DNA of 64,000 nt, taken from contig VCMS01000001.1 in the NCBI GenBank assembly GCA_022539475.1, positions 186,001 to 250,000 on the forward strand. The letters run 5' to 3'. The notes beneath the pieces are model-generated. The model had not been told where the DNA came from. It searched no databases and saw only the letters and a program-made list of their open reading frames with translations. The first letter of the stretch is position 1, and each line of letters opens with the position of its first letter. Source of the stretch: Gracilaria domingensis. Its lineage: Eukaryota > Rhodophyta > Florideophyceae > Gracilariales > Gracilariaceae. The position numbers and the translations under genes are program-made. This document shows, in pieces, positions 1-64,000 of the stretch.

Positions 1-2072
1 TTGGTATTGTTTACCGCGACCTGAAACTGGAAAACATCTTGATTGATGCAGATGGCCACATACGACTGGCCGACTTTGGCTTAACAAAGGTGCTTCGCCA
101 AGACAACGGTAAACTTCGTCGAACAAACACCTTTTGCGGCACCAAGGAATACGTGGCCCCAGAAATGATCCGTGGCGACTCGTACGATATGTCCCTTGAC
201 TTTTGGGCCCTAGGCATCCTCTTGTATGAGATGATGTCTGGCAAAACCCCGTTCTATCACGATGACCACGACCGGATATATGATCGAATTGAGAAAGCCC
301 CAATCTTCTTCCCGTCAGATCTTTCTCCCGAGGTGCGCAGCTTAATTACATTACTATTGAAGCGTTGCCCGTTGGAGAGACTTGGAACTGGAAGTATGGG
401 CATCGAAGAAATCAAGCTTCACGACTGGTTCAAGAATGTCGACTGGAATGCAGTAAGGGCTAAGACCGTAGAAAGCCCGTTGCGAAAGGGTCTCCGCTTT
501 CGCCGCGAGTCTTTGGATGACTCGCAGCTGAGCGCCAGGGCCAAGAAGCGCCGGCAAGAGCAGCGAAAGGCGATGGCTGCCGTTGAAGAAGACCTCAAGG
601 CGGACAAGAGGTACGTGGCTTCGCTGGGCTCCAGCGTCAGCATTGCAAACCGTCCGAAAGCCCCCATGGAGAAATGGAGGGGCGGAATCTTGGCAGGTTA
701 TTGCTTCCGCTCGCTAAAGCCATTCGAGACGTTTGTGCCAGAAGCTCCGACGCCCCCTAGCCCCTCCCCCGTGTTAAAAGAGATTTCTGAAGAGTCCGCC
801 TCAGAATCCAAAGCGGAGGAAGCTGGAAGCGAATTCATGTCATGTTCGACTTCTGCGGTCGCCCCAATGACGACAACGAGTAACGCGGACAGTGAGAAGG
901 ATGTGACAGAAACGGATCCAAGCTCTGAGGGATCCGAAGAATCCTCGCCACCAGCGAGCATGGAGAATGAATCGAATAATGTTCCGGTGATTCCTATCAA
1001 GACCACTCCCCCCGTCAATCCTGTTGCTGTGAAAGGAAGCAGTTCGTCAATGCCACCAACGCCAGCGATCGCGTCATGGCTTAGTCCGGCGAAAAGTGTA
1101 AGCCGAGGGGCTTCTGCTTCAAGTGCACCTGTCACGCCAAGCACGAAATCATTCCACCTTCCGCCATCGAGTCACTTTCCGCATCTACAAGCGTTGCTGA
1201 CTTCATCAAGCGATGAAAAGCTCGAGCATGAGGAGAACTCGGCAAAGGCTGCGAACGTTCCTGCGGGTACTACCGTGGATGCCAGAAACGAAGACGATAG
1301 TGTTGGATCTAAATCTTTTCACGTCGAAGAAGTGGGTCACGTGACATACGTTCACGACGAGATAGCTGCTGCAAGCGATCGACTTCATGAGAATGATTCC
1401 CTCAACCACATTTTCAACACTTTGGAACAAGGTGGGGGCGATGGTCGCGAAAAAAAGACATCTGACATAGAGCAACCAGAGATACGGATGAAGGAAGTCC
1501 TGGTTGAAGACCCACAATCTGAAGAAGGCAGTGAAACTTTCCCCGTTGCATCCGAGGACTTCACCGAGGCAAACGTTCGGACTAATGATACCACAGATGA
1601 AGACTCGATAGCGCGTGGGGAAGACGGCATCACTTCTGTCGGTGTTCACGAAATAAGAGAAGCTTTGGGTTTTCCGTCATCTAAGCAGGATGAACGTGAA
1701 TCGCAAACCACCGAAAATCACTCCGTCGAAGATCGGAGTACTCCTATCGTAGCGGAGAAGATGAAATCGGCAAACGAAATTGGACATGAATGGGTGGAGG
1801 ACACGGAGCAGGACAAATCTTCCAAGCTACCTAGGAAGTCCGACTCTGTGGCATATGAGTCGTCATCCCCACCCTCGGACCCAAATACAACGAATAGCAC
1901 GGTGGAGAATAACGTTGATGAGAAAGGGTTTGCGTTCCAGACGCGTCCAGTCAACAAATCTCAGTTGTGTGATGTCAGCTCCCTTGTGACGGATATGTAC
2001 ATTCCCAACCCTTTTGTGCCGTCACCGACTTCTGTCCAAGACGTAGCTGTTGCAAGAAATGTAGCGGGTTGA
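1..2072 (+). CDS. AGC-family Ser/Thr protein kinase, 3' part, with a long acidic tail
   Basis: The reading frame is open from the window edge (codons from position 3), so the 5' end is missing. The visible part starts at the catalytic loop YRDLKLENIL, followed by DFG (ADFGL), an AGC-type activation loop with TFCGT and EYVAPE, and the rest of the C-lobe (DFWALGILLYEMM). This order is typical of the AKT/S6K/SGK/PKA group. The kinase C-lobe ends near residue 125 of the visible part. A tail of about 500 residues follows, rich in Ser, Glu, Asp and Pro. It has a TPPSPSP stretch that could serve as a turn-motif phosphosite, but I see no clear hydrophobic FxxF motif. Substrate and pathway cannot be named. 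The AGC assignment is firm; the tail is unlike common family members and is probably disordered. Confidence 0.9.
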   Translation, partial: GIVYRDLKLENILIDADGHIRLADFGLTKVLRQDNGKLRRTNTFCGTKEYVAPEMIRGDSYDMSLDFWALGILLYEMMSGKTPFYHDDHDRIYDRIEKAPIFFPSDLSPEVRSLITLLLKRCPLERLGTGSMGIEEIKLHDWFKNVDWNAVRAKTVESPLRKGLRFRRESLDDSQLSARAKKRRQEQRKAMAAVEEDLKADKRYVASLGSSVSIANRPKAPMEKWRGGILAGYCFRSLKPFETFVPEAPTPPSPSPVLKEISEESASESKAEEAGSEFMSCSTSAVAPMTTTSNADSEKDVTETDPSSEGSEESSPPASMENESNNVPVIPIKTTPPVNPVAVKGSSSSMPPTPAIASWLSPAKSVSRGASASSAPVTPSTKSFHLPPSSHFPHLQALLTSSSDEKLEHEENSAKAANVPAGTTVDARNEDDSVGSKSFHVEEVGHVTYVHDEIAAASDRLHENDSLNHIFNTLEQGGGDGREKKTSDIEQPEIRMKEVLVEDPQSEEGSETFPVASEDFTEANVRTNDTTDEDSIARGEDGITSVGVHEIREALGFPSSKQDERESQTTENHSVEDRSTPIVAEKMKSANEIGHEWVEDTEQDKSSKLPRKSDSVAYESSSPPSDPNTTNSTVENNVDEKGFAFQTRPVNKSQLCDVSSLVTDMYIPNPFVPSPTSVQDVAVARNVAG

Positions 2073-5000
2073 GAAGCTAAGCGCATGAACGACTGAAGCG
2101 CACATTGGCCCAATCGAAGCCGATCCCTTAGGGCGTTACGATCACTAAACTAACTGGCATCATGGTGGCCACACCTGGCCGTGGCACTTTTGTAATCCTT
2201 GCAGACTCCTGGCATGAACTCTTTCGAAATCATGTGTTCTACGCTTAACCTTCATCCCCGGTCGAACCGATGTATGCCCGGCTAGCAAAATTAGCATTGA
2301 AACCCATCACCGACGAGAAGGAGTTCTTCATATCAAAACGTAGAAGCCTGAAAACGACTGCATATGGCTGACTATCAGTTGAATTCCGTTGCCAAAATAG
2401 AACCAATCCGAGATTGAGAGCTCCTTCATGGGCGTCTATAGACATGCAGCAGAGTCAATTTTGGAGGAATGTACATCATGTGATATGATGGCTGCGGAAG
2501 ACTATACCGGAGGGCTGCAGTCTAGCTGCACCATTCCTCTTGCGCGATACCATGATTGTAGCGGGTTAATATATCACTCACGCCCTTACCTTCATTGCTT
2601 CTGAACCTTAGCCCGCATCAATTGTTCACTTCTTCTTCGTCGAATATACCAGTGTCTGCTCGAAGAGCTCACAACTAAACAGGTAATGGATTGCCTTTAC
2701 CCTTGTAGAGCAAGGAGCAGAAGTTGATTGAACGCAGAAAATAGACTACTGTACCAAGGGTGGACTGACCTCCACAGCAGATTGTAAGGTAACCTTCTAA
2801 CATTTACACTCCAATGCCTGCGTACCTTCGGGACTTGCATCAGATGCTCGTAAATTTGGTACCTTTGGTATTGAAAAGGTATCATACTCGGTACTCAGCT
2901 CGTAGGAGTATTCGATTTCTGATTTCTGAGTGACCCAAGGTGGCGGCCCGCTGCGGTCCAAATTGCTAAACTGCGCTAGGTATTGCAACTTCTCCCCGTA
3001 GAAACTAAATTGAGTTCCCGGTTCCTTTTCTCGGGTATACCCTAGCTCAGCTCTTTCCCTTCTCCAATGACTTTTTATACATGTGCCTTATGTTCCCATC
3101 CACAAGCACAATCGAACGTGGTTGATTATCAACCATCTTCGAATGTGAAGGCATTGACGAGTCGTGTTCGATCCAGTGAACGATGAAGGTTGTGAAGCTA
3201 CCAGTATCGTGACCACTTACTGTCGCTGGCGTTACAGACGTGCGACAGAAGCAGATGAACCCCAGTTCTTCCACCATCACAACAAGTTTTACTATATTCC
3301 AATCAGCAAGGTGGTGGACCACATATGCAAATCGTCCATTCTTGTTTGTGGTCGATAAGAATTAATCGTTTGCCCTTCACTGGGGAAGGTTGCTGCACAA
3401 AGTCTTGTATATACCAAAGAGTGATCAGACATCAGTTTAGTATTCCATCCAAAGCGAACCGAGTTTTCTCGACTCTCTCTTTCTATCTAATACTGTTCGC
3501 GTTTCAGCCTTGAGACAGGCCCTGGCCGAGCACCAGAATTGTCTCTCTACATTTTGTTCCCGATGGTTCTGAGAAGTCGGTCATGTCCTTCTTCAATTGG
3601 AGTAGGAGAGTGGACCAGGGGGATAGGCTTTCGCAAGAAACAAAGAGAGAATATATGTAACGAACGATTGGAACGAAAAGAAGCGTTTATTTTCGTGAAC
3701 TATAATACTCAGATGCTTCATCCTTTTCATCATCAACAAATGCTCATATATGAGTCCAACCTTTTGTGACTGCCGAAACGCTCTGTGTTGGAGACGTGTT
3801 CGGGATGTGCTGCTTTCACTCCTGTTGATGTCGCACCCGAGATTGGTCTTTACATAATTCTCTCTCAAGGAAGGAAATTCCTGTGTAGATGTCGCTGGCA
3901 ACGAAAGCTCCATGTTCACAATTTTTGCTTTCCTCTCCTCTCCTCTCCCCTCTCTCTCTATCTCCCTCTCTCTCTCTTGCACAGAGATATCACCTCGTAT
4001 GCTCATCCGTGAAAAACGACTGCTTTTCTCTGCGAATCCTTCAGAACCCCTAAACAGGCAGGTTTCGCAATTCGAACGCTTTCCTTAAATGATTATTGAA
4101 TACACCCACCCAGATTCCATTACTAGCGGTTGAGGTGTCTCTGCCGCTAGATATGCTTGCTTCAGGCTTTCTCTGCCAGCAGCATGGTGTCTTCTACCGT
4201 AATCTCCCTTTTTCGTTTGTACCAGTGCGATTGTCCAAAAACCCTCTGAACTTCTCGCGAAATGCGTTTCTGCGAAGAAAAGATCCTTAGCTATCCATAC
4301 CAACATTCTTTCGTACTACTTCCTGAACTGTTGTCTTTGACAATCCTGAGTGTGTTGAACACAATCTTCTTGACTAGACCCCAAGCGCATATCATAATCG
4401 CAGAAGATAATGACAGGGATAATGATCAATATCGTTTACTATTCCTAGGTTTCACCTCCCTACTGTACGTACTGATTGGAACACCTTGTAAGTGTACACC
4501 GCACATACTGAACGTAGAAACGACGATACCAGCTTCCCTTTAATAGAATCTATTGCAGAGAAACCGCCCATACCGAAAATACCTGTGGTAGATACGACGG
4601 GGAGTGTGGCATGATATAGACGTGTTAAGTTATCTCTTTCTCCAGTCGCAGAAGACGAGAGAGTATCATTTGAATACCACGGGCTCAATATCATCGCTCA
4701 TCATTCAGTGGAAAGTTAAAACTACAATGCTTTGAACGTTGAGGATCAGGAAAACCCGGGATCGACTTTTAAGCCCAAGGTTTTATTCGAGGGCGGAACC
4801 GTCTTCCCAACTTAAGCTTCCCCATCTCGTCGTCATCCGCCATTTGCCGGACATCTGACGCACGAAGCTGGCCTATGACGCGGGAGAAGTGAAAGAGTGA
4901 ATACAAGGCTTTTCTACCCGGTTTGGTCCGCGGAAGCTGAGATTCTACGATGGAAACTATAGAAAAAGTTGTGCGAGACTACTCGCAGGATTTCACGTAA

Positions 5001-6147
5001 ATGCTGCGCAATAGAAGTTTTCGTGCGCAATGTCTTTCGATTCGATACATGAGCTGCTTTGGGGATATTGAGTTCATGGGTCTACAGGTCTTATTGTTGG
5101 GGCACGAGGTACGTGTACATATATTTCAATCGAGACTGCACACGCACAATTTTTTCGGCAATTCTATTCATTCAGTGAGTGGGAACGAAGAAGACAACTG
5201 ACTTCAACAGGAATGGTGAGTTAAAGAGCTACAGGAAGGACTCTTCTGGTGGCACAACGTATCCATAGAGATAAAGCGAATCAGTCGTTCAAATGACCAT
5301 AACGTCCTCGTCCTCAACCAAACAAGAACCGCCCCTCGACTGAAGCTTTGAACCACAGGTGTCGTCTCCAGCCAATTCTCCAAGCTTAAATGCAAACGAC
5401 ATTAGGATCATTATGAATGACATTCAGAGACACACTTTTCTTTATCAGCACAATCCATACTGTGGATAGAAGGCTGGTCCTCTACCATTGGTAAGCACCA
5501 CGTAAAACTTTAAGCAATAGAACACTTCCCAACTTTGCCAGTTCATTTCCGCTCTATTTGCTCTTCAAATTGATCTCACCGTTATCGGGGGTCATTCAAG
5601 CTGGGAGTTAACAGAGACCTATAGATCACCTTGCCCATCGCATATGAGGAAGCGACGAGGCAAACTTCGTGCCCAGGAAGTCAAAGACGTGACAGATGGA
5701 GAAAACCCGGCGATACCATGGTGATGATATATATATATATACACGTCAATCTACGGCTCTGAGAAGCCACCCGGCAGTATGTGACTACGTGCATACTGTA
5801 CGAAGGTGCGCACGTTCCAAAACCAACGCCGGTCGCCATAACTTCTTAAATGCACGATGAAGCATAGTATCAAGCAGAGTTAGTTCTTTACATACCAGCT
5901 GGAATGTTTCCGGCCTTGTTCTCGGTAGAGTGATCCATCGTCAACTATAATGGGCAGTTTAGAAATACTACCCTCATTAACGGGAATGAAAACTCTCTCG
6001 GAGTTCATGTAGCTTCGTATTTGAAGGTTGTCTTCACCAACCCCTGAGCGTCAGCCACAGTGCGAATCTCACTTTTGATGTGGGGATCGGTCGGCATCTG
6101 TTTCGTACTCCCGCTGTTCTGTCCTCTTCCGAAGGTAGGCTTTTGTT
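2073..6147. other. gene-poor spacer
   Basis: About 4 kb with many stops in all frames. Every open frame is under about 140 codons and none resembles a known protein. It holds a CT-rich pyrimidine tract (about 3924-3981) and a short (AT)n run near 5727-5740. A short or highly spliced gene cannot be ruled out. Confidence 0.6.
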
Positions 6148-6543
6148 TTATAGACAGAGTAGATAAATAGTAAGACTGTTTCCGGACCAAAAGTAAGGGA
6201 AGAACTTGAAGGACAGTTTTAGCTTCTCGCCAATGCAAAACACTTCGAAGCTGTGGGTGGACCTCTGTTGCAGAAAGTCAAGCAACTCGAGAGTGGCTTT
6301 CGTCTCTTTCAAAACAGGGGGCGGTAAAACCCAGCCGCCTCTTTCAATGTAATAAAGGATGCATAGCAGTGCCAAGAAGAGGTAGTCGCGGGCTGTGCAG
6401 AAGCGGACGGCGCCAAAGGCAGGGTTGAGTGTTTGTGACTGAGTGGATACGATGGCTGACGTGATGAAAGCCACGATAGTGCCAAGATTGACGGCAGAAA
6501 ACAATGAAGAGGGAGGGTGAAGATCAACGGATGAAGATGTCAT
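6148..6543 (-). CDS. doubtful small membrane protein ORF behind the cap methyltransferase
   Basis: A 131-codon frame whose ATG (6541-6543) overlaps the TGA stop of the methyltransferase gene in an ATGA arrangement. It encodes two hydrophobic stretches, one near residues 13-35 (LGTIVAFITSAIV) and one near 55-72 (YLFLALLCILYYI), with a charged segment after them. I do not recognise a family. It could be a separate gene, part of the methyltransferase 3' UTR, or an exon whose partner lies in another frame at 6005-6130. That short frame ends in a plausible soluble C-terminus, but I see no consensus GTAAG or GTATG donor between the two. It is listed because the hydropathy looks protein-like and the overlap is unusual for a eukaryote. 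Confidence 0.25.
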   Translation of the reverse strand: MTSSSVDLHPPSSLFSAVNLGTIVAFITSAIVSTQSQTLNPAFGAVRFCTARDYLFLALLCILYYIERGGWVLPPPVLKETKATLELLDFLQQRSTHSFEVFCIGEKLKLSFKFFPYFWSGNSLTIYLLCL

Positions 6544-7517
6544 CTCATCGTAATAATTTCGTGAACGCCAACAGGCTCCACGTTTGATGACCACACTTTG
6601 TCTGATGATACTCCAGGGTTCGGGTCACCTCTTCTCTTGAATGCAAACGCGGTGTATAGATAAATGGCATCCCACTGGTTTGGCTCTATGGAGCCATTTT
6701 CGTCCACCACACGCATGGAAAAAAGCAGGCTACGGTACTCTGGATACTCTTCTTTCGAAAACTCGGAGAAAAAGTCGTGAAAGTTGGCCAGCATGACGAG
6801 CTCAAGATCATATGTAGCAGCGAGACGCGCAAAACTCGGAAAGTGAACAAGAAACTCTGGACAGTCTTCAACGCTTTGGTCCAGAGTGAAGTTGTAGCGA
6901 ATGCCATACGGATTGTCTTTCGGAAAGTGTTTGTCTTTGAACCCCGGATCAAGTCGCACTTCATAAACGGTATTCGACACAGCGAGGTCATCCACTGCTC
7001 GCAGTTTACGCACAAGTACATTAGAATCAACCGTAGTTCCGATGAAAAAGCCGCCGGGCTTGAGACGATCCGTGACGTTTTTCAATAACTGTCGCACTCG
7101 TGCTTCGCTCTCGAAGGCGTAGTGAATTGCAAACTGGCAGCTTACAACGTCAAACATAATGTCTCGTGGAAGATAATCGACTAGGTTTACCTGAAAGCAA
7201 TCGCCAACGAGTAGAGTAGGTCTAAAAGGTGCCTGACCCATGCCATTGTATCTATTAGCAAACTCTTGCACGGAAAGCTCGGCCGTGTCGCACGCGACGT
7301 ACTGCGCGGCTCCTGCTTGCGACCACTTGTGAAGGTCGCCACCTTTGCCGCAGCAGAGGTCCAGGACGGAATAGCCGGGACGCGTGTGCAAGTAAATGAG
7401 TACGGACTTGAGCCAGTTGTTGAATTTGCGCATCTGAAAGATGGGCGACTGCTTGCGCGTGTGACGATTCTCAAGCGGACGCGCATTGTAATGATCGGTG
7501 ACCTGCGGATTGTCCAT
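6540..7517 (-). CDS. mRNA cap guanine-N7 methyltransferase
   Basis: A 325-residue protein that transfers a methyl group from S-adenosylmethionine to N7 of the 5' cap guanosine of nuclear mRNA (Abd1/RNMT family). Visible marks: the N-terminal HYNARP element, where the family usually has a V-x-x-HYN motif; RKFNNWLKSVLI; SAM motif I VLDLCCGKGGDLHKW; DYLP; and the later VSCQFAIHYAFE, followed by a C-terminal beta-rich half with PEYRSLLF. The longest frame runs up to 7964, but that extra N-terminus is low in quality and begins with a non-ATG codon. The ATG at 7515-7517 starts just before the conserved HYN element, so it is chosen. Length matches the catalytic core of the family without the long N-terminal arm of animal enzymes. 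The stop overlaps a doubtful ORF downstream. Confidence 0.92.
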   Translation of the reverse strand: MDNPQVTDHYNARPLENRHTRKQSPIFQMRKFNNWLKSVLIYLHTRPGYSVLDLCCGKGGDLHKWSQAGAAQYVACDTAELSVQEFANRYNGMGQAPFRPTLLVGDCFQVNLVDYLPRDIMFDVVSCQFAIHYAFESEARVRQLLKNVTDRLKPGGFFIGTTVDSNVLVRKLRAVDDLAVSNTVYEVRLDPGFKDKHFPKDNPYGIRYNFTLDQSVEDCPEFLVHFPSFARLAATYDLELVMLANFHDFFSEFSKEEYPEYRSLLFSMRVVDENGSIEPNQWDAIYLYTAFAFKRRGDPNPGVSSDKVWSSNVEPVGVHEIITMR

Positions 7518-8310
7518 GGCGAAGAGCAAGATCTGTAACGGGACTGACAAGACTTTGCACGAGACGGTCAGAGCGGCTGCGCGGGAAAAGCGGGCGTTTG
7601 TGGGGCGAAAGATGAGGGGCTTTGTCTGGAAGCCATTTGACAGGCGGAATCGGAGACGGGGGTCGTGCGAAGAGCCAGCTATGAACGCCGGGAGCGCGAA
7701 CAAGATCACGCTGCGCGCCGCCGCGGTAGGGCGTGCGCCAATTTTCGCGCGCAGTGTTCGATTGCGCTGTTCGCAGTGCGAACTTCGCACGCTCCAAACT
7801 TTGGAGTCCAAAGTCGTTAGATATGTCCACGTGGACGACCTAACTGCGTCCAAGAACTGTTTTCCTCGATCGATTGATGGCCCACTGACTTCTCTGGCGC
7901 ACTGCACCGTCCTCGAGTCGGGGCACTTCCCGTCCCACGAGTGGATGCGCGCTTCCAACTCCACGGACGAGCTCTTTCATCCATCCTTCCTTCCAAATTC
8001 AAAGCAGCAAGCAATGGTTGGCAGCAAGCAAACCACCAGCTTGCCATACGAGGTCGCAGCTTCCCGTGTCACAACGATGCATTCTCGTTTCCATTCCACC
8101 GTTTTCCAAGACGCAATGCTTTAGACGCCCGTAGACAGCTTGGCAATATTATGTTGACTCTCTTGATATTCCGACGAACAATGCCAAGAGAATGGCGTTG
8201 ATGCCTTCGCACCCCTGCTCAGCGAGAAAGGGGCTCAAACAACCCCGGAACGTAAGACAAATGATAACTTGACGTGACAATCATAGTTCTAGACCTCGTG
8301 GCTCATTTTG
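7518..8310. other. spacer upstream of the cap methyltransferase
   Basis: The methyltransferase frame stays open for a further 149 codons here, and an opposite-strand frame is open at 7498-8124. Both have the composition of chance open frames. The region probably holds the methyltransferase promoter and 5' UTR. I see no clear TATA box. Confidence 0.5.
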
Positions 8311-8619
8311 ATGTCTGGGCAAAAGTCGGACGTTGGTTACAAGTCTGCGCTGGAGCAGTTACGGGCCGTAACTTACGGCTACACGTGCAGCGTATATGTG
8401 CTACACGAGCCCTACTTCGCCGAGGGCCAATCTGGTGTGTCTAAAACATTGGCAAGACCACTACGGATTGCGCCAAATGAACAAGTTACCTTCGTATATT
8501 CTCTTTGCAACACTCCTGACAACTTGTTACGCATGCGAGTGTACCTTGTGACAGATCCACCGGTCTCCTACTCCTCTCGTATCACGAACTTCCTAGCTAA
8601 TATGGGCACGACGAGTTGA
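8311..8619 (+). CDS. doubtful 102-residue ORF, no recognised family
   Basis: An ATG-initiated frame of 102 codons with fairly protein-like composition: alternating hydrophobics (YTCSVYVLHEPY, VTFVYSL, RMRVYLV) suggest beta strands. No motif, signal peptide or membrane segment is visible, and no upstream exon could be tied to it. It lies in a gene-poor stretch directly before a CT microsatellite. It could be a small lineage-specific gene, the last exon of a spliced gene, or chance. Confidence 0.25.
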   Translation: MSGQKSDVGYKSALEQLRAVTYGYTCSVYVLHEPYFAEGQSGVSKTLARPLRIAPNEQVTFVYSLCNTPDNLLRMRVYLVTDPPVSYSSRITNFLANMGTTS

Positions 8620-8632
8620 CTTCTTATCCTAA

Positions 8633-8730
8633 TCAACTGCAATATTTCTCTCTCTCTCTCTCTCTCTCTAATACGGGCGCAGTAGTCTAATTCCTACATA
8701 CTGCAGATTTCAACTGCAATATTTCTCTCT
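8633..8730. repeat. CT microsatellite and local 21-bp direct repeat
   Basis: A (TC)n run occupies 8647-8669. A 21-bp unit beginning TCAACTGCAATATTTC occurs twice, at 8633-8653 and 8710-8730, both ending in CT repeats. This looks like a local duplication, probably by slippage or unequal exchange around the microsatellite. A (CAT)n run follows near 8988-9010. Confidence 0.8.
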
Positions 8731-11700
8731 GCTTTGGTCTCTTATTGCATTTGGCTTTACTCACAAGCACTATAGAAGTGTCATCAAAATGCTTTGGCTT
8801 CCGCTTTTTCTGTGATGGCTCTTGTCTTGCTCCCGGAGAGACTTGTTGCTCTCGTCGTGAAGGCATTTTCTGGTGAATATTTGAGCCAAGTTCGAGCTGT
8901 CATTCGATAGTATCACGAGTTCGCAGAACTGGGACTCTTTAACTCGTGTCTCGTCTACTTTTGATAATTCTGTGCAATGAGCAATGCATCATCATCATCA
9001 TCGTCATCATTGCGCTTGGCTTGATTCATGTCCTATTCTTTATTGTTTAGTACCAGAGGGAAAGAAGTCGGCGCTGAGAGTTACCAAACTGAACATAGTG
9101 CTCAACGCTGCCTTGCTGCGCTTCGTCATAATAGTTTCTTAGAGACACATCCTATACCTGACGCCCTAAACTTCACGGTTTATTCCCCATTCGGCCGTGT
9201 ATAGTTTAGGCCAAGCCTGAGGAGCACCAGAATCCCATATGCCACAATGATAAATGACTGATCTGTCGGGGCATCTACATGTAGCTTGATTTCGTTTGGC
9301 ACCGGACATGAGTCTGAGACACATTGGTCAGTACAGTGAAGTATTTAGAGATTGCTGAAAGCATACAAATGATACTTAGGATGAAGAGTTTCAAATTCTC
9401 TTGATGGTGGAAGTAATTTGACGCTGTCTCGATATCACGAGCCAGGAGCCTTTGGTACTGGCTTATACCTCCAAGCTACAATAAACAAGTGACAACAGAG
9501 AAGAACATTGAAAACACAGAGACAACAAACGATTAATTCTACTTAACATAATGATATCACGCGATGATCGATATTCTCTTCGCATACTTTAATCGCCTTG
9601 ACAGCGTCGTTTGAAGAAAAGCATCATCTTGACTCGCAAATGCGGGAGCTGTAGACGTAGACCAAAGTGCCCTTGGATTGGCAGATATAAATTGTCCAGT
9701 CTCACGTAAACTTTGAAGAACGCTCAGCGTTCCTCTTCTAACATAACGTTGATAAAAAGAGCAACTCTGGAAGCACGAATTGGGTAGAAAGCGTCACGAG
9801 AGGTAGGAAGTTAAAAGAAGCACTTGTTATTCGCTTGTCGTTATTGCTGTGCAAGGCGAGAGGAAAAGTATTGATGGTAACGAGCGAAGTAGGAATAACC
9901 CGAATCATGTACGCAGTGCGTCAACATTGGTTCTTGGTAACCTTACATACTTCTCGTTTACTGGATATTCTCAAGGTTTGACGACATGTCTTGAAGTTTT
10001 TGAAGCAGCTCAATGTCAAGAAGGAATCTTTACCTTTCTTCTCTCTTTAATACTAGCCATTAGTTCTAATAGTGTTCTGCTGCAGAAATTTTGCTTTGAT
10101 CAAGAGATAAAACATGCAGATCATCATGATGAAGAGCATCATTTTGTTGCCTTGAAACTAATGTAGTTGACAGTAGTCTTTCTGTGGAATCTTTGTCATG
10201 AACCTGAGATTTCTCTAAATCGAAGATTTCAATGATTTGATCAATAATTATTACCTTTTGTGCCTCATAGCCTTCAATCCGGTAGTCTCGCACCTCCTCC
10301 CGTATGGGAAATACTATTTAAAATAACACAACTTGAGCGACAGGCTCATGATGAAACGAGAGCGTCACGCAGTCTCGTTGTGCTTCAAAAGCTCTTCAAA
10401 CCCTGAAAACTCATGATGTACCAAAGAAAAGTTGGCAACCCATGAGTGAACTAGATTAACTTGCCAAACATGGGGTACTTGATGATCACACACATCGTCC
10501 TCCGAGGCAGAACAACAGCTGCAGAACAGGAATTGACATTTTACGGATAAGACGTTAAGCTGGGTAAGAAAAATCTTGTGTCTGTTTGTATTAACCATAG
10601 CATTAAACTGAATGGAAGCTACGCAAGAAAGCGAGATTTGAGCCTCTGTTGGTGTGAGTGCTTGATTGGAGTTTCCTAGTTGTTCATTAGTTCTGTGGCC
10701 ACTTGATTTTCTGCACAGAGTTAACCTTCTTACCACTGGCCACAGAAAGAGATTGCCAAATTTGGGCGATTCTTGCTTGATGCAACGATGGCTTAAATGA
10801 AATCAATACCGGGAGAATCTCGAGATAGTCATCGCGAAGCCATCTGTTCCAACTTCGTTTACAAAAAAGAACAATGCAGCTTTATCTCGCCAACATGCAT
10901 CAAACGAGTTGTTCGTCTTTTCCGCATTCTCAGTATTTCGCTAAAGCAGCGGAGGATCTAGATCCGCGATACATTGAAGCTCATAGAAACTATTAGTTCT
11001 AGTCAAGCGTTGGCTAAGTTAACATTAGGTGGTTTGAGCACTTAACACTTCCTGTGCATTTTGAAAATCGCGGCTTTGGGGCTTACGCTTGCGTTTAAAC
11101 ATTATGTAAATGCTCAAACATGGACTGGCGAGGTGAAGCTTGGCGTGGGTGTAGAAAGTTTTTCGTGCCCTCTTGCTTGAGAATGCTTTTTGCTGTGTAG
11201 ACAAACGGTTAATTTCTCCTAATTGTTGTAGCTCATGCATTGAATATGAACGATGGTGTCACATATTGCGTCAGGTGCAGTGGAATGCCATTTGGCATTC
11301 CAGCCCATAGTTTGTAAAACACACCTTTTTCCACTGGTACATGAGTAACGCGTAGATAATGAGCGTTACTCCGAGCCGCCAAACTGCTAGAGGGTCAAAG
11401 TGCACACGGACGAGTTCGACGAACTAATCTTAGTGGCTGCCTCCAAATGAGATTACAGAAAGTCTCAAGACTGATGTTTCAACTGCTTCCCTTTCGATGT
11501 TGCTTGTTTCATTACCGTCTCACTCCTTGTCACTCCTGCACAGATGGGGAAAAATTGACCGGTGGTAAACAGCAGGTGGTGAAACGTAGCGACGCACGGA
11601 CACACATCGTACTGTAACGGAGCTTCAGCTGCAGAGAGGGCGAGCGAGGAGAGCTTCTATGCATCGTGCGGGTGCAGCATGCAGCATGCACATGTGCGTT

Positions 11701-12312
11701 CCACGCGACCAAGGCATTCTATTATTGTTGTCGGATTGAACATTTGTTCTCGACATACCGGCGAGATGTGCGGTTCTTATGAAGCAGTATCAGGGTAACA
11801 AACACCGCTCTGCCTTCGAAAAAACGCAGCGTTACCGTTTCTTGATGCTTAAAACTCTTGATCTTGCTACTGGTGTATGATGTACTTATAGCGTCGTCTC
11901 TCTCACGTTTATTCTTTCCTTACGATACTGAGTTAAAGCTGAAGAGAACGTATCATATTGCAAAACTATTCGCTATCACAAGCTTTTTGTTCACGTGAGA
12001 CAAACTCAAGCTTTTCCGTATTGAACTCCACAACCTTCATGTTTACGCGGCGCGCTCTGGCTTGCTGTACACAGCACCGGATACACGTCGGGCTAGTTCA
12101 CTTTGGCTCCTCATACTGCACTATCTTTCAAGCGCCGTGCATCATTTGTGCATCAAGCTGTTCGAAAGCTTGTGCTCAACCACTAGCAACGAGCGTTCTG
12201 TTGTTTGGAGTACCTTGGTACACATCCGTGTTAGGGCTATCCTGGGATGATAACCTCTCAGTTTATTACACATGTTCTTGATCTGAACAAAAGTAGCAAG
12301 CCCTTCCGCGCC
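8731..12312. other. gene-poor spacer
   Basis: About 3.6 kb with no convincing gene. The longest open frames (about 105-123 codons, for example around 9849-10166 and 10365-10736) have no recognisable motif and overlap other open frames on the opposite strand. A near-perfect palindrome lies at 11281-11302. Confidence 0.55.
11281..11302. repeat. short perfect palindrome
   Basis: Arms TGGAATGCCA and TGGCATTCCA separated by TT, so 10 bp pair perfectly. It lies in gene-poor DNA. It could be a dyad protein-binding site or a chance hairpin. Confidence 0.7.
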
Positions 12313-15300
12313 TCATTTCAGTGCTGTTACAAGTTCATACGAAAGCAATCGACCGTCACCATAACACACCGCAACATAAATACTTTCACTCCCAGCGTGC
12401 CAAATCTCGAGCCAGTTGGTTATCATCTGGTCTCCAGCAACAATCGCCATCACATCTTTTGAATTTCCTGCAGTGACAATGAGTAACTCATGGCCACCTT
12501 CACCCCGAGTAATCATGTACGGATATCCCACATTCAACAGTCTCATAGCCTTCACGCCTTCCCTGCGACCAGAAGCAAAATGCCGGATTCCAAATGCTTG
12601 CAGCGACAAACTGCGGCTGAATTGATAACCATAGTGCTGTGTCCACAAGCAATCTCCAGTCTCCGCATTCCAGGCATTGACCACTCCAGCGCGACACGAC
12701 GACAACAGACGTCTCCCACCTCCTATACTTGAAAATGTTGTAATATAGTTTTCCTTGTGTCCAATTGACGGCAAATGTCCGTTCAACGACACTCGCCCAT
12801 GATTCTCGCCATGCTCATCAATTGTCCAGACATTTGCAAATCCATTGAAACTACTGCTCGCTACCTTCCGCCCATCTGGAAATACGTACAAACTCGAGAT
12901 CGAATCGCAATGGCCCTCCAAATCATATCGCGTAGCCTTGCACCCAAAATCGTCAACATACTTAAGAACATAAAGGCTGCCTCTATCACTACCCACAGCG
13001 ACAACACCATCCTCCGTAGTCGCCAAACAACATACCCGCTCCTGCGTTCTTAATGACTCCTCAATCACTTCAGTCTGTCCCGTACGAATTGACCGGAGAT
13101 ACATTCGTCCACTTTTATGTCCTGAAATAATGAACTCCTGTACCGTTTCGATAGCACCAAGGCACCGATCGTTCACATCGCCTGAAAGCATTGAAGCTGA
13201 CCATGAAACAATATTCTTGCCAGTGGCAGGATCATAAACTTGGATGTTACCATTACGTGCCCCACAAACCACTTTTCCGCTTGATGTACTTGCCAAACAG
13301 TGTGCAACGAGCGCTGCTGGCTCACTTTCCGCAGAAGACGACCACGATTCTGAATCTTCCGAAATTGAATCTGAATCGGTGTCTGTCACGCTCGATAATA
13401 GGGGAGGTTCTGTCGCCGGTATAGGCTTGAGCCATGGTCGCCGCGCCTTTTCATATGTCGATTCGAGTAGCTCTTTGACATACAGACTCGATCGCTCATG
13501 GTCGTGAAGGTTGGTCACCAAAAATGTCGGGAACGCACTCGGTCCTAGCAAATCGGACTTTCGCAATTTTCCAGCAGCTTGAATCGTTTCCAAGATTGCT
13601 TCAATTCCCTCCGCCTCCGCGGTCGAACCGCTCTCCTCCTCCTCGTACAGAGCTGTGGCAAACTCTGACAGTACTCCTATCAAGCTGTGTTGCTCTAATC
13701 GTTGGCAGAGCCAATCGTAGTCACAAATAAGCTCCCGCAGTCGATCTAGTTGCCTCGCTCTGAACATGTGCCAATGAAGACGTCTACTTGTGTATGAATC
13801 CGCAAAACAGGCTGTCCACCACGACAGGTAATGTGTTTTCAGTCGTGACTTGAGCGTCTGTGATCTTCGGTTTCGCATGTTCTCCAACAGCTTGCGATGC
13901 GCCGCTATTATATCGTCGTCGCTCGCCAACCGCTGGCAAAAGTGATACACATGCGAATGGAAGCGCACGCGACTATCGTCGCTTGTGTCGCCCAGGCGAT
14001 AGTCTGCAAACGCTATACGTCCCATTCGGCGGGCGCTCTCCTTGATTGATTGGTAATCCACATCCCACAGGTCGGCCAGTGCAGACAACGAAATCCAGAT
14101 ACCTTCCGGTAAGCATGCAATATCTCGAAGCTGGCGCTCAAACCGCCCTTTGCCCTTGTCGCGCAGCAGGCCAAGCACTCGGAACACTGTATCGTCGCCC
14201 GATTTGCAGGAGGACAACGTCGAGGCCAAGGTTGACCAGTCGGCCGGAAAGCGGGACAGAAAGCCAGCAGACATGGACAGCGCCAACGGTAAACCATGGC
14301 TCGCTCGGATTATTTCGTCCAGCTCATTGGCATGGACAAAGTCGGTGGAGGAACTGGCGGCCGACATCGACTTGGGCAACCATGCGCGAAACATTAGCGA
14401 TGCCTCCGGCGCGTTCGGTGGCAACGGTCGAACACCAATTTTGGCGACGCAGGACGCATTGAGCAGCTTGTACTGATCGTCTTCAACGCCATGCGGGGCG
14501 GTATACAAGACAAGACTCGATGGGCCTATGGTGGACACAATGGCCTCCAATGCCTGCTTGGCTCCATGGCCGACGACGTCATCGACGACGAGGAGAGTAG
14601 AGACGTGCGACAACAAGCGAGACGCGCGCGCAAGCACGGCTGACACGGAAGAGCAATAGCGAACAGACGAGCGGAAGTCTCCCGCTATAAGACTGTCAAC
14701 GCAGCGGATAAGCTGATCGACCAGCTCTTCCTCAGCGACGTTTGCGCCTAATTGAATCCATGTGACTCCCTCAGCAAAGTTGGTTGCGACGTCGTGCACG
14801 AGTTGTACTGCGAGTGCAGTTTTACCAACTCCATGGGCGCCAAGCAAAGCGACGGTACCAGCGACGGGCTTGTGATCGTACTGAGGCGGCTCCTGCGAAG
14901 TAGCAGAGATAATTATTTGACGGAGATGTTGATAGACAGGATGCTGACAGACAGAATGCTGCTGCGGCATGGGTGGTAAGGCATCGCTCAGCGAGAGCCA
15001 GCTGTCCACATCATCGGGGGAGGCGGTTTCAGAGGCTGAGCGCACGGCGATGATCCACTCATCGGCAAGACGGGCAGCAATCTTGAGCGGACTGCTTGTA
15101 GACGTAGCGTTGGGGGTGGGGTTGAAGAGCAATCTCGAAAACGAGTGCGCAATGCGATGCACGGAGGAGGTCGGGTGCGGGGCAGACGGGGGCTCGGCAA
15201 CGGGCACTGGAATCTTGCCGCTGCGGGACGACACGGAGGAGAACAAGGTGGCCAAGGAGAGGCGCTTGCGGCGGCGGGGGGTGCCGGAGGAGCGGTTGAG

Positions 15301-15555
15301 GCTGTGGGTGCGGGAGAGGTTCTGCGTGTTGAGATGGCTATACGCTGATTGCAGCGCGGCGCCGACGTCGTCTATCCAGAGCAGCGAGGCGCCGGACGGA
15401 TAGGTGCGGACGATTTGGTGCAGACTGTGGGTGAGACGGGTGAGACTGGCGTGCAATTCGCCGGCGTCGTCGTCGACGTGACGAAAGGGCTGTAATCGAC
15501 GGGAGAGACGTCGCGTGAGGTTGAGCACGCGGTCGACGCTCCAGGAGTCTGCCAT
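12313..15555 (-). CDS. NB-ARC / WD40 STAND ATPase
   Basis: A 1080-residue protein of the STAND class, which includes APAF-1 and NB-ARC immune receptors: a nucleotide switch that oligomerises when its sensor is engaged. N-terminal 200 residues: helical, with basic and Ser-rich linkers and no recognised effector domain. NB-ARC: P-loop GAHGVGKTAL near residues 239-248, Walker B-like TLLVVDDV, and GLPLALS (the GLPL motif), followed by winged-helix-like sequence. C-terminal third: degenerate WD40 repeats (GNIQVYDPATGK, GSLYVLKYV, GFANVWTID, GVVNAWNAETGDCLW) after a Ser/Asp/Glu-rich linker. The start is the ATG at 15553-15555; the open frame reaches 15570 only through a TTG. It is divergent from the alpha/beta hydrolase across a GC-rich promoter. 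A role in defence or cell-death signalling is inference from the architecture. Confidence 0.9.
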   Translation of the reverse strand: MADSWSVDRVLNLTRRLSRRLQPFRHVDDDAGELHASLTRLTHSLHQIVRTYPSGASLLWIDDVGAALQSAYSHLNTQNLSRTHSLNRSSGTPRRRKRLSLATLFSSVSSRSGKIPVPVAEPPSAPHPTSSVHRIAHSFSRLLFNPTPNATSTSSPLKIAARLADEWIIAVRSASETASPDDVDSWLSLSDALPPMPQQHSVCQHPVYQHLRQIIISATSQEPPQYDHKPVAGTVALLGAHGVGKTALAVQLVHDVATNFAEGVTWIQLGANVAEEELVDQLIRCVDSLIAGDFRSSVRYCSSVSAVLARASRLLSHVSTLLVVDDVVGHGAKQALEAIVSTIGPSSLVLYTAPHGVEDDQYKLLNASCVAKIGVRPLPPNAPEASLMFRAWLPKSMSAASSSTDFVHANELDEIIRASHGLPLALSMSAGFLSRFPADWSTLASTLSSCKSGDDTVFRVLGLLRDKGKGRFERQLRDIACLPEGIWISLSALADLWDVDYQSIKESARRMGRIAFADYRLGDTSDDSRVRFHSHVYHFCQRLASDDDIIAAHRKLLENMRNRRSQTLKSRLKTHYLSWWTACFADSYTSRRLHWHMFRARQLDRLRELICDYDWLCQRLEQHSLIGVLSEFATALYEEEESGSTAEAEGIEAILETIQAAGKLRKSDLLGPSAFPTFLVTNLHDHERSSLYVKELLESTYEKARRPWLKPIPATEPPLLSSVTDTDSDSISEDSESWSSSAESEPAALVAHCLASTSSGKVVCGARNGNIQVYDPATGKNIVSWSASMLSGDVNDRCLGAIETVQEFIISGHKSGRMYLRSIRTGQTEVIEESLRTQERVCCLATTEDGVVAVGSDRGSLYVLKYVDDFGCKATRYDLEGHCDSISSLYVFPDGRKVASSSFNGFANVWTIDEHGENHGRVSLNGHLPSIGHKENYITTFSSIGGGRRLLSSCRAGVVNAWNAETGDCLWTQHYGYQFSRSLSLQAFGIRHFASGRREGVKAMRLLNVGYPYMITRGEGGHELLIVTAGNSKDVMAIVAGDQMITNWLEIWHAGSESIYVAVCYGDGRLLSYELVTALK

Positions 15556-15696
15556 GAGTGGCGGAAGCAAGTGAGGCGACGCGAGGGCGGACAGCAGGCG
15601 ATAAGGAAACAGGGGGCGGGGGCGCGGGGGAGGGGGAGTGGAGGGGGTTCAGCGGAGCGGGGCGGGGTGGTGGTGCGGGAGCCGTCGCCACGCGAG

Positions 15697-15709
15697 ATAT
15701 ATATGACGT
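15697..15709 (-). promoter_or_regulatory. TATA-like element with adjacent TGACGT site upstream of the NB-ARC gene
   Basis: ATATATAT at 15697-15704 lies 142 bp before the NB-ARC/WD40 start codon. Directly beside it is TGACGTG (15704-15710 on the plus strand), a CRE/G-box-type core of the kind bound by canonical bZIP proteins. Promoter use is inferred from position only. Confidence 0.4.
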
Positions 15710-15778
15710 GCGTGTGGAAGCGGAGCGGAAGCTGCTCGGGTCGCGGATGACGGGGGATTGCGAAGGTAGCTTTGGCAA

Positions 15779-16330
15779 GGGGGGGGGGGGCGGTGGGTGG
15801 GGGTCGGCGGACGGTGGGGGCGGGCGTTGGGGGCGGCGCGTCGGCAGCAAACAGCCGCGGCGCCAGTCTCGAAGGCGCTCAAGACCTGGCGCAGCCGGGC
15901 GCGCAGATGAGTCGTATGCGATATCGCCATGGCACGCGCTGGCGCGCGGCGCGCACGCAACGGCTCCGCACGCGCCGCGCCGAGCATTGCGTCCGCCGCC
16001 GCGGTGGAACGTATGTCACGCTCGCGCGCGCGCGCGCGCGCCTTTTTTTTCGCCGGCTGCACGCGGCGCCGCCGCGCGCGCGCGCACGGCGCGCTCACCT
16101 TGCAGCGGCGCACCGCCGCGCGCGCGCGCGCGCGACGCGTTCCAGCCGCCGGACAGCGCACGCGTGGAACGGCCGGCTGCGGCGCCGCTATTTCCGGCCG
16201 CGCGCTGGCATACGTGCGCCGCGCGCGCGCGTGATCCAGTTACTCCGACTCTCGGACCCGGTCCGCCGCCGCGCCACGCCGCGCCGCGGCCGGGCCCCGC
16301 CCCGCGCGCGCGCGCGCGTCGCGGCCGAGG
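15779..16330. repeat. GC-rich bidirectional promoter region with poly-G and (CG)n tracts
   Basis: A G-rich run near 15779-15820 and several (CG)n or (GC)n tracts (about 16021-16042, 16075-16085, 16117-16134 and 16305-16320) separate the NB-ARC gene from the hydrolase. All six frames are open over long stretches purely because of composition. The tracts could favour Z-DNA or G-quadruplex structures, and the stretch looks like an unmethylated CpG-rich promoter. Confidence 0.6.
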
Positions 16331-16566
16331 GCCTCGAGGCCCAGCTGCGCCAAGCAGCCGCCGCAACCCTAAAACGCTCATCCAGCCGCCGCAACCGCGA
16401 TGAGCAGCACCTCATCATGAATCATGATCGGCGCCGCGTCGTCCGCATCGCCGCGCTTCCACCCTTCCACCTTCGCCCCCCCCCAAGCGGCGCGCCGCCC
16501 GCGCCGCGGCTAACACTAATCCGTCGTCACCCGTCGCGTCGTCGCGTCCGGCCCACGCGCCCCGCT

Positions 16567-17875
16567 ATGAGCGCGCACCCGCTGTTTGACGGCTTTTCTC
16601 CGCTCCTTTCGCCCGTTCCCGCTGGCAAACCCGCACGTGCAGACCATTCTGGCGCAGTACTACCCGCCGCCCCCGCCCGTGCACTACACCAGATTGCGTC
16701 TTCGTTCGCGCGACGCACAAGCTGTCTTGCACGTGGACGTGGCCAATGGCGTTTCCTTTACACCCAACGGCACCTCTCCCCCCCCACCTCACGCCGTCCA
16801 ACAGCTCCCGTCCGATTTCGATCCCGCCCAACCGCCGTCGCCGCACGCGTCGCCTGCCCCGCCGGTCGCCGTCGTTCTGCACGGCCTTGAGTCCAGCTCC
16901 ACCGGCGTCGTAACGCGTCGCTTGGTATCAGCACTGCAAGCCATATCTTTAAAGGTATTTGTTCTCAACCATCGATCATGTGCGCACGACGAATCGCCGC
17001 CAACCACTCTACGACTCTATCACGCCGGCTTTACAGACGACCTCGAAACTCTTTTACTCGCCATCCGACACGCCGCCCTGGCCTCTTCTCATCAACCGCC
17101 TCACGTGTACCTCGTGGGTTTTTCGCTGGGTGCAAATATGCTCTGCCAGTTTCTGGCCAAGCACAAGCAGCAAGCCACCACCCACTACGGCGTCGTGGCC
17201 GCAGCCGCCGCCTGCGTCCCATTCGACATACTTGCGTGCCAAACCAAACTTGACAGCGGACTTCGGGGCGCAGTGTATGCCTCCAGGCTCGTCTCGACCA
17301 TGCGCTCCAAATTTGAGAGAGCTGTTGAAAATGGCCTTGACCCACACCCAGTAGACCCGCAGCAAGTGCGCGAGGCAAATCGAATCGGAGTCATCGACGA
17401 CGTTCTCATCTCGCCAGTGTTCGGTTTCAAAGATCGCTACGACTACTATCGTCAGGTATGTCCGTTGCAAACTTTCACACATCCATCGCCACCGCTTCCA
17501 CTGTCATCATCACACCTGTGTTTCATTCCTTCGCAACTCGCAAGTCACTGACGACTTGTACTCCTGCGTCCAATTCACCTTTTGCTCGAGCAGGTAGAAT
17601 CTCGCAACGTGCTCAAGCACATATCCGTTCCCACATACGTTATTAATTCCGCCGATGATCCCTTCTTTGATCACCAGAGTGGCCATAGCTTGCCAACAAG
17701 CCAAGACATTGCGTCCGCGCCAGTTTTGTTACACGTTCCGCGTCATGGAGGACACTGCGCCTTCCTTGACGAGTCAATGTTCAGAAAACAGACACCGGGA
17801 TATTTCCAAAGCGAGTTCGCTCGATTTTTTTGTCACATTCGAGATCTCACGCACAAATCACGCCACCATCAATGA
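16567..17875 (+). CDS. alpha/beta hydrolase of the YheT/ABHD1-3 family (two exons, frameshift near start)
   Basis: Family members are membrane-linked esterases or lipases, and the precise substrate is unknown here. Exon 1 ends at 17455 (..DYYRQ), an intron with GTATGT donor and GCAG acceptor occupies 17456-17593, and exon 2 runs 17594-17875 in phase 0. Visible marks: N-terminal NPHVQTIL element typical of the family, VVLHGLESSSTG (oxyanion region), nucleophile elbow GFSLGAN, acid in NSADDPFF, and catalytic His in RHGGHCAFLD. The catalytic triad is complete. The frame has no in-frame ATG: it opens after a TGA at 16568 and first offers TTG at 16586. An ATG at 16567 in the next frame would join it smoothly if one G of the pair at 16591-16592 were absent, so a sequence error or a real frameshift is likely. 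Confidence 0.85.
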
Positions 17876-18078
17876 GCCACACAAACGATCGGGTTGCCTG
17901 CTTGTAACTTTACTACACATCAGTTTTTTTTTCTCAATACCGGGCTGTACATGACGGTAGAACACGGATAGCTACCGACGCAAGTTGACCATGTAGTGGA
18001 CCAACGAGTAGATATCGGTGTCAGGTTGTATCAAAAGAAAAATAAAAAAGGTTCCACACAGATAGAAAATTCCACATC

Positions 18079-19711
18079 TCAACCGTCTTGACCAGGCCGT
18101 AGCTTCACGGTGGGCGCGTCCCTGTCGTTCTGATCGTTCGTTGCGTTTGCGTACGGCTGAGCACCAAAGAGACGCCTCCCCGTCCGCCAACTGCGCATGC
18201 CTGCCAACACAGCCTCATAGATAAAGCGATACTGCTCTGCTGTTTGCACCATTTTGCTGCGTTCGATTTTCAGCTTGCGCACCAGCTCTCTGATTTCTTC
18301 CACGGGAACTGGGTCGCGGCTCTCTCCGGATGACGTGGAGAATGCATCCCAGAGCCGTCTGAGCGTTCGGTCAATGGCAATGAACGTTCCAGTTCTCCCC
18401 ACACCGGCAGAACAATGCACAATCGGCGGCGCCGACACGCGCGTTTTAAGGAAGTGAGCAGATAGGATTTCATCCACTCTTCTGCACAGGTCCAGCAAAG
18501 TGCCGGGGTGTGCGGGTACGTTTTGGTCTGGCCAGTCAAGATACTGCAACTGCACGACTTCCAACACGGGTCCGATCAGCTCGAGGTTTCGAAACAGTTC
18601 CTCATCACTGCAGTCAAACTCGTCTTCCTCACAAACGGATTGCGCACGGCCTCTGGCCGGAGTCTGCCATACGGTACTGTCATTCGCGGGAGGAATGAGC
18701 GAATCAGCGTGCACTAGATCTCTAGCATGCTTTCTTCGCTTATCGACGACGCGACCAACCTGAAACCGGCGTTGGACCACTCCGTGTTCGTGGTCAACTT
18801 TGTGGTCAATACCGTGCACCAAGTAGTCGTTAAAGAGAAGATTTTCGCCGACGGGAGGCCAGTACTGATCGCTCTTCACGAGATCACAATAATCTTCTTG
18901 CTCTCTTGTAAGCATAATTATGACCGGTGAGACTGATTCGTACACCATTTGCCAAAAGTGCGGAGTGGTTTCCGGGAGCGGAGCTTGAGTTGCTATGTAG
19001 CCTGGGTGACCTCGGTTGCCGGTGACCAGGTTTGCATTGATGTAATCGTTCCCTCCGGGAGCGACATCCTTGAGCTTGACACGAGTACGTTCATTGGAGA
19101 GGATATTGGCATATCTGTTTCGGTAGGCGTTCTCGACTTTGGTGCTAGTTTCAAACTCTGACAAGCTCCTTACGGCTCTCCTATCGACACCCAACAGCAT
19201 CTACAACGAGACGATAACAAGCAAGGAAAGGCATTACGAAAACAAGAAAAAGAAAAAGGCGGTACAGTTAGTCAGTATGTGATTTGGGCAAGTTTCACTT
19301 GAAGTGAAGAAAAAGAGCGCTGGGCACGACGAAGGAAAACGGTCAAAAACTTACGTCAAATTCGCCGGCATAAGAGTGATAGAAAGAGTTTGTAGGGACC
19401 TTTTCCATTTGGCGCATACGTGCTTCGAGGACAACAATGTAATTCTCTCTATTGTTGGGGGCGGGGAGCTGCGGGCGTGGGGTGGAGGACATGGACGAGG
19501 ACTGCGCGCTATGGACATGAGGCACTTCATTAGAGGGGTTGGAACAGTCGGACACAGTAGAGGTGGGAATTGCGGAAGAAGGCAAAGAACGCTGAGCGCC
19601 CGCGGCAGCGCGGCGAAGCAGCCTATTGATTCCGAAGGGAATGCGGCCGTAGTTGCGCTGCACGGCGCCGGGTCGCGCGGCAGCAGAGCGCGCCGAGTCG
19701 CGCGTCCTCAT
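18079..19711 (-). CDS. classical protein tyrosine phosphatase (two exons)
   Basis: Removes phosphate from phosphotyrosine in proteins. Exon 1 ends at 19355 (..YAGEFD); the intron 19201-19354 has a GTAAGT donor and a TAG acceptor in phase 0; exon 2 runs 19200-18079 (373 residues). In exon 2: RNRY (phosphotyrosine-loop region), DYINANLV, YIATQAPL, the WPD loop (WPDQ, residues 223-225), the P-loop HCSAGVGRTG (262-271) and the Q-loop QTAEQYRFIYEA. All catalytic residues are present. An insert of about 65 residues (about 150-212), acidic near its end, precedes the WPD loop. The start is uncertain: the ATG at 19709-19711 gives 492 residues, while ATG at 19490-19492 gives 419. Exon 1 is Pro/Ser-rich and probably disordered. 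The 3' end lies about 200 bp from the convergent hydrolase gene. Confidence 0.9.
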
Positions 19712-20640
19712 GGCGACGCAGCAGGAGAAAAGAGAGCGCACGACGAAGAAGGGCGGGGGAGCGCGGACGGCGGGCGCAGCGGCGGGCGCGACGGGCGGGA
19801 GGGGGGGGAGGGGGAGAGGGGGAGAGGGGCGGGGGGCGACGCAGTGGGAGCGCGGCGACAACGGAGAGCCGGCTGGCGGTCGAGTGGTTGCGCGTGGCGT
19901 TGGCGGCAACTTCCAAGCCGCAAACGTATCCAGCGGCTCGGCCGACTGTTGTGGGGCCCCCCGCGCACGGGGCGCGCATTGCGCTGTGAAACAGCCATGC
20001 GCGCGCCGCGGCTTACAGCAGGCTATCGAGCGCGTCTTACACCGCGCCGCGCGGAGGGGGAGCGCTGGCGGAGCCCTTTTTTCGGTTCGCCACTTGCGCG
20101 CGTCCGCTGTGCTCCGCCGGGCCGTGCGCTGCAGCAGCTCGCCGGCGGGATGGCGAGCCGCCCGCCAATCTGTATCCACTGGAGCGCCGTAGATATCTTA
20201 CGTCTGTTTAACCACTGTCTACGCACGGTAAGGCCGCGCCGATGGGGCTTGCTCTCGTACGCGCGAGACGGCGCGCCGACGTTTGCTGTCGTCGTTGGCA
20301 GCGCGCGTCGCGTTGGAGCGTTGGCGGCGGCACGTGCAAGCGTTCGTGTATGTCACTCGCAAACAGACGTCTCGTAGTTCCCAGGTATATCTAAGATATG
20401 AGCTGTACAGTACTCGTAATCGCAATGCTTTGCGCCCGACTCTTTTCGTGCCTCGTGCGAGCCACGGCCACCTGGCCAACATTGGCGTGTGCCGTTCTAC
20501 TATTGTACCTGCTGCAGCCTTCGAGTTGCTTCTACTAGTACTTGGGTGCGGAAAGTAGGGGCGGCTTTTCGCCTGCGTCGGACAACAAGGTGGGTCCTAC
20601 GTAAGCTTGGACGTGGGATCTATGTATGGCGGACCTGCAA
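19712..20640. other. GC-rich promoter region of the phosphatase gene
   Basis: CpG-rich DNA where long open frames on both strands are caused by composition. It resembles the NB-ARC/hydrolase promoter. No gene is supported. Confidence 0.5.
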
Positions 20641-20647
20641 ATAGCTT

Positions 20648-20655
20648 TATATAAG
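20648..20655 (+). promoter_or_regulatory. TATA-like element upstream of trpE
   Basis: TATATAAG lies about 390 bp before the trpE start codon on the same strand. It could be the core promoter of a transcript with a long leader. The evidence is position and sequence only. Confidence 0.3.
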
Positions 20656-21041
20656 AACGCGACAACAAGGTGCCATCGGCTATCTAGATACAACGTCCGC
20701 AGGCCTGGCGAAGAACGATCGGGAAGGCGTCAGGCAAGCAGCTTTTGGCCATCGAACGGCCCCGTGCCGGACGAGTGCATCCAGCACGGATTCTGTAAAG
20801 CCCCGCCAACGGCCCAGTCGTCCAGTGCCAAGCGCCAACCGTCAAGTGGCCGCTGCTTTGTTGCTTGTCCTTACAGCTGAGCACTTGAGCCACGTGCTCC
20901 ACGTCACGCCATTCGGATCTCTGCGACGCGGTCATTCATCGTCAACACGCAGGTTCCTTCTCTCCCCGCTGCGTTCCGAGCTTTCGATTCGTGTCCGTCC
21001 TTCCGAGAGTGTCGCCGTCAATCCGCGCAGCGCCCACGTCA

Positions 21042-22841
21042 ATGAAACCGCCACACTCTGCATTCGTCTTCTCCCATCCCTTCCTTTCAGGCACGTCCAC
21101 CCGCACCCTCATCACCGCCCATCCTGCTACTTCTTTTCAATCCCCATGTACCCCGCGTGCTACTCTCAGCAATCCTCCTCCTCGCGTCTCGGGCGGTGGC
21201 AGAGCTCCCGCAGCTGAAAGCTTCAGCCGATACGATGGAAAATGCCGTACTGCCTTTACTCAGCTGGCTTCTGATCCTAACGTGCGTCTCGTGCCAATAT
21301 GGAGGAAGCTTTTCGCCGATCTGCTCACGCCTGTCGTAGTCTACAACTGTTTAGTTTCAGAGACAGAGCAAACCACTCCCTCATTTTTGCTTGAGAGTGT
21401 GCATACGGGTGAGCGCATCGGCCGATACAGTCTTATTGGCGCGCGTCCCGTGCGTGAGATAACTGCGTTTGAGAAGCAGATCACTGTTTACTCCCATGAA
21501 AACGGCGAGCCGGAGCAATCTACATTTACTGCCGATGACCCCTGGGAGCTTATGCGACAGATGACCGAGGAGATGAAGCCGGTTGACGTCAAGCATCTGC
21601 CTGGCGGCCACGGACTGTTCAGTGGTGGTTGGGTCGGGTTTGGCGGCTACGATACCATGAGATATGCTGAGCTCAAGTCCTTGCCATTCAGTGCCGCTCC
21701 TAAAGATGATAGGGGCTTACCGGATCTTCACTTTGGTCTGTACCGAGACGTTATAGTGTTTGATCATGTTGCAAAAGTGGTGTACGTTATTCATTGGGCT
21801 GATTTGAACGAGCTCCCTGACCGCTCAGAAGAGAACATCACAGAATTGTTCGACAAGGGAGTGAGTCACGTAGACCAACTAGCAGATCGTGTCTTTAGCG
21901 CCAATTCTCAATCCTCACTCCAACGCGGACGTGTTACGCTTAATACAGACGCTGCCGCAAAGCACACTTGCGCCAGTAATATGACAAAAGAGCAGTTCAT
22001 GGCTGCTCTTGAGAAGATCAAGTACTACATATCTATCGGTGATACATTTCAGACCGTTTTCTCTCAGAGATTTGAGCGTTGGAGCAAAGCAGATCCTTTT
22101 TCTGTATATAGGGCTTTGCGAATCATCAACCCTTCACCGTACATGATATACGTTCAGGCCCGTGGCTGTCATCTCGTTGCATCCTCTCCAGAAATTCTTA
22201 CGCATGTTGAAGGCGGAATTCTTACAAACCGCCCGCTTGCAGGAACGAGAAGACGTGGAACCACCAAAGAGGAGGACGAAGTTCTGATGAAGGAACTATT
22301 GGCGGATGAGAAAGATCGTTCAGAGCATATGATGTTGGTGGACCTCGGGAGAAATGACGTAGGCAGAGTTTCGGAATACGGCACAGTAGTCCCTGAGCGC
22401 CTGATGCAAGTGGAGAAGTATTCACATGTCATGCATATCAGCAGTACTGTGAAGGGAACGCTGCGAGAAGGTCTGACATCGTGGGACGCTCTTCGGTCAA
22501 CGTTACCAGCCGGTACAATAAGCGGTGCTCCCAAGATTCGTTCGATGCAGATTATAGACGAACTAGAACCTACCAAAAGAGGGCCGTATGGTGGCGGCAT
22601 CGGATACATTTCCTTTCATGATACGATGAATATTGCGCTGGCGTTGCGTACCATGGTTGTTCCCGACGAAACTCGCGTGAATGAAGATGGCAAGAAAGAG
22701 TGGCGGTACTATCTGCAAGCGGGAGCTGGAATCGTTTATGAATCAGACCCAGAGGCGGAGTACACGGAGACTATGAACAAAGCTATGGCGCTGAGTAGGG
22801 CAATTGACTTGGCCGAGAACGCATTACTTCCTGATCAATAG
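21042..22841 (+). CDS. trpE: anthranilate synthase alpha subunit (component I), plastid-targeted
   Basis: Catalyses chorismate + glutamine (or ammonia) to anthranilate, the first committed step of tryptophan synthesis. The protein is 599 residues from the ATG at 21042; the frame extends upstream to 20991 only through GTG. The first 60 residues are rich in Ser, Thr, Pro and Arg with early Phe, as in red algal plastid transit peptides. Component-I marks follow: LLESVHTGERIGRYSLIG (tryptophan feedback-site region), PSPYMIYV, ASSPEILTHVE, RPLAGTRRRG, LLADEKDRSEHMMLVDLGRNDVGRV, PAGTISGAPKIRSMQIIDELE, GPYGGGIGYI and LQAGAGIVYESDPEAEY. The catalytic set looks complete. Red algal plastid genomes are known to carry trpG, the amidotransferase partner, which fits a nuclear gene for a plastid-imported alpha subunit. 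No intron. Confidence 0.96.
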   Translation: MKPPHSAFVFSHPFLSGTSTRTLITAHPATSFQSPCTPRATLSNPPPRVSGGGRAPAAESFSRYDGKCRTAFTQLASDPNVRLVPIWRKLFADLLTPVVVYNCLVSETEQTTPSFLLESVHTGERIGRYSLIGARPVREITAFEKQITVYSHENGEPEQSTFTADDPWELMRQMTEEMKPVDVKHLPGGHGLFSGGWVGFGGYDTMRYAELKSLPFSAAPKDDRGLPDLHFGLYRDVIVFDHVAKVVYVIHWADLNELPDRSEENITELFDKGVSHVDQLADRVFSANSQSSLQRGRVTLNTDAAAKHTCASNMTKEQFMAALEKIKYYISIGDTFQTVFSQRFERWSKADPFSVYRALRIINPSPYMIYVQARGCHLVASSPEILTHVEGGILTNRPLAGTRRRGTTKEEDEVLMKELLADEKDRSEHMMLVDLGRNDVGRVSEYGTVVPERLMQVEKYSHVMHISSTVKGTLREGLTSWDALRSTLPAGTISGAPKIRSMQIIDELEPTKRGPYGGGIGYISFHDTMNIALALRTMVVPDETRVNEDGKKEWRYYLQAGAGIVYESDPEAEYTETMNKAMALSRAIDLAENALLPDQ

Positions 22842-23646
22842 AAAACCAGAAGGTGAAATAGTTACCTTCATGACGCGCTCGAAGCCGGTGGGCAGACAAA
22901 GGATTCATCAGTGAAACCGTGAAAAGGCTATTCACATCTGGATCGGAAACACAAGTACCCTTGGTATATGTACAGCATTCATGTCACCGCATCGAGGACG
23001 TGCTTTAACTGCATGAACGACATAGAAACATTCTGTCATCGACACTGCGTGAGCCGATCTACAACACCATTATGAAACATATTCTGTATCTAGCCAGTGA
23101 GCCGCTTAATTTCTGTAACGAGCGTCTTTCGGACTGCCGCTTGGCCTAGCTGCCGTGCAGCGCATGACGGGGACATAAACCATTTCGGTAAATCTAGTAG
23201 ATTTCCTTTGGTAGTTTATTGATCCATGAACATTCAGATTCTGAATTTCAGAACAAACAAGATCTGTCAACTTCGATACAGGATATCTATCCTATTATCG
23301 ACTCCGCCGCGGAGTGAGAAGAATCGTTTTTTTTTTTGGAAATTTCTTGAGAGCAAACCTGCCCCAATATTATGTTTGTACAGTAGTACAGTACAAACTT
23401 TGTACCGTAGCTCTGGACAGCTACAAGAGCTTGCGGATGCGGCACGATCTATGACGACGCACAAGATTCACAGCTCTGCGCAGAGACGTTCAAGGGGAGA
23501 TCTTCTGACGTGACATACGCGCTCGTCACTGTCAACAGTCTTTAGATTGCATTTCCTGACTTCATCCAACATGCTTCGGTTACGTCTGCACTTGTAATCC
23601 AGAGCCGCAGCCCCTCGTCAATCATCGCGTCTCAACTAAGCGGCTC
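22842..23646. other. spacer between trpE and the flavoprotein gene
   Basis: No gene seen. Both flanking genes point in the plus direction, so this holds the trpE 3' end and the promoter of the next gene. There is a T9-10 run near 23329. Confidence 0.5.
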
Positions 23647-26493
23647 ATGGCGCGTTCGCAACCATCGGACGACTCTGTAGCCATCATCGGTGCCGGTGCG
23701 GCTGGTCTGGGAGCAGCATGGCTCTTGGCACGCTCCGGGTTCCGAGTACATCTATACGAAGCTTCTTCTCATGCCGGTGGCCACGCTCACACAATTGATC
23801 TTCCAATCCCAAATGGCCCGACGTTTGCCACTATTCCGATCGATGTAGGTTTCATTGTATATAATACCTCAACTTATCCGGACCTCGTCAGCCTTTTCGA
23901 GATGCTTGATGTGGAAGAGGAGAATTCATCCATGTCTTTCGCTTCTAGTGTGCACTTGCCAAAGTCCAAGGTGCTTTTGGAATGGGGCTCCGACAGCCTT
24001 ACAACTCTTTTCGCGGATCGCGCCAACTTGTACAGAACCTCCATGTACACAATGTTGTACGATATGCGTCGGTTTAACAATGCAGTCTACGATTTTGTCA
24101 ACCGACTAGATACAAATCCTCACTTTCCAGATGCCGACATATCACTTGGCGAATTCTTGTCAAAAGGCTCGTATTCTACTACATTTATTCGTGGCTATCT
24201 TATTCCTATGGTATCCGCTGTCTGGTCGGCTTCTTTCAACCTTGCCATGAAATTCCCTGCGCGTGCTCTCTTTCGATTTTTCGTTAATCATGGCCTAGCA
24301 CAAGTTTTTGCCCGTCCACAATGGCGAACACCTGCGAAGAGGTCCCGAGATTACGTATCTCGCATTGTCAATCAAATCCGTGAAAACGGCGGTATAGTAT
24401 CCCTGGAAACGCCTGTCTCTTCCGTGAAGCGAAGACCAAGTAATGTCACAGTGCACGCGGAAAATTGTGACCCAAAAGACTTCGACCATGTCATCTTTGC
24501 GACACATGCACCAACAACTCTCGAGATATTGGGCGATGGTGCTACAGAAGATGAAAAAAGGGTACTTGGTGCCTTCCGGTATTCCGTAAACACTGGATAT
24601 GTCCATACTGACCCCCGTCTTATGCCAGTAAACAAATCTGTTTGGAGCGCTTGGAATTTTATCGGGAGACGACCAGCTGAGGATGAAACTAACACTTCTC
24701 GTACTGATTGTGAAGATGATGATCCTGTTTGTATCTCTTATTGGTTGAACAAGCTTCAGAACCTTCACAAGTCTCCTAATCCGGTACCTGACCTCTTTCT
24801 AACTCTCAACCCAATCTCGCAGATTGATCCAGACAAGAAACTACTTGAACTAACTTACGAGCATCCCCAGTTCACAGAAGAGGCAGTGCGAGTCCAACCG
24901 CGAATACAAACAGACCTGCAAGGTCGCAATCGCTCATGGTTTTGTGGAGCATACGCTCGGTACGGGTTTCACGAGGATTCACTTATGACCGGTCTGGATG
25001 TGGCTGAAAGACTATCTGGAAACAGAGCACTGAGGCCCTGGCGTGCGAAACAGAACCTTGCTATCAACGATCATTCTCGACCATACGAGGTACCGTACTC
25101 CCCAACCAAAAGTTCATCTTTCTTTATTCTCTTCGCTCTGTTGGTAATCAGCTCTGTTTTATCTCGCTTGCAGCAAGGGCTTGGAAAACTTGCCTTCAGA
25201 ATGGCCGATAACGTTCCTGTTGTTGTGATTGCGGTGGGTAATGGTCGCATGTATCGCTTTGGACCGCGACGCAAACGGAGTAAAAGTGTATCAAGCCTGA
25301 ACTTGCTCAGAAATGACGATCATGTTAGAAGCACCGCGGAGGGCCCAGGGGAATTAGACAGAGCAAGAATAACGGTTAAGAGCCCAAGAGTATTGGTTCG
25401 CATAGCAGACGCATTACGACATGGATACGATCTTGCTACAACAGCCGCCGCAGCGTTCACTGCCCGTGAGTTTGATTGTCCGACTCCAACTGATCTCAGC
25501 GTTGCGCTTCGAGCGCTTTTCATCGCCGATCGACTTGATCTTGAACCTTCCGGTGCACGGAAGGGACGTGCGAAGCTGGCCGAGAGTCTACTGCGCAGCT
25601 TTGTGGGCAGTATACAAAGACCTTCTACTCTTCCAACCAATACGAGGTTGCCTGAACTTACGACGTGCATTACAAGTGTTGTGTATCCATCGTGGTGGCT
25701 CGAAATCGGAGAACCAAACGATGCTTATAGTAGTCGCTTAATGCGTGTTCCATCAATGTCGACTGATGGCTGGTTTGACGAAAAGACGGCTATGAACATA
25801 CTCGAAATGGTGGGAGATCTTTCTGACATAACTGTCAGTAGTCTTCAGAAAAATGGGGAGGCTCGGGCAACAATAGTAGTCCAAACCTCTGAAAGAGTCG
25901 GTTTCGTTACGAGAAAGGCCGAGCTTTTGTCAGTGAGTGAGCAGATACAGGTTCTACTTGTGGAAGACTTTCTTAAGCAGAGTTTAGAACCGTTTGACTC
26001 GGGAGCCTTAGAGAACGATCCGAAGCAGTTCAATTTGATTCTTTCGCCCGCCTTGGTGAACGCCTACAAATGCTGCGGGTTCGATTCTTTAGGTGATGCA
26101 CTAATGTTTCTTCGTGAAACGGCAACTATGGATGCCACATTCGAGCTTGGTTGTACCGTTTTTGGTACTAGACCGCCAAAAGCGCATTCTAAACCAGCGA
26201 AGGGAACAGACTCTCTGTTTTCTGGGGATAAAGGGTTTGTGCTTTGGAAGGCGGGGGATCTTATAGAATGCGTTGAGAAGCATTCATTTGATTTGGAACG
26301 AATGTCGTTCTTGAATCATGATGAAGCTTCAGCAGACGTTTTCGAAGTCATAGAGCGTGTTCATGGAAGTCTCGCCACGGATAAGTTGAAGCCAGACGAG
26401 ACTCGAACCGCACTCGCGCAAATGTGTTTGTGGCAAGCAGCGCTGAAAGTGAAGTACGTTCGTAGAATGACATTATCATTTAGAATGGGCTAA
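23647..26493 (+). CDS. FAD-dependent oxidase fused to a decayed cyclopropane-fatty-acid-synthase-like domain
   Basis: A 948-residue protein. The N-terminal 460 residues form a COG2907-type amine-oxidase-like flavoprotein: dinucleotide fold VAIIGAGAAGLGAAWLLARSG (residues 11-31), acidic end of strand 2 in VHLYEA, GGHAHT, IDVGFIVYN, and a C-terminal FAD contact region with SLMTGLDVAERLSG. A hydrophobic segment at about 488-505 may be a membrane anchor. The rest lines up by eye with cyclopropane-fatty-acid synthases: MYRFGP, ARITVKSPRVLVRI, STDGWFDEKTAMNIL, and a terminal WQAALKVKYVRR like the family's C-terminal helix. Plants are known to fuse these two modules. Here the glycine-rich SAM motif is not recognisable, so methyl transfer is doubtful. 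The flavoprotein call is firm; the homology and decay of the second half are inference. Confidence 0.8.
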   Translation: MARSQPSDDSVAIIGAGAAGLGAAWLLARSGFRVHLYEASSHAGGHAHTIDLPIPNGPTFATIPIDVGFIVYNTSTYPDLVSLFEMLDVEEENSSMSFASSVHLPKSKVLLEWGSDSLTTLFADRANLYRTSMYTMLYDMRRFNNAVYDFVNRLDTNPHFPDADISLGEFLSKGSYSTTFIRGYLIPMVSAVWSASFNLAMKFPARALFRFFVNHGLAQVFARPQWRTPAKRSRDYVSRIVNQIRENGGIVSLETPVSSVKRRPSNVTVHAENCDPKDFDHVIFATHAPTTLEILGDGATEDEKRVLGAFRYSVNTGYVHTDPRLMPVNKSVWSAWNFIGRRPAEDETNTSRTDCEDDDPVCISYWLNKLQNLHKSPNPVPDLFLTLNPISQIDPDKKLLELTYEHPQFTEEAVRVQPRIQTDLQGRNRSWFCGAYARYGFHEDSLMTGLDVAERLSGNRALRPWRAKQNLAINDHSRPYEVPYSPTKSSSFFILFALLVISSVLSRLQQGLGKLAFRMADNVPVVVIAVGNGRMYRFGPRRKRSKSVSSLNLLRNDDHVRSTAEGPGELDRARITVKSPRVLVRIADALRHGYDLATTAAAAFTAREFDCPTPTDLSVALRALFIADRLDLEPSGARKGRAKLAESLLRSFVGSIQRPSTLPTNTRLPELTTCITSVVYPSWWLEIGEPNDAYSSRLMRVPSMSTDGWFDEKTAMNILEMVGDLSDITVSSLQKNGEARATIVVQTSERVGFVTRKAELLSVSEQIQVLLVEDFLKQSLEPFDSGALENDPKQFNLILSPALVNAYKCCGFDSLGDALMFLRETATMDATFELGCTVFGTRPPKAHSKPAKGTDSLFSGDKGFVLWKAGDLIECVEKHSFDLERMSFLNHDEASADVFEVIERVHGSLATDKLKPDETRTALAQMCLWQAALKVKYVRRMTLSFRMG

Positions 26494-26582
26494 AAGATAT
26501 TACGCTGATGCTCATAGCATATTTGTTATACAACGAGCTTATGGGGCTAATACAGAGAAGATCTTCCGTGAAAGCCCCAATT

Positions 26583-29183
26583 TCATCGTCGAGGTGCTCC
26601 CCCTGCCATGTGTGATGACCCCTCTTGATCGATCATCGCTTGTGAGAAATGGCATTGGCCTGCTCCTGAGTCAACTGCCATTTGAGCCACGGCTTCTATA
26701 TTGAACTTCAACTGCTGCTGTCTAGCGCAAATTCTTGTTGTCATACCCTCAGACTTTCCTGGCTCTCCGAATTCCTTCTCAAAATCAAGTCGGTGAACCC
26801 ATGGGGTTTTCATGTCTTGTTCGACACCTTTATCCCACTTGTTGAAAACCTCCTTCATAATAGCGGCATTCTTTTCTTTCTTACGCATGCATGCCTTGAA
26901 AACACTCGTTTCCGGTGCGGACATTGCTGTTTTGTATTCCATTCCGAAGACCTTGGCAAATCCGTCGAACGGTCCGGCTTTGTATGAGAACGGAAACACT
27001 TCAATAACCGTGGCACCGGGTCTCATGAAGACAAGATTAGTGTTACCGGCTCCGTGGCTTGCTATTAGAACGTTCGTCTTTTGCATTATCCGTACTTGGT
27101 CTTCAAAGCATGTGTCTATGAAGTCTACTACTCTGAAGTCTAGATCCAACCCTTGCTCAATGAAGCGACCCTTGATGACCTTTTGCAGCTTATCCAGTTC
27201 AAGGAGAGCTCGATGACCTTTTCTCGTAAGCACCGTTATCGAAACTATGCAAGGCCGCTTCAACATTCCCTCGTTAGTCCACGTAGGTTCACGAGTAATT
27301 CCATTGTAGGTGAACACGTGATTTTTGCCGTCAGCACCAAACAGCCCGTAGGGTTCGTATGGATTGACGTTCGTGAGCATTACTGATCTCAGTAGAGTGA
27401 AGCGACTAAGTCCGTTCGGTTCAGAACTACGATCTGACATAAGGTCTGGAACCAGTTCAAAACCAATGTTAGGGTGAGAAAAGAATCTTGCTACACTTGG
27501 GACCCAATGAGTCGGAGGTTTGGAGACTGTTTCCATGTCGAGAAACAAAAATGGGTTCACATCATAAACCAAGTCTCGGGATAAACGGGTACTCCCTGCC
27601 TCTTCTGCAGAAATACACTTGTAAGCTACCACTTCTCGACCGGAACCGAGGAGAACCTCTGTTGCCACAAGAGGCGGAATAATGTCTGACAAGAAGTGAG
27701 GCATGTGGTGCCGGGGAGTGTGAGGACTGAAAAGATCCCGATTAGCAAAAGTTCCGTCGACACGAATGTTTCCCGAAGGCTGGCCCTTCAGTAACTGGTC
27801 CTTCGTTTGACTGTTGAAAACGTACACTGCATTCTTCAGCCCACAATGCTGAGCAAGGGTTTCTTTGTAGTTCTCCATCCATTTTGGAAGGAACAGAGTA
27901 CCATTTAGAAATCTGGCAACGTTGAAGACACGGCACAAAGATCTACCTCGGGGTAACTCCCAAAGAACAATTCCCTCTACGGGATGAGCTGGGTCTGGTG
28001 CGAAGTTAGCTTCCCTCCGTCGTTGGTCGATAGCCTCGATAGGGAACGAAATAGATTGTCTCTCTGCGTGAATCGAAGGACTTGGTACTGAATTGATTCT
28101 CTGTGCATTTCCTTGATTATTATCTACCGGGACCACGGAAATGCCATCACCGTTTTGTGGAGAGTTGGTATGACCCGTCGTTGACGACAACAGATTATAT
28201 GACGTGGGATTCCCAGAGACGGTTTTCGAAAATATGGATCCTGTCCATGCCGCTTTAGGGATGTGATGGGAGCGCGCTGAGGCGTGGGTTGGTATGAAGT
28301 CGCTCTGAACAGGCCTTAAAGAGATCGCTGCCGTTTGAAGGTCATTGTGCAATAGAGCTTGTCCAGTTTGAACTGGGTTTTGGTTGAAAGCACTTGGCGT
28401 CTTGTGGTCAGAAGTTAAAACCGTAGACGCTGCATTATCTTTCGCAGTGGGTAGAATACTAGATTCTGAAAGCTTATACAATGTATTCACCAGAGCAGCA
28501 GTGGTCCCGTATTCACCTCCTTGATTGAGAAACTTGACTAGACGAACAATAATACCTATCTGAAACTTCATATTATCCCAGAAGCCCCCATTGTAATGTG
28601 TAATGAACTGCTTTTCATTTGTCGCTTCAGCCCCTGTTGCTGCAAGTTGCCTAGCACGCCTCTCTGTTGGATTTAGCAGTGAATGAGAGAAAGAGTTAGA
28701 ATCTTGGTCTCTTGCAGGCATCACGTTTCTCTTTTCCAACTCCGATTCAATCATATTCAGCTCCCCGGAAAGACGCTCCATCATGCATCCCAGCAGTCCT
28801 ACAGCGATACAAAGAGCCATGGTAAGCCCAAGGAGCCTTTGTGAGAGCGATTTCTTGTTAGTTTCTCTGAGCCAACCGTTATTCCGGGGTTTCACAATGA
28901 TTGTTTCTCGGGAAACGCGTCGACAGGGGAATTCCACTTCCGGGATTTGATGAACGACTTCGTCGAGATGTGAGTCCGGACCTGGTTTGTGCGTTGATGT
29001 TGTTGCTGATCGCGTGCGTACTGGCTCTTTTGGACCTGCCTTTCTAGAGTGCTCGCTTTCCCAAATTGGAATTGAAGCCCAGTCTTCAGTTTGTACTGTT
29101 GGCGATGACAACTCGGGAATATTCCATCGTCGTCCCAACGTTGCTGATTTCCCATCGGTTCCAACAACGGTACTAAAACGCAT
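26583..29183 (-). CDS. GT61-like (DUF563) type II membrane glycosyltransferase
   Basis: An 866-residue protein. A cytosolic basic N-terminus of about 115 residues precedes one membrane segment (LLGLTMALCIAVGLLGCMM, about 117-135), then a Ser/Thr/Asn-rich stem to about 400, then a lumenal catalytic domain. Marks of the GT61/DUF563 group: MPHFLSDIIPPL, the central region with ITVLTRKGHRALL, and a SHGAGNTNLVFMRPGATVIEVFPF block near 700-725. Such enzymes add xylose, arabinose or N-acetylglucosamine in the Golgi. The acceptor is unknown here; cell-wall galactan or N-glycan modification is plausible for a red alga but is inference. The start is the ATG at 29181-29183; the frame runs upstream to 29195 through TTG only. 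No intron. Convergent with the flavoprotein gene, 89 bp apart. Confidence 0.82.
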   Translation of the reverse strand: MRFSTVVGTDGKSATLGRRWNIPELSSPTVQTEDWASIPIWESEHSRKAGPKEPVRTRSATTSTHKPGPDSHLDEVVHQIPEVEFPCRRVSRETIIVKPRNNGWLRETNKKSLSQRLLGLTMALCIAVGLLGCMMERLSGELNMIESELEKRNVMPARDQDSNSFSHSLLNPTERRARQLAATGAEATNEKQFITHYNGGFWDNMKFQIGIIVRLVKFLNQGGEYGTTAALVNTLYKLSESSILPTAKDNAASTVLTSDHKTPSAFNQNPVQTGQALLHNDLQTAAISLRPVQSDFIPTHASARSHHIPKAAWTGSIFSKTVSGNPTSYNLLSSTTGHTNSPQNGDGISVVPVDNNQGNAQRINSVPSPSIHAERQSISFPIEAIDQRRREANFAPDPAHPVEGIVLWELPRGRSLCRVFNVARFLNGTLFLPKWMENYKETLAQHCGLKNAVYVFNSQTKDQLLKGQPSGNIRVDGTFANRDLFSPHTPRHHMPHFLSDIIPPLVATEVLLGSGREVVAYKCISAEEAGSTRLSRDLVYDVNPFLFLDMETVSKPPTHWVPSVARFFSHPNIGFELVPDLMSDRSSEPNGLSRFTLLRSVMLTNVNPYEPYGLFGADGKNHVFTYNGITREPTWTNEGMLKRPCIVSITVLTRKGHRALLELDKLQKVIKGRFIEQGLDLDFRVVDFIDTCFEDQVRIMQKTNVLIASHGAGNTNLVFMRPGATVIEVFPFSYKAGPFDGFAKVFGMEYKTAMSAPETSVFKACMRKKEKNAAIMKEVFNKWDKGVEQDMKTPWVHRLDFEKEFGEPGKSEGMTTRICARQQQLKFNIEAVAQMAVDSGAGQCHFSQAMIDQEGSSHMAGGAPRR

Positions 29184-30808
29184 GGCTAGTAACAAGTCCT
29201 TCTCAGGAGGCCGAAAGGGAGATGAAGCAAGTTTTCATAGGCTGGTGTGTGCATAGGTTGAGTAGAACCAGCAACTTCAAGAATCTTCTCTCATAACTTT
29301 TGGTATGGCGGGAGCATTCAGCATGCCAAAAGTTTAAGAGATTTTAGTGTTACCCCGTCTCTCTAATCGAATCTGTACGACGGTACATCGTCTGATAAGA
29401 CGTGTGGATCAACTGACGACCCCACCAATGTATTGCTAAAGTTCTAATTAGAAGGAAGGCACGGCGATTAATTTAGCCACTGTCGTGCCCTTCTTTCTTT
29501 CTCTCTCTAATCTGAAACGCGTACGCTAATTCCTCGTGCGCATGGGTTTGAAAAAAGACCCAACAGTCTAGAACAAATTCATACCGCAGCCACCAGCTAC
29601 TAAACGATAGTTGTCATACACTCATTGGGATATGACAAGTACTTGGTGTCTTAGGTGATTTCGATCTAGGTGCGTTTCATCACCGATGCTTATCCCCTTC
29701 TTCTTACTCTTAACCTCTTCGTTCACCTCTCGACCGTTAGTTGAGGGGCACTTGAGGGGAACGCCGCGAGAAGGCTACTCATGTACAAGCTTGGCCGTTC
29801 AAAACTTGCCCTTCGATGTGTAGCAAAGAAAAAGGAAACTGCTGTAATCTTTACGATGCAAACGTTTCCTGGCGGAGCAACGCTCCGCTTTGACTTGAAG
29901 GAATCTTCGAGTCCAAGAAGAATCTTCGAGTTTTTGATTACAAATAGTGGCCTTATCGTGGTTTAAGTTGGAACTTATCCGCATTTCAAAGTCTTTCGTA
30001 CTGAATATAGGGTCTGAAGCAGAAGGCACATAATTTCAATATATTGCATACGGCCGATATCTTCGTCACAGAGTGTTTAAAACTACTTCATTGCTTTGCT
30101 TGGAGGAAAGATTTGATCCGAGTGACAACCTCATAGTTAGGTAACTCCCTGAGCTACATAATCCTGTATTCAAGGGTTTAATGTTCTCAAGACCATTCTA
30201 TTATGACGTGATATCCGTATTTTGTCCCGGGACATAAGGTTACAAATGTGCGAGCAAGTGCGTGGTGAACAGGCTGGTCGTGAATACCTGTTTCAAAGCG
30301 TGTTTGGTTACGGGTGGACTCTCCCTCGAAATTTGTCAAGCAAGCCCTGGAAGAGAAATGTTGTTTGACTGTAAACATCCCTTTTCAGGGTGCTGAAAGA
30401 CAGTCCAGAGCAGCGACAGTGCGGATCTGTGAATTAAATCGATGACCAACGCTCTGACACTCACGAGGCCTTACTTAGATCACTTGCAGATGTAGCCTAC
30501 GTGTAGCTGTCTCATCGGATACAAAGCCGTTACTAGAGCATCACTCAGTTTTGGGACACTTACGAATGCACTCATTATATTCAGCTCTTCCCAACTCATC
30601 CCGCGATTGACACAACCAGAGTTGTTTGCTAGAACCAAGAACGCAACAAACAGCAAGCTTCACATTTTTCCATCTTCATGAAAAGAGAGGGCCCGTGCAA
30701 TAGCCATCATATGAAACGCGTATATGTTCACTGGAAATCAATGATTTCGGATCGAAGTACACAGGAACATTCATCATCCTCGCGAACCAATTGCTGACGG
30801 ATATAATG
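29184..30808. other. spacer between the glycosyltransferase and the bZIP array
   Basis: No gene supported. It contains an imperfect hairpin at 29295-29334 just upstream of the glycosyltransferase, and a short direct repeat GAATCTTCGAGT (twice, about 29901-29931). Confidence 0.5.
29295..29334. repeat. imperfect inverted repeat upstream of the glycosyltransferase gene
   Basis: AACTTTTGGTATG (29295-29307) pairs with CATGCCAAAAGTT (29322-29334) with one G-T mismatch. It lies about 110 bp upstream of the glycosyltransferase ATG, in its promoter or leader. Confidence 0.55.
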
Positions 30809-32368
30809 CTAATCTTTAGGGAGAAGTTTTCGTAAGCGCAAGTTCTCCTTTCTCAGCATCATTTCTCGAGACCTTAGATGAAGTATATTGTCGTGATTCC
30901 TGTGCAGTTCTTGTTTCAAACCGTCAATGAACGCCTTCTTCTTCAGATGGCTTCGCATGGCCGAAGCTCGATTGCGTGCCTTCCGCTTCTCGAGTTTTTG
31001 CAATCGGAGCAACTCTTCGTCCTTACTGCTTTGCGAGGATGTGCTTGCTGGGGTGACAGGTGAAAGAAGAGCGTCCGGCACTTTCAGAAAGATAGAATCC
31101 GAAGATTCCTGTTCCAAATTTTTGGGCTGTACAGGTTGCATGAAGTCTGCGGTGTGGGGGATGAAAAGACTGAAATCATTGGGAAGGACAGAGTCTTGAT
31201 CATTGAAAGGAAAAGCAGCCTCAACAGCAGATTGGATAGGGCTTAGAAGCCAAGAGGCATCATTCTCACTCTTGCACGTGGACAACTTCTGCTCGTCTTG
31301 TTTTGAGAGTAGTTCAGAGAGTATATCATTATGCGGATGCTCCTGCTCTGAAGCATGGCGATTTGATTTCTGAACCGGAGCTTCTGATGCAACGAAAAAG
31401 TTCAGGGGGTTCACACGGCTCAAGTGCTTCTCAATCACCATAGATCGCATTTCTTCCACTTTCGACATGTTTAGCTGGCCATCGATTACAAATCGACAGC
31501 CGAGTAAGGCCTTTCGGCAATCTCTGCCATTCACGAAGCATGTCACATCTCCCACACCTTCAAACCTACCGAAACGTAACGAAATGTTCTTCAGGAAAGC
31601 GTTCGTATCGAACGGATGGCGCGGTTTGGCAAGTTGTGGAGTGCAGTTACAAAAGTTGTGAGCATGTGTACAAATGGGACATCGTCGGTACTGATTTGCG
31701 GTGTAAAACTCTGAGATGCAAGACAGTACGCGCGGCATGTCCAAAGTACCCGATCTGAGAATGGAACGGAACTTATTTCGGTAAAAAGTGGCCGAAGAGC
31801 GAGCTACGCGAGTCAACGATGACATGCGTGAATATTCTACAGTGACCAAACCAGATTGGTCCGAATCCATAACCTTGAGCAGAATGCCGCTCGAATCATT
31901 CTTGACAAACCTGGACTCGACTGTGCGAAAGGCAGGAGGACGACCCTGGCATGTACTTCCAGAAGAGGAATCGAAGTAAGTATGAATGCCAAAGCCGTAT
32001 GTAGTCTGATTGACTGTGAAAGCCGGGATTAGCAAATATGAACCAGAGGCATGGCATGAAAGCGAGGTTTTCGAACAATTGCCGGGCTCAACTCGGGTCT
32101 TAATGAAATTACCGGCAATGGACTTGGACGATAGATCTGGCATGGCGATATGGCGGATATGTACAGGATCTTCGGTGAAGAGGAAGTTGAATATGTCTGC
32201 GTGCGAGATGAAGTCGAGTACGCCCTGTAGAGAAAGAATGGTTTCGTAGCAGGCGAAATCAGGGTTTAATGCGAGCGATGCGATTGCTTGAGCTTCTTCT
32301 GCGGTAGGAAGCAGTAGGTCTCTCGGTGACATAGCACAAGGATGCGGTACAGTTGCTGCCGGATGCAT
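30809..32368 (-). CDS. bZIP transcription factor with conserved N-terminal Cys-cluster domain (array member A)
   Basis: A 519-residue nuclear protein starting at the ATG 32366-32368; the longer frame to 32665 has no ATG. Residues about 40-340 form a domain shared with the next three genes: LDFISHADIFNFLF, YGFGIHTYF, a VKNDSSGILL segment, a YSRMSSL segment, and the Cys cluster CPICTHAHNFCNC (230-242, C-x2-C-x6-C-x-C). A Ser/Glu-rich linker follows. The C-terminal 70 residues hold a basic region (KARNRASAMRSHLKKK) and a leucine zipper ending at the C-terminus. The usual Arg nine residues after the start of the N-x7-R signature is His here. This is the most diverged of the four copies. A TATA-like TTATAAAG lies 123 bp upstream. 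The target gene set is unknown. Confidence 0.85.
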   Translation of the reverse strand: MHPAATVPHPCAMSPRDLLLPTAEEAQAIASLALNPDFACYETILSLQGVLDFISHADIFNFLFTEDPVHIRHIAMPDLSSKSIAGNFIKTRVEPGNCSKTSLSCHASGSYLLIPAFTVNQTTYGFGIHTYFDSSSGSTCQGRPPAFRTVESRFVKNDSSGILLKVMDSDQSGLVTVEYSRMSSLTRVARSSATFYRNKFRSILRSGTLDMPRVLSCISEFYTANQYRRCPICTHAHNFCNCTPQLAKPRHPFDTNAFLKNISLRFGRFEGVGDVTCFVNGRDCRKALLGCRFVIDGQLNMSKVEEMRSMVIEKHLSRVNPLNFFVASEAPVQKSNRHASEQEHPHNDILSELLSKQDEQKLSTCKSENDASWLLSPIQSAVEAAFPFNDQDSVLPNDFSLFIPHTADFMQPVQPKNLEQESSDSIFLKVPDALLSPVTPASTSSQSSKDEELLRLQKLEKRKARNRASAMRSHLKKKAFIDGLKQELHRNHDNILHLRSREMMLRKENLRLRKLLPKD

Positions 32369-32490
32369 AGACGGCAGGGGTAGGAAGGTGTATGGGCAGG
32401 GTGTGAAAATTTCGGGGGTCGAAGAAGTGATGTGGCAGGTTTGACAGACGCAATGTCGTGTTGACGGCTGTTGGGTGTGGGAGTTGACTG

Positions 32491-32498
32491 CTTTATAA
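32491..32498 (-). promoter_or_regulatory. TATA box of bZIP gene A
   Basis: TTATAAAG on the minus strand, 123 bp before the ATG of the gene at 30809-32368. Assigned by sequence and distance. Confidence 0.45.
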
Positions 32499-33829
32499 GC
32501 GGTATGGCGGGGGGGAGGGTGCGCATATACACGACGAGAGTGGAAGATATGAACGAGAGTGGGAGTATCCCGCACGAAGCAAATAAAGATGCCCGTTTTA
32601 AGCGAAGCAAGATGAGGGGCGTATGTTGCTATTCGACAAGCCGGGAACACAAATGCACGCGGCACCGTCGGCCAACAGGTGCGGGAACAACAACTGGGCG
32701 CTTATGAAGGAACTGCTCTCGTTAGTTTCTCCAAAGAAGCCGTTAAAGCATTAATGCAACTTTCATTGAAGGCTTTCATTTTCTTAAGCGCGATATAGCG
32801 AATTGGAACGCGAGAAGCGCTGGAACAAATGATTGTAGGCACCGAAAATAGAGTGCAGTAACCTTCTACCTTCTACGAGAGTGGAGCGGCGCAGATCGTG
32901 ATGATGCACACCGTGTGTTCGAGCGGTGGGAACAGAGAGGATGACAAAGCCTCAGCAAATAGCAAATGCGATCTGCTCCAGCAACGCAATCCGACTGCGG
33001 CAGGCTGCGACTTCGTGCTGACGTGGAATTGTTCTGGAATCCATTGCAACGTGTACGCTAGTTGTAGCACCTTCGCGCCCGCTCCAAGCGCGGAATCAGA
33101 ATCCACCGCATTTGTGGAGGCGAAGCTGAAGCAATATCCGAGCGATGCAGCAAGCGTCTCTCGCTAGCGTGTGGATGGGGTTGGCGCAAGAGAGTTAGCT
33201 TGCGTCAAGGTCAGCGGATAGGACGTGATTTTATGTGTCATGCGACAGGCCAAGTGATGGGCATCACGGCAGCCGCTGTCACCGTTGGCAAGCTGGGCAC
33301 CGAGCATTTTGAAAATGCGCAGTACGACGGTGCAGTACAAAGGTACTCGAGAGCTTCCGAGTACCGTCGCACTGCGTATTCTGCGACATGCGACAGACCC
33401 ACTTCGCACGACACATTCCACAGGCCTCCGGTGGCGTCAGCGCTCACAAAGGGGGGATTCGTGCGTCGGCTACTGGCCTCCACGAAGTCGGCGAGAACTC
33501 ATCGCAGTCGTCGCGACTATTCTTCTCCTTCTCCACGTGAAGCGCGTGGTCGGAAGAGGCTGCAGGCTTCACTGCAAGAAGTACCGTAGTAAAACGGAGC
33601 ATTTCTACAGGTGCTTACCAAAGCTCGCCAGAGTAACGGCCGGTCGGTGCACGGGCGCGTACGCAACCAAACTCCTCGTTTGCCTGTGTTCCTGCGCTTT
33701 TGCGCTCAGAGTGGCCGGGCCGTCACGAGTATGGAGCGCTATCCGCTTCCGCTCGCGATACGCCAACACAGCATTTCTCCGGAGAGCCGCGTTCTACCAA
33801 TACGGAGAAGCAGCGGAGAGGGAGGAAGT

Positions 33830-33888
33830 GCTCGGTCCGATATCGCCTCCCCACATCGTATGTGGGGAGGCGAAATCGGACCGCGAGC
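33830..33888. repeat. large inverted repeat (27-bp arms)
   Basis: Left arm 33830-33856 and right arm 33860-33888 are reverse complements apart from one mismatch and a 2-nt bulge, with a CGT loop at 33857-33859. The centre pairs CCTCCCCACAT with ATGTGGGGAGG. It would extrude a stable cruciform or, if transcribed, a stem-loop. No target-site duplication or transposase is visible. Confidence 0.8.
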
Positions 33889-34987
33889 ATTTGTCGTGTA
33901 TTATACGGTGACTATCGTCCGATACGATGCAAATGTGGACAAAAATATTATACCGAACGTAACTCTTTTTCTTGCGTCCCCGCCACAAATGTCGCAGATC
34001 TTGCGCTTTGCTGACTCAGGTTCAACGTGAATTTTATTTCAAATGAAGCGGGGTGCCTGTTCCAGTGCCACGAGTTTCGCGGACCCCGTACTGTCATCAT
34101 GATCATGACATCCCGCAACTTACCCCATAGTTCAACGGCAACCGGTAGGAAGCCTTCCCGTGGCGCGCAAATGTGAGGTTGGCGTAAACTCTTCACACCC
34201 ATAGGGCAATGCCACGTTTGTTTCGCCAATGCTTTCGGTGCGCTGACGGCGCGAACACAGGCGCCTTCAGCGTATCCGATATGATACTGAAGGATCATCT
34301 CAGCACTTTACTGTATTCAATCAAGTTTATTGATACTGTCTGTACAGATACTCCAAATCGCCCGTATCAGGTTCACGTCTATCTATCGTATCTATCTCCA
34401 CTTGAGCTCGCTGGCACAAATCGTTATCGGTGCCGAGCATCCACCAGCCGCTTTCCTCTTTTTAGGATGAAGCTTCATCGTCATTCTTGTATCCTCCCGC
34501 GCAGATACGGCAACTAACAGTTACACAGGACTAGCATCATGCTACGCACTCCTGATCCCCGTAATCAAAATCAACATGATCAACAACTTCATATCAACTC
34601 TTGACTCCATATCATATCGAAAAAACTTTCATCATGATCAAGCATGATGACTGTGAACGGCTCTACCTACAGGTACAGCAACCTGACAGAGCGTCATCTT
34701 CACCCGTACAGGGTAATGGGAAAGTCAATCTCTCCGCCGTCGCGAAATGATCAGTTCAACCCCCCCACCCCACCCCCCTCCCCTCTCCAAGCTCACCACC
34801 AGCTAGCTGCTCACCCTGACGCAAAGCTATTTTCCGACAGTGCTTTCACCAACATCGCAGCTATTCCTGCGGGACAGCTTTCCGTTGACAGAGGTCAGCA
34901 GGACGTACAACGTATCATTATATACACCTTTACACGAATTCTACGCATTCCCTTTGTGAACCGACACCTGAACAACGATCGCTTTCA

Positions 34988-36607
34988 TCATCTCATAACA
35001 GCTGTCCGTAAGCGCATATTCTCTTCTCTTAGTGTCTTCTCCTTTGCCCTCAAATACGCTTCCTTCGCCGCAGCCGCTTCAAGCTCATCTTTCAAATGCT
35101 GCAACTGCATCTTCTTCCGAAGATTACTTCTCTGCGCACTTTCTCTATTCCTGGCCTTTCGCAATTCAATCCGTTTTCTCCTTTCCTCATCAATTTGGTT
35201 TTTCGTCTTTTCCGCACCGGAGAGCGAGCCCTGGGTAGCAGGGGCAGGCGCAAGAACTGCAAGCTTTCGTTTTGAGTGTGACCCTGTGTCATTTCCACTA
35301 TGAGAAGAAACAGACGATTCCTTTCCCGTGTCCGCGTATGAAACTCTTGCGTTCTGTGGTGCAGTCGTCGTATCCAACAAGGTTTCAAACGACACTGACT
35401 CACTGCTATCGCTCAGCAGGGTATTGGAGTTTAGTGACCTCTGGTCGCTCAGCAGTTGTTGCAATTCAGGGTCTTTAGAGAGCGCGTTCAGGTGAGTAAT
35501 GGCAGTTCCAAACCCCGCTCCCATTCCTGTGCTTGGCTCCAAACTGTCCATCAAGGCCTCCATAGAAGTATCGGCCAGCGGCACCGACAGCGGAAGGTCT
35601 CTACGCGATGAAGTCGGAGGCTGATCGAAATGGATGGGCTTAGACAGAATGGACTCAGCAATAGAAGCTAGCAAGAAAGTGTCGGTAGCCGTGACAAAGC
35701 GCGATTTCATCCCAGCAGCCTCGGCCATGACCAGTTTCAGAGGATTTATCTCATCTTGTTGCGAGACGTATTTCAAAGCCCACTCGATCAATTCGCGCTT
35801 AATATGCGGGTCCTGATAGAAGCTGAGGAAGGAGCAAGAGCTGTAAGTGGATGAAAAGACCAGAGCTCCGTTTGAACAAAGAGTGAGAGTTGCGGTTCCT
35901 CTGAAGGTGCCCATGTAAACGGTCATGTTTTGGATATCTGCCACAACATCACGTGGGTGCTTCTTTTTGGAAAACGAAAGCGGACATGTGCACAGCGCTG
36001 AATCAGATGTGTTACACACAGAACATGGGCGCGTTTCAAATGCCTCGTAAAAGTAAACGAGTGAGGCCGCCACTAGTTGGTTGCAAAATGAGCCGCTTCG
36101 GATACACTGAATGGCATCCATGAACTGGTCGTTGCGAAATATTGAGAACACATGCTGGCGAGCGGTGGCACTGAACATGGAGTACGTGGTAACTTCGATC
36201 AAGTTGAGCGCGGTGTCGGTGGAGATGAAGTACACGATGCCGCGTGAGTCATCGCGAGCCACCTTTCCAAAGTACCTCTGTCTGCAGGAGAGGGTGGAAG
36301 ACGACGTGACGCGGTCGCAAACACCAAAGCCAAGGGTAATGGGCCCGTTGGAGAAAGTGGGGAGAATTAAGGCTCGATGTCGCTCTCGCACGGCAAAGGA
36401 GTTGGCATAAGGATCGCTTGAATCTTCTGTGTGGATGGCAAGGTCAAACAACATGGAGAATTTATCCTCGACCGCGAGCGAAAACATCTCGGCGCGATGC
36501 TGGTCAGCCTCGAAGAAGAACTGCCACACCCAGTCATGCTTGAGAATCTGGAACAAAGGCTCGACGTTCGGAAGCTGTGCACTACTTGAGGAGGGCAGGG
36601 GCTGCAT
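34988..36607 (-). CDS. bZIP transcription factor with conserved N-terminal Cys-cluster domain (array member B)
   Basis: A 539-residue protein from the ATG 36605-36607; the frame continues to 36646 only through TTG. The shared N-terminal domain begins LKHDWVWQFFF and continues with LGFGVCDR, YFGKVARDDSRGIVYFI, LNLIEVTTYSM and the Cys cluster CSVCNTSDSALCTC (C-x2-C-x7-C-x-C). A Ser/Thr-rich middle follows, with SSRRDLP and a Gly/Ala-rich part. The C-terminus carries the basic region RKARNRESAQRSNLRKK and a leucine zipper. The usual invariant Arg of N-x7-R is Asn. A G-rich run lies directly upstream of the ATG in the leader. Same strand and order as its three neighbours, which points to tandem duplication. 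Confidence 0.87.
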   Translation of the reverse strand: MQPLPSSSSAQLPNVEPLFQILKHDWVWQFFFEADQHRAEMFSLAVEDKFSMLFDLAIHTEDSSDPYANSFAVRERHRALILPTFSNGPITLGFGVCDRVTSSSTLSCRQRYFGKVARDDSRGIVYFISTDTALNLIEVTTYSMFSATARQHVFSIFRNDQFMDAIQCIRSGSFCNQLVAASLVYFYEAFETRPCSVCNTSDSALCTCPLSFSKKKHPRDVVADIQNMTVYMGTFRGTATLTLCSNGALVFSSTYSSCSFLSFYQDPHIKRELIEWALKYVSQQDEINPLKLVMAEAAGMKSRFVTATDTFLLASIAESILSKPIHFDQPPTSSRRDLPLSVPLADTSMEALMDSLEPSTGMGAGFGTAITHLNALSKDPELQQLLSDQRSLNSNTLLSDSSESVSFETLLDTTTAPQNARVSYADTGKESSVSSHSGNDTGSHSKRKLAVLAPAPATQGSLSGAEKTKNQIDEERRKRIELRKARNRESAQRSNLRKKMQLQHLKDELEAAAAKEAYLRAKEKTLREENMRLRTAVMR

Positions 36608-37423
36608 GGGGGGGGGGAGGGGGGGGAGGGGAAGAGGAAACTGCAAAGTGCCGAAAGGAAAGCAAATGCGTGCCGTCAGGAATCCTGACGAAGATATAAC
36701 AGCTGTACTGTGGACCGATGGGGCTTCCGTTTCGTGCGGAGGAGAGGGCGCGTTTTCACAGAGAAGGCGCCAGCAGCTGGCGCGACTGTGACATAAGAAG
36801 GCTACTTCACTCGTTACCCTTGTACATGACGACGCAGCGCCGCTGTTGCACCAACGGTGCGCGCCGGCAGTGTAGCTGGCTGCGAGCCATCATCGCAATT
36901 CCGTCATATGACGCATGCGCGCGCGGCGCCGTCGATTGGACGCTTTGTTCCCGGTATGGAAGCAACAGCCAATCACGATGCAGCACGCTTCCAAGCTGGC
37001 TGCAGATTTCAGCTGCTTGCTTTCAGTCTATCCTTCTGTAGCTCGCTGCCGCGCAACGCACCGCTTTGAACCTCCCGTCGCCCACTACCAACTTGGTGGT
37101 GCGCATGGTGCGAAATGTACCAAACCGAAGGTACTACAGTAATGTACAGCGCAGCATCGCGGGCCGCTGTCACTCGAGCCGATGAGCGAGTCCTCTCTCG
37201 ACAGTTAAAAAACCAAAAACAGAAAAACCGCGCACGCGACCGTGTGATGACTCGCAGTCGCATTGAAGGTAAGGTAATACTGTATCTTCGTAGAAGGCTA
37301 CGAGTCGTAGACAACGAAGGTTCGGGTAAACTAACAGCGATGCTGTTTACTACGAGACCCATACATCTTCCAACCTCCATCTAACTTTACACATGGAAGC
37401 AGCTCCTGTCGCGCCTCATCTAT
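36608..37423. other. spacer between bZIP genes B and C
   Basis: Contains a poly-G-rich run (36607-36631) in the leader of gene B, a small palindrome GCGCCAGCAGCTGGCGC (36767-36783) in its upstream region, and no supported gene. Confidence 0.5.
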
Positions 37424-39214
37424 CTATCTACACACAGCAGACCGCAGCTTCAGATTCTCCTCCCGGAGCATCCGTTCTCTTGTCCTCAGTTCGCCCTCCC
37501 GCCTGCTCAAGCTCTTCAGATCGTCCTTCAGTTTTTGCAACGCCAGTTTCTTTTTCAAGTTACTTCGCTGCGCACTTGCGCGATTCCTGGCCTTTCTCAG
37601 CTCCAGCTTGCGTTGATTGGCGTCGATGTGCTCGGTCCGCACAGAGTAGGGCGCTGGCGCAATGCGCACTGCGCGTCGAGCGCTGCTATCCTTGCTAATT
37701 TCTTTCCTTGCTTGAATAATTGTGTTTGTCAATGTCAGTGAGGTGCTATGGTTGCTTTCCTTTTCGAGTTGTGTCGGCTCTTGATTCTGGTCTCTTTGTT
37801 GCTGTGTAGGTTGTTGAGCCAGTTGCGGCGGCTGTGCCAGTTGCAGCGGCTGCGCCAATTGCGCTTGTTGTTGCGATTGTGGTTGTGCTTGCGGCGGCTG
37901 CCCCTGAGCTTTGCGTTGTGAATCCCGTTTGGATTCGTGCCAGTTCGGTACTGGTTCGCTGAACAGGTTCTGCAAGTTTTCAGCGGATGTGGCAGTGTGC
38001 TCCATACCACCATCCCCAATCGCCCGTTCCAACAACGTGGAGATTGACTCACAGCTGTTATCCTCAGTCAGAATAGTATTTGAGCCCGAATCGTCGCTTC
38101 CCGTTTTCGAAAAATCCAACGCACAGATACTGGGACGATATCGTCTACCGCTCGACAATCCGTAGTCATGTACGTCCACCACATCATCCAGCATCATACT
38201 CAAATTACTCATGCCTTCCTTGTTTACGCGCGGTGAACTCAGTACATCTTCAAACACTCCCAGAGCATCACCTAAGTCAAGAGATATGCTTGCATTACTA
38301 AATAAGACATCTTGAGGGCACACGGTGGCACTTTGTCTCACAATATTATCAGGCGTAACCATCTGCAGCAAGCGAAGCGGTTTCTGTGTAATGGCCTGGT
38401 TCATGGCCCATGTAGCAAGCCACTTCTTCTCATCCACATTAGTAAGAATGTTAATCTCGGAGCGAGACTTGACCGTACTGGAGAAAATACTTTCGCCACT
38501 TTCCCTATCAAACATCGATATCTGTGCCACACCAGCATGAGATCCAGTGTGAGCCAATAAGTTCTCTGATTCCCTTTGGGTATCAAACATGGACTGCTTG
38601 GGGATCAGCTTCATTTGACAACCGCATATTGTCGGACCGTCACTACCACATTTAGGACACCGTCTCCATTCGGTACTGAACAAGCGATACGCCATCGCCT
38701 TCCTCGCAGCGTGGTTGTCGAATCGATCTTCATGACCATGCACCATTCTCAAGAAGTCCTCCTTTCTAAACAAGAGAAAGGCGTTTTCCTTATACCCTGG
38801 CGTGATAATAGCGCAATACGAGACCTCAATCAAGTTCAAATCATCCCTTTGGGCAATGGATAACAATACGCCGGACTCGTCATCGCGAATGTGCCTAGAA
38901 AGGTAAACTTTTTCACCGCCGAGAGGCGACAATGTCTGCTCTTTACGCACCACCTCAAAGCCAACGGATCTCGGACCATGCATCGCGGCGCACACGAAGA
39001 GCATACTGCCTTTCTCATGCACCTTGGCCGGAGATGGGAGCGGCGACTCTTCGGGGTCCGTCTGCACAAGGTACGTTCCGCCGAAATGCGCGCTGTCCAT
39101 CAAGGCGCGCCGGAGCATATCACTCTGTTCCCGGAACACAAAGTCATAGATCCAGTCATGTTTCAGACAAGATAGGGCTCGTCGAAGCGATATATCGCAA
39201 GCTTCTTCTCGCAT
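37424..39214 (-). CDS. bZIP transcription factor with conserved N-terminal Cys-cluster domain (array member C)
   Basis: A 596-residue protein from the ATG 39212-39214. Shared domain: LKHDWIYDFVF, VGFEVVRKE, VYLSRHIRDDESGVLLSIA, LNLIEVSYCAIITPGYKENAF, EWRRCPKCGSDGPTICGC (C-x2-C-x7-C-x-C) and ISMFDRESGE. A middle region with a Gln/Pro-rich low-complexity stretch, typical of activation domains, leads to the C-terminal basic region LRKARNRASAQRSNLKKK. Five leucine heptads follow and run to the last residues. Asn replaces the invariant Arg of the N-x7-R signature. ATATATAT lies 94 bp upstream. It is closer in sequence to member D than to A. Confidence 0.88.
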   Translation of the reverse strand: MREEACDISLRRALSCLKHDWIYDFVFREQSDMLRRALMDSAHFGGTYLVQTDPEESPLPSPAKVHEKGSMLFVCAAMHGPRSVGFEVVRKEQTLSPLGGEKVYLSRHIRDDESGVLLSIAQRDDLNLIEVSYCAIITPGYKENAFLLFRKEDFLRMVHGHEDRFDNHAARKAMAYRLFSTEWRRCPKCGSDGPTICGCQMKLIPKQSMFDTQRESENLLAHTGSHAGVAQISMFDRESGESIFSSTVKSRSEINILTNVDEKKWLATWAMNQAITQKPLRLLQMVTPDNIVRQSATVCPQDVLFSNASISLDLGDALGVFEDVLSSPRVNKEGMSNLSMMLDDVVDVHDYGLSSGRRYRPSICALDFSKTGSDDSGSNTILTEDNSCESISTLLERAIGDGGMEHTATSAENLQNLFSEPVPNWHESKRDSQRKAQGQPPQAQPQSQQQAQLAQPLQLAQPPQLAQQPTQQQRDQNQEPTQLEKESNHSTSLTLTNTIIQARKEISKDSSARRAVRIAPAPYSVRTEHIDANQRKLELRKARNRASAQRSNLKKKLALQKLKDDLKSLSRREGELRTRERMLREENLKLRSAVCR

Positions 39215-39959
39215 TGTTTTCGGGTCGTCAAACCGCAATGAAATGCACCAGTGAAGTAAGATGATCGTCGAGACTCGGACGCGCCGACGAGCGGAAGCGG
39301 CTCTCGGATATATATGTACAGTAGCCAGGGTATCAGCAATGAGTCAACGGCAGCCTTGACACAGCACCTCGCCAGTTTGGCCCGCCACGGCGCGTTGTTC
39401 CCGCCGGTCATGGCACGCGTGCCACGGCCCTTGCGCTCGCGCCTCCAAGATACGTCCAATCAGCGCGGGCAGCCTGTTCGGTGACCTCAGCACGACGCGC
39501 ATTGGCTACGCGCGCCAATCTGGCGAGTAGCGCGCACCAATGGGCGGCACCCACGGCGCCAGCGGGTACGCCGCCACGGCGCACACGCGCCGCGGCCAGC
39601 CACGTGCTGCCATGATTGCACGAGATGCGTTTTACACGCGCATCGCCGAGGGGGGTCCTGCAAAGTGACAGTTACGGAAATTCAGTTGCAGAGTCTGTCC
39701 GCCGTCGCGCGCGGTTTCGACGGCTGAGAAAGTGCCGCCAGCCGTGACGTCCGCACGCGCCGTGAGTGCGTGCATGCCGCGGGCACGGAACAGTGGCACC
39801 CCCTCCGCGCGCCATACCCCACGCCCGCTCTCCCGCATCTCGCCCATCTCGCTCCCATACTCTCACAATCTCCAATCTAAGGTTGCGCTCAGATAGATAT
39901 TGCACGACCGAAATTCATTTACACTGCTCGGCAAACACCGCCCACGTCAACAGCCTTGC
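39215..39959. other. spacer between bZIP genes C and D
   Basis: Holds the TATA-like ATATATAT (39308-39315) of gene C and GC-rich DNA. No gene supported. Confidence 0.5.
39308..39315 (-). promoter_or_regulatory. TATA-like element of bZIP gene C
   Basis: ATATATAT, 94 bp upstream of the gene C start codon. Assigned by position only. Confidence 0.4.
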
Positions 39960-41636
39960 TCACCTGCCAACATTCGGCATCTCCGCTCTCAATCGAAGAT
40001 TCTCCTCTCGCAGTTCCCGTTCCTCCACCCGCAACTGACTTTGTCGTTCACTGAGTTCAGCAAGTTCCTCCTTCATCTTCTGCATCGCCAACCTCTTCTT
40101 GAGGTTACTTCGTTGTGCACTGGCGCGGTTCCTCGCCTTCCGCCGTTCCATTCGAATCTGATTCGCGTCCAACGCAGCGCTGCGATTTTTAACCGCATCA
40201 CTGCAAGCTGGTGCAATTGGAACCGCTGTTGGAGCTGTTCGTACGAGTGATGTGCCCGAGATGGTCGGAGGCGTCAATTTCCTAATGCTCGTCCCTAGTG
40301 CGTCCTCCACGGTACATGCGTTACTCATTGTCGTGCTCATTGAATGTCTCTGCGCGGCCAACTGTGAGATGTTGGCAGAGGTCGTTGTATTTGCCAATGC
40401 TCGTGACAATTCTTCATCAACTGCCTGTTGGTCTTGTGGTGAGCGCGCGGAGATGAATGATGGTGTTTGGTCATCGTCAGCGTTATTGTTGCCCAAAAAC
40501 AGACGAATTGTAGACAAATCTGCGCTATTCACCGCTTCGATCGACTTTTGTTGACCCACAATGGAACAGGCAGCCTCACTGCAGATTCGCTGCATTCCAT
40601 TTAAAACACTTTGCAGCTCCGTCATTCCATTATCGTTCTGAACGGCAACACTGCGAGCATTATCGGCAAAGAACGCTAACGGATCCTCAAGGTCCAGGCA
40701 TAAGTCCGCAGCATCGTCATACTGAACAAGCTGCTCGGAAGCATCAGATTCTTGTCGCGCGTCGCGGCCATTCAGAAAATTCATGTGAACAAGATCGGCA
40801 GGATACTTGTCACTAAGTGTAGACATGGCCCAGGTACACATGGAATGCGCTTCAGCATCATCTTGAAGTAAACCAATACAAGAAGATGATCTGACGGTGC
40901 GCTGCATGAGCGGAGGTGCGCCAGGTAAGGCAAACATTGAAACGGTAACCACGCCATTGTAGGACCCACCATGTAAGAAAAGACTGTCTCGGTCATGGTG
41001 AAAGTCATTCGGACCCACTTTCAAGCGCGATTCAACAGCACAGCCGCAAAACTGTGAGTTGTAACTCTGGCAGTTTGGACATTGGCGCCACTCAGTTGCT
41101 ACGAAAGCATAGGCCAAGGCATATCTGAGAGCTTTGAAATCCACTGCATTGCCATTTCGAAGGTTGGTGACGATGTTGTTAAACAAATCGGTACGAAACA
41201 TTAATATGCCTTGCCGCCGATGTCCAGGCGTTTGCGGGTGACAGAATGCAATCTCAGTAACTCCCAGAGGCGGATGATGCGCAACGGAGAAGAGCTGTCC
41301 ATTGTGATCGTCGCGAACTGTGCGTGCAACGTATCGGTTGTTAAGTGTAACAGCCTGAGCAGCCTTCTTTCGATGGCAAATCTCAAAGCCTGCCGTATAC
41401 AAACCACGGTTGAACGCTGAGACGAACAACATATTGCCACGTTCATTCAAGTCATGTTCTGAACGAACTGGCCACGTCGGGTCAGTGACGAATGAAAAAG
41501 AGCCAAACACTTTCTCTGACCAATGTAAGGCGTTACCAAGAAATACTTCAGAATCACCGAACAGGAAATCCACCACCCATTCGTGCTGTAGAAGTCCGAA
41601 CGCGCGCACAAAACAGTCTTCAATTTCGGCAGTCAT
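39960..41636 (-). CDS. bZIP transcription factor with conserved N-terminal Cys-cluster domain (array member D)
   Basis: A 558-residue protein with an ATG at 41634-41636. Shared domain: LLQHEWVVDFLF, AGFEICHRK, RYVARTVRDDHNGQLFSVA, VTEIAFCHPQTPGHRRQGILMFR, EWRQCPNCQSYNSQFCGC (C-x2-C-x7-C-x-C) and VVTVSMF. A short acidic segment with LCLDLEDPLAFF lies in the middle and may serve activation. The C-terminus has the basic region RRKARNRASAQRSNLKKR and a leucine zipper (LAELSERQSQLRVEERELREENLRL pattern, heptad leucines). Asn again stands at the invariant Arg position. It is the first gene of the array in transcription order. A perfect 25-bp inverted repeat lies about 210 bp upstream. Confidence 0.88.
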   Translation of the reverse strand: MTAEIEDCFVRAFGLLQHEWVVDFLFGDSEVFLGNALHWSEKVFGSFSFVTDPTWPVRSEHDLNERGNMLFVSAFNRGLYTAGFEICHRKKAAQAVTLNNRYVARTVRDDHNGQLFSVAHHPPLGVTEIAFCHPQTPGHRRQGILMFRTDLFNNIVTNLRNGNAVDFKALRYALAYAFVATEWRQCPNCQSYNSQFCGCAVESRLKVGPNDFHHDRDSLFLHGGSYNGVVTVSMFALPGAPPLMQRTVRSSSCIGLLQDDAEAHSMCTWAMSTLSDKYPADLVHMNFLNGRDARQESDASEQLVQYDDAADLCLDLEDPLAFFADNARSVAVQNDNGMTELQSVLNGMQRICSEAACSIVGQQKSIEAVNSADLSTIRLFLGNNNADDDQTPSFISARSPQDQQAVDEELSRALANTTTSANISQLAAQRHSMSTTMSNACTVEDALGTSIRKLTPPTISGTSLVRTAPTAVPIAPACSDAVKNRSAALDANQIRMERRKARNRASAQRSNLKKRLAMQKMKEELAELSERQSQLRVEERELREENLRLRAEMPNVGR

Positions 41637-42708
41637 GGCGGCTGCGCACGTCGTTCAAAGTCGTCTGCAGCGAAGAAGACGGACAGCGCTCGATGTGAGC
41701 TGACGTCGGGGATGCAACAACACGCCATTCTACCGAGAACGTTGGCAAGGAAGGAAGTGCAGCCCTCTTTGAAGTACAATTTAGTCGACGTGAATCTGCT
41801 CTGTAGGCATTCAAACAAAAACACAAAGCACAGGTTAGTCACCACAATTGGGTTCTACCGGGCACCTTTGTAACAAAGGTGCCCGGTAGAACCCAATTCT
41901 GGCTGCTTTTGAGCGGATGCGGCGCTCCAACCACATGGCACAGCTTGGGAGCCGCAACGGCGGCGGACGCTGATTGGCTCTAAGCGACAGCTTGGCAAAC
42001 AATTGTTCCGTAACGCACAGTGCACGCTGGACACGTCCCCACGGGGGCCGCTGGCCAACCAGCCAGGTGGGCACGCGGCCACGTTTCGGGGCTGAGGCCG
42101 GCTTGGTGCCACGGGAAAGGCTTGTTAAGACAGGCCCTCAGAGCCCGTCAACTTCTGGGAGCATTCCATCCTCACGTCCGCGGCGCAAGCGACAACGGCT
42201 GGTGCGCGCGCGTTCGGCAACGAGCGACGCAGATACACCGCCAGCGGCAGCGCGTGGTCCGCCACCGCGAAAATCTTGCACAATCAGTGGTCGTCTTGTA
42301 AGCCACAGTGCCTCATATCTCTGTGCGTCCAAACAAATGTCTGATTCACGACCCGCAGTGCTAGTGTTACATGGCGCCTGCTCTCGAGACGCGTCTCGAA
42401 GCTGGCCGTCGACGCTTGTCGCCTTGCTACCGCCATTAATGGCTACTCCGCACTAACTTTAGCCACGTCCTCGTCAAAAAAGCAAAAGACAAAATTTCGA
42501 TCGCACGCCACACCGCGATACATACTTTTATGTAACACGTCGATCCACAGGAAAAAAGAAAAAGCAGCGCGATCGACAGATTGTGAGGGAAAAGAAGAGC
42601 ACACTAGTCCAAATCTACCTCAAACAAGCGCTTCCAATCAGAATAAGAAAAGAATGAAAGTAGAGAGAAACACAAACTATCCAATGCAAGTAGTCCCCAA
42701 GATCCGGC
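41637..42708. other. spacer between the bZIP array and the F-box-SPOC gene
   Basis: No gene supported. Contains the 25-bp inverted repeat at 41846-41898 and GC-rich DNA with chance open frames at 41974-42456. Confidence 0.5.
41846..41898. repeat. perfect 25-bp inverted repeat with 3-nt loop
   Basis: Left arm 41846-41870 and right arm 41874-41898 are exact reverse complements, separated by TAA. The arm begins AATTGGGTTCTACC and ends GGCACCTTTG. Pairing stops at both ends, so the arms are exactly 25 bp. It lies between the bZIP array and an F-box gene, outside any reading frame I support. It could be a hairpin RNA source, a foldback element remnant, or a replication/recombination scar. Confidence 0.9.
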
Positions 42709-43815
42709 TTATGGAGGGTACGCGTTTTGTACCACACCCAGTAAACTCCGGCCTTCATATTTAACGTGGCTGCGAGTGTATTCACAAGGCGGGATGAATA
42801 TAAACCGCTGTTGATCATCAAGCGCTAATCCAGCCCGTGTGCGTTTGATAAGGTACTCAATAAAGTCCTCATATCCCGCTCGATCCTGTTCCGATTCCGG
42901 TTCGAAGTACAGAACCGTCGCATCTGCCATCACAAACGCTTGCAGATGCTGCAGATTGAATCGTCTCTCAACAACTAGAACTTCCGGAAGACCACACTCT
43001 CCAATAGTCGCACCGCCAATCTGATGCGCCACTAGATTGCACATGAAGCGACCTGTCTTCTGAAGTCTGCATCGCCACTTCGGAATACGCGACGCCTTCG
43101 GATATATCATTCTCCATCGATTAGGGGAATGCGCATCCACAGTGCTGTCTATCAGCTTCCACGCGTGTATATCAGATTGTAAAGAACGCCATTGTCTAGT
43201 CACAAGTGACTTCCACTGTCTCTCACAACTAGCAAAAGCATTCCACTTAGTGCACACTTCGCGACATCTTGCAAGATTCTTGCCGTCAAGGAAGGTGAAA
43301 ATATGCTTCGTGATTTCATCCGGTAAGGTGCCAAATAACTGTTGAGGGGCAGCACTGCCGGCCGCCACTGCGTTCTTATGCATCTTGGCGGCGGCGTTAA
43401 GAGAATCAACCGCAGCCTTCTCATTCTGTAACAACAAAGTCCGAAGGGAATCTCTCAAAAAACTGGCTGAAGCGTGATGGAGCGCCGGCTTCGCTGCGAT
43501 GGAGTTGAGTAAGTTATGCAGTTGTTGCACGAGAGCAGGCACGGAATCCGGCGGAAATCGGTCCGGCTCATCCATGTCCTTGACGGAGGAACTGGCGTCA
43601 CTTTCTGCAGCGCGCAGTCGCTTGCAGTTGGGAGAAGGAGGGGCTGAGAGCTCCACGCCGTACACGGCGGGTTCTGGGAGAATGAGCATTTCGAGCTCTC
43701 CCGGTTGAGGCTTCGGAGACAACATTGAGGCGGGGCGCTTTCGGGGGTTTGGAGGGGGTGAAGAAAGGGGTGGGGGTTGTTGATGCTCTGTCGGAGTTTG
43801 GCGACGAAGCTTCAT
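42709..43815 (-). CDS. F-box protein with C-terminal SPOC-like domain (copy 1)
   Basis: A 368-residue protein from the ATG 43813-43815; the longer frame to 43947 has no ATG. Order: RKRPAS basic motif (likely nuclear signal); a helical region (about 90-150: DSVPALVQQLHNLLNSI, SASFLRDSLRTLLLQNE); an F-box (161-204, FGTLPDEITKHIFTFLDG, CREVCTKWNAFAS); then a SPOC-like domain (246-368). SPOC marks: the opening PKWRCRLQKTGRFMCNL, LPEVLVVERRFNLQHLQ, VLYFEPESEQDRAGYEDFIEYL, RFIFIPPCEYT and LLGVVQN. F-boxes bind SKP1 in SCF ubiquitin ligases; SPOC domains in SHARP/SPEN and PHF3 bind phosphoserine peptides through conserved basic residues, here probably in ERRF. A substrate-reading SCF adaptor is inferred. 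Homologous throughout to the gene at 55828-57258. Confidence 0.85.
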   Translation of the reverse strand: MKLRRQTPTEHQQPPPLSSPPPNPRKRPASMLSPKPQPGELEMLILPEPAVYGVELSAPPSPNCKRLRAAESDASSSVKDMDEPDRFPPDSVPALVQQLHNLLNSIAAKPALHHASASFLRDSLRTLLLQNEKAAVDSLNAAAKMHKNAVAAGSAAPQQLFGTLPDEITKHIFTFLDGKNLARCREVCTKWNAFASCERQWKSLVTRQWRSLQSDIHAWKLIDSTVDAHSPNRWRMIYPKASRIPKWRCRLQKTGRFMCNLVAHQIGGATIGECGLPEVLVVERRFNLQHLQAFVMADATVLYFEPESEQDRAGYEDFIEYLIKRTRAGLALDDQQRFIFIPPCEYTRSHVKYEGRSLLGVVQNAYPP

Positions 43816-44967
43816 GAGAACATCGCCGGAGCGAAGAGGGGGAAGCTTAGATTTGAGGAGCGTGCGAACCGAGGCGAAGCAAAATACGGCGGGGATGGCG
43901 TGAAGGGGAGGGGTTGTGTGGGTGGGATTCGACAAGGCGGCGAGCAAGAGGAAACGGACGCGAGACGGGACTCGACGGAAGGGACGGAAAGTTGGGAAGA
44001 ACGGCCAAGCTGGAACGGGAGGGTTGTCAAGGCGCAGCGGACGCGACGGCGAGGCTGGGCGGAAGTGGAGGGTTTAGGTGGGGGCGGGGACAAGTGGGAC
44101 TGTCGCCTCAACACTGAAAAGCGCTTTTGGCACAACGAAGCGAAAGCGGCCGTCTCGGAAGAAAGGGAGTGTGCAGCAGAAGCAACAAGTCAACGCAACC
44201 AATCGGGCGTAATTGGCACGCCGTGTGCGCGTGGTTTACGCACACGCGTTGCGTCGCACGTCTGGACACGTGGAAGCAGCCGCCCTTTTTCCGCCGTGCG
44301 TTGCTGTGACCGACCGTTATCGCGCTGTAAGTCGCGCACGTCTCCGTATCCGAACTTCGGATTCCGAAGGCTGCCGCCACCGCAGAAAAATCCACCTTTC
44401 GCGCGGGCGCGGCGGAACAGTCTCGAACCCTGTACACCCGCTGCCGCGCCGGTAGCCGTCAGCAATAAATAGTTCCCGCGACGTTCAGTCGGCTGCCGGC
44501 GGGCGTCGCGTCCCGCTGTCATCCGAGCGGAGGCAGGGTTGTGCGAATGCTACAGCTGGATCGAAAGCCCTCGCTTGCGCACGTAGAAGACTTGCCCTAC
44601 GGAAGCCTCTGTACCTGCGACATGCGTCGCGGAGGTGACGTTTGACACTCGTACAAAGTTGGAAGTACCGGGGGAGGCCATGACTGGAGCACCTTGATTC
44701 CGCGCAGTGGCTGGCTGTAGGAACACGAGTTCGAGTGGCGGTGAGGATCACTCGCGGTTTCTGCGGTGGCAAACCACAATCTTTTGCCCTTTTTTAACCT
44801 AAAAGGGAGACGCCTACCTGAAACACTGTTTAATAAACAGATCACATATCACATATCACACGAAACATTCTGTTGTTATCCTGCACACTTCCACAAGTTA
44901 CTTTAAGCTAGATATCTACATACGGTCACAGCTCTCCAACGACTGGAAACCAAACCGACACCACCGC
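43816..44967. other. spacer with GC-rich promoter DNA
   Basis: Upstream region of F-box copy 1 and 3' flank of GNL1. Open frames here overlap on both strands and look compositional. No gene supported. Confidence 0.5.
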
Positions 44968-46767
44968 TCACTCACTGTCGAGCAGCAAGAAAGCGTTGCC
45001 ACCCACGCGCGAGCTATTAACGCTCGTACCCAACTCGTTGTCGCCATCACTTTCACTACTGCTATCGCTATCGCTATCGCTATCGCTATCACTATCGCTC
45101 ACACTTTCACTTTTACGGTTCACATCCACCATCGTAGTGGCCCCCTTGTTTGAAAACAAATCCTCAGCTTCATCCTCGCCCAGCTCGTCCACATAACCCG
45201 GCGGAACCGTAGCCAGCACAATTCGTCCATCCAGCGCCAACCGCAAAATGCTATTCGCCGCCCTGAACACATCCAGTCTTGCCGCCTTGGCCGTACGGAA
45301 CCCTCGCTTCAACGCCCACGCTTCACAAATCTTCCATCCCGTCCATCCATCGCTAATATATCCTTCTTCCTGCACATATTCTTCCAGTCTATGTACTACA
45401 ACGTCCAACCCCAGTACGTCCGTCAACGGCACGCGTTCTGCCAGATACTTCACAGCAGCATACGGTTCTCGAACCTGACTGATAGGGTACATTCCCGACA
45501 GAATCTGTAGTTCCCGTGGCGCTCGCCCAGGGAAAACCAACCCTGGGCAGTCACACAATCGAACACTATCTGAAAGGAAAATAGTTTGAAAGTGCTTCGT
45601 ATGCCCCGGAGTGCGACTCGTGCTCACAACCTTCTTCTGAAAAATCCCATTGATCAGACTAGATTTGCCGGCGTTAGGATGCCCAACAATTCCGATGGTG
45701 ATCATATCAGCGCGTGTACCGTCCTCGTCCGACTCCTCTACTCTGTATCCTTCCGTTTGCCCCTTAGATGTATACACTTCCTCGTCTGAGACGTCACTGT
45801 CGTGATTGATGTGCCTTGGCATGCTTCTCTGTCTGCATCGGCCCAGTATCGCTGCACCTTCGTCATCAGAGTCAACCAGCTGACCTCTCCACTCATCTAA
45901 GTACGCTCGTCTCCTGGCATCCAAAGGCAAAGACTTGATAGCGGCCAACAACTGGTCAGCGCCCCACGCGGCCAGCTTCGAGCGAGCCATGCGCCGCTCG
46001 CGCTTGCTCAGCAGTTCCGAGTTTGCATCTTCAGGACGCAATTTTGCATCCGGGTACGAACTGAACATTGCGATAGCCAGCTCCGGATACAAACGTTCAA
46101 AGTACGAGCGCCATGCATGCAGCAGTGAGTTGGATACCAGGTCACACTTATTAAGCGCTAGAACCATACCCTTGCCGAGTTCTTGACAATAATTGTACAA
46201 GTCCGGCACGAAATGCAACGCTGGAAAGCGAACGTCTGCCACAAGAACCAGAACATCCGAGCGTTCAACGACGCGCCACAGCTGACGCCAAGTCTCCAAG
46301 TTTCGTTCAAAGTAAGAATCTGTTTGTACGGATTGAATCCATGTTTGCAACGCCTTTCTTTCGCGAATGTCCAGCTGCTCTACATTATCCTCGTATCTCC
46401 ACGCTGGTCTTCTCGGCATGCGGAAACCATTCGGTCTCACCTCGGGCACAGACATCTCTGGCAGCTTCTGCGGTTCCAGAGGAACGAACGCAAGGTGACG
46501 GTCATTGGCGCGGTTCTGCGAAGAGTTATCTGTGAGATGAAGACGGTAGCGCTGAGGGTTCTGGCGCGGAGCTCGACCGCGAGCACGACGTGGCGTGGCG
46601 TTGGCCGTCGAGGACGGAGAGTGCAGGGCTGGCAACGAGGCTGCGTTGGCAGAGAGGGAGGGTTTGGAGGTATGAGGAAGAGAAGAGGGGTGCTTGGAAG
46701 TAGCAGCTAAGCGCTTCTGCTTCAGCTGCTCGCGCTTTTGCTTTGCGGAGAAAGGTTTCTTGCCCAT
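44968..46767 (-). CDS. GNL1-type circularly permuted GTPase
   Basis: A 599-residue protein of the HSR1/MMR1 GTPase group, linked in eukaryotes to ribosome biogenesis and nucleolar shuttling. The start at ATG 46765-46767 gives MGKKPFSAKQKREQLKQKR, the basic N-terminus typical of GNL1; a longer frame begins with GTG only. GTPase motifs come in permuted order: G4 LALNKCDLV first, then G1 GHPNAGKSSLING, the switch region TSRTPGHTKHFQTI and G3 DCPGLVFPG. An acidic insert lies between G4 and G1 (DSDDEGA, DSDVSDEEVY). The C-terminus has a Ser-Asp repeat run encoded by a TATCGC hexanucleotide repeat (about 45059-45096). No intron. Confidence 0.92.
   Translation of the reverse strand: MGKKPFSAKQKREQLKQKRLAATSKHPSSLPHTSKPSLSANAASLPALHSPSSTANATPRRARGRAPRQNPQRYRLHLTDNSSQNRANDRHLAFVPLEPQKLPEMSVPEVRPNGFRMPRRPAWRYEDNVEQLDIRERKALQTWIQSVQTDSYFERNLETWRQLWRVVERSDVLVLVADVRFPALHFVPDLYNYCQELGKGMVLALNKCDLVSNSLLHAWRSYFERLYPELAIAMFSSYPDAKLRPEDANSELLSKRERRMARSKLAAWGADQLLAAIKSLPLDARRRAYLDEWRGQLVDSDDEGAAILGRCRQRSMPRHINHDSDVSDEEVYTSKGQTEGYRVEESDEDGTRADMITIGIVGHPNAGKSSLINGIFQKKVVSTSRTPGHTKHFQTIFLSDSVRLCDCPGLVFPGRAPRELQILSGMYPISQVREPYAAVKYLAERVPLTDVLGLDVVVHRLEEYVQEEGYISDGWTGWKICEAWALKRGFRTAKAARLDVFRAANSILRLALDGRIVLATVPPGYVDELGEDEAEDLFSNKGATTMVDVNRKSESVSDSDSDSDSDSDSSSESDGDNELGTSVNSSRVGGNAFLLLDSE
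45057..45102. repeat. hexanucleotide repeat inside GNL1
   Basis: Tandem CTATCG units on the plus strand encode the alternating Ser-Asp tract near the C-terminus of the GNL1 protein. Being a multiple of 3, length changes would keep the frame. Confidence 0.8.
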
Positions 46768-47362
46768 CGTGAAAGCAATGTACGACGGTTCGTGCACAAT
46801 GTGCGCCGCCGGCGACGGGGCATGAAGCGCGTGTATCTGAGTTTTATCCCAGTCTGCCACCGTTTCGCGCGGCGTGGGAACGGCCGTGTTGCTGCACGTG
46901 TGCTACGGAAATGGACCCCATAAACAGAAGTTTCTCGCACATTGGCATCGGCCAATCACCGGGGCTCAATCATACTCGCAGCCGTCGAGCACGTGGTTGC
47001 AGCCTCGTGTAAGTTTTTCCGTACTGTTTTGGACAACTGTACCTTTGGCACTTTTGTGGATATTTTTTGCCTGCTCGGTGCTTTCAGTGCGCGGAACGTT
47101 TGTGTACAGCTGTCCAATTTTGCACGTTTTGTCTCTGTTCTTGTGGAAATCCAGTATGCGTTTCAAATTCCACCAAAGTAGTAAGTTTTAAAAACTTTCG
47201 TGGCTACCAATTATTTGGAACGTTTACACACGTCGAACAGAGCTGCCGCGCCTAGCGCCGTCGCATCGTCTCCACCCAACCGTATATAAACAAGGGCAAT
47301 CCAAAGGTGGACCCGCCTTCGTCAAGATACAACCTGCAGTGTTGATACATCTTTTCTACAAC
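46768..47362. other. divergent spacer between GNL1 and a putative plus-strand gene
   Basis: Contains the GNL1 promoter and, at 47283-47290, a TATA box pointing to a plus-strand transcript. No coding frame supported. Confidence 0.45.
47283..47290 (+). promoter_or_regulatory. strong TATA box of an unassigned plus-strand gene
   Basis: TATATAAA lies 73 bp before an ATG (47363) that is followed after five codons by a consensus GTAAGT splice donor. The combination suggests a real transcript start about 30 bp downstream of the TATA box. Confidence 0.5.
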
Positions 47363-47545
47363 ATGCCGAAGAGAATGGTAAGTCACTCAACTTCTGCCTT
47401 TGTCGAGAGAATTCAGTCTGGGTCACAACGCGGCTAAGCGTACTGTCCTCCACCTCTGGCGGAGGCATGCCCTTGTCGCTCGCTATCCTACACGTCTGCG
47501 GGAACGTCACATCAATGGCGCCAGAATCCCTTACGGAAGACTGTA
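47363..47545 (+). CDS. putative small spliced gene starting MPKRM (structure uncertain)
   Basis: A tiny first exon, ATG CCG AAG AGA ATG (47363-47377), is followed by GTAAGT. After a short candidate intron, one frame reads an Arg-rich sequence (RTVLHLWRRHALVARYPTRL and onward) to a TAG at about 47543-47545. The acceptor that joins in phase 0 is AAG ending at 47438, which is weak. A second acceptor (TTCAG at 47416) does not keep the frame. A basic, short, spliced gene with a strong TATA box resembles ribosomal protein genes, but I do not recognise the product. The true second exon may lie further downstream. Confidence 0.25.
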
Positions 47546-48186
47546 GATCAACCCTCAACACGGTATATTCTGTGATCTGGTCGGAACGGCTTAGTTTCGT
47601 TTTGCCGGCACGGGTGAAACCATACCTTGTACACTTTCCCGGATCAACACACTATCTGCTGCTTGTACTAACTTGACCTTTTCTATTTGTTCAATTCGTT
47701 GCTCGTTGAGAAGGTTACGAGTACGATGAAGAAACACAACACAACCCCGGCACTTCCACAATCGTTTATCTAGGACCACTTCCTGTGTTCCTCCCAAGTA
47801 ATGCAGCGATCATATCTTGCGCTAACACATTGTGCAGCTGATACACTAACATTATGACTCGTAGAAATCAAGAACTGTCGATGCGGGTGACATGGTTTGC
47901 TCCATTGTTGGATGTAAATATAGTTCTATATAGAGAAGGTTCATTTACAGCATATCTTCACTTACATCTTAATCGAAAGTTGAAAGTAAAGTCATGGCCT
48001 GATCTCATCATATTGTCAGATCTGGGGCCGCAGACTTTTCCCCTCTTGCCAATAAGTTCGGAATAGGTCACATTTAAATGAGTTGAGAGCACAGTGAGTC
48101 AAAACTTGGATCTAACAATTGTCACATATTGATCCCAAGAGCGTGAACGTCGCTCCAAGATGTCGCTTCAGGGTCACTTCGAACAG
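47546..48186. other. spacer before the RPB3 gene end
   Basis: No gene supported. Later exons of the putative gene starting at 47363 could lie here. Confidence 0.4.
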
Positions 48187-49113
48187 TTAATGTATGTGGG
48201 CCATGACATTATCGACGCGCTTCTTCAACAGATCAAGCGCCATCAAAAGCGACGAGTTTGGTGTCATGGACCCAGTAGTCTCCGCATTGAAATCAAAGCG
48301 CTCGGGATTCGAATTATAGCGGATTACTTCACTTGGTTTCCCACCTGCTTCAGTTATTAGTTCTCCAGCCCTTCGCGTAGTATCTGGAGTAATTCCTATT
48401 CTTCCCTTCAGAAACGGTTCTTCGTATTGTAAAATACCATTAGAAACCCTCAACAGCCCTTGAGAGTACTTTGCCAAATCATTCTTGGCAACGACATCAA
48501 GCATAGAGTTCAGTCTCTCCAATATCAGCTCTACCGCGGGTGGCACTATTCTGTATGACACCGTGCACATTGGAGACCACTTGGCATGGTCTTTTCCAAT
48601 GCCTTTTCTTGCAACGCATTGGATATCAAGCCTTTGAGAACTTGAAAGGCGTGCGATTAGAATACCGTTTCCTGAGTCTGACTCGTCGCCAGAGTCATGT
48701 ATTGGTTTCACTTCGTGACACCAGTCATCTGTTTCTGCATTAGAGCACGTTAAATCCTTACTGGTCACACTACGAACACTTCCAGATGGTGGAACGTGTA
48801 CTTGCAAGACAAAAGACACAGAGCAGTTTGAGCAAAAATCGTCGCATTGTTCGCAGTCGAAGCTGTAGTCAAACCGATCCACATTCTCAGAATATAATGG
48901 GATAAGCCCGAGGCGGTGAGCTATATATTCATCATGTAACGCGGAAGTGTTTTCTTTCACAGTGACAAGATCGATTGCCATGGTCGGTACTTCAGAAATC
49001 ATAGTCCTTCGGATCGCATTTGCCATAGAAACATCTGTTCCTGTCAAGGAGAAGCTCATGTGAAAGCGATTAGACTCCTTCACTTCCAGATTTGGTTGTC
49101 TCCCGAATGGCAT
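48187..49113 (-). CDS. RPB3: RNA polymerase II subunit RPB3
   Basis: A 308-residue protein, the alpha-like assembly subunit that pairs with RPB11 in RNA polymerase II. Start at the ATG 49111-49113; three codons upstream are open only through GTG. Marks: FSLTGTDVSMANAIRRTMISEVPTMAID (alpha-motif region), HRLGLIPL, the zinc loop CEQCDDFCSNC (C-x2-C-x3-C-x2-C), an insert domain, KWSPMCTVSYRI, and a C-terminal helical LLMALDLLKKRVDNV. The insert includes a Ser/Asp/Gly-rich loop (HDSGDESDSGN). RPB3 and not RPAC1 is supported by the zinc cysteines and length. No intron. Confidence 0.95.
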   Translation of the reverse strand: MPFGRQPNLEVKESNRFHMSFSLTGTDVSMANAIRRTMISEVPTMAIDLVTVKENTSALHDEYIAHRLGLIPLYSENVDRFDYSFDCEQCDDFCSNCSVSFVLQVHVPPSGSVRSVTSKDLTCSNAETDDWCHEVKPIHDSGDESDSGNGILIARLSSSQRLDIQCVARKGIGKDHAKWSPMCTVSYRIVPPAVELILERLNSMLDVVAKNDLAKYSQGLLRVSNGILQYEEPFLKGRIGITPDTTRRAGELITEAGGKPSEVIRYNSNPERFDFNAETTGSMTPNSSLLMALDLLKKRVDNVMAHIH

Positions 49114-49657
49114 CGTGAACACCTACCCTTTCAACGTGGGGACTTCCTGTCTGTAAAGCAAGTCGGCTCGAGCATTCACTCTTCTTACTTTTCAGTTCGG
49201 TGGGCAAGGGTGCATGGGGGCCTAGCAATTTGGTAAGACCGACCGAGAGAATTGAGAGCCGACGTAGATGACATCTGATGACCTTTTCAAGACGTACTGT
49301 GGGATCAACGTTCTTCGAGAGCTTTCAAAATAGCTTTTTTGAACGTGCCCCATTAATTTGTAGCACTGCGAAATTGCATACAGGGGTGAGGGCTACTGCT
49401 TCGTCGAGGGACACAGGGCACCTCCAGGTGCCAAAGATATCGACTTGTGACTGTTCCAGTCGAGCACCAAATTGTTCCCAACGGGCTGAGACGGTAGGGC
49501 GGGCCGCTCATTATATCGAGGAGCCGGTCTGTTAGCCTACATGCGAAGTAACGACTCCGTGGGCAACCAATCGTCTCTCAATCGCAAACGAGAGGGATAG
49601 AGGGAAATTATAATCGTGGTAGATCCACAGATACACCCATCCGTTCCAGCCCGCGCT
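49114..49657. other. divergent promoter region
   Basis: Between RPB3 (minus) and the small membrane protein (plus). Contains a small palindrome GGCACCTCCAGGTGCC (49417-49432). No gene supported. Confidence 0.5.
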
Positions 49658-50086
49658 ATGCATGCAACATTCCGAGTGCTCCGAGCTGCTCAAGCAATGG
49701 CATCCCCAGATGCATCCCGTATTGTATCAGAAGCTGCAAAACGGGCTTCGCAGCGGCGAAAGAGACCGAGAGGTCTGCGCAAATACTCTGATCTGATCGT
49801 TGTTGGACTCGCCACAGTTGTGGCCGCTACGGCCGTCAAGAACAAGCATGCATATGAGGAGACTCGCGAGAAAATGGAATTGAGAATAGAACAACTTGAA
49901 GAGGAAAGAGACGTTGCTTTGACAGAAATTGATCGCACACAGCAAAGACTTTTGACCGCTGTGCAGGAAGGCGTGGATGTCGCAAGAAGAAACGGAGGAC
50001 AGGGGTTACATAACTGGATAAAGAGTGCGTTTAATGAGCCTTGTTTGCAAGAGGGAGAAACAAGGGAGAAACCAAGCGTTATTTGA
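49658..50086 (+). CDS. small single-pass membrane protein with coiled coil
   Basis: A 142-residue protein from the ATG at 49658 (the frame runs back to 49616 through GTG). The first 40 residues are basic with few acids and could target mitochondria or plastids. A membrane segment follows (LIVVGLATVVAATAV), then a charged helix predicted to form a coiled coil (REKMELRIEQLEEERDVALTEIDRTQQRLL). The C-terminal 30 residues are hydrophilic. I do not recognise the family. It is probably an organelle membrane protein, but location is inference. Confidence 0.6.
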   Translation: MHATFRVLRAAQAMASPDASRIVSEAAKRASQRRKRPRGLRKYSDLIVVGLATVVAATAVKNKHAYEETREKMELRIEQLEEERDVALTEIDRTQQRLLTAVQEGVDVARRNGGQGLHNWIKSAFNEPCLQEGETREKPSVI

Positions 50087-50431
50087 TCATGTTGTAATCG
50101 TTTCTAAAGGTATTGATATGCAACGTTGTGGGCATTCTGTACAATGTCACGAATGAATGCTGACTTTTCCCTGATGGACTCCGTCGACTAGAGAACTCAG
50201 CGAGAGCAGAAGACAAACACCACCTCTCAATACAGTTGCCACAATTTTGTCGGCGTCACCTATAAGTACTTCGACCGCTAGGTACAGGTAATGTCATGCG
50301 CCAAACATCGATTGCAACCAAATACAATGTCAGCCTGCACAGTTTTAAATCTTATAGTCATGAGCTCTATCTCTACGCAATCGCACGTTTAGAAACCTGT
50401 GGCACTAGGCGTCGCTTATTAGCTCTCTTTC
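50087..50431. other. convergent spacer
   Basis: 3' flanks of two small convergent genes. No feature recognised. Confidence 0.45.
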
Positions 50432-50827
50432 TCAGTCCCTCACTTCAGCTTCCTGTCTTTGCAGTTTAGCTTTTTGCCTTTCCCGTTCAGCTACTTTAGG
50501 GTGCCACATGACCCCTGGTAGTTTCACAGGATACCTCTTGTGTTTCTCATTAACATCAGGTTCGTCTTCCTTCCTTACATTGTCAAACATAACAGCTAGG
50601 GCATTCTTACTATGCTTTGCGTAGCGCTCCGCTTCCCAATTTTTCTTAAGATGTTGTTCCATTTCTTCTTTTGTTTGCTCCGAGGCGACATCAGTAGCGA
50701 TCTGCGATCCTTTGGCGAACAAATAACCACCGGCGACTGTCACCGCAGAGAAAGCCAGGAGAATTTTTGGATCGCGAGTTGCTCTTACAATAGCCCGCCA
50801 AGTAGCAGTCTCATAGAGGTATGCCAT
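50432..50827 (-). CDS. small conserved-looking protein with one N-terminal membrane segment
   Basis: A 131-residue protein with ATG at 50825-50827. It starts MAYLYETATWRAIVRATRDP, followed by a membrane segment (KILLAFSAVTVAGGYLFA) and a long charged C-terminal half rich in Lys and Glu (KHSKNALAVMF, YPVKLPGVMWHPK, ending in a helix with many Lys, Arg and Gln). The short aromatic N-terminus and a single anchor suggest a small organelle membrane protein. The order of features recalls uncharacterised plant and algal proteins, but I cannot name one. The gene is divergent from SLX1. Confidence 0.65.
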   Translation of the reverse strand: MAYLYETATWRAIVRATRDPKILLAFSAVTVAGGYLFAKGSQIATDVASEQTKEEMEQHLKKNWEAERYAKHSKNALAVMFDNVRKEDEPDVNEKHKRYPVKLPGVMWHPKVAERERQKAKLQRQEAEVRD

Positions 50828-51334
50828 TTCCCTCTGCCCACAGGATAAACTTTAGCTTTTTCCTTAAAGCTCTAGGATCTCAAAGTCACCTTGCGTGGCA
50901 GCGTTGATCTCATGACGAAGGGAAACAGGTGCGTTTGACCGTTCGTTCGAATCTGACGGCGTTGGAAAAGGATAAAAATTTAAATTCAAGTACGAACGCT
51001 TCGGGCTTTGTACAGGGGTACGTCTACGCTGAGCGTAGTACGCTCTACCATTTCCCTGGTCAATATGGTCGTCCAAAACGATATATACAAAACCGGGTTC
51101 AACTTGAACCTGGTTTAAACTAACCTGGTTCAACCCTTCAAGTGGTTCTGATAGGCATTGGTCCACAAACACGCTGGAAACATCTCGCACTAAATAGACT
51201 CACACTACAATCGAAGCAGTCGCTTCCCTAAACTGCTCAGCAGCTTGACAAATTCCCGCTTGTTAAACATTATCGCCTGCCGTGGCTCCTCTAATTCTGG
51301 ACTATTCAGCACATTCTATCTCACATAAAGGGAT
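50828..51334. other. divergent promoter region with short repeats
   Basis: Contains AACCTGGTT twice and a GGTTCAA/TTGAACC dyad (about 51080-51132). No gene supported. Confidence 0.5.
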
Positions 51335-52177
51335 ATGGGGGACCACCGACTGGAGAGATATATCAATGAAGATTCCGTAGCCTCTTCGTTACCGTCTCAG
51401 GATCAGTTGCCCACTCAAGACGGCCCTCCCCGACTTCTAGCTTGTTACCTTCTTGTCTCTCTCTCCCCAAAACGCGGTTCGAAGAATCGCACATATATTG
51501 GATTTACAGTGGACCCAGCCCGTCGAATTCGTCAACACAACGGTGAAGTGATAGCGGGCGCACGTCGAACATCACGTCATCGACCATGGGAAATGGTGGC
51601 CGTAGTGCATGGTTTCTCCTCAAAAACGCAAGCATTGCAGTTTGAATGGGCATGGCAGAACCCAGAAAAATGTATCCCTTTGAAATGGCACAAAGACCGA
51701 TCAGACGCCCTGCCCGCACCTGAAAAGGGAAGATTTACCCCCAGTGGCTGTTTACGAAGCCTTGCCGCGCTACTTAGCGTTCCGCCCTGGTCACATTGTC
51801 CGCTTACTCCGACAATAACAGCCAAGAGGGAGGATTGGAGCAAATGGAATATCGATAAGATTACATTCCCAGCACATAAACAAGTGGAATTCGGAACCCT
51901 CACAGAGTTTCGAAGCGGACCATATAACTATCGGCGAGACTGCAAAACACTCCCGAATCAGGGTCCATGTATAGTTTGTTCGAAAATAACTCTGGGCAGG
52001 GCTCGGACCTTTTGCGCCGCCTGTGGAGCAATGAGCCATTTGTCTTGCATGGCCAGGTGTTCGTCTGGGCCAAAAGGCAAAATGCTTCCCGACTGCGTAA
52101 CATGTCCATCCTGCAAGAGCGGGATACATTGGTCTCTTTTCGTAAGAATGTGTCGAGCCCTTGAAGAATGGGACTGA
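51335..52177 (+). CDS. SLX1: SLX1-type structure-specific endonuclease subunit
   Basis: A 280-residue protein with an ATG at 51335. It is the catalytic subunit that, with SLX4, cuts branched DNA such as Holliday junctions and flaps. GIY-YIG nuclease domain (about 30-115): YLLVS stands for the GIY strand, TYIGFT for [15 protein letters not shown] carries the catalytic Arg, and QFEWAWQNP the metal-binding Glu. C-terminal RING-like zinc domain: [16 protein letters not shown] and [13 protein letters not shown]. The gene is convergent with the RFC gene; the two stops are 122 bp apart. No intron. Confidence 0.93.
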
Positions 52178-52299
52178 GGAATGATGTGTAACAGCAGCGT
52201 AGGAGAAGCATACGTTTGCTCACCGAGGAGAAACCTGTAAACTTTTGATAACTTTTGATACTCAAGCGTTTGATATATCACTTAAGTCACATTGTGATA

Positions 52300-53370
52300 T
52301 CAGCAAACCATTTTGTCCATCGAAATCGCCTGACCAAGTTTAAAACATCCAACCAGTGCTGCAAGGTTTAACTTGTCATTTCCTCCAACAGCAAGCCGTA
52401 CCTCAATTTCAGCAAGCCGTTCAAAAACATACATCTTCCCTTCACCCCTCATTTTAGAGTTCGCAACATGAGGAAAAATCTCCGTGATAATATCCAGAAG
52501 CGCCAGACCTTTAACCCTTCTCAGTTGATCCAACTGTTTGCAGCACGTCCCATAGTCCTCGTCCATCAAAAGCCTTAAAATGTCGGTGATGTCTGCCGGA
52601 TGTGGAGCTCCTGTATTCGCATAGACCGCATCGCCAGTGACCTTACCTCCTGTAGCAGAAGCGGCCATATGTGAACTTTGCAGGACGTTCAGGATACGCC
52701 TCATATCACCGTTGCCAAGTTCAAGTAGAGCTTCTAAGCCTTCTTCTGTTAGAGGAACATTCTCTTTGTCTGCAATTTCACGTACGCGACTTCGCACATC
52801 GTCTCGTGGAAGCGGGCCGAAACGAAACTTGGTACAGCGACTCTGCAAAGCCGGAATAATCTTGTTGACGTAATTACATATGATACAAAAGCGTGTGCTT
52901 GCGGAAAACTTTTCAACCACCCTTCGAAGAGCCATCTGAGCGGCACTTGTCATAGCATCAGCTTCATCCAGAACGACCAACTTGACGCCCGAAGAGAACA
53001 TTCGACGTGTAGAAGCAAAACTCTTGATTTGATCGCGAACAACCAATATACCTCGATCATCGGAGGCATTGAGCTCAAGAATCATGTTCTTGTACGACGG
53101 ACCGTACACTTCTTTCGCGCAAGCGAGAATGGTGGAGGTTTTCCCCGTTCCAGGCGGACCGCAAAACAGTAGATGAGGGAGCCGATTTTTTGAAATAAGA
53201 GCCTTCAAGGTGCTGATGATCTGCTGGTGGGACAGCAAGTCCGAGAGTGTTTCTGGACGATACTTTTCTACCCACATGAGCGATTGGGTGGACTTGGTCT
53301 TCGAGGGGTTCTCCGACACGTTGGAGGTTGGTTTGCCCGGCTCAACCTCCATGATTTCCGGATCTTCCAT
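52300..53370 (-). CDS. replication factor C small subunit (RFC5 / yeast Rfc3 type)
   Basis: A 356-residue AAA+ ATPase, one of the four small subunits of the clamp loader that opens PCNA rings. ATG at 53368-53370. Marks: WVEKYRPETLSDLLSHQQII, Walker A CGPPGTGKTST, LNASDDRGILVVRDQIK, Walker B LVVLDEADAM, sensor 1 region FCIICNYVNKIIPALQSRCTKFRF with the SRC Arg-finger motif, and GDMRRILNVLQ. The LNASDDRGI and CNYVNKIIPALQSRC wording points to the RFC5/Rfc3 member. A 30-residue hydrophilic N-terminus precedes the fold. No intron. Confidence 0.94.
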   Translation of the reverse strand: MEDPEIMEVEPGKPTSNVSENPSKTKSTQSLMWVEKYRPETLSDLLSHQQIISTLKALISKNRLPHLLFCGPPGTGKTSTILACAKEVYGPSYKNMILELNASDDRGILVVRDQIKSFASTRRMFSSGVKLVVLDEADAMTSAAQMALRRVVEKFSASTRFCIICNYVNKIIPALQSRCTKFRFGPLPRDDVRSRVREIADKENVPLTEEGLEALLELGNGDMRRILNVLQSSHMAASATGGKVTGDAVYANTGAPHPADITDILRLLMDEDYGTCCKQLDQLRRVKGLALLDIITEIFPHVANSKMRGEGKMYVFERLAEIEVRLAVGGNDKLNLAALVGCFKLGQAISMDKMVC

Positions 53371-53929
53371 GCTGGGAAACGTTTAGCGACGGAGAGAGGG
53401 TGTTGGAGGAAGTTGAGGGGCTTGCTGAGGGAGGTGAAGGTGAAATGGACAAGCCTGTACCGTTGTACGCCTGTCCAGTGGGGTTGACACCGTACAGGGC
53501 TACGATAGTGCTACTGTTTCGGTTGCAGAGGGCTTCTCCCGCCAAAAAGCTGGAGTGTGGAGCGAATTTGGCAGTACTGTAAGTATGGCAGGGTACAGAG
53601 GCGTACAGCAATGAAGTTTTGCGGCAATATAGCAGATAATTTGGGGTGGTCATTAGAGGCTCGGAATTCGAGCTTGGTAGGGGAAGTGCTCTTCGCCTGG
53701 AACAGCCACACTGCAATTGGCGAACGTTGCACCACGGCGAACTCTCCGATGCATCAACCGTTCTCAGAACCATTCAAAGCGTCTGGCCGCTGTCGCAGAG
53801 CGCCGTAAACAACGCTGTCACCGTAAGTGCAAGCGCGCGTGCGTCGAGCTCGTGCGCACCGTCGCTCTCTTTGCTCGCCGTCGGTAGCGCGCCACAGCCG
53901 ATGCGCTGCGCGTTGCACGCTTCGCAGCC
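53371..53929. other. divergent promoter region
   Basis: Between the RFC gene (minus) and F-box copy 2 (plus). Open frames here overlap on both strands. No gene supported. Confidence 0.5.
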
Positions 53930-54574
53930 ATGGACCTCATGGATATTGAGCGCCATTACACCATCGACAATCTACCAGACTGCGTCATGCGCCAGATTTT
54001 CACATATCTCACGCCAGAAGAGCTCGAAATCAGTAGACAGGTGTGTACAAGATGGAACGCGAACGCAGCACACCACAGTCTGTGGCGCAACCATTGTTTC
54101 AGGCACTCGCCCAGTCTGCGAACAGAGCGGACAGCATGGCCTGTTCTGGCGTGCTGCGAGCCTGCTTACCCCATCCCGTGGCGTCATGTGTTCCGAACGC
54201 TGCAGAACCGACCGAGATGGATTGTTCCATTGCACAAGTCGGGGCGCTTTTTGTGCAACATGATTGTGCACCTGATTCAGGGGCCTTACGCCGAGGTTCC
54301 GGAGGTTCTGATGGTGAAACGCAGGCTTGACATGATGCATCTGCCGTTGTTTCTCAGCGGTACATGCACTTATTTTTACTTGGAGCCGCTTGATGAAGCG
54401 GACAACGGGCCCTACGAAGATTTTGTGCAGTATCTGTTAAAGAGAGACAGGGCCGGTTTGGTACTGCTGCCCAAGAGCAAAGTGATGCTGATCCCACCGT
54501 GTAGAGTTCTGCGGCAGAGAGTGAATTACTCGGGCGAACGTATGATTGGAGTTGTTCAGAGTATGCGCGTCTAG
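53930..54574 (+). CDS. F-box protein with C-terminal SPOC-like domain (copy 2, short form)
   Basis: A 214-residue protein from the ATG at 53930. It lacks the long N-terminal region of the other two copies and goes straight into an F-box (13-57: IDNLPDCVMRQIFTYLTPEE, SRQVCTRWNANAA, LWRNHC). After about 35 residues comes the SPOC-like domain (94-214: RWIVPLHKSGRFLCNMIVHL, VPEVLMVKRRLDMMHLPLFL, CTYFYLEPLDEADNGPYEDF, KVMLIPPCRVL, RMIGVVQS). The basic pair KRR stands where SHARP uses arginines to hold phosphoserine. It may be a divergent paralogue. It is on the same strand as the copy about 1.2 kb downstream. Confidence 0.82.
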   Translation: MDLMDIERHYTIDNLPDCVMRQIFTYLTPEELEISRQVCTRWNANAAHHSLWRNHCFRHSPSLRTERTAWPVLACCEPAYPIPWRHVFRTLQNRPRWIVPLHKSGRFLCNMIVHLIQGPYAEVPEVLMVKRRLDMMHLPLFLSGTCTYFYLEPLDEADNGPYEDFVQYLLKRDRAGLVLLPKSKVMLIPPCRVLRQRVNYSGERMIGVVQSMRV

Positions 54575-55827
54575 GTGTGATGGTGTGCGTTTGTACTCAC
54601 GGAAGGACTGCGCCCCCTTATGAGGGGTGCAAACTGAATGCGCACGCTGGAAGTTGTCTACTAACTGAGAAGGCTGTCAGCGAGAGCATCGCAGCGCGTT
54701 TGATGGCTCGGTGCTTGTGATCCATAAGCGGAGATTGTACTAGTGCATTAGAGCTTGTTTGCGCGGCTGCAGCCGTTGAAGGGAGGAGACGAGCACGCCA
54801 AGAAAGGGCTCCATCGATAGCCGGAAACGGCACGCAGCCGCTTGTACCTTTTTGTGTAGAGTAACGACGATATTTTTGAAACGATGACAAGAAGTTATGT
54901 ACGATGCACTGTATCGGGTGTCCCTAGCCCCAGCACAGTCTCGCCGTCTGCACACACGTTGGACGCAACGGAAGACGTGGTCGAGCATGACCACGCGGCG
55001 GCGTGCGACATGAAACGGATCAGCGCGCTCACGAGCGATGACGCGCTGCCGTTTTCAATTTTGAAAGTTTGGCCGGATTCAGCAGCCGCAACGTGGACGC
55101 GCGCGTGGCGGTTTACACCGCAATCAGGACAGCCTGTCGGCGCGCCTCGCGCGGGCGCGCGCCACACGCGCCCGCCCACCGCCGCCCACACAACGCGCAC
55201 GCGTCCGCGCGCGTTCGCGCCGCGCCGACAAAGCACACAACCCTGCGCCGCCGAGCCCCCCCCCTTCCCCGCCCGCGCCGCCCGTTCCCAGCCAGCGTCG
55301 CCCGCCTCGCCCCCGAGAGTGTGCTTCTTCGTGCGCCCGCCCTGCCTGTCTTGCGTTGCGCGCGTGCAAAACCCTTCGTCGCCCGCACCGCTTTGCGCTT
55401 GCGTTGGCGCGCCGTCGCGTGTGTGTGCGCCGCCTTCCGTTGACGCGCTTCCTTACCTTCGTTGCGCCCGCGAGCGGCAGCACGTTGCACCCCCACCCTC
55501 CGCCACCCCCTTCACCCCCAGCCTTCCTCCTCCATCACACCCCCCCCCTACACCCCCGCCCCTCCCCCACAGCCCTCGCACCGCGCCTTCTACCCGCGTG
55601 CGCGCCTCGACTGTGTCCTTGTCATACCGTTGCACTCCGTGTGGGCGTGTGTGTTGTTTGTGTGTGTGCGCGCAGCCGTGCAAATCAATTTCCTTTTTGG
55701 GCGCCCTTGGCACGCGCGTTGGCCTTTAGCTTCCATTTCGTGTCGTCCCATTCGTACGTGCTTTGCTTGACGCCTTCATTTCATCATCACCATCTTCCCA
55801 TTGCCGCCTTGTCGCGGTCATGTACTA
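54575..55827. other. GC-rich spacer and promoter of F-box copy 3
   Basis: Strongly CpG- and C-rich DNA, especially 55130-55720, with long overlapping open frames in all six frames (up to 281 codons) that read as Pro/Arg/Ala compositional noise. No gene supported. Confidence 0.55.
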
Positions 55828-57258
55828 ATGAGGCTTGGAAACTCGTCTGATCACGCCCACTATCCATCCCGTCTTCGACTTGACCACCCACAGCAAATTC
55901 ACTCGCTTCCACGTCGCTCGCTCCCATCCCTTCACCCCCGCCCCTCTTCAACGCTCCTCCCCCGCTACCCTTCCCCGCTTGTCGCTTCCCCACCCCCACA
56001 CCTCTCCGCTCAACCGCGCCCGTCCGCCTCGCGTAAGCGACCCGCCTCTCTCATGTTCAACTTCTCCAAGCCTGCCTCCCGCCCGCGAGCAGCCTCGGAG
56101 CAGCCAATACAAGTGCTCACCGACTTGGACAATCACCACCGCCCAGACCACTCGCAACTGCCGTATCCTCGTGACCACCGCTCGCAACTGCAACAGCGAC
56201 ATCTTCCCCTTCACCAGTGCACCGACGTTGTGCACCACTCGCATGATCTGCGTGACGACGACGATGCCGCTTCACACCTCTTTCCTTTCCACGAACCACT
56301 GCTTGGAAGCCCTAGCACCGCCGCTAAACGCATGAGGTCGTGTGCCGACTCCGACACGGGAAGCTCCAGCTGCAGAGACTTCGACGAGCCTGAAGTTGTC
56401 GCGCCTGACTCCGTCCCCGCTTTGGTCAATGACGTCAAACGTATGCTGGACTATGTTTCGAGCAAGCCCTCGCTGCAGAGTGGCTCCGCCAGTTTCCTAC
56501 GCGACTATCTGCGCACAATGCTCATGCAGAATGCACACTCCGCATCGGAGGCCATTCAGGCAGCGAGTAAGGCTCACCGAGCTGAAGTTATTGCCGGCCG
56601 TCGGAAATCGAGAGAGCCCTTCAATAAGATTCCGGATGAGATTGCAAAGCACGTGTTTGCCTTTCTTGGTGGTAGAGACCTTGCGCGTGCGCGCGAAGTT
56701 TGTAAGAGGTGGAATGACTTTGCAAGTGAAGAGCGTCTTTGGAAGAGACTATGCACCCAGAATTGGAGCTCATTAGAAACAGACCAAGCTCTGTGGCGCA
56801 TTCTGGATAAGAACATTACCATGGGAGATCCCAACTGCTGGCGCAACATCTTTCCAAAGATTGAGAAGACTCCGAAATGGACATGTCGCCTTCAAAAGAC
56901 GGGCCGCTTCATTTGTAACTTGATTGCACATCAAATCTCTGGTACTCCCATTGGCGATGTCGGTTTGCCGAATGTTTTGGTTGTGGAACGAAGGTTTAAT
57001 ATCGTCCATCTACAGACCTTCATACTCAATGATGCTTCTGTTCTTTACTTTGAACCAGAATCAGAAGAGGACCGTCATGGCTTTGACGAATTCATTGAGT
57101 ATCTCAACAAGAGAACACGTGCTGGACTTGCATTAGAGGAGCAACGGAGGTTCATCTTCATTCCGCCATGTGACTATACCCGTACGCAGATAGATTACCA
57201 TGGGCGCAGTCTTCTTGGTGTCGTACAAAACGCCTACAACCCACTTGGACCTTTATGA
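55828..57258 (+). CDS. F-box protein with C-terminal SPOC-like domain (copy 3)
   Basis: A 476-residue protein from the ATG at 55828 (the frame opens at 55801 through TTG). The N-terminal 150 residues are Pro/His/Ser-rich and include SRKRPAS, matching RKRPAS of copy 1 and a likely nuclear signal. A helical region with DSVPALVNDVKRMLDYVS and SASFLRDYLRTMLMQN, shared with copy 1, comes next. It is followed by an F-box (about 267-312: FNKIPDEIAKHVFAFLGG, REVCKRWNDFAS) and a SPOC-like domain (about 351-476: PKWTCRLQKTGRFICNL, LPNVLVVERRFNIVHLQ, VLYFEPESEEDRHGFDEF, RFIFIPPCDYT, LLGVVQN). The start is uncertain because the N-terminus is low-complexity and GC-rich; initiation further downstream (MFNFSKP) is possible. 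Confidence 0.84.
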   Translation: MRLGNSSDHAHYPSRLRLDHPQQIHSLPRRSLPSLHPRPSSTLLPRYPSPLVASPPPHLSAQPRPSASRKRPASLMFNFSKPASRPRAASEQPIQVLTDLDNHHRPDHSQLPYPRDHRSQLQQRHLPLHQCTDVVHHSHDLRDDDDAASHLFPFHEPLLGSPSTAAKRMRSCADSDTGSSSCRDFDEPEVVAPDSVPALVNDVKRMLDYVSSKPSLQSGSASFLRDYLRTMLMQNAHSASEAIQAASKAHRAEVIAGRRKSREPFNKIPDEIAKHVFAFLGGRDLARAREVCKRWNDFASEERLWKRLCTQNWSSLETDQALWRILDKNITMGDPNCWRNIFPKIEKTPKWTCRLQKTGRFICNLIAHQISGTPIGDVGLPNVLVVERRFNIVHLQTFILNDASVLYFEPESEEDRHGFDEFIEYLNKRTRAGLALEEQRRFIFIPPCDYTRTQIDYHGRSLLGVVQNAYNPLGPL

Positions 57259-58509
57259 ATATCGCTCGCAGTACGTGTTCTTGTGTGGAGTATTGTATTC
57301 AACGAAAGTCCGTAGATTACCTATTGCAGCAGTCATACCCTTGTAGCGTCGAGATTAAAAGGAAACATTTAAGAGTTCACCTGAAGCTTTGTCTCTATCG
57401 CTGATATGATTTGCCGCGTCATGAGCTGCCTTTGCAGGTAGATTTGAGAAATATCAACTAATGTTTCACAAGAGAGTAAATGCCTTGAGCGTGCTGTTGT
57501 GAAGGAAACACAGTCTTCGTGCACCGCGCTGTCTTAACTGGGAGACAGAACCCCCCTTTCTAAACGTTCCGTGTTGCAAAAACATTGTTCGTCCAGGACA
57601 TCATTTTCTAATGACAGGACGTGGCTGATCGCTGACGTAATTGTAATTGTGCTTTGAAGACTATATCTTTGATACTTTTGATCTTCGTCCGGATCCTCCT
57701 AGGACAAACCATATGCCGAGTGCGAGGAAAATTTTCAGAGTGCATCCTCAATCTAAGCGACGCGTTGCCAAAGGCATAAACTAATGTTTCACATGCTTCA
57801 TATTGCTGTATTGTATGTATAATTTACTTTGCTGGGTTCATGCGTTAGACGTCTGTTTTATGATTTCATGAGTCTCCTCAAGGTATTCAAAGAAGATGAC
57901 GTTCAACACAAGTTATGACACAACATATAAAACAGCTTCAGCAATATGAACCTAAGTAATGCTCGAACGAACAAAGCGTCACTTCCCATTTTCTGTTCCA
58001 CGTCCACTGACTGTTGCATTTGGGCACCTTGATACACAGCTTGTATTTAGAGGATGAAAAGAGATGCGATCTCCTATAATGAAAAGCAAGAAAGCCCTTA
58101 CGCCTGGTCAAATTCTTCGCATTTCCCGCGAAGCACACTAAGCTGTATCGATCTTTGTTTCAGCAGTTTGGCCGAGGTCGTGTCACGTTTAATAGATTTA
58201 TTTAGGACCTGCATTCACCTGTCTGTCACAGAAAACTGCAGGAGAATATCAGAGACTGAATAATGCAGGGGTAACCAAAAATCTTGTTCGTCGCCAGAAT
58301 ATGAACTTGAAATCAATCGGATGGTTGACTCGTGGTGCACGGCGTTGTTCTTGCAAGCACGTCAGGAGCTATGACCACGCACCACAATACAAGCGAGTGA
58401 GGATTTGAGTGGCCGTGATTACACAAGAACGATGCAAGTATTGCTCGAAGAGTGATAGAGATTCGGAACACCTAGGACTGGCTTGAGAACCTCCCTCCTT
58501 CTGATGAAA
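57259..58509. other. gene-poor spacer
   Basis: 1.25 kb of AT-richer DNA with no supported gene; the longest frames are under 70 codons. Confidence 0.55.
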
Positions 58510-59029
58510 CTAGACTTTTCGGAAATCCTCCTCCCTGTCAAACCCGAGAAGACTACATTTTCCAGCTTTTATAAGAGCAAAGTGCAGTCCCCCTTCTCGA
58601 GCATACTGAAGCGTCTCTGTGGCACCACCTAAGAAAGACTGATTAAGAAAGACTCTGGGAACTGTTGAGGCGCCTGTCATTTTCATCAACACAGATTGAA
58701 CTTCTTTTGCGACTTCCGGAGGTATACTTCCGTCGTCTAGTTCAACAACAGCAGGTTTCGGGACGCTACATCCCTTTTGTGCCAGCCGCCGCGTCTCGGT
58801 CCACAGTGTTCGCTTGGTTGCGTCACAGTATCCGCAGTTTCTCTTGCTAAATATCTGCGTATCCATCCATAATAATATAATCATTATAGCTCACAAAAGT
58901 TAGTTTGCGTCATGGCAGGGTTTCCAAAAAGGAGAGGGCTTTACGTACAACAACATTATTGCCGTGAATTGTTTCTCGAACAAGATCTTCAGCAAGAGCT
59001 TCCGGGGACTTCGACGAGAAATTTCCCAT
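58510..59029 (-). CDS. glutaredoxin, two exons, with a predicted N-myristoylation signal
   Basis: A 141-residue dithiol oxidoreductase that uses glutathione. Exon 1 runs 59029-58949 (27 codons); an intron with GTACGT donor and GCAG acceptor occupies 58948-58855 (94 nt); exon 2 runs 58854-58510. The join is phase 0 and restores the family's first strand (NNVV followed by IFSKRNCGYC). Marks: active site CGYC, TVPRVFLN with the cis-proline, and FLGGATET for glutathione binding. The usual second residue is Pro (CPYC), and here it is Gly. The first residues, MGNFSS, fit an N-myristoylation signal, which would tether the protein to membranes. A single-exon reading from the ATG at 58882-58884 would lose the first strand and is less likely. 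Splicing is inferred, not shown. Confidence 0.88.
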
Positions 59030-59542
59030 CTGTAACGAGGAAAAGAGGGTTCTCTTCTCGAGAAAAAAACAACCTTTTGGGGTCACTATCTCTTCTCCCT
59101 TGCCATGTAAGGAATGAAATCCAACTTCTTGAAGAACACTTAGCCTTCTACTGCTTATAAATGGTCAGAAATTCTCTCCACTAATCCGTACTAGTGAGGA
59201 TAGAGTAACAACGGGTACCCACATTGGCTCAGATATGGGTAAACCTGCAACAGGTCGCAATTGTCGTCGCGGCATCCAACAAAATTGTGACAAGTGTACT
59301 CATTAGATCAGCGACAAGTCGCCGACAAACACAAGATAAATGTGAGTACACGTACAGATATAGACAGGACAGGAGACCTAGCAAGAAAAGTCAAGAGGTA
59401 CAGTAGCATTCGTTCGTTTGTCCAGGCAGATGCAAGAACGTTCTGGAACCAGAAGGTGCAAAGGGTAGAGCACGGCGTGAAGTAGGTAATCTCCCGAACA
59501 CGGCTGTTCTCGACAACGTGAATGGAGAAGCATCTAAGAATG
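59030..59542. other. spacer
   Basis: Upstream region of the glutaredoxin gene and 3' flank of the Sel1-repeat gene. No gene supported. Confidence 0.45.
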
Positions 59543-61297
59543 TTAGTGAAGCTTTATACCTGATTGCCGGGCATGCATTTCAATAGCAGCACAAAGTTCT
59601 GTATCCATCTCGACCCACTTCGACCCGCTCCTCAGCATGTCCCATACTTTTCGCATATGCTCAGCACCAATTTCAACAGAGGAGTGGCATACCACTGCCT
59701 TTCTAATGTACAGCTTTGCTTTGGCCACGTCGACCAGCATTCCATCTCGGGCAGTTAGCAAAAGGTCCGCTAAGGCGTACATGGCGTTTACGTCTTCCTC
59801 CTGAGCCAAGGACTCATAGAGCTCGACTGCTCTTCCAGGGTTTGGTTGAAGTCCGTCTATTTCGCTCTGCAACAAAGTTGCTAGGTTATACATCGCATGC
59901 ACGTGCTTCCTTGAACTAAGTACACGTTCATAAAGCGACATTGCAGCCCTGGGATCTGGGTCTACCCCATCCCCTCCAGTTTGCCATATGGTCGCAAGGT
60001 TATACATTGCTCCGATATGATTTCCTCGGTCAATTGCTTGTTTGTACAGAACAATGGCCTCCTTCAAATTCGGGTTAAATCCCTCAGCTCCATAGTGCCG
60101 CAGCAGTGCGAGGCTGAACATGGCCTCTGCATTTTGTTCGACATAAATAGCTTTCTCGTATAACGCAATTGCCTTTCCAATGTCTCGGTTCAGCCCTTCC
60201 CCACCTTTTTCAAGGAGAAGACCTAAGTTGAACATGGCATACGGATCATTCCATTCTGATATAAGGCGTTCGTAGAGCTTAGCTGCTAGAGGGGCATTTT
60301 GCGCCACTCCTGTCGTCCCGACAGCCAGTAACACGGCCAGGCTATAAATCGCACGTACATATCCCAACTCTTCAACTGCTAGCTTCTGTTGCCTAGATGC
60401 AGCGCAGCTTTTCCTAATATCTTCGTATCCCGCTTGCTTCGTTAGTATATGCTTGGACAGGCCTCGGCTTCGCAAATGAATTGCCCCTTTATCGACTGCC
60501 ATTTTGAGCAAACCCAAACGAGTTCTACCGTTTTCAACCGAGAACCTTTCTGGTTCAATTTCAAGTACACGACAAATGCTCTCATTTCCAGAACCCGCTG
60601 ATTCCACACATGCAATTGCCTGGGCAATATCACATAAAGCACGTAGCGGAGCCCTGTTCGTCTGTGTCAGAAACAACAGTTTCTGCATCGCTAATGAGGC
60701 CTCTTGGTTGTGGTCTTGTGGGTCGCATACGAGATATGCGTTCAGTATATCCATAAGTGGTTGATAAACGTACCCCTTATCTCCTTCTAGACGCAATACG
60801 TTCTCACAAGCTGGTAGAACATGCTCACGGAATTTGGCTTTGTCCTCGTCAGCAACCTCGACAGATACTGCTGTTTTGGATAGCATGGTTGCGACAAAAC
60901 TTCGCAAGATATCGAGACCTCGATAGCAATCTTCTGAGTTTTCGCCGAAGTCGAATAATAGTTCCATGCATTTCATAAGCGCATCTACATTTCCATGTTG
61001 CAAAGCTGCCATCTCGTAAAGAGTCGACGCTCGTGAAGGCTCTAAAGTGCTTGCGAGACGCATCATAATATCTACAGCGTTCCCTTCGACGCCAATGGAA
61101 GATGGAGGATTCGAAAGGTTGTAGTGATCTCTCACTGCGTCTTGCACCAATAAGCAAGTATGCATTAGAACGGCATCATCTGCTTCTTCATAGCGGACGG
61201 ACTGTACTCGCTTCACAGGAAGGTCCACAAAGTTGCTAATAACACCGCCTACATCGTCACGAATTAGCGGAGTCTTATAGCCTACAATACAAGGTTG
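59543..61297 (-). CDS. Sel1-repeat protein, C-terminal part of a large split gene
   Basis: An open frame (extends upstream to 61363 without an ATG) whose last 300 residues carry at least six Sel1-like (TPR-type) repeats: YAMFNLGLLLEKGGEG, EAMFSLALLRHYGAEG, GAMYNLATIWQTGGDG, HAMYNLATLLQSEIDG and NAMYALADLLLT, each with a following LYE or LYK helix. These form helical solenoids for protein binding. The first 280 residues are helical without a known motif. It lacks its own ATG near the 5' end, and the membrane ORF upstream ends in the overlap. The two are therefore best read as one gene (see the entry at 61333-63912). Confidence 0.75.
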   Translation of the reverse strand, partial: QPCIVGYKTPLIRDDVGGVISNFVDLPVKRVQSVRYEEADDAVLMHTCLLVQDAVRDHYNLSNPPSSIGVEGNAVDIMMRLASTLEPSRASTLYEMAALQHGNVDALMKCMELLFDFGENSEDCYRGLDILRSFVATMLSKTAVSVEVADEDKAKFREHVLPACENVLRLEGDKGYVYQPLMDILNAYLVCDPQDHNQEASLAMQKLLFLTQTNRAPLRALCDIAQAIACVESAGSGNESICRVLEIEPERFSVENGRTRLGLLKMAVDKGAIHLRSRGLSKHILTKQAGYEDIRKSCAASRQQKLAVEELGYVRAIYSLAVLLAVGTTGVAQNAPLAAKLYERLISEWNDPYAMFNLGLLLEKGGEGLNRDIGKAIALYEKAIYVEQNAEAMFSLALLRHYGAEGFNPNLKEAIVLYKQAIDRGNHIGAMYNLATIWQTGGDGVDPDPRAAMSLYERVLSSRKHVHAMYNLATLLQSEIDGLQPNPGRAVELYESLAQEEDVNAMYALADLLLTARDGMLVDVAKAKLYIRKAVVCHSSVEIGAEHMRKVWDMLRSGSKWVEMDTELCAAIEMHARQSGIKLH

Positions 61298-61332
61298 CTG
61301 TAGCAAGCCTTTGCTTTCCAACTCGAACTTAC

Positions 61333-63912
61333 ATATGACAGCACGAAACGAAAGGGAGGCCACTCATTCCACGTTGTAAACGAAGATTTCGTTGTCGTTT
61401 GCAATATTGCAGTCCCGGAAAGCTGTTGATCGGTGTTGATGTAGTCGACATCGACGTAGGAAATATTCAGTTCCTTCTGCCAGTCTCTAAAACCCTCTAG
61501 ACGTCCTAGAAATGCGTCTCGCCACCACCGCCACTGAAATTCTTTGGAATCAGCTGAAACCTGAATTATACACTCATCTGGAGCTCTAAGTTTCAACAGG
61601 ATTGCTATTCTTTGCGGCCCACATATAGGTGTTATTTTCAATTGCGCATACGTTTGACTGTCAGTTACATTTCCAAACGTTCCAGACCTCTCTGAAGTCG
61701 GGTCGAGACCACCTGCTTTTGATTCCGACTGTTGCACATTGCAGCTTTCGTTTTTCGCACATGTTTTCACATGTAGAGAAGGAAATGATAGAACAAAGAG
61801 CATAATAGTTGCTACATAAACATCATCTTCAGCGTATGTGTATAGTTGCGCATGAGGTAGAAGAATAGATTCCAAAAAGTTCTGCAACTCCCATATTAAT
61901 CGACATTGAACACATCGGCGATTCAAAACTTCCGAATACTGACTCCCTTCCAGTAAGGCCACGATTGCCCTGCTTAAAGGCACCCGAAACTCGAGTTCAC
62001 GAAAGTCTTTCTTGTTTGTTGTATTGAAGAAATCATCTCCGGACTTTCCTTCATTTCTATTAACCCATCGCGCAAGAGACGAACGGAGTGACTCCATACG
62101 ATAACCCATAAATGTTATAAATTGGTCCATAAACTTGTATTTATGAGTCTGGTCTGCTATCCGACGCTCCAGTCGCCTTTTCTCCAGTTCATAGTTGATC
62201 GCTCGAACTCTTGTACCACATTCTTCCATAGTTTGTCCAATTTCGCACAATTCAATGTTGTCGGGCGCAAGACAGAAGGCTCTCCATTCCTCGTTTAGTT
62301 CCTTGACGAGAAAGGAAACCTGAGCTCCCGATACAAGCGCCATCCAAACATCAATCAGCTCCCCTACCTTGGCAACGAGTCTGTTGTTTATGGAGGGCAG
62401 TGAGATCAAGTTCATACCGATTGGAAACGCGCTTCGAATCAAACCGTTGTCCGCTGTATAGAGATGTTTTCTCGCTGGTCTATTTCGAGAGACCGGCTGA
62501 TTGGGAACATTTAGCTGCGCGCGTAAGGTAGCGATCGCTTGGTCACTATCCACATTGCTACAAGTATGTTCGAGATATACTGCTACTGATGAGTCTGAAG
62601 AGCTGCTACTTGAAGAAGACGAACTGTGATCACTTGAACTGGTTGATGTGCTTTCAACTGACTTACGACACTCTCTTTGTTTGGCTTTGCATTGACGAGA
62701 AAGCATACCCATGTAGATCAAAATAGTTAACCATTCCAGTTTGTTGATGTCAAACTCACGTATCTCTCGAACATGAATCCATTTAACAGGAAGCTCTGTG
62801 ATAAACTCCGTGAGAACTTCGCGATATGCATCATAGCCATAAGGAATGAGATCGTCGTACTCCTCTAAGCCCTCCAAATCTTTAAGATGTGGAACGCGAA
62901 ACGGAAGAGCCCTCCCACTCCGAATGGCTAACTCGAATAGTTCCTGTTTCACAACGCGTCCATCACTCATATGTGACTCAGCGGGCCACGCATCCCAGAG
63001 GAACGGGCCCGAACCTTGACCATACTCGTGATCGGGCCATAGTTGCAGCGTTGCGGACGCTAGCACCTGTGTACTAAAGTATCGACCCCGACGCCGCAAC
63101 CTATCTAATGCGGTCAGGCTATGATCATATGGCTGCGCGTCCGGATCTGGAACGACATCGAACTCAGAAAGCCAGTCCTTGAGACCTTGAGCTGCAAAGG
63201 CTGCTGCCCAATGCACCCAAACCTCTACTGGTTTGAGAGGAACTTGCCTCAACGAGTGCTTTCTAGAATGACCACACAGCGAGAGCAAGCGGTCACAGAC
63301 AAAAGCAAGGAAGATGCGTATCCATTGAGCAGCGCCGTAAAAAGGATCCAACAAATGAATCTTGTCGTCTGCGTGAGTGAGTACATCAATATCACGATAC
63401 GCCAAGTAGCTGTGCAGGTGTCCATGCATAATCTGGTTGTCGATAATCTTCTCGTTGACCAAAATATGATCGACAACGTAGGCTGCAGTAACTGGTTCAT
63501 CAGCAACATCCTTCTTTTGTTTGCCATGTCGCATGCCCGGCAGACGATAGGTAATACCAATCGCTTTCAGAGCCAATATGGAGTTCTTTGCCCAGGAACG
63601 AAAACAGTTCAGCTGCCACAATCCCCACAGCGTGCGAAACATGTGTCTTAGGGCGAACAGAGAGGCAATTAGGGCAGCACATGTTTCCTTGAAGTCACCC
63701 GCGAGTCCTTGTACTACGCAATACGCAAGAACGTACAAGAAGGGGATACCACTCCAAAAAAGGTTGTGGTAGGCGGCATTGCGAGTGTGCTTGACAGTTC
63801 TCCACTTCTCAGATATGAAATCTTTCTCAGAAATTATGGTCCATGGTGCAAACGCTGCGACATAGGCGCATAGCACGAACCAGAACGAATCAGCAAGATC
63901 GTTCACATCCAT
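61333..63912 (-). CDS. large membrane protein, N-terminal part of the same split gene
   Basis: Begins at the ATG 63910-63912. The first 230 residues hold several hydrophobic segments (FWFVLCAYVAAFAPWTII, FWSGIPFLYVLAYCVV, AALIASLFALRHMF, IRIFLAFVCDRLL). A soluble middle follows, with a long Ser run (SSDHSSSSSSSSSSDSS, about 420-440), helical segments and a Cys pair (RRCVQCRL). The open frame would end at 61282 after 876 codons. At 61332-61298 a GTAAGT...CTACAG stretch of 35 nt fits a phase-0 intron that joins exactly into the Sel1 frame, giving a product of about 1444 residues. If 35 nt is too short to splice, a 1-nt frameshift near 61340 is the alternative. The function is unknown; a membrane-anchored scaffold is plausible. 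Confidence 0.7.
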
Positions 63913-64000
63913 ATACTGCAGCGGACAATGTTCATACAGGGCCGAGGTTGTACGAAGGAAGTGACACCGGGAAAAGCCGTATCACGGAACCTGTTCAAAG
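63913..64000. other. upstream flank of the last gene
   Basis: 88 bp of leader or promoter DNA before the window ends; nothing recognised. Confidence 0.3.

Follow-up and report, generated by a model that had tools for sequence, protein, structure and literature searches.

Can an F-box protein recognise its phosphorylated targets with a SPOC domain? The best-known F-box readers of phosphodegrons use WD40 or leucine-rich repeats for this. The question is raised by a window of 64,000 nucleotides from the red alga Gracilaria domingensis (the window being the whole stretch of DNA that was analysed), in which an earlier note had reported three genes that combine an F-box with a C-terminal SPOC-like domain. 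This observation is confirmed. The three reading frames lie at the coordinates given earlier, and curated Pfam profiles find an F-box and a SPOC domain in 3/3.

Copy 1 (FS1, P0001) is an open frame of 368 amino acids on the reverse strand, at 42709..43815. It starts with a low-complexity N-terminus that by eye holds basic KR motifs, followed by a region that looks helix-like (residues ~86-155, 43351..43560, placed by alignment). After this come the F-box (residues 162-206, 43198..43332; PF12937, 48 bits against a cut-off of 24.3) and the SPOC domain (residues 247-368, 42712..43077; PF07744, 44.7 bits against a cut-off of 25), all on the same strand.

The other two genes are on the forward strand. 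Copy 2 (FS2, P0002), an open frame of 214 amino acids at 53930..54574, is the minimal form: an F-box (residues 12-58, 53963..54103; PF12937, 49 bits), then SPOC (residues 97-214, 54218..54571; PF07744, 30.9 bits versus 25, with the match over 108-196). Copy 3 (FS3, P0003) is an open frame of 476 amino acids at 55828..57258. It has its own helix-like region, again by eye and by alignment (residues ~192-262, 56401..56613), an F-box (residues 266-310, 56623..56757; PF12937, 54.7 bits) and a SPOC domain (residues 351-476, 56878..57255; PF07744, 42.9 bits, match over 349-449).

All six domain matches exceed the curated Pfam cut-offs, with both domains of each gene in one open frame. For copies 1, 2 and 3 respectively, the E values are 1.1e-12, 5.1e-13 and 8.8e-15 for the F-box-like profile, and 1.7e-11, 3.1e-7 and 6.2e-11 for SPOC. 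The motif strings by which the SPOC-like domain had originally been recognised are found in copies 1 and 3; copy 2 carries the variants VPEVLMVKRRL, LEPLDEADN, LIPPCRVLR and GVVQ.

The N-terminal helix-like region is shared by copies 1 and 3 only. Used as a query, the copy 3 region had no match elsewhere in the genome at E 0.01. Against the PDB the fragment gave weak matches only (best E 0.092), and no named relative. The D-domain of beta-TrCP serves dimerisation; a similar role for this region was considered, and is supported by no result.

Separate F-box and SPOC genes might merely appear fused through a faulty gene model or assembly. This explanation is largely refuted. Two further F-box-SPOC copies, beyond those of the earlier note, are found on contig C28: copy 4, and copy 5, which is decaying. 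Both profiles score above cut-off in 5/5 loci, these loci are spread over two contigs, and copies 1 to 4 are unbroken single frames.

The pattern of substitutions also speaks against an artefact. Between copies 1 and 3, 82% of synonymous versus 19% of nonsynonymous sites differ in SPOC, and 89% versus 27% in the F-box. In the segment that joins the two domains, nonsynonymous change is likewise lower than synonymous change. For copies 3 and 4, dN/dS is 0.175 over 255 codons; ~43 of these precede the F-box, and they are possibly not homologous. In these counts, gapped codons and stop codons are skipped. The F-box-SPOC proteins are kept by purifying selection.

As to how the copies arose, a repeat-driven origin was considered and rejected: no ungapped repeats of at least 40 bases were reported in 42000-58000, and the DNA similarity found between the window copies and copy 4 is restricted to coding sequence. 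No relatives were found among the collections of viral, bacterial and archaeal contigs.

The genome is marked as that of a red alga by its phycobiliproteins. The fusion makes up five of the six SPOC matches and five of the 16 F-box-like matches found in it, all of these counts being lower bounds. No SPOC domain was found in 10 scanned F-box frames out of the other 11, a partial match on contig C8 being left out.

By sequence, the closest SPOC domain among the matches listed is that of the plant protein FPA, and not that of PHF3 or SHARP. In the PDB, copy 1 (E 4e-9) and a profile of the three window copies (E 1.9e-11) both have the SPOC domain of Arabidopsis FPA (5kxf) as their best match, and the 44 sequences listed there, to a limit of E 5, include no SHARP or PHF3 chain. 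With a profile of the five SPOC regions, FPA SPOC scores 46.7 bits. As a control, 1499 of 2000 shuffles of FPA were reported by the same profile, with a best score of 8.9 bits, and reversed FPA was not reported. Conversely, a genome search with FPA SPOC to a limit of E 10, in which five candidates were scored, led to the five F-box genes and nowhere else, at E 1.1e-8 to 5.4e-4. The SPOC family has the fold of a distorted beta-barrel. AlphaFold models had a mean pLDDT of 38.6 for the three full proteins and 37.5 for the five SPOC regions, both below 39, and no conclusion is drawn from them.

The domain partners differ from those of known SPOC proteins. PHF3, DIDO, SHARP and RBM15 carry SPOC with other partners, which in the PHF3/DIDO type are TFIIS-like and PHD domains. 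To a limit of E 1, Pfam reported neither these domains nor an RRM in copies 1-3, and none of them in the frames scanned for copies 4 and 5. FPA belongs to the Spen family and carries RRMs at its N-terminus (PMC4981400); the proteins described here give no match to an RRM and carry an F-box.

The reading favoured here, with a probability of roughly 0.55, is that the F-box-SPOC proteins are SCF substrate receptors that recognise phosphoserine. We infer that the F-box would bind SKP1 of the SCF (SKP1-cullin-F-box) ubiquitin ligase, with the C-terminal SPOC occupying the place of the WD40 or leucine-rich repeats in other F-box proteins. A conserved basic patch, in copy 1 K253, R285, Y321 and R327, would bind a phosphoserine segment of the target. 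This target, probably nuclear, would be ubiquitinated after it has been marked by a kinase.

The patch is defined by comparison with FPA, to which copies 1-4 are 29-33% identical in SPOC. The FPA residues K447, R477, Y515 and R521 are all identical in these four of the five copies; in copy 2 the equivalents are K103, R132, Y168 and R174, and in copy 3 K357, R389, Y425 and R431. The hypergeometric chance of such identity is 0.006-0.011 for each of the four copies and 0.067 for copy 5, although the copies are related and not independent. An equivalent of R477 is present in 5/5 copies, and the changed patch residue of the decaying copy 5 is the equivalent of R521.

R477 and Y515 are the FPA residues shared with SHARP (PMC4981400), and the R477-equivalent arginines R3552 of SHARP and R1248 of PHF3 anchor phosphoserine (PMC9834408). 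Through FPA, the conserved arginine (R1248/R3552) and tyrosine (Y1291/Y3602) of the phosphoserine readers PHF3, DIDO, SHARP and RBM15 have equivalents here. A second, hydrophobic sub-patch of FPA is not kept in this way: H486, T478, V524 and F534 are identical in none of the five copies, with other hydrophobic residues at the equivalents of V524 and F534.

Nor is the patch peculiar to the fusion: the SPOC domain of L005, a SPOC gene without F-box in the same genome, keeps three of the four patch residues (K, R and R), with serine in place of the tyrosine. Like the fusions, L005 has a SPOC domain above cut-off (28.7 bits), but unlike them it is on a contig (C286) without an F-box match. Its SPOC region is 20% identical to FPA, and a PDB search with it to a limit of E 10 gave no chain. 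An RRM match in L005 is below the Pfam cut-off, for 665 residues scanned of a 1141-residue frame.

Acidic motifs that are not phosphorylated can be ligands of SPOC as well, and the binding of SHARP SPOC to SMRT is strong even when serine is unphosphorylated, owing to additional acidic contacts (PMC9834408). In addition, those functions of FPA that were tested were still restored by the double mutant R477A;Y515A (PMC4981400), which means that some SPOC domains may not depend on the patch. The F-box-SPOC proteins might then be SCF receptors that hold a fixed, phosphorylation-independent partner, for example by an acidic LSD-like motif, and so bring a constant complex to the ligase without reading a phosphorylation state. 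This is rather unlikely given that four copies retain the electropositive sub-patch with all its four residues, and that Appel et al., who tested five human SPOC domains, found phosphopeptide binding in all but SPOCD1 (PMC9834408).

For the F-box half of the phosphoserine-receptor reading, the comparison is with beta-TrCP and FBW7/Cdc4, which are phosphodegron-binding F-box receptors. The F-boxes of the F-box-SPOC proteins match chains of these receptors in the PDB. In both cases the F-box is N-terminal to the C-terminal domain, here predicted to bind phosphopeptides, but the F-box-SPOC proteins have SPOC where beta-TrCP and FBW7/Cdc4 have WD40 repeats, and where other receptors have leucine-rich repeats.

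Some F-box proteins are known to work outside SCF complexes, and the long N-termini of copies 1 and 3 could do other work. The F-box might therefore serve in a SKP1 role outside SCF (as a scaffold, or in chromatin recruitment), or the proteins might act without SKP1. We consider this improbable. The five fusion F-boxes rank within the best eight of the 16 F-box-like matches found in the genome, and the genome encodes SKP1 (E 2.7e-18), cullins (six matches, three of them nearly full-length in one piece) and a zf-rbx1 (RBX1-type) RING (E 1e-19). In the one cullin compared, Cullin-3 scores slightly above Cullin-1, and the cullins are candidates for CUL1.

The earlier note proposed an SCF adaptor with selection by phosphoserine, possibly tying transcription state to ubiquitination; in its specific form, SPOC would read the phosphorylated tail of RNA polymerase II. 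This interpretation is supported in part. The F-box plus SPOC architecture stands in all three genes; selection by phosphoserine has indirect support, from the conserved arginine and the three other patch residues; the polymerase part is weak. In the comparison with the PHF3/SHARP type, a difference is that RPB1 of G. domingensis is without consensus heptads. The 369 tail residues examined contain no YSPTSPS and only two YSPTSP, 32 residues apart. A conserved CTD is absent from most red algae (PMC1326215), and the affinity of SHARP itself for the CTD is modest, with a Kd of ~24 uM (PMC9834408). What does remain in the tail is 41 SP dipeptides and 8 heptad-like motifs, including two pairs in tandem, seven residues apart, and SHARP requires only one phosphorylated CTD repeat (PMC9834408). 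On balance, the polymerase tail is a rather improbable target.

No description of an F-box-SPOC fusion was found in the literature searched. One paper names both a SPOC domain and an F-box domain, but in unrelated gene lists (PMC9768952). The family is small and compact, with only 214 residues in copy 2, and binding to SKP1 and to phosphopeptides is therefore directly testable with recombinant protein.

More broadly, and quite tentatively, these genes may represent a class of SCF receptor that uses SPOC rather than WD40 or leucine-rich repeats as its phosphodegron reader and that has multiplied in a red alga. Its targets would lie in the nuclear machinery of transcription or RNA processing, and might include the RPB1 tail, which is rich in SP but poor in heptads. 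If true, SPOC would be another phosphopeptide fold for SCF ligases, and would gain a role in protein destruction. This would be a route, previously undescribed as far as was found, for marking phosphorylated proteins for destruction.

Three genes in the window combine an F-box with a SPOC domain. Copy 1 lies at 42709-43815 on the minus strand (368 residues), copy 2 at 53930-54574 on the plus strand (214 residues) and copy 3 at 55828-57258, also on the plus strand (476 residues). Each is a single uninterrupted reading frame. Pfam reports F-box-like (PF12937) in copies 1, 2 and 3 with E-values of 1.1e-12, 5.1e-13 and 8.8e-15, and SPOC (PF07744) with 1.7e-11, 3.1e-7 and 6.2e-11. All six matches exceed Pfam's curated cut-offs, which bears out an earlier note that had read both domains in each of these open frames.

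The SPOC fold is a prediction from sequence profiles. Compared with the PDB, residues 247-368 of copy 1 match the crystal structure of the SPOC domain of Arabidopsis FPA (E 4e-9), followed by known F-box proteins. FPA is also reached by a profile of the three copies (E 1.9e-11), whose 44 PDB sequences listed up to E 5 include neither SHARP nor PHF3. As a control for chance, FPA scores 46.7 bits against a profile from five SPOC regions. The same search reported 1499 of 2000 shuffles of FPA, none scoring above 8.9, and did not report reversed FPA. AlphaFold returned a mean pLDDT of 38.6 for the three full sequences and 37.5 for the five SPOC regions, relatives probably being too scarce in both cases.

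The window belongs to contig C1 of a 77.9 Mb genome in 680 contigs. Of the six SPOC matches found in this genome, three are in the window and one is on C286; the other two, on contig C28, are copy 4 (locus L003) and copy 5 (L004). Both C28 loci also carry an F-box (E 1.2e-14 and 9e-15). There are thus at least five F-box-SPOC genes, making up 5 of the 6 SPOC matches and 5 of the 16 F-box-like matches found, where both counts are lower bounds. The SPOC gene on C286 scores 28.7 bits. Its frame has 1141 residues, and in the 665 that were scanned RRM only matches below threshold (14.5 bits, cut-off 20.7). Ten of the 11 other F-box frames were scanned for partner domains. Leucine-rich repeats were found in two, ankyrin repeats in one and FBO_C in one, one has a WD40-like match below threshold, five lack a recognised partner, and none of the ten has SPOC.

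Elsewhere in the genome, 10 of 12 phycobilisome matches are on contig C680. Its phycocyanin beta is close to solved phycocyanins. A beta subunit of phycoerythrin type closely resembles R- and B-phycoerythrins; its top match is a chain that carries the label 'Bacterial fluorescent protein beta'. Phycoerythrin distinguishes red algae from glaucophytes, and the organism is accordingly taken to be a red alga, in line with the earlier note.

The window has other genes as well. Four adjoining paralogues on the minus strand (30809-32665, 34988-36646, 37424-39238 and 39960-41636) have a bZIP-like C-terminus and a common N-terminal region with CxxC and CxC motifs; they are 24-35% identical to the first, and Pfam bZIP matches one of the four, below cut-off. 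A signal recognition particle RNA gene (44495-44784, plus strand; Rfam Metazoa_SRP, 95.3 bits) lies some 700 bases past the 5' end of copy 1. At 12313-15570 on the minus strand, a protein of about 1085 residues has NB-ARC (E 3.2e-11) and then WD40-type matches, an APAF1-like arrangement.

Copies 1 and 3 have an N-terminal region in common, which copy 2 lacks and which has no other match in the genome at E 0.01. Copy 4 is 85% identical to copy 3 in DNA over 629 bases, beginning at about the F-box; no similarity was found between their flanks at E 1e-5. Copies 4 and 5 are part of an inverted duplication, whose matching stretches are 97.6% identical over 2668 bases, 93.6% over 1172 and 95.7% over 233. 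Its halves, at roughly 166.5-175.5 kb and 208.5-217.5 kb of C28, are about 42 kb apart and take in neighbouring frames too. Copy 5 looks like a decaying copy, because it has a stop in the segment ahead of the F-box, an early end at GVVQ and one altered residue in the patch described below. The dN/dS of 0.62 between copies 4 and 5, from few differences, is what would be expected if one copy is decaying.

Between copies 3 and 4, dN/dS is 0.175 over 255 codons, of which about 43 are ahead of the F-box. For this closer pair, dN against dS is 0.086/0.784 in the F-box, 0.059/0.551 in the joining segment and 0.105/0.596 in SPOC, which is not the most constrained part. Copies 1 and 3 are saturated at synonymous sites (pS 0.82 in SPOC). 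Their nonsynonymous differences amount to 19% of sites in SPOC, 27% for the F-box and 47% in the stretch that joins the two, so here SPOC is the most constrained part.

Zhang et al. (PMC4981400) describe an electropositive sub-patch on FPA SPOC (Lys447, Arg477, Tyr515, Arg521), with Arg477 and Tyr515 in common with SHARP, and a hydrophobic one (His486, Thr478, Val524, Phe534). Counting the PDB match from Trp441, the letters agree at all eight residues. The electropositive sub-patch of FPA recurs unchanged in copy 1 (K253, R285, Y321, R327), copy 2 (K103, R132, Y168, R174), copy 3 (K357, R389, Y425, R431) and copy 4. In copy 5 valine occupies the Arg521 position, and the C286 gene retains three of the four residues, the tyrosine being replaced by serine. 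Of the hydrophobic sub-patch, no copy shares a single residue with FPA, although hydrophobic residues still stand at the Val524 and Phe534 positions. The five copies are 28-33% identical to FPA overall; the chance of a complete patch is 0.006-0.011 for each of copies 1-4, which are related and not independent evidence; the figure is 0.067 for copy 5 and 0.026 for the C286 gene. The equivalent arginine anchors phosphoserine in SHARP (R3552) and PHF3 (R1248), and replacing it abolishes or weakens binding (Appel et al., PMC9834408; PMC8526623). Against a simple phosphoserine-patch reading, an FPA double mutant at R477 and Y515 was still functional in the assays used (PMC4981400).

The earlier note had also tied the family, as a possibility, to the RNA polymerase II tail. 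The best of six RNA_pol_Rpb1_5 matches, a C228 gene ending in an SP-rich tail, is taken to be RPB1. YSPTSPS is absent from its last 369 residues, which contain YSPTSP twice, eight heptad-like motifs (two pairs spaced seven residues) and 41 SP dipeptides. A run of YAASPA units stands where a consensus heptad array would be. With heptad-like motifs few, and a conserved CTD described as absent in most red algae (PMC1326215), PHF3-like reading of two adjacent heptads would be unlikely. SPOC could possibly read single phosphoserines in this tail. A role at the polymerase tail is, all told, quite improbable.

F-box proteins have many kinds of C-terminal domain. The earlier note knew of no described F-box-SPOC fusion, and among the papers listed by a search of PMC full text none seems to deal with one; an unannotated precedent may exist in domain-architecture databases or eukaryotic proteomes. 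The single paper found to name both 'SPOC domain' and 'F-box domain' (PMC9768952) does so in unrelated gene lists.

The genome encodes SKP1 (PF01466, E 2.7e-18, contig C168), with a likely upstream exon judged by eye, and an RBX1-type RING (top of 35 zf-rbx1 matches, E 1e-19). Of six cullin matches, three cover almost the whole length in a single piece. The one cullin compared with the PDB scores slightly higher against Cullin-3 than against Cullin-1, so no gene is assigned as CUL1. Judged by their sequences, the F-box-SPOC proteins are a real gene family. We infer, at somewhat better than even odds (about 0.55), that they would serve as receptors of SCF, the SKP1-cullin-F-box ubiquitin ligase, that recognise phosphoserine.
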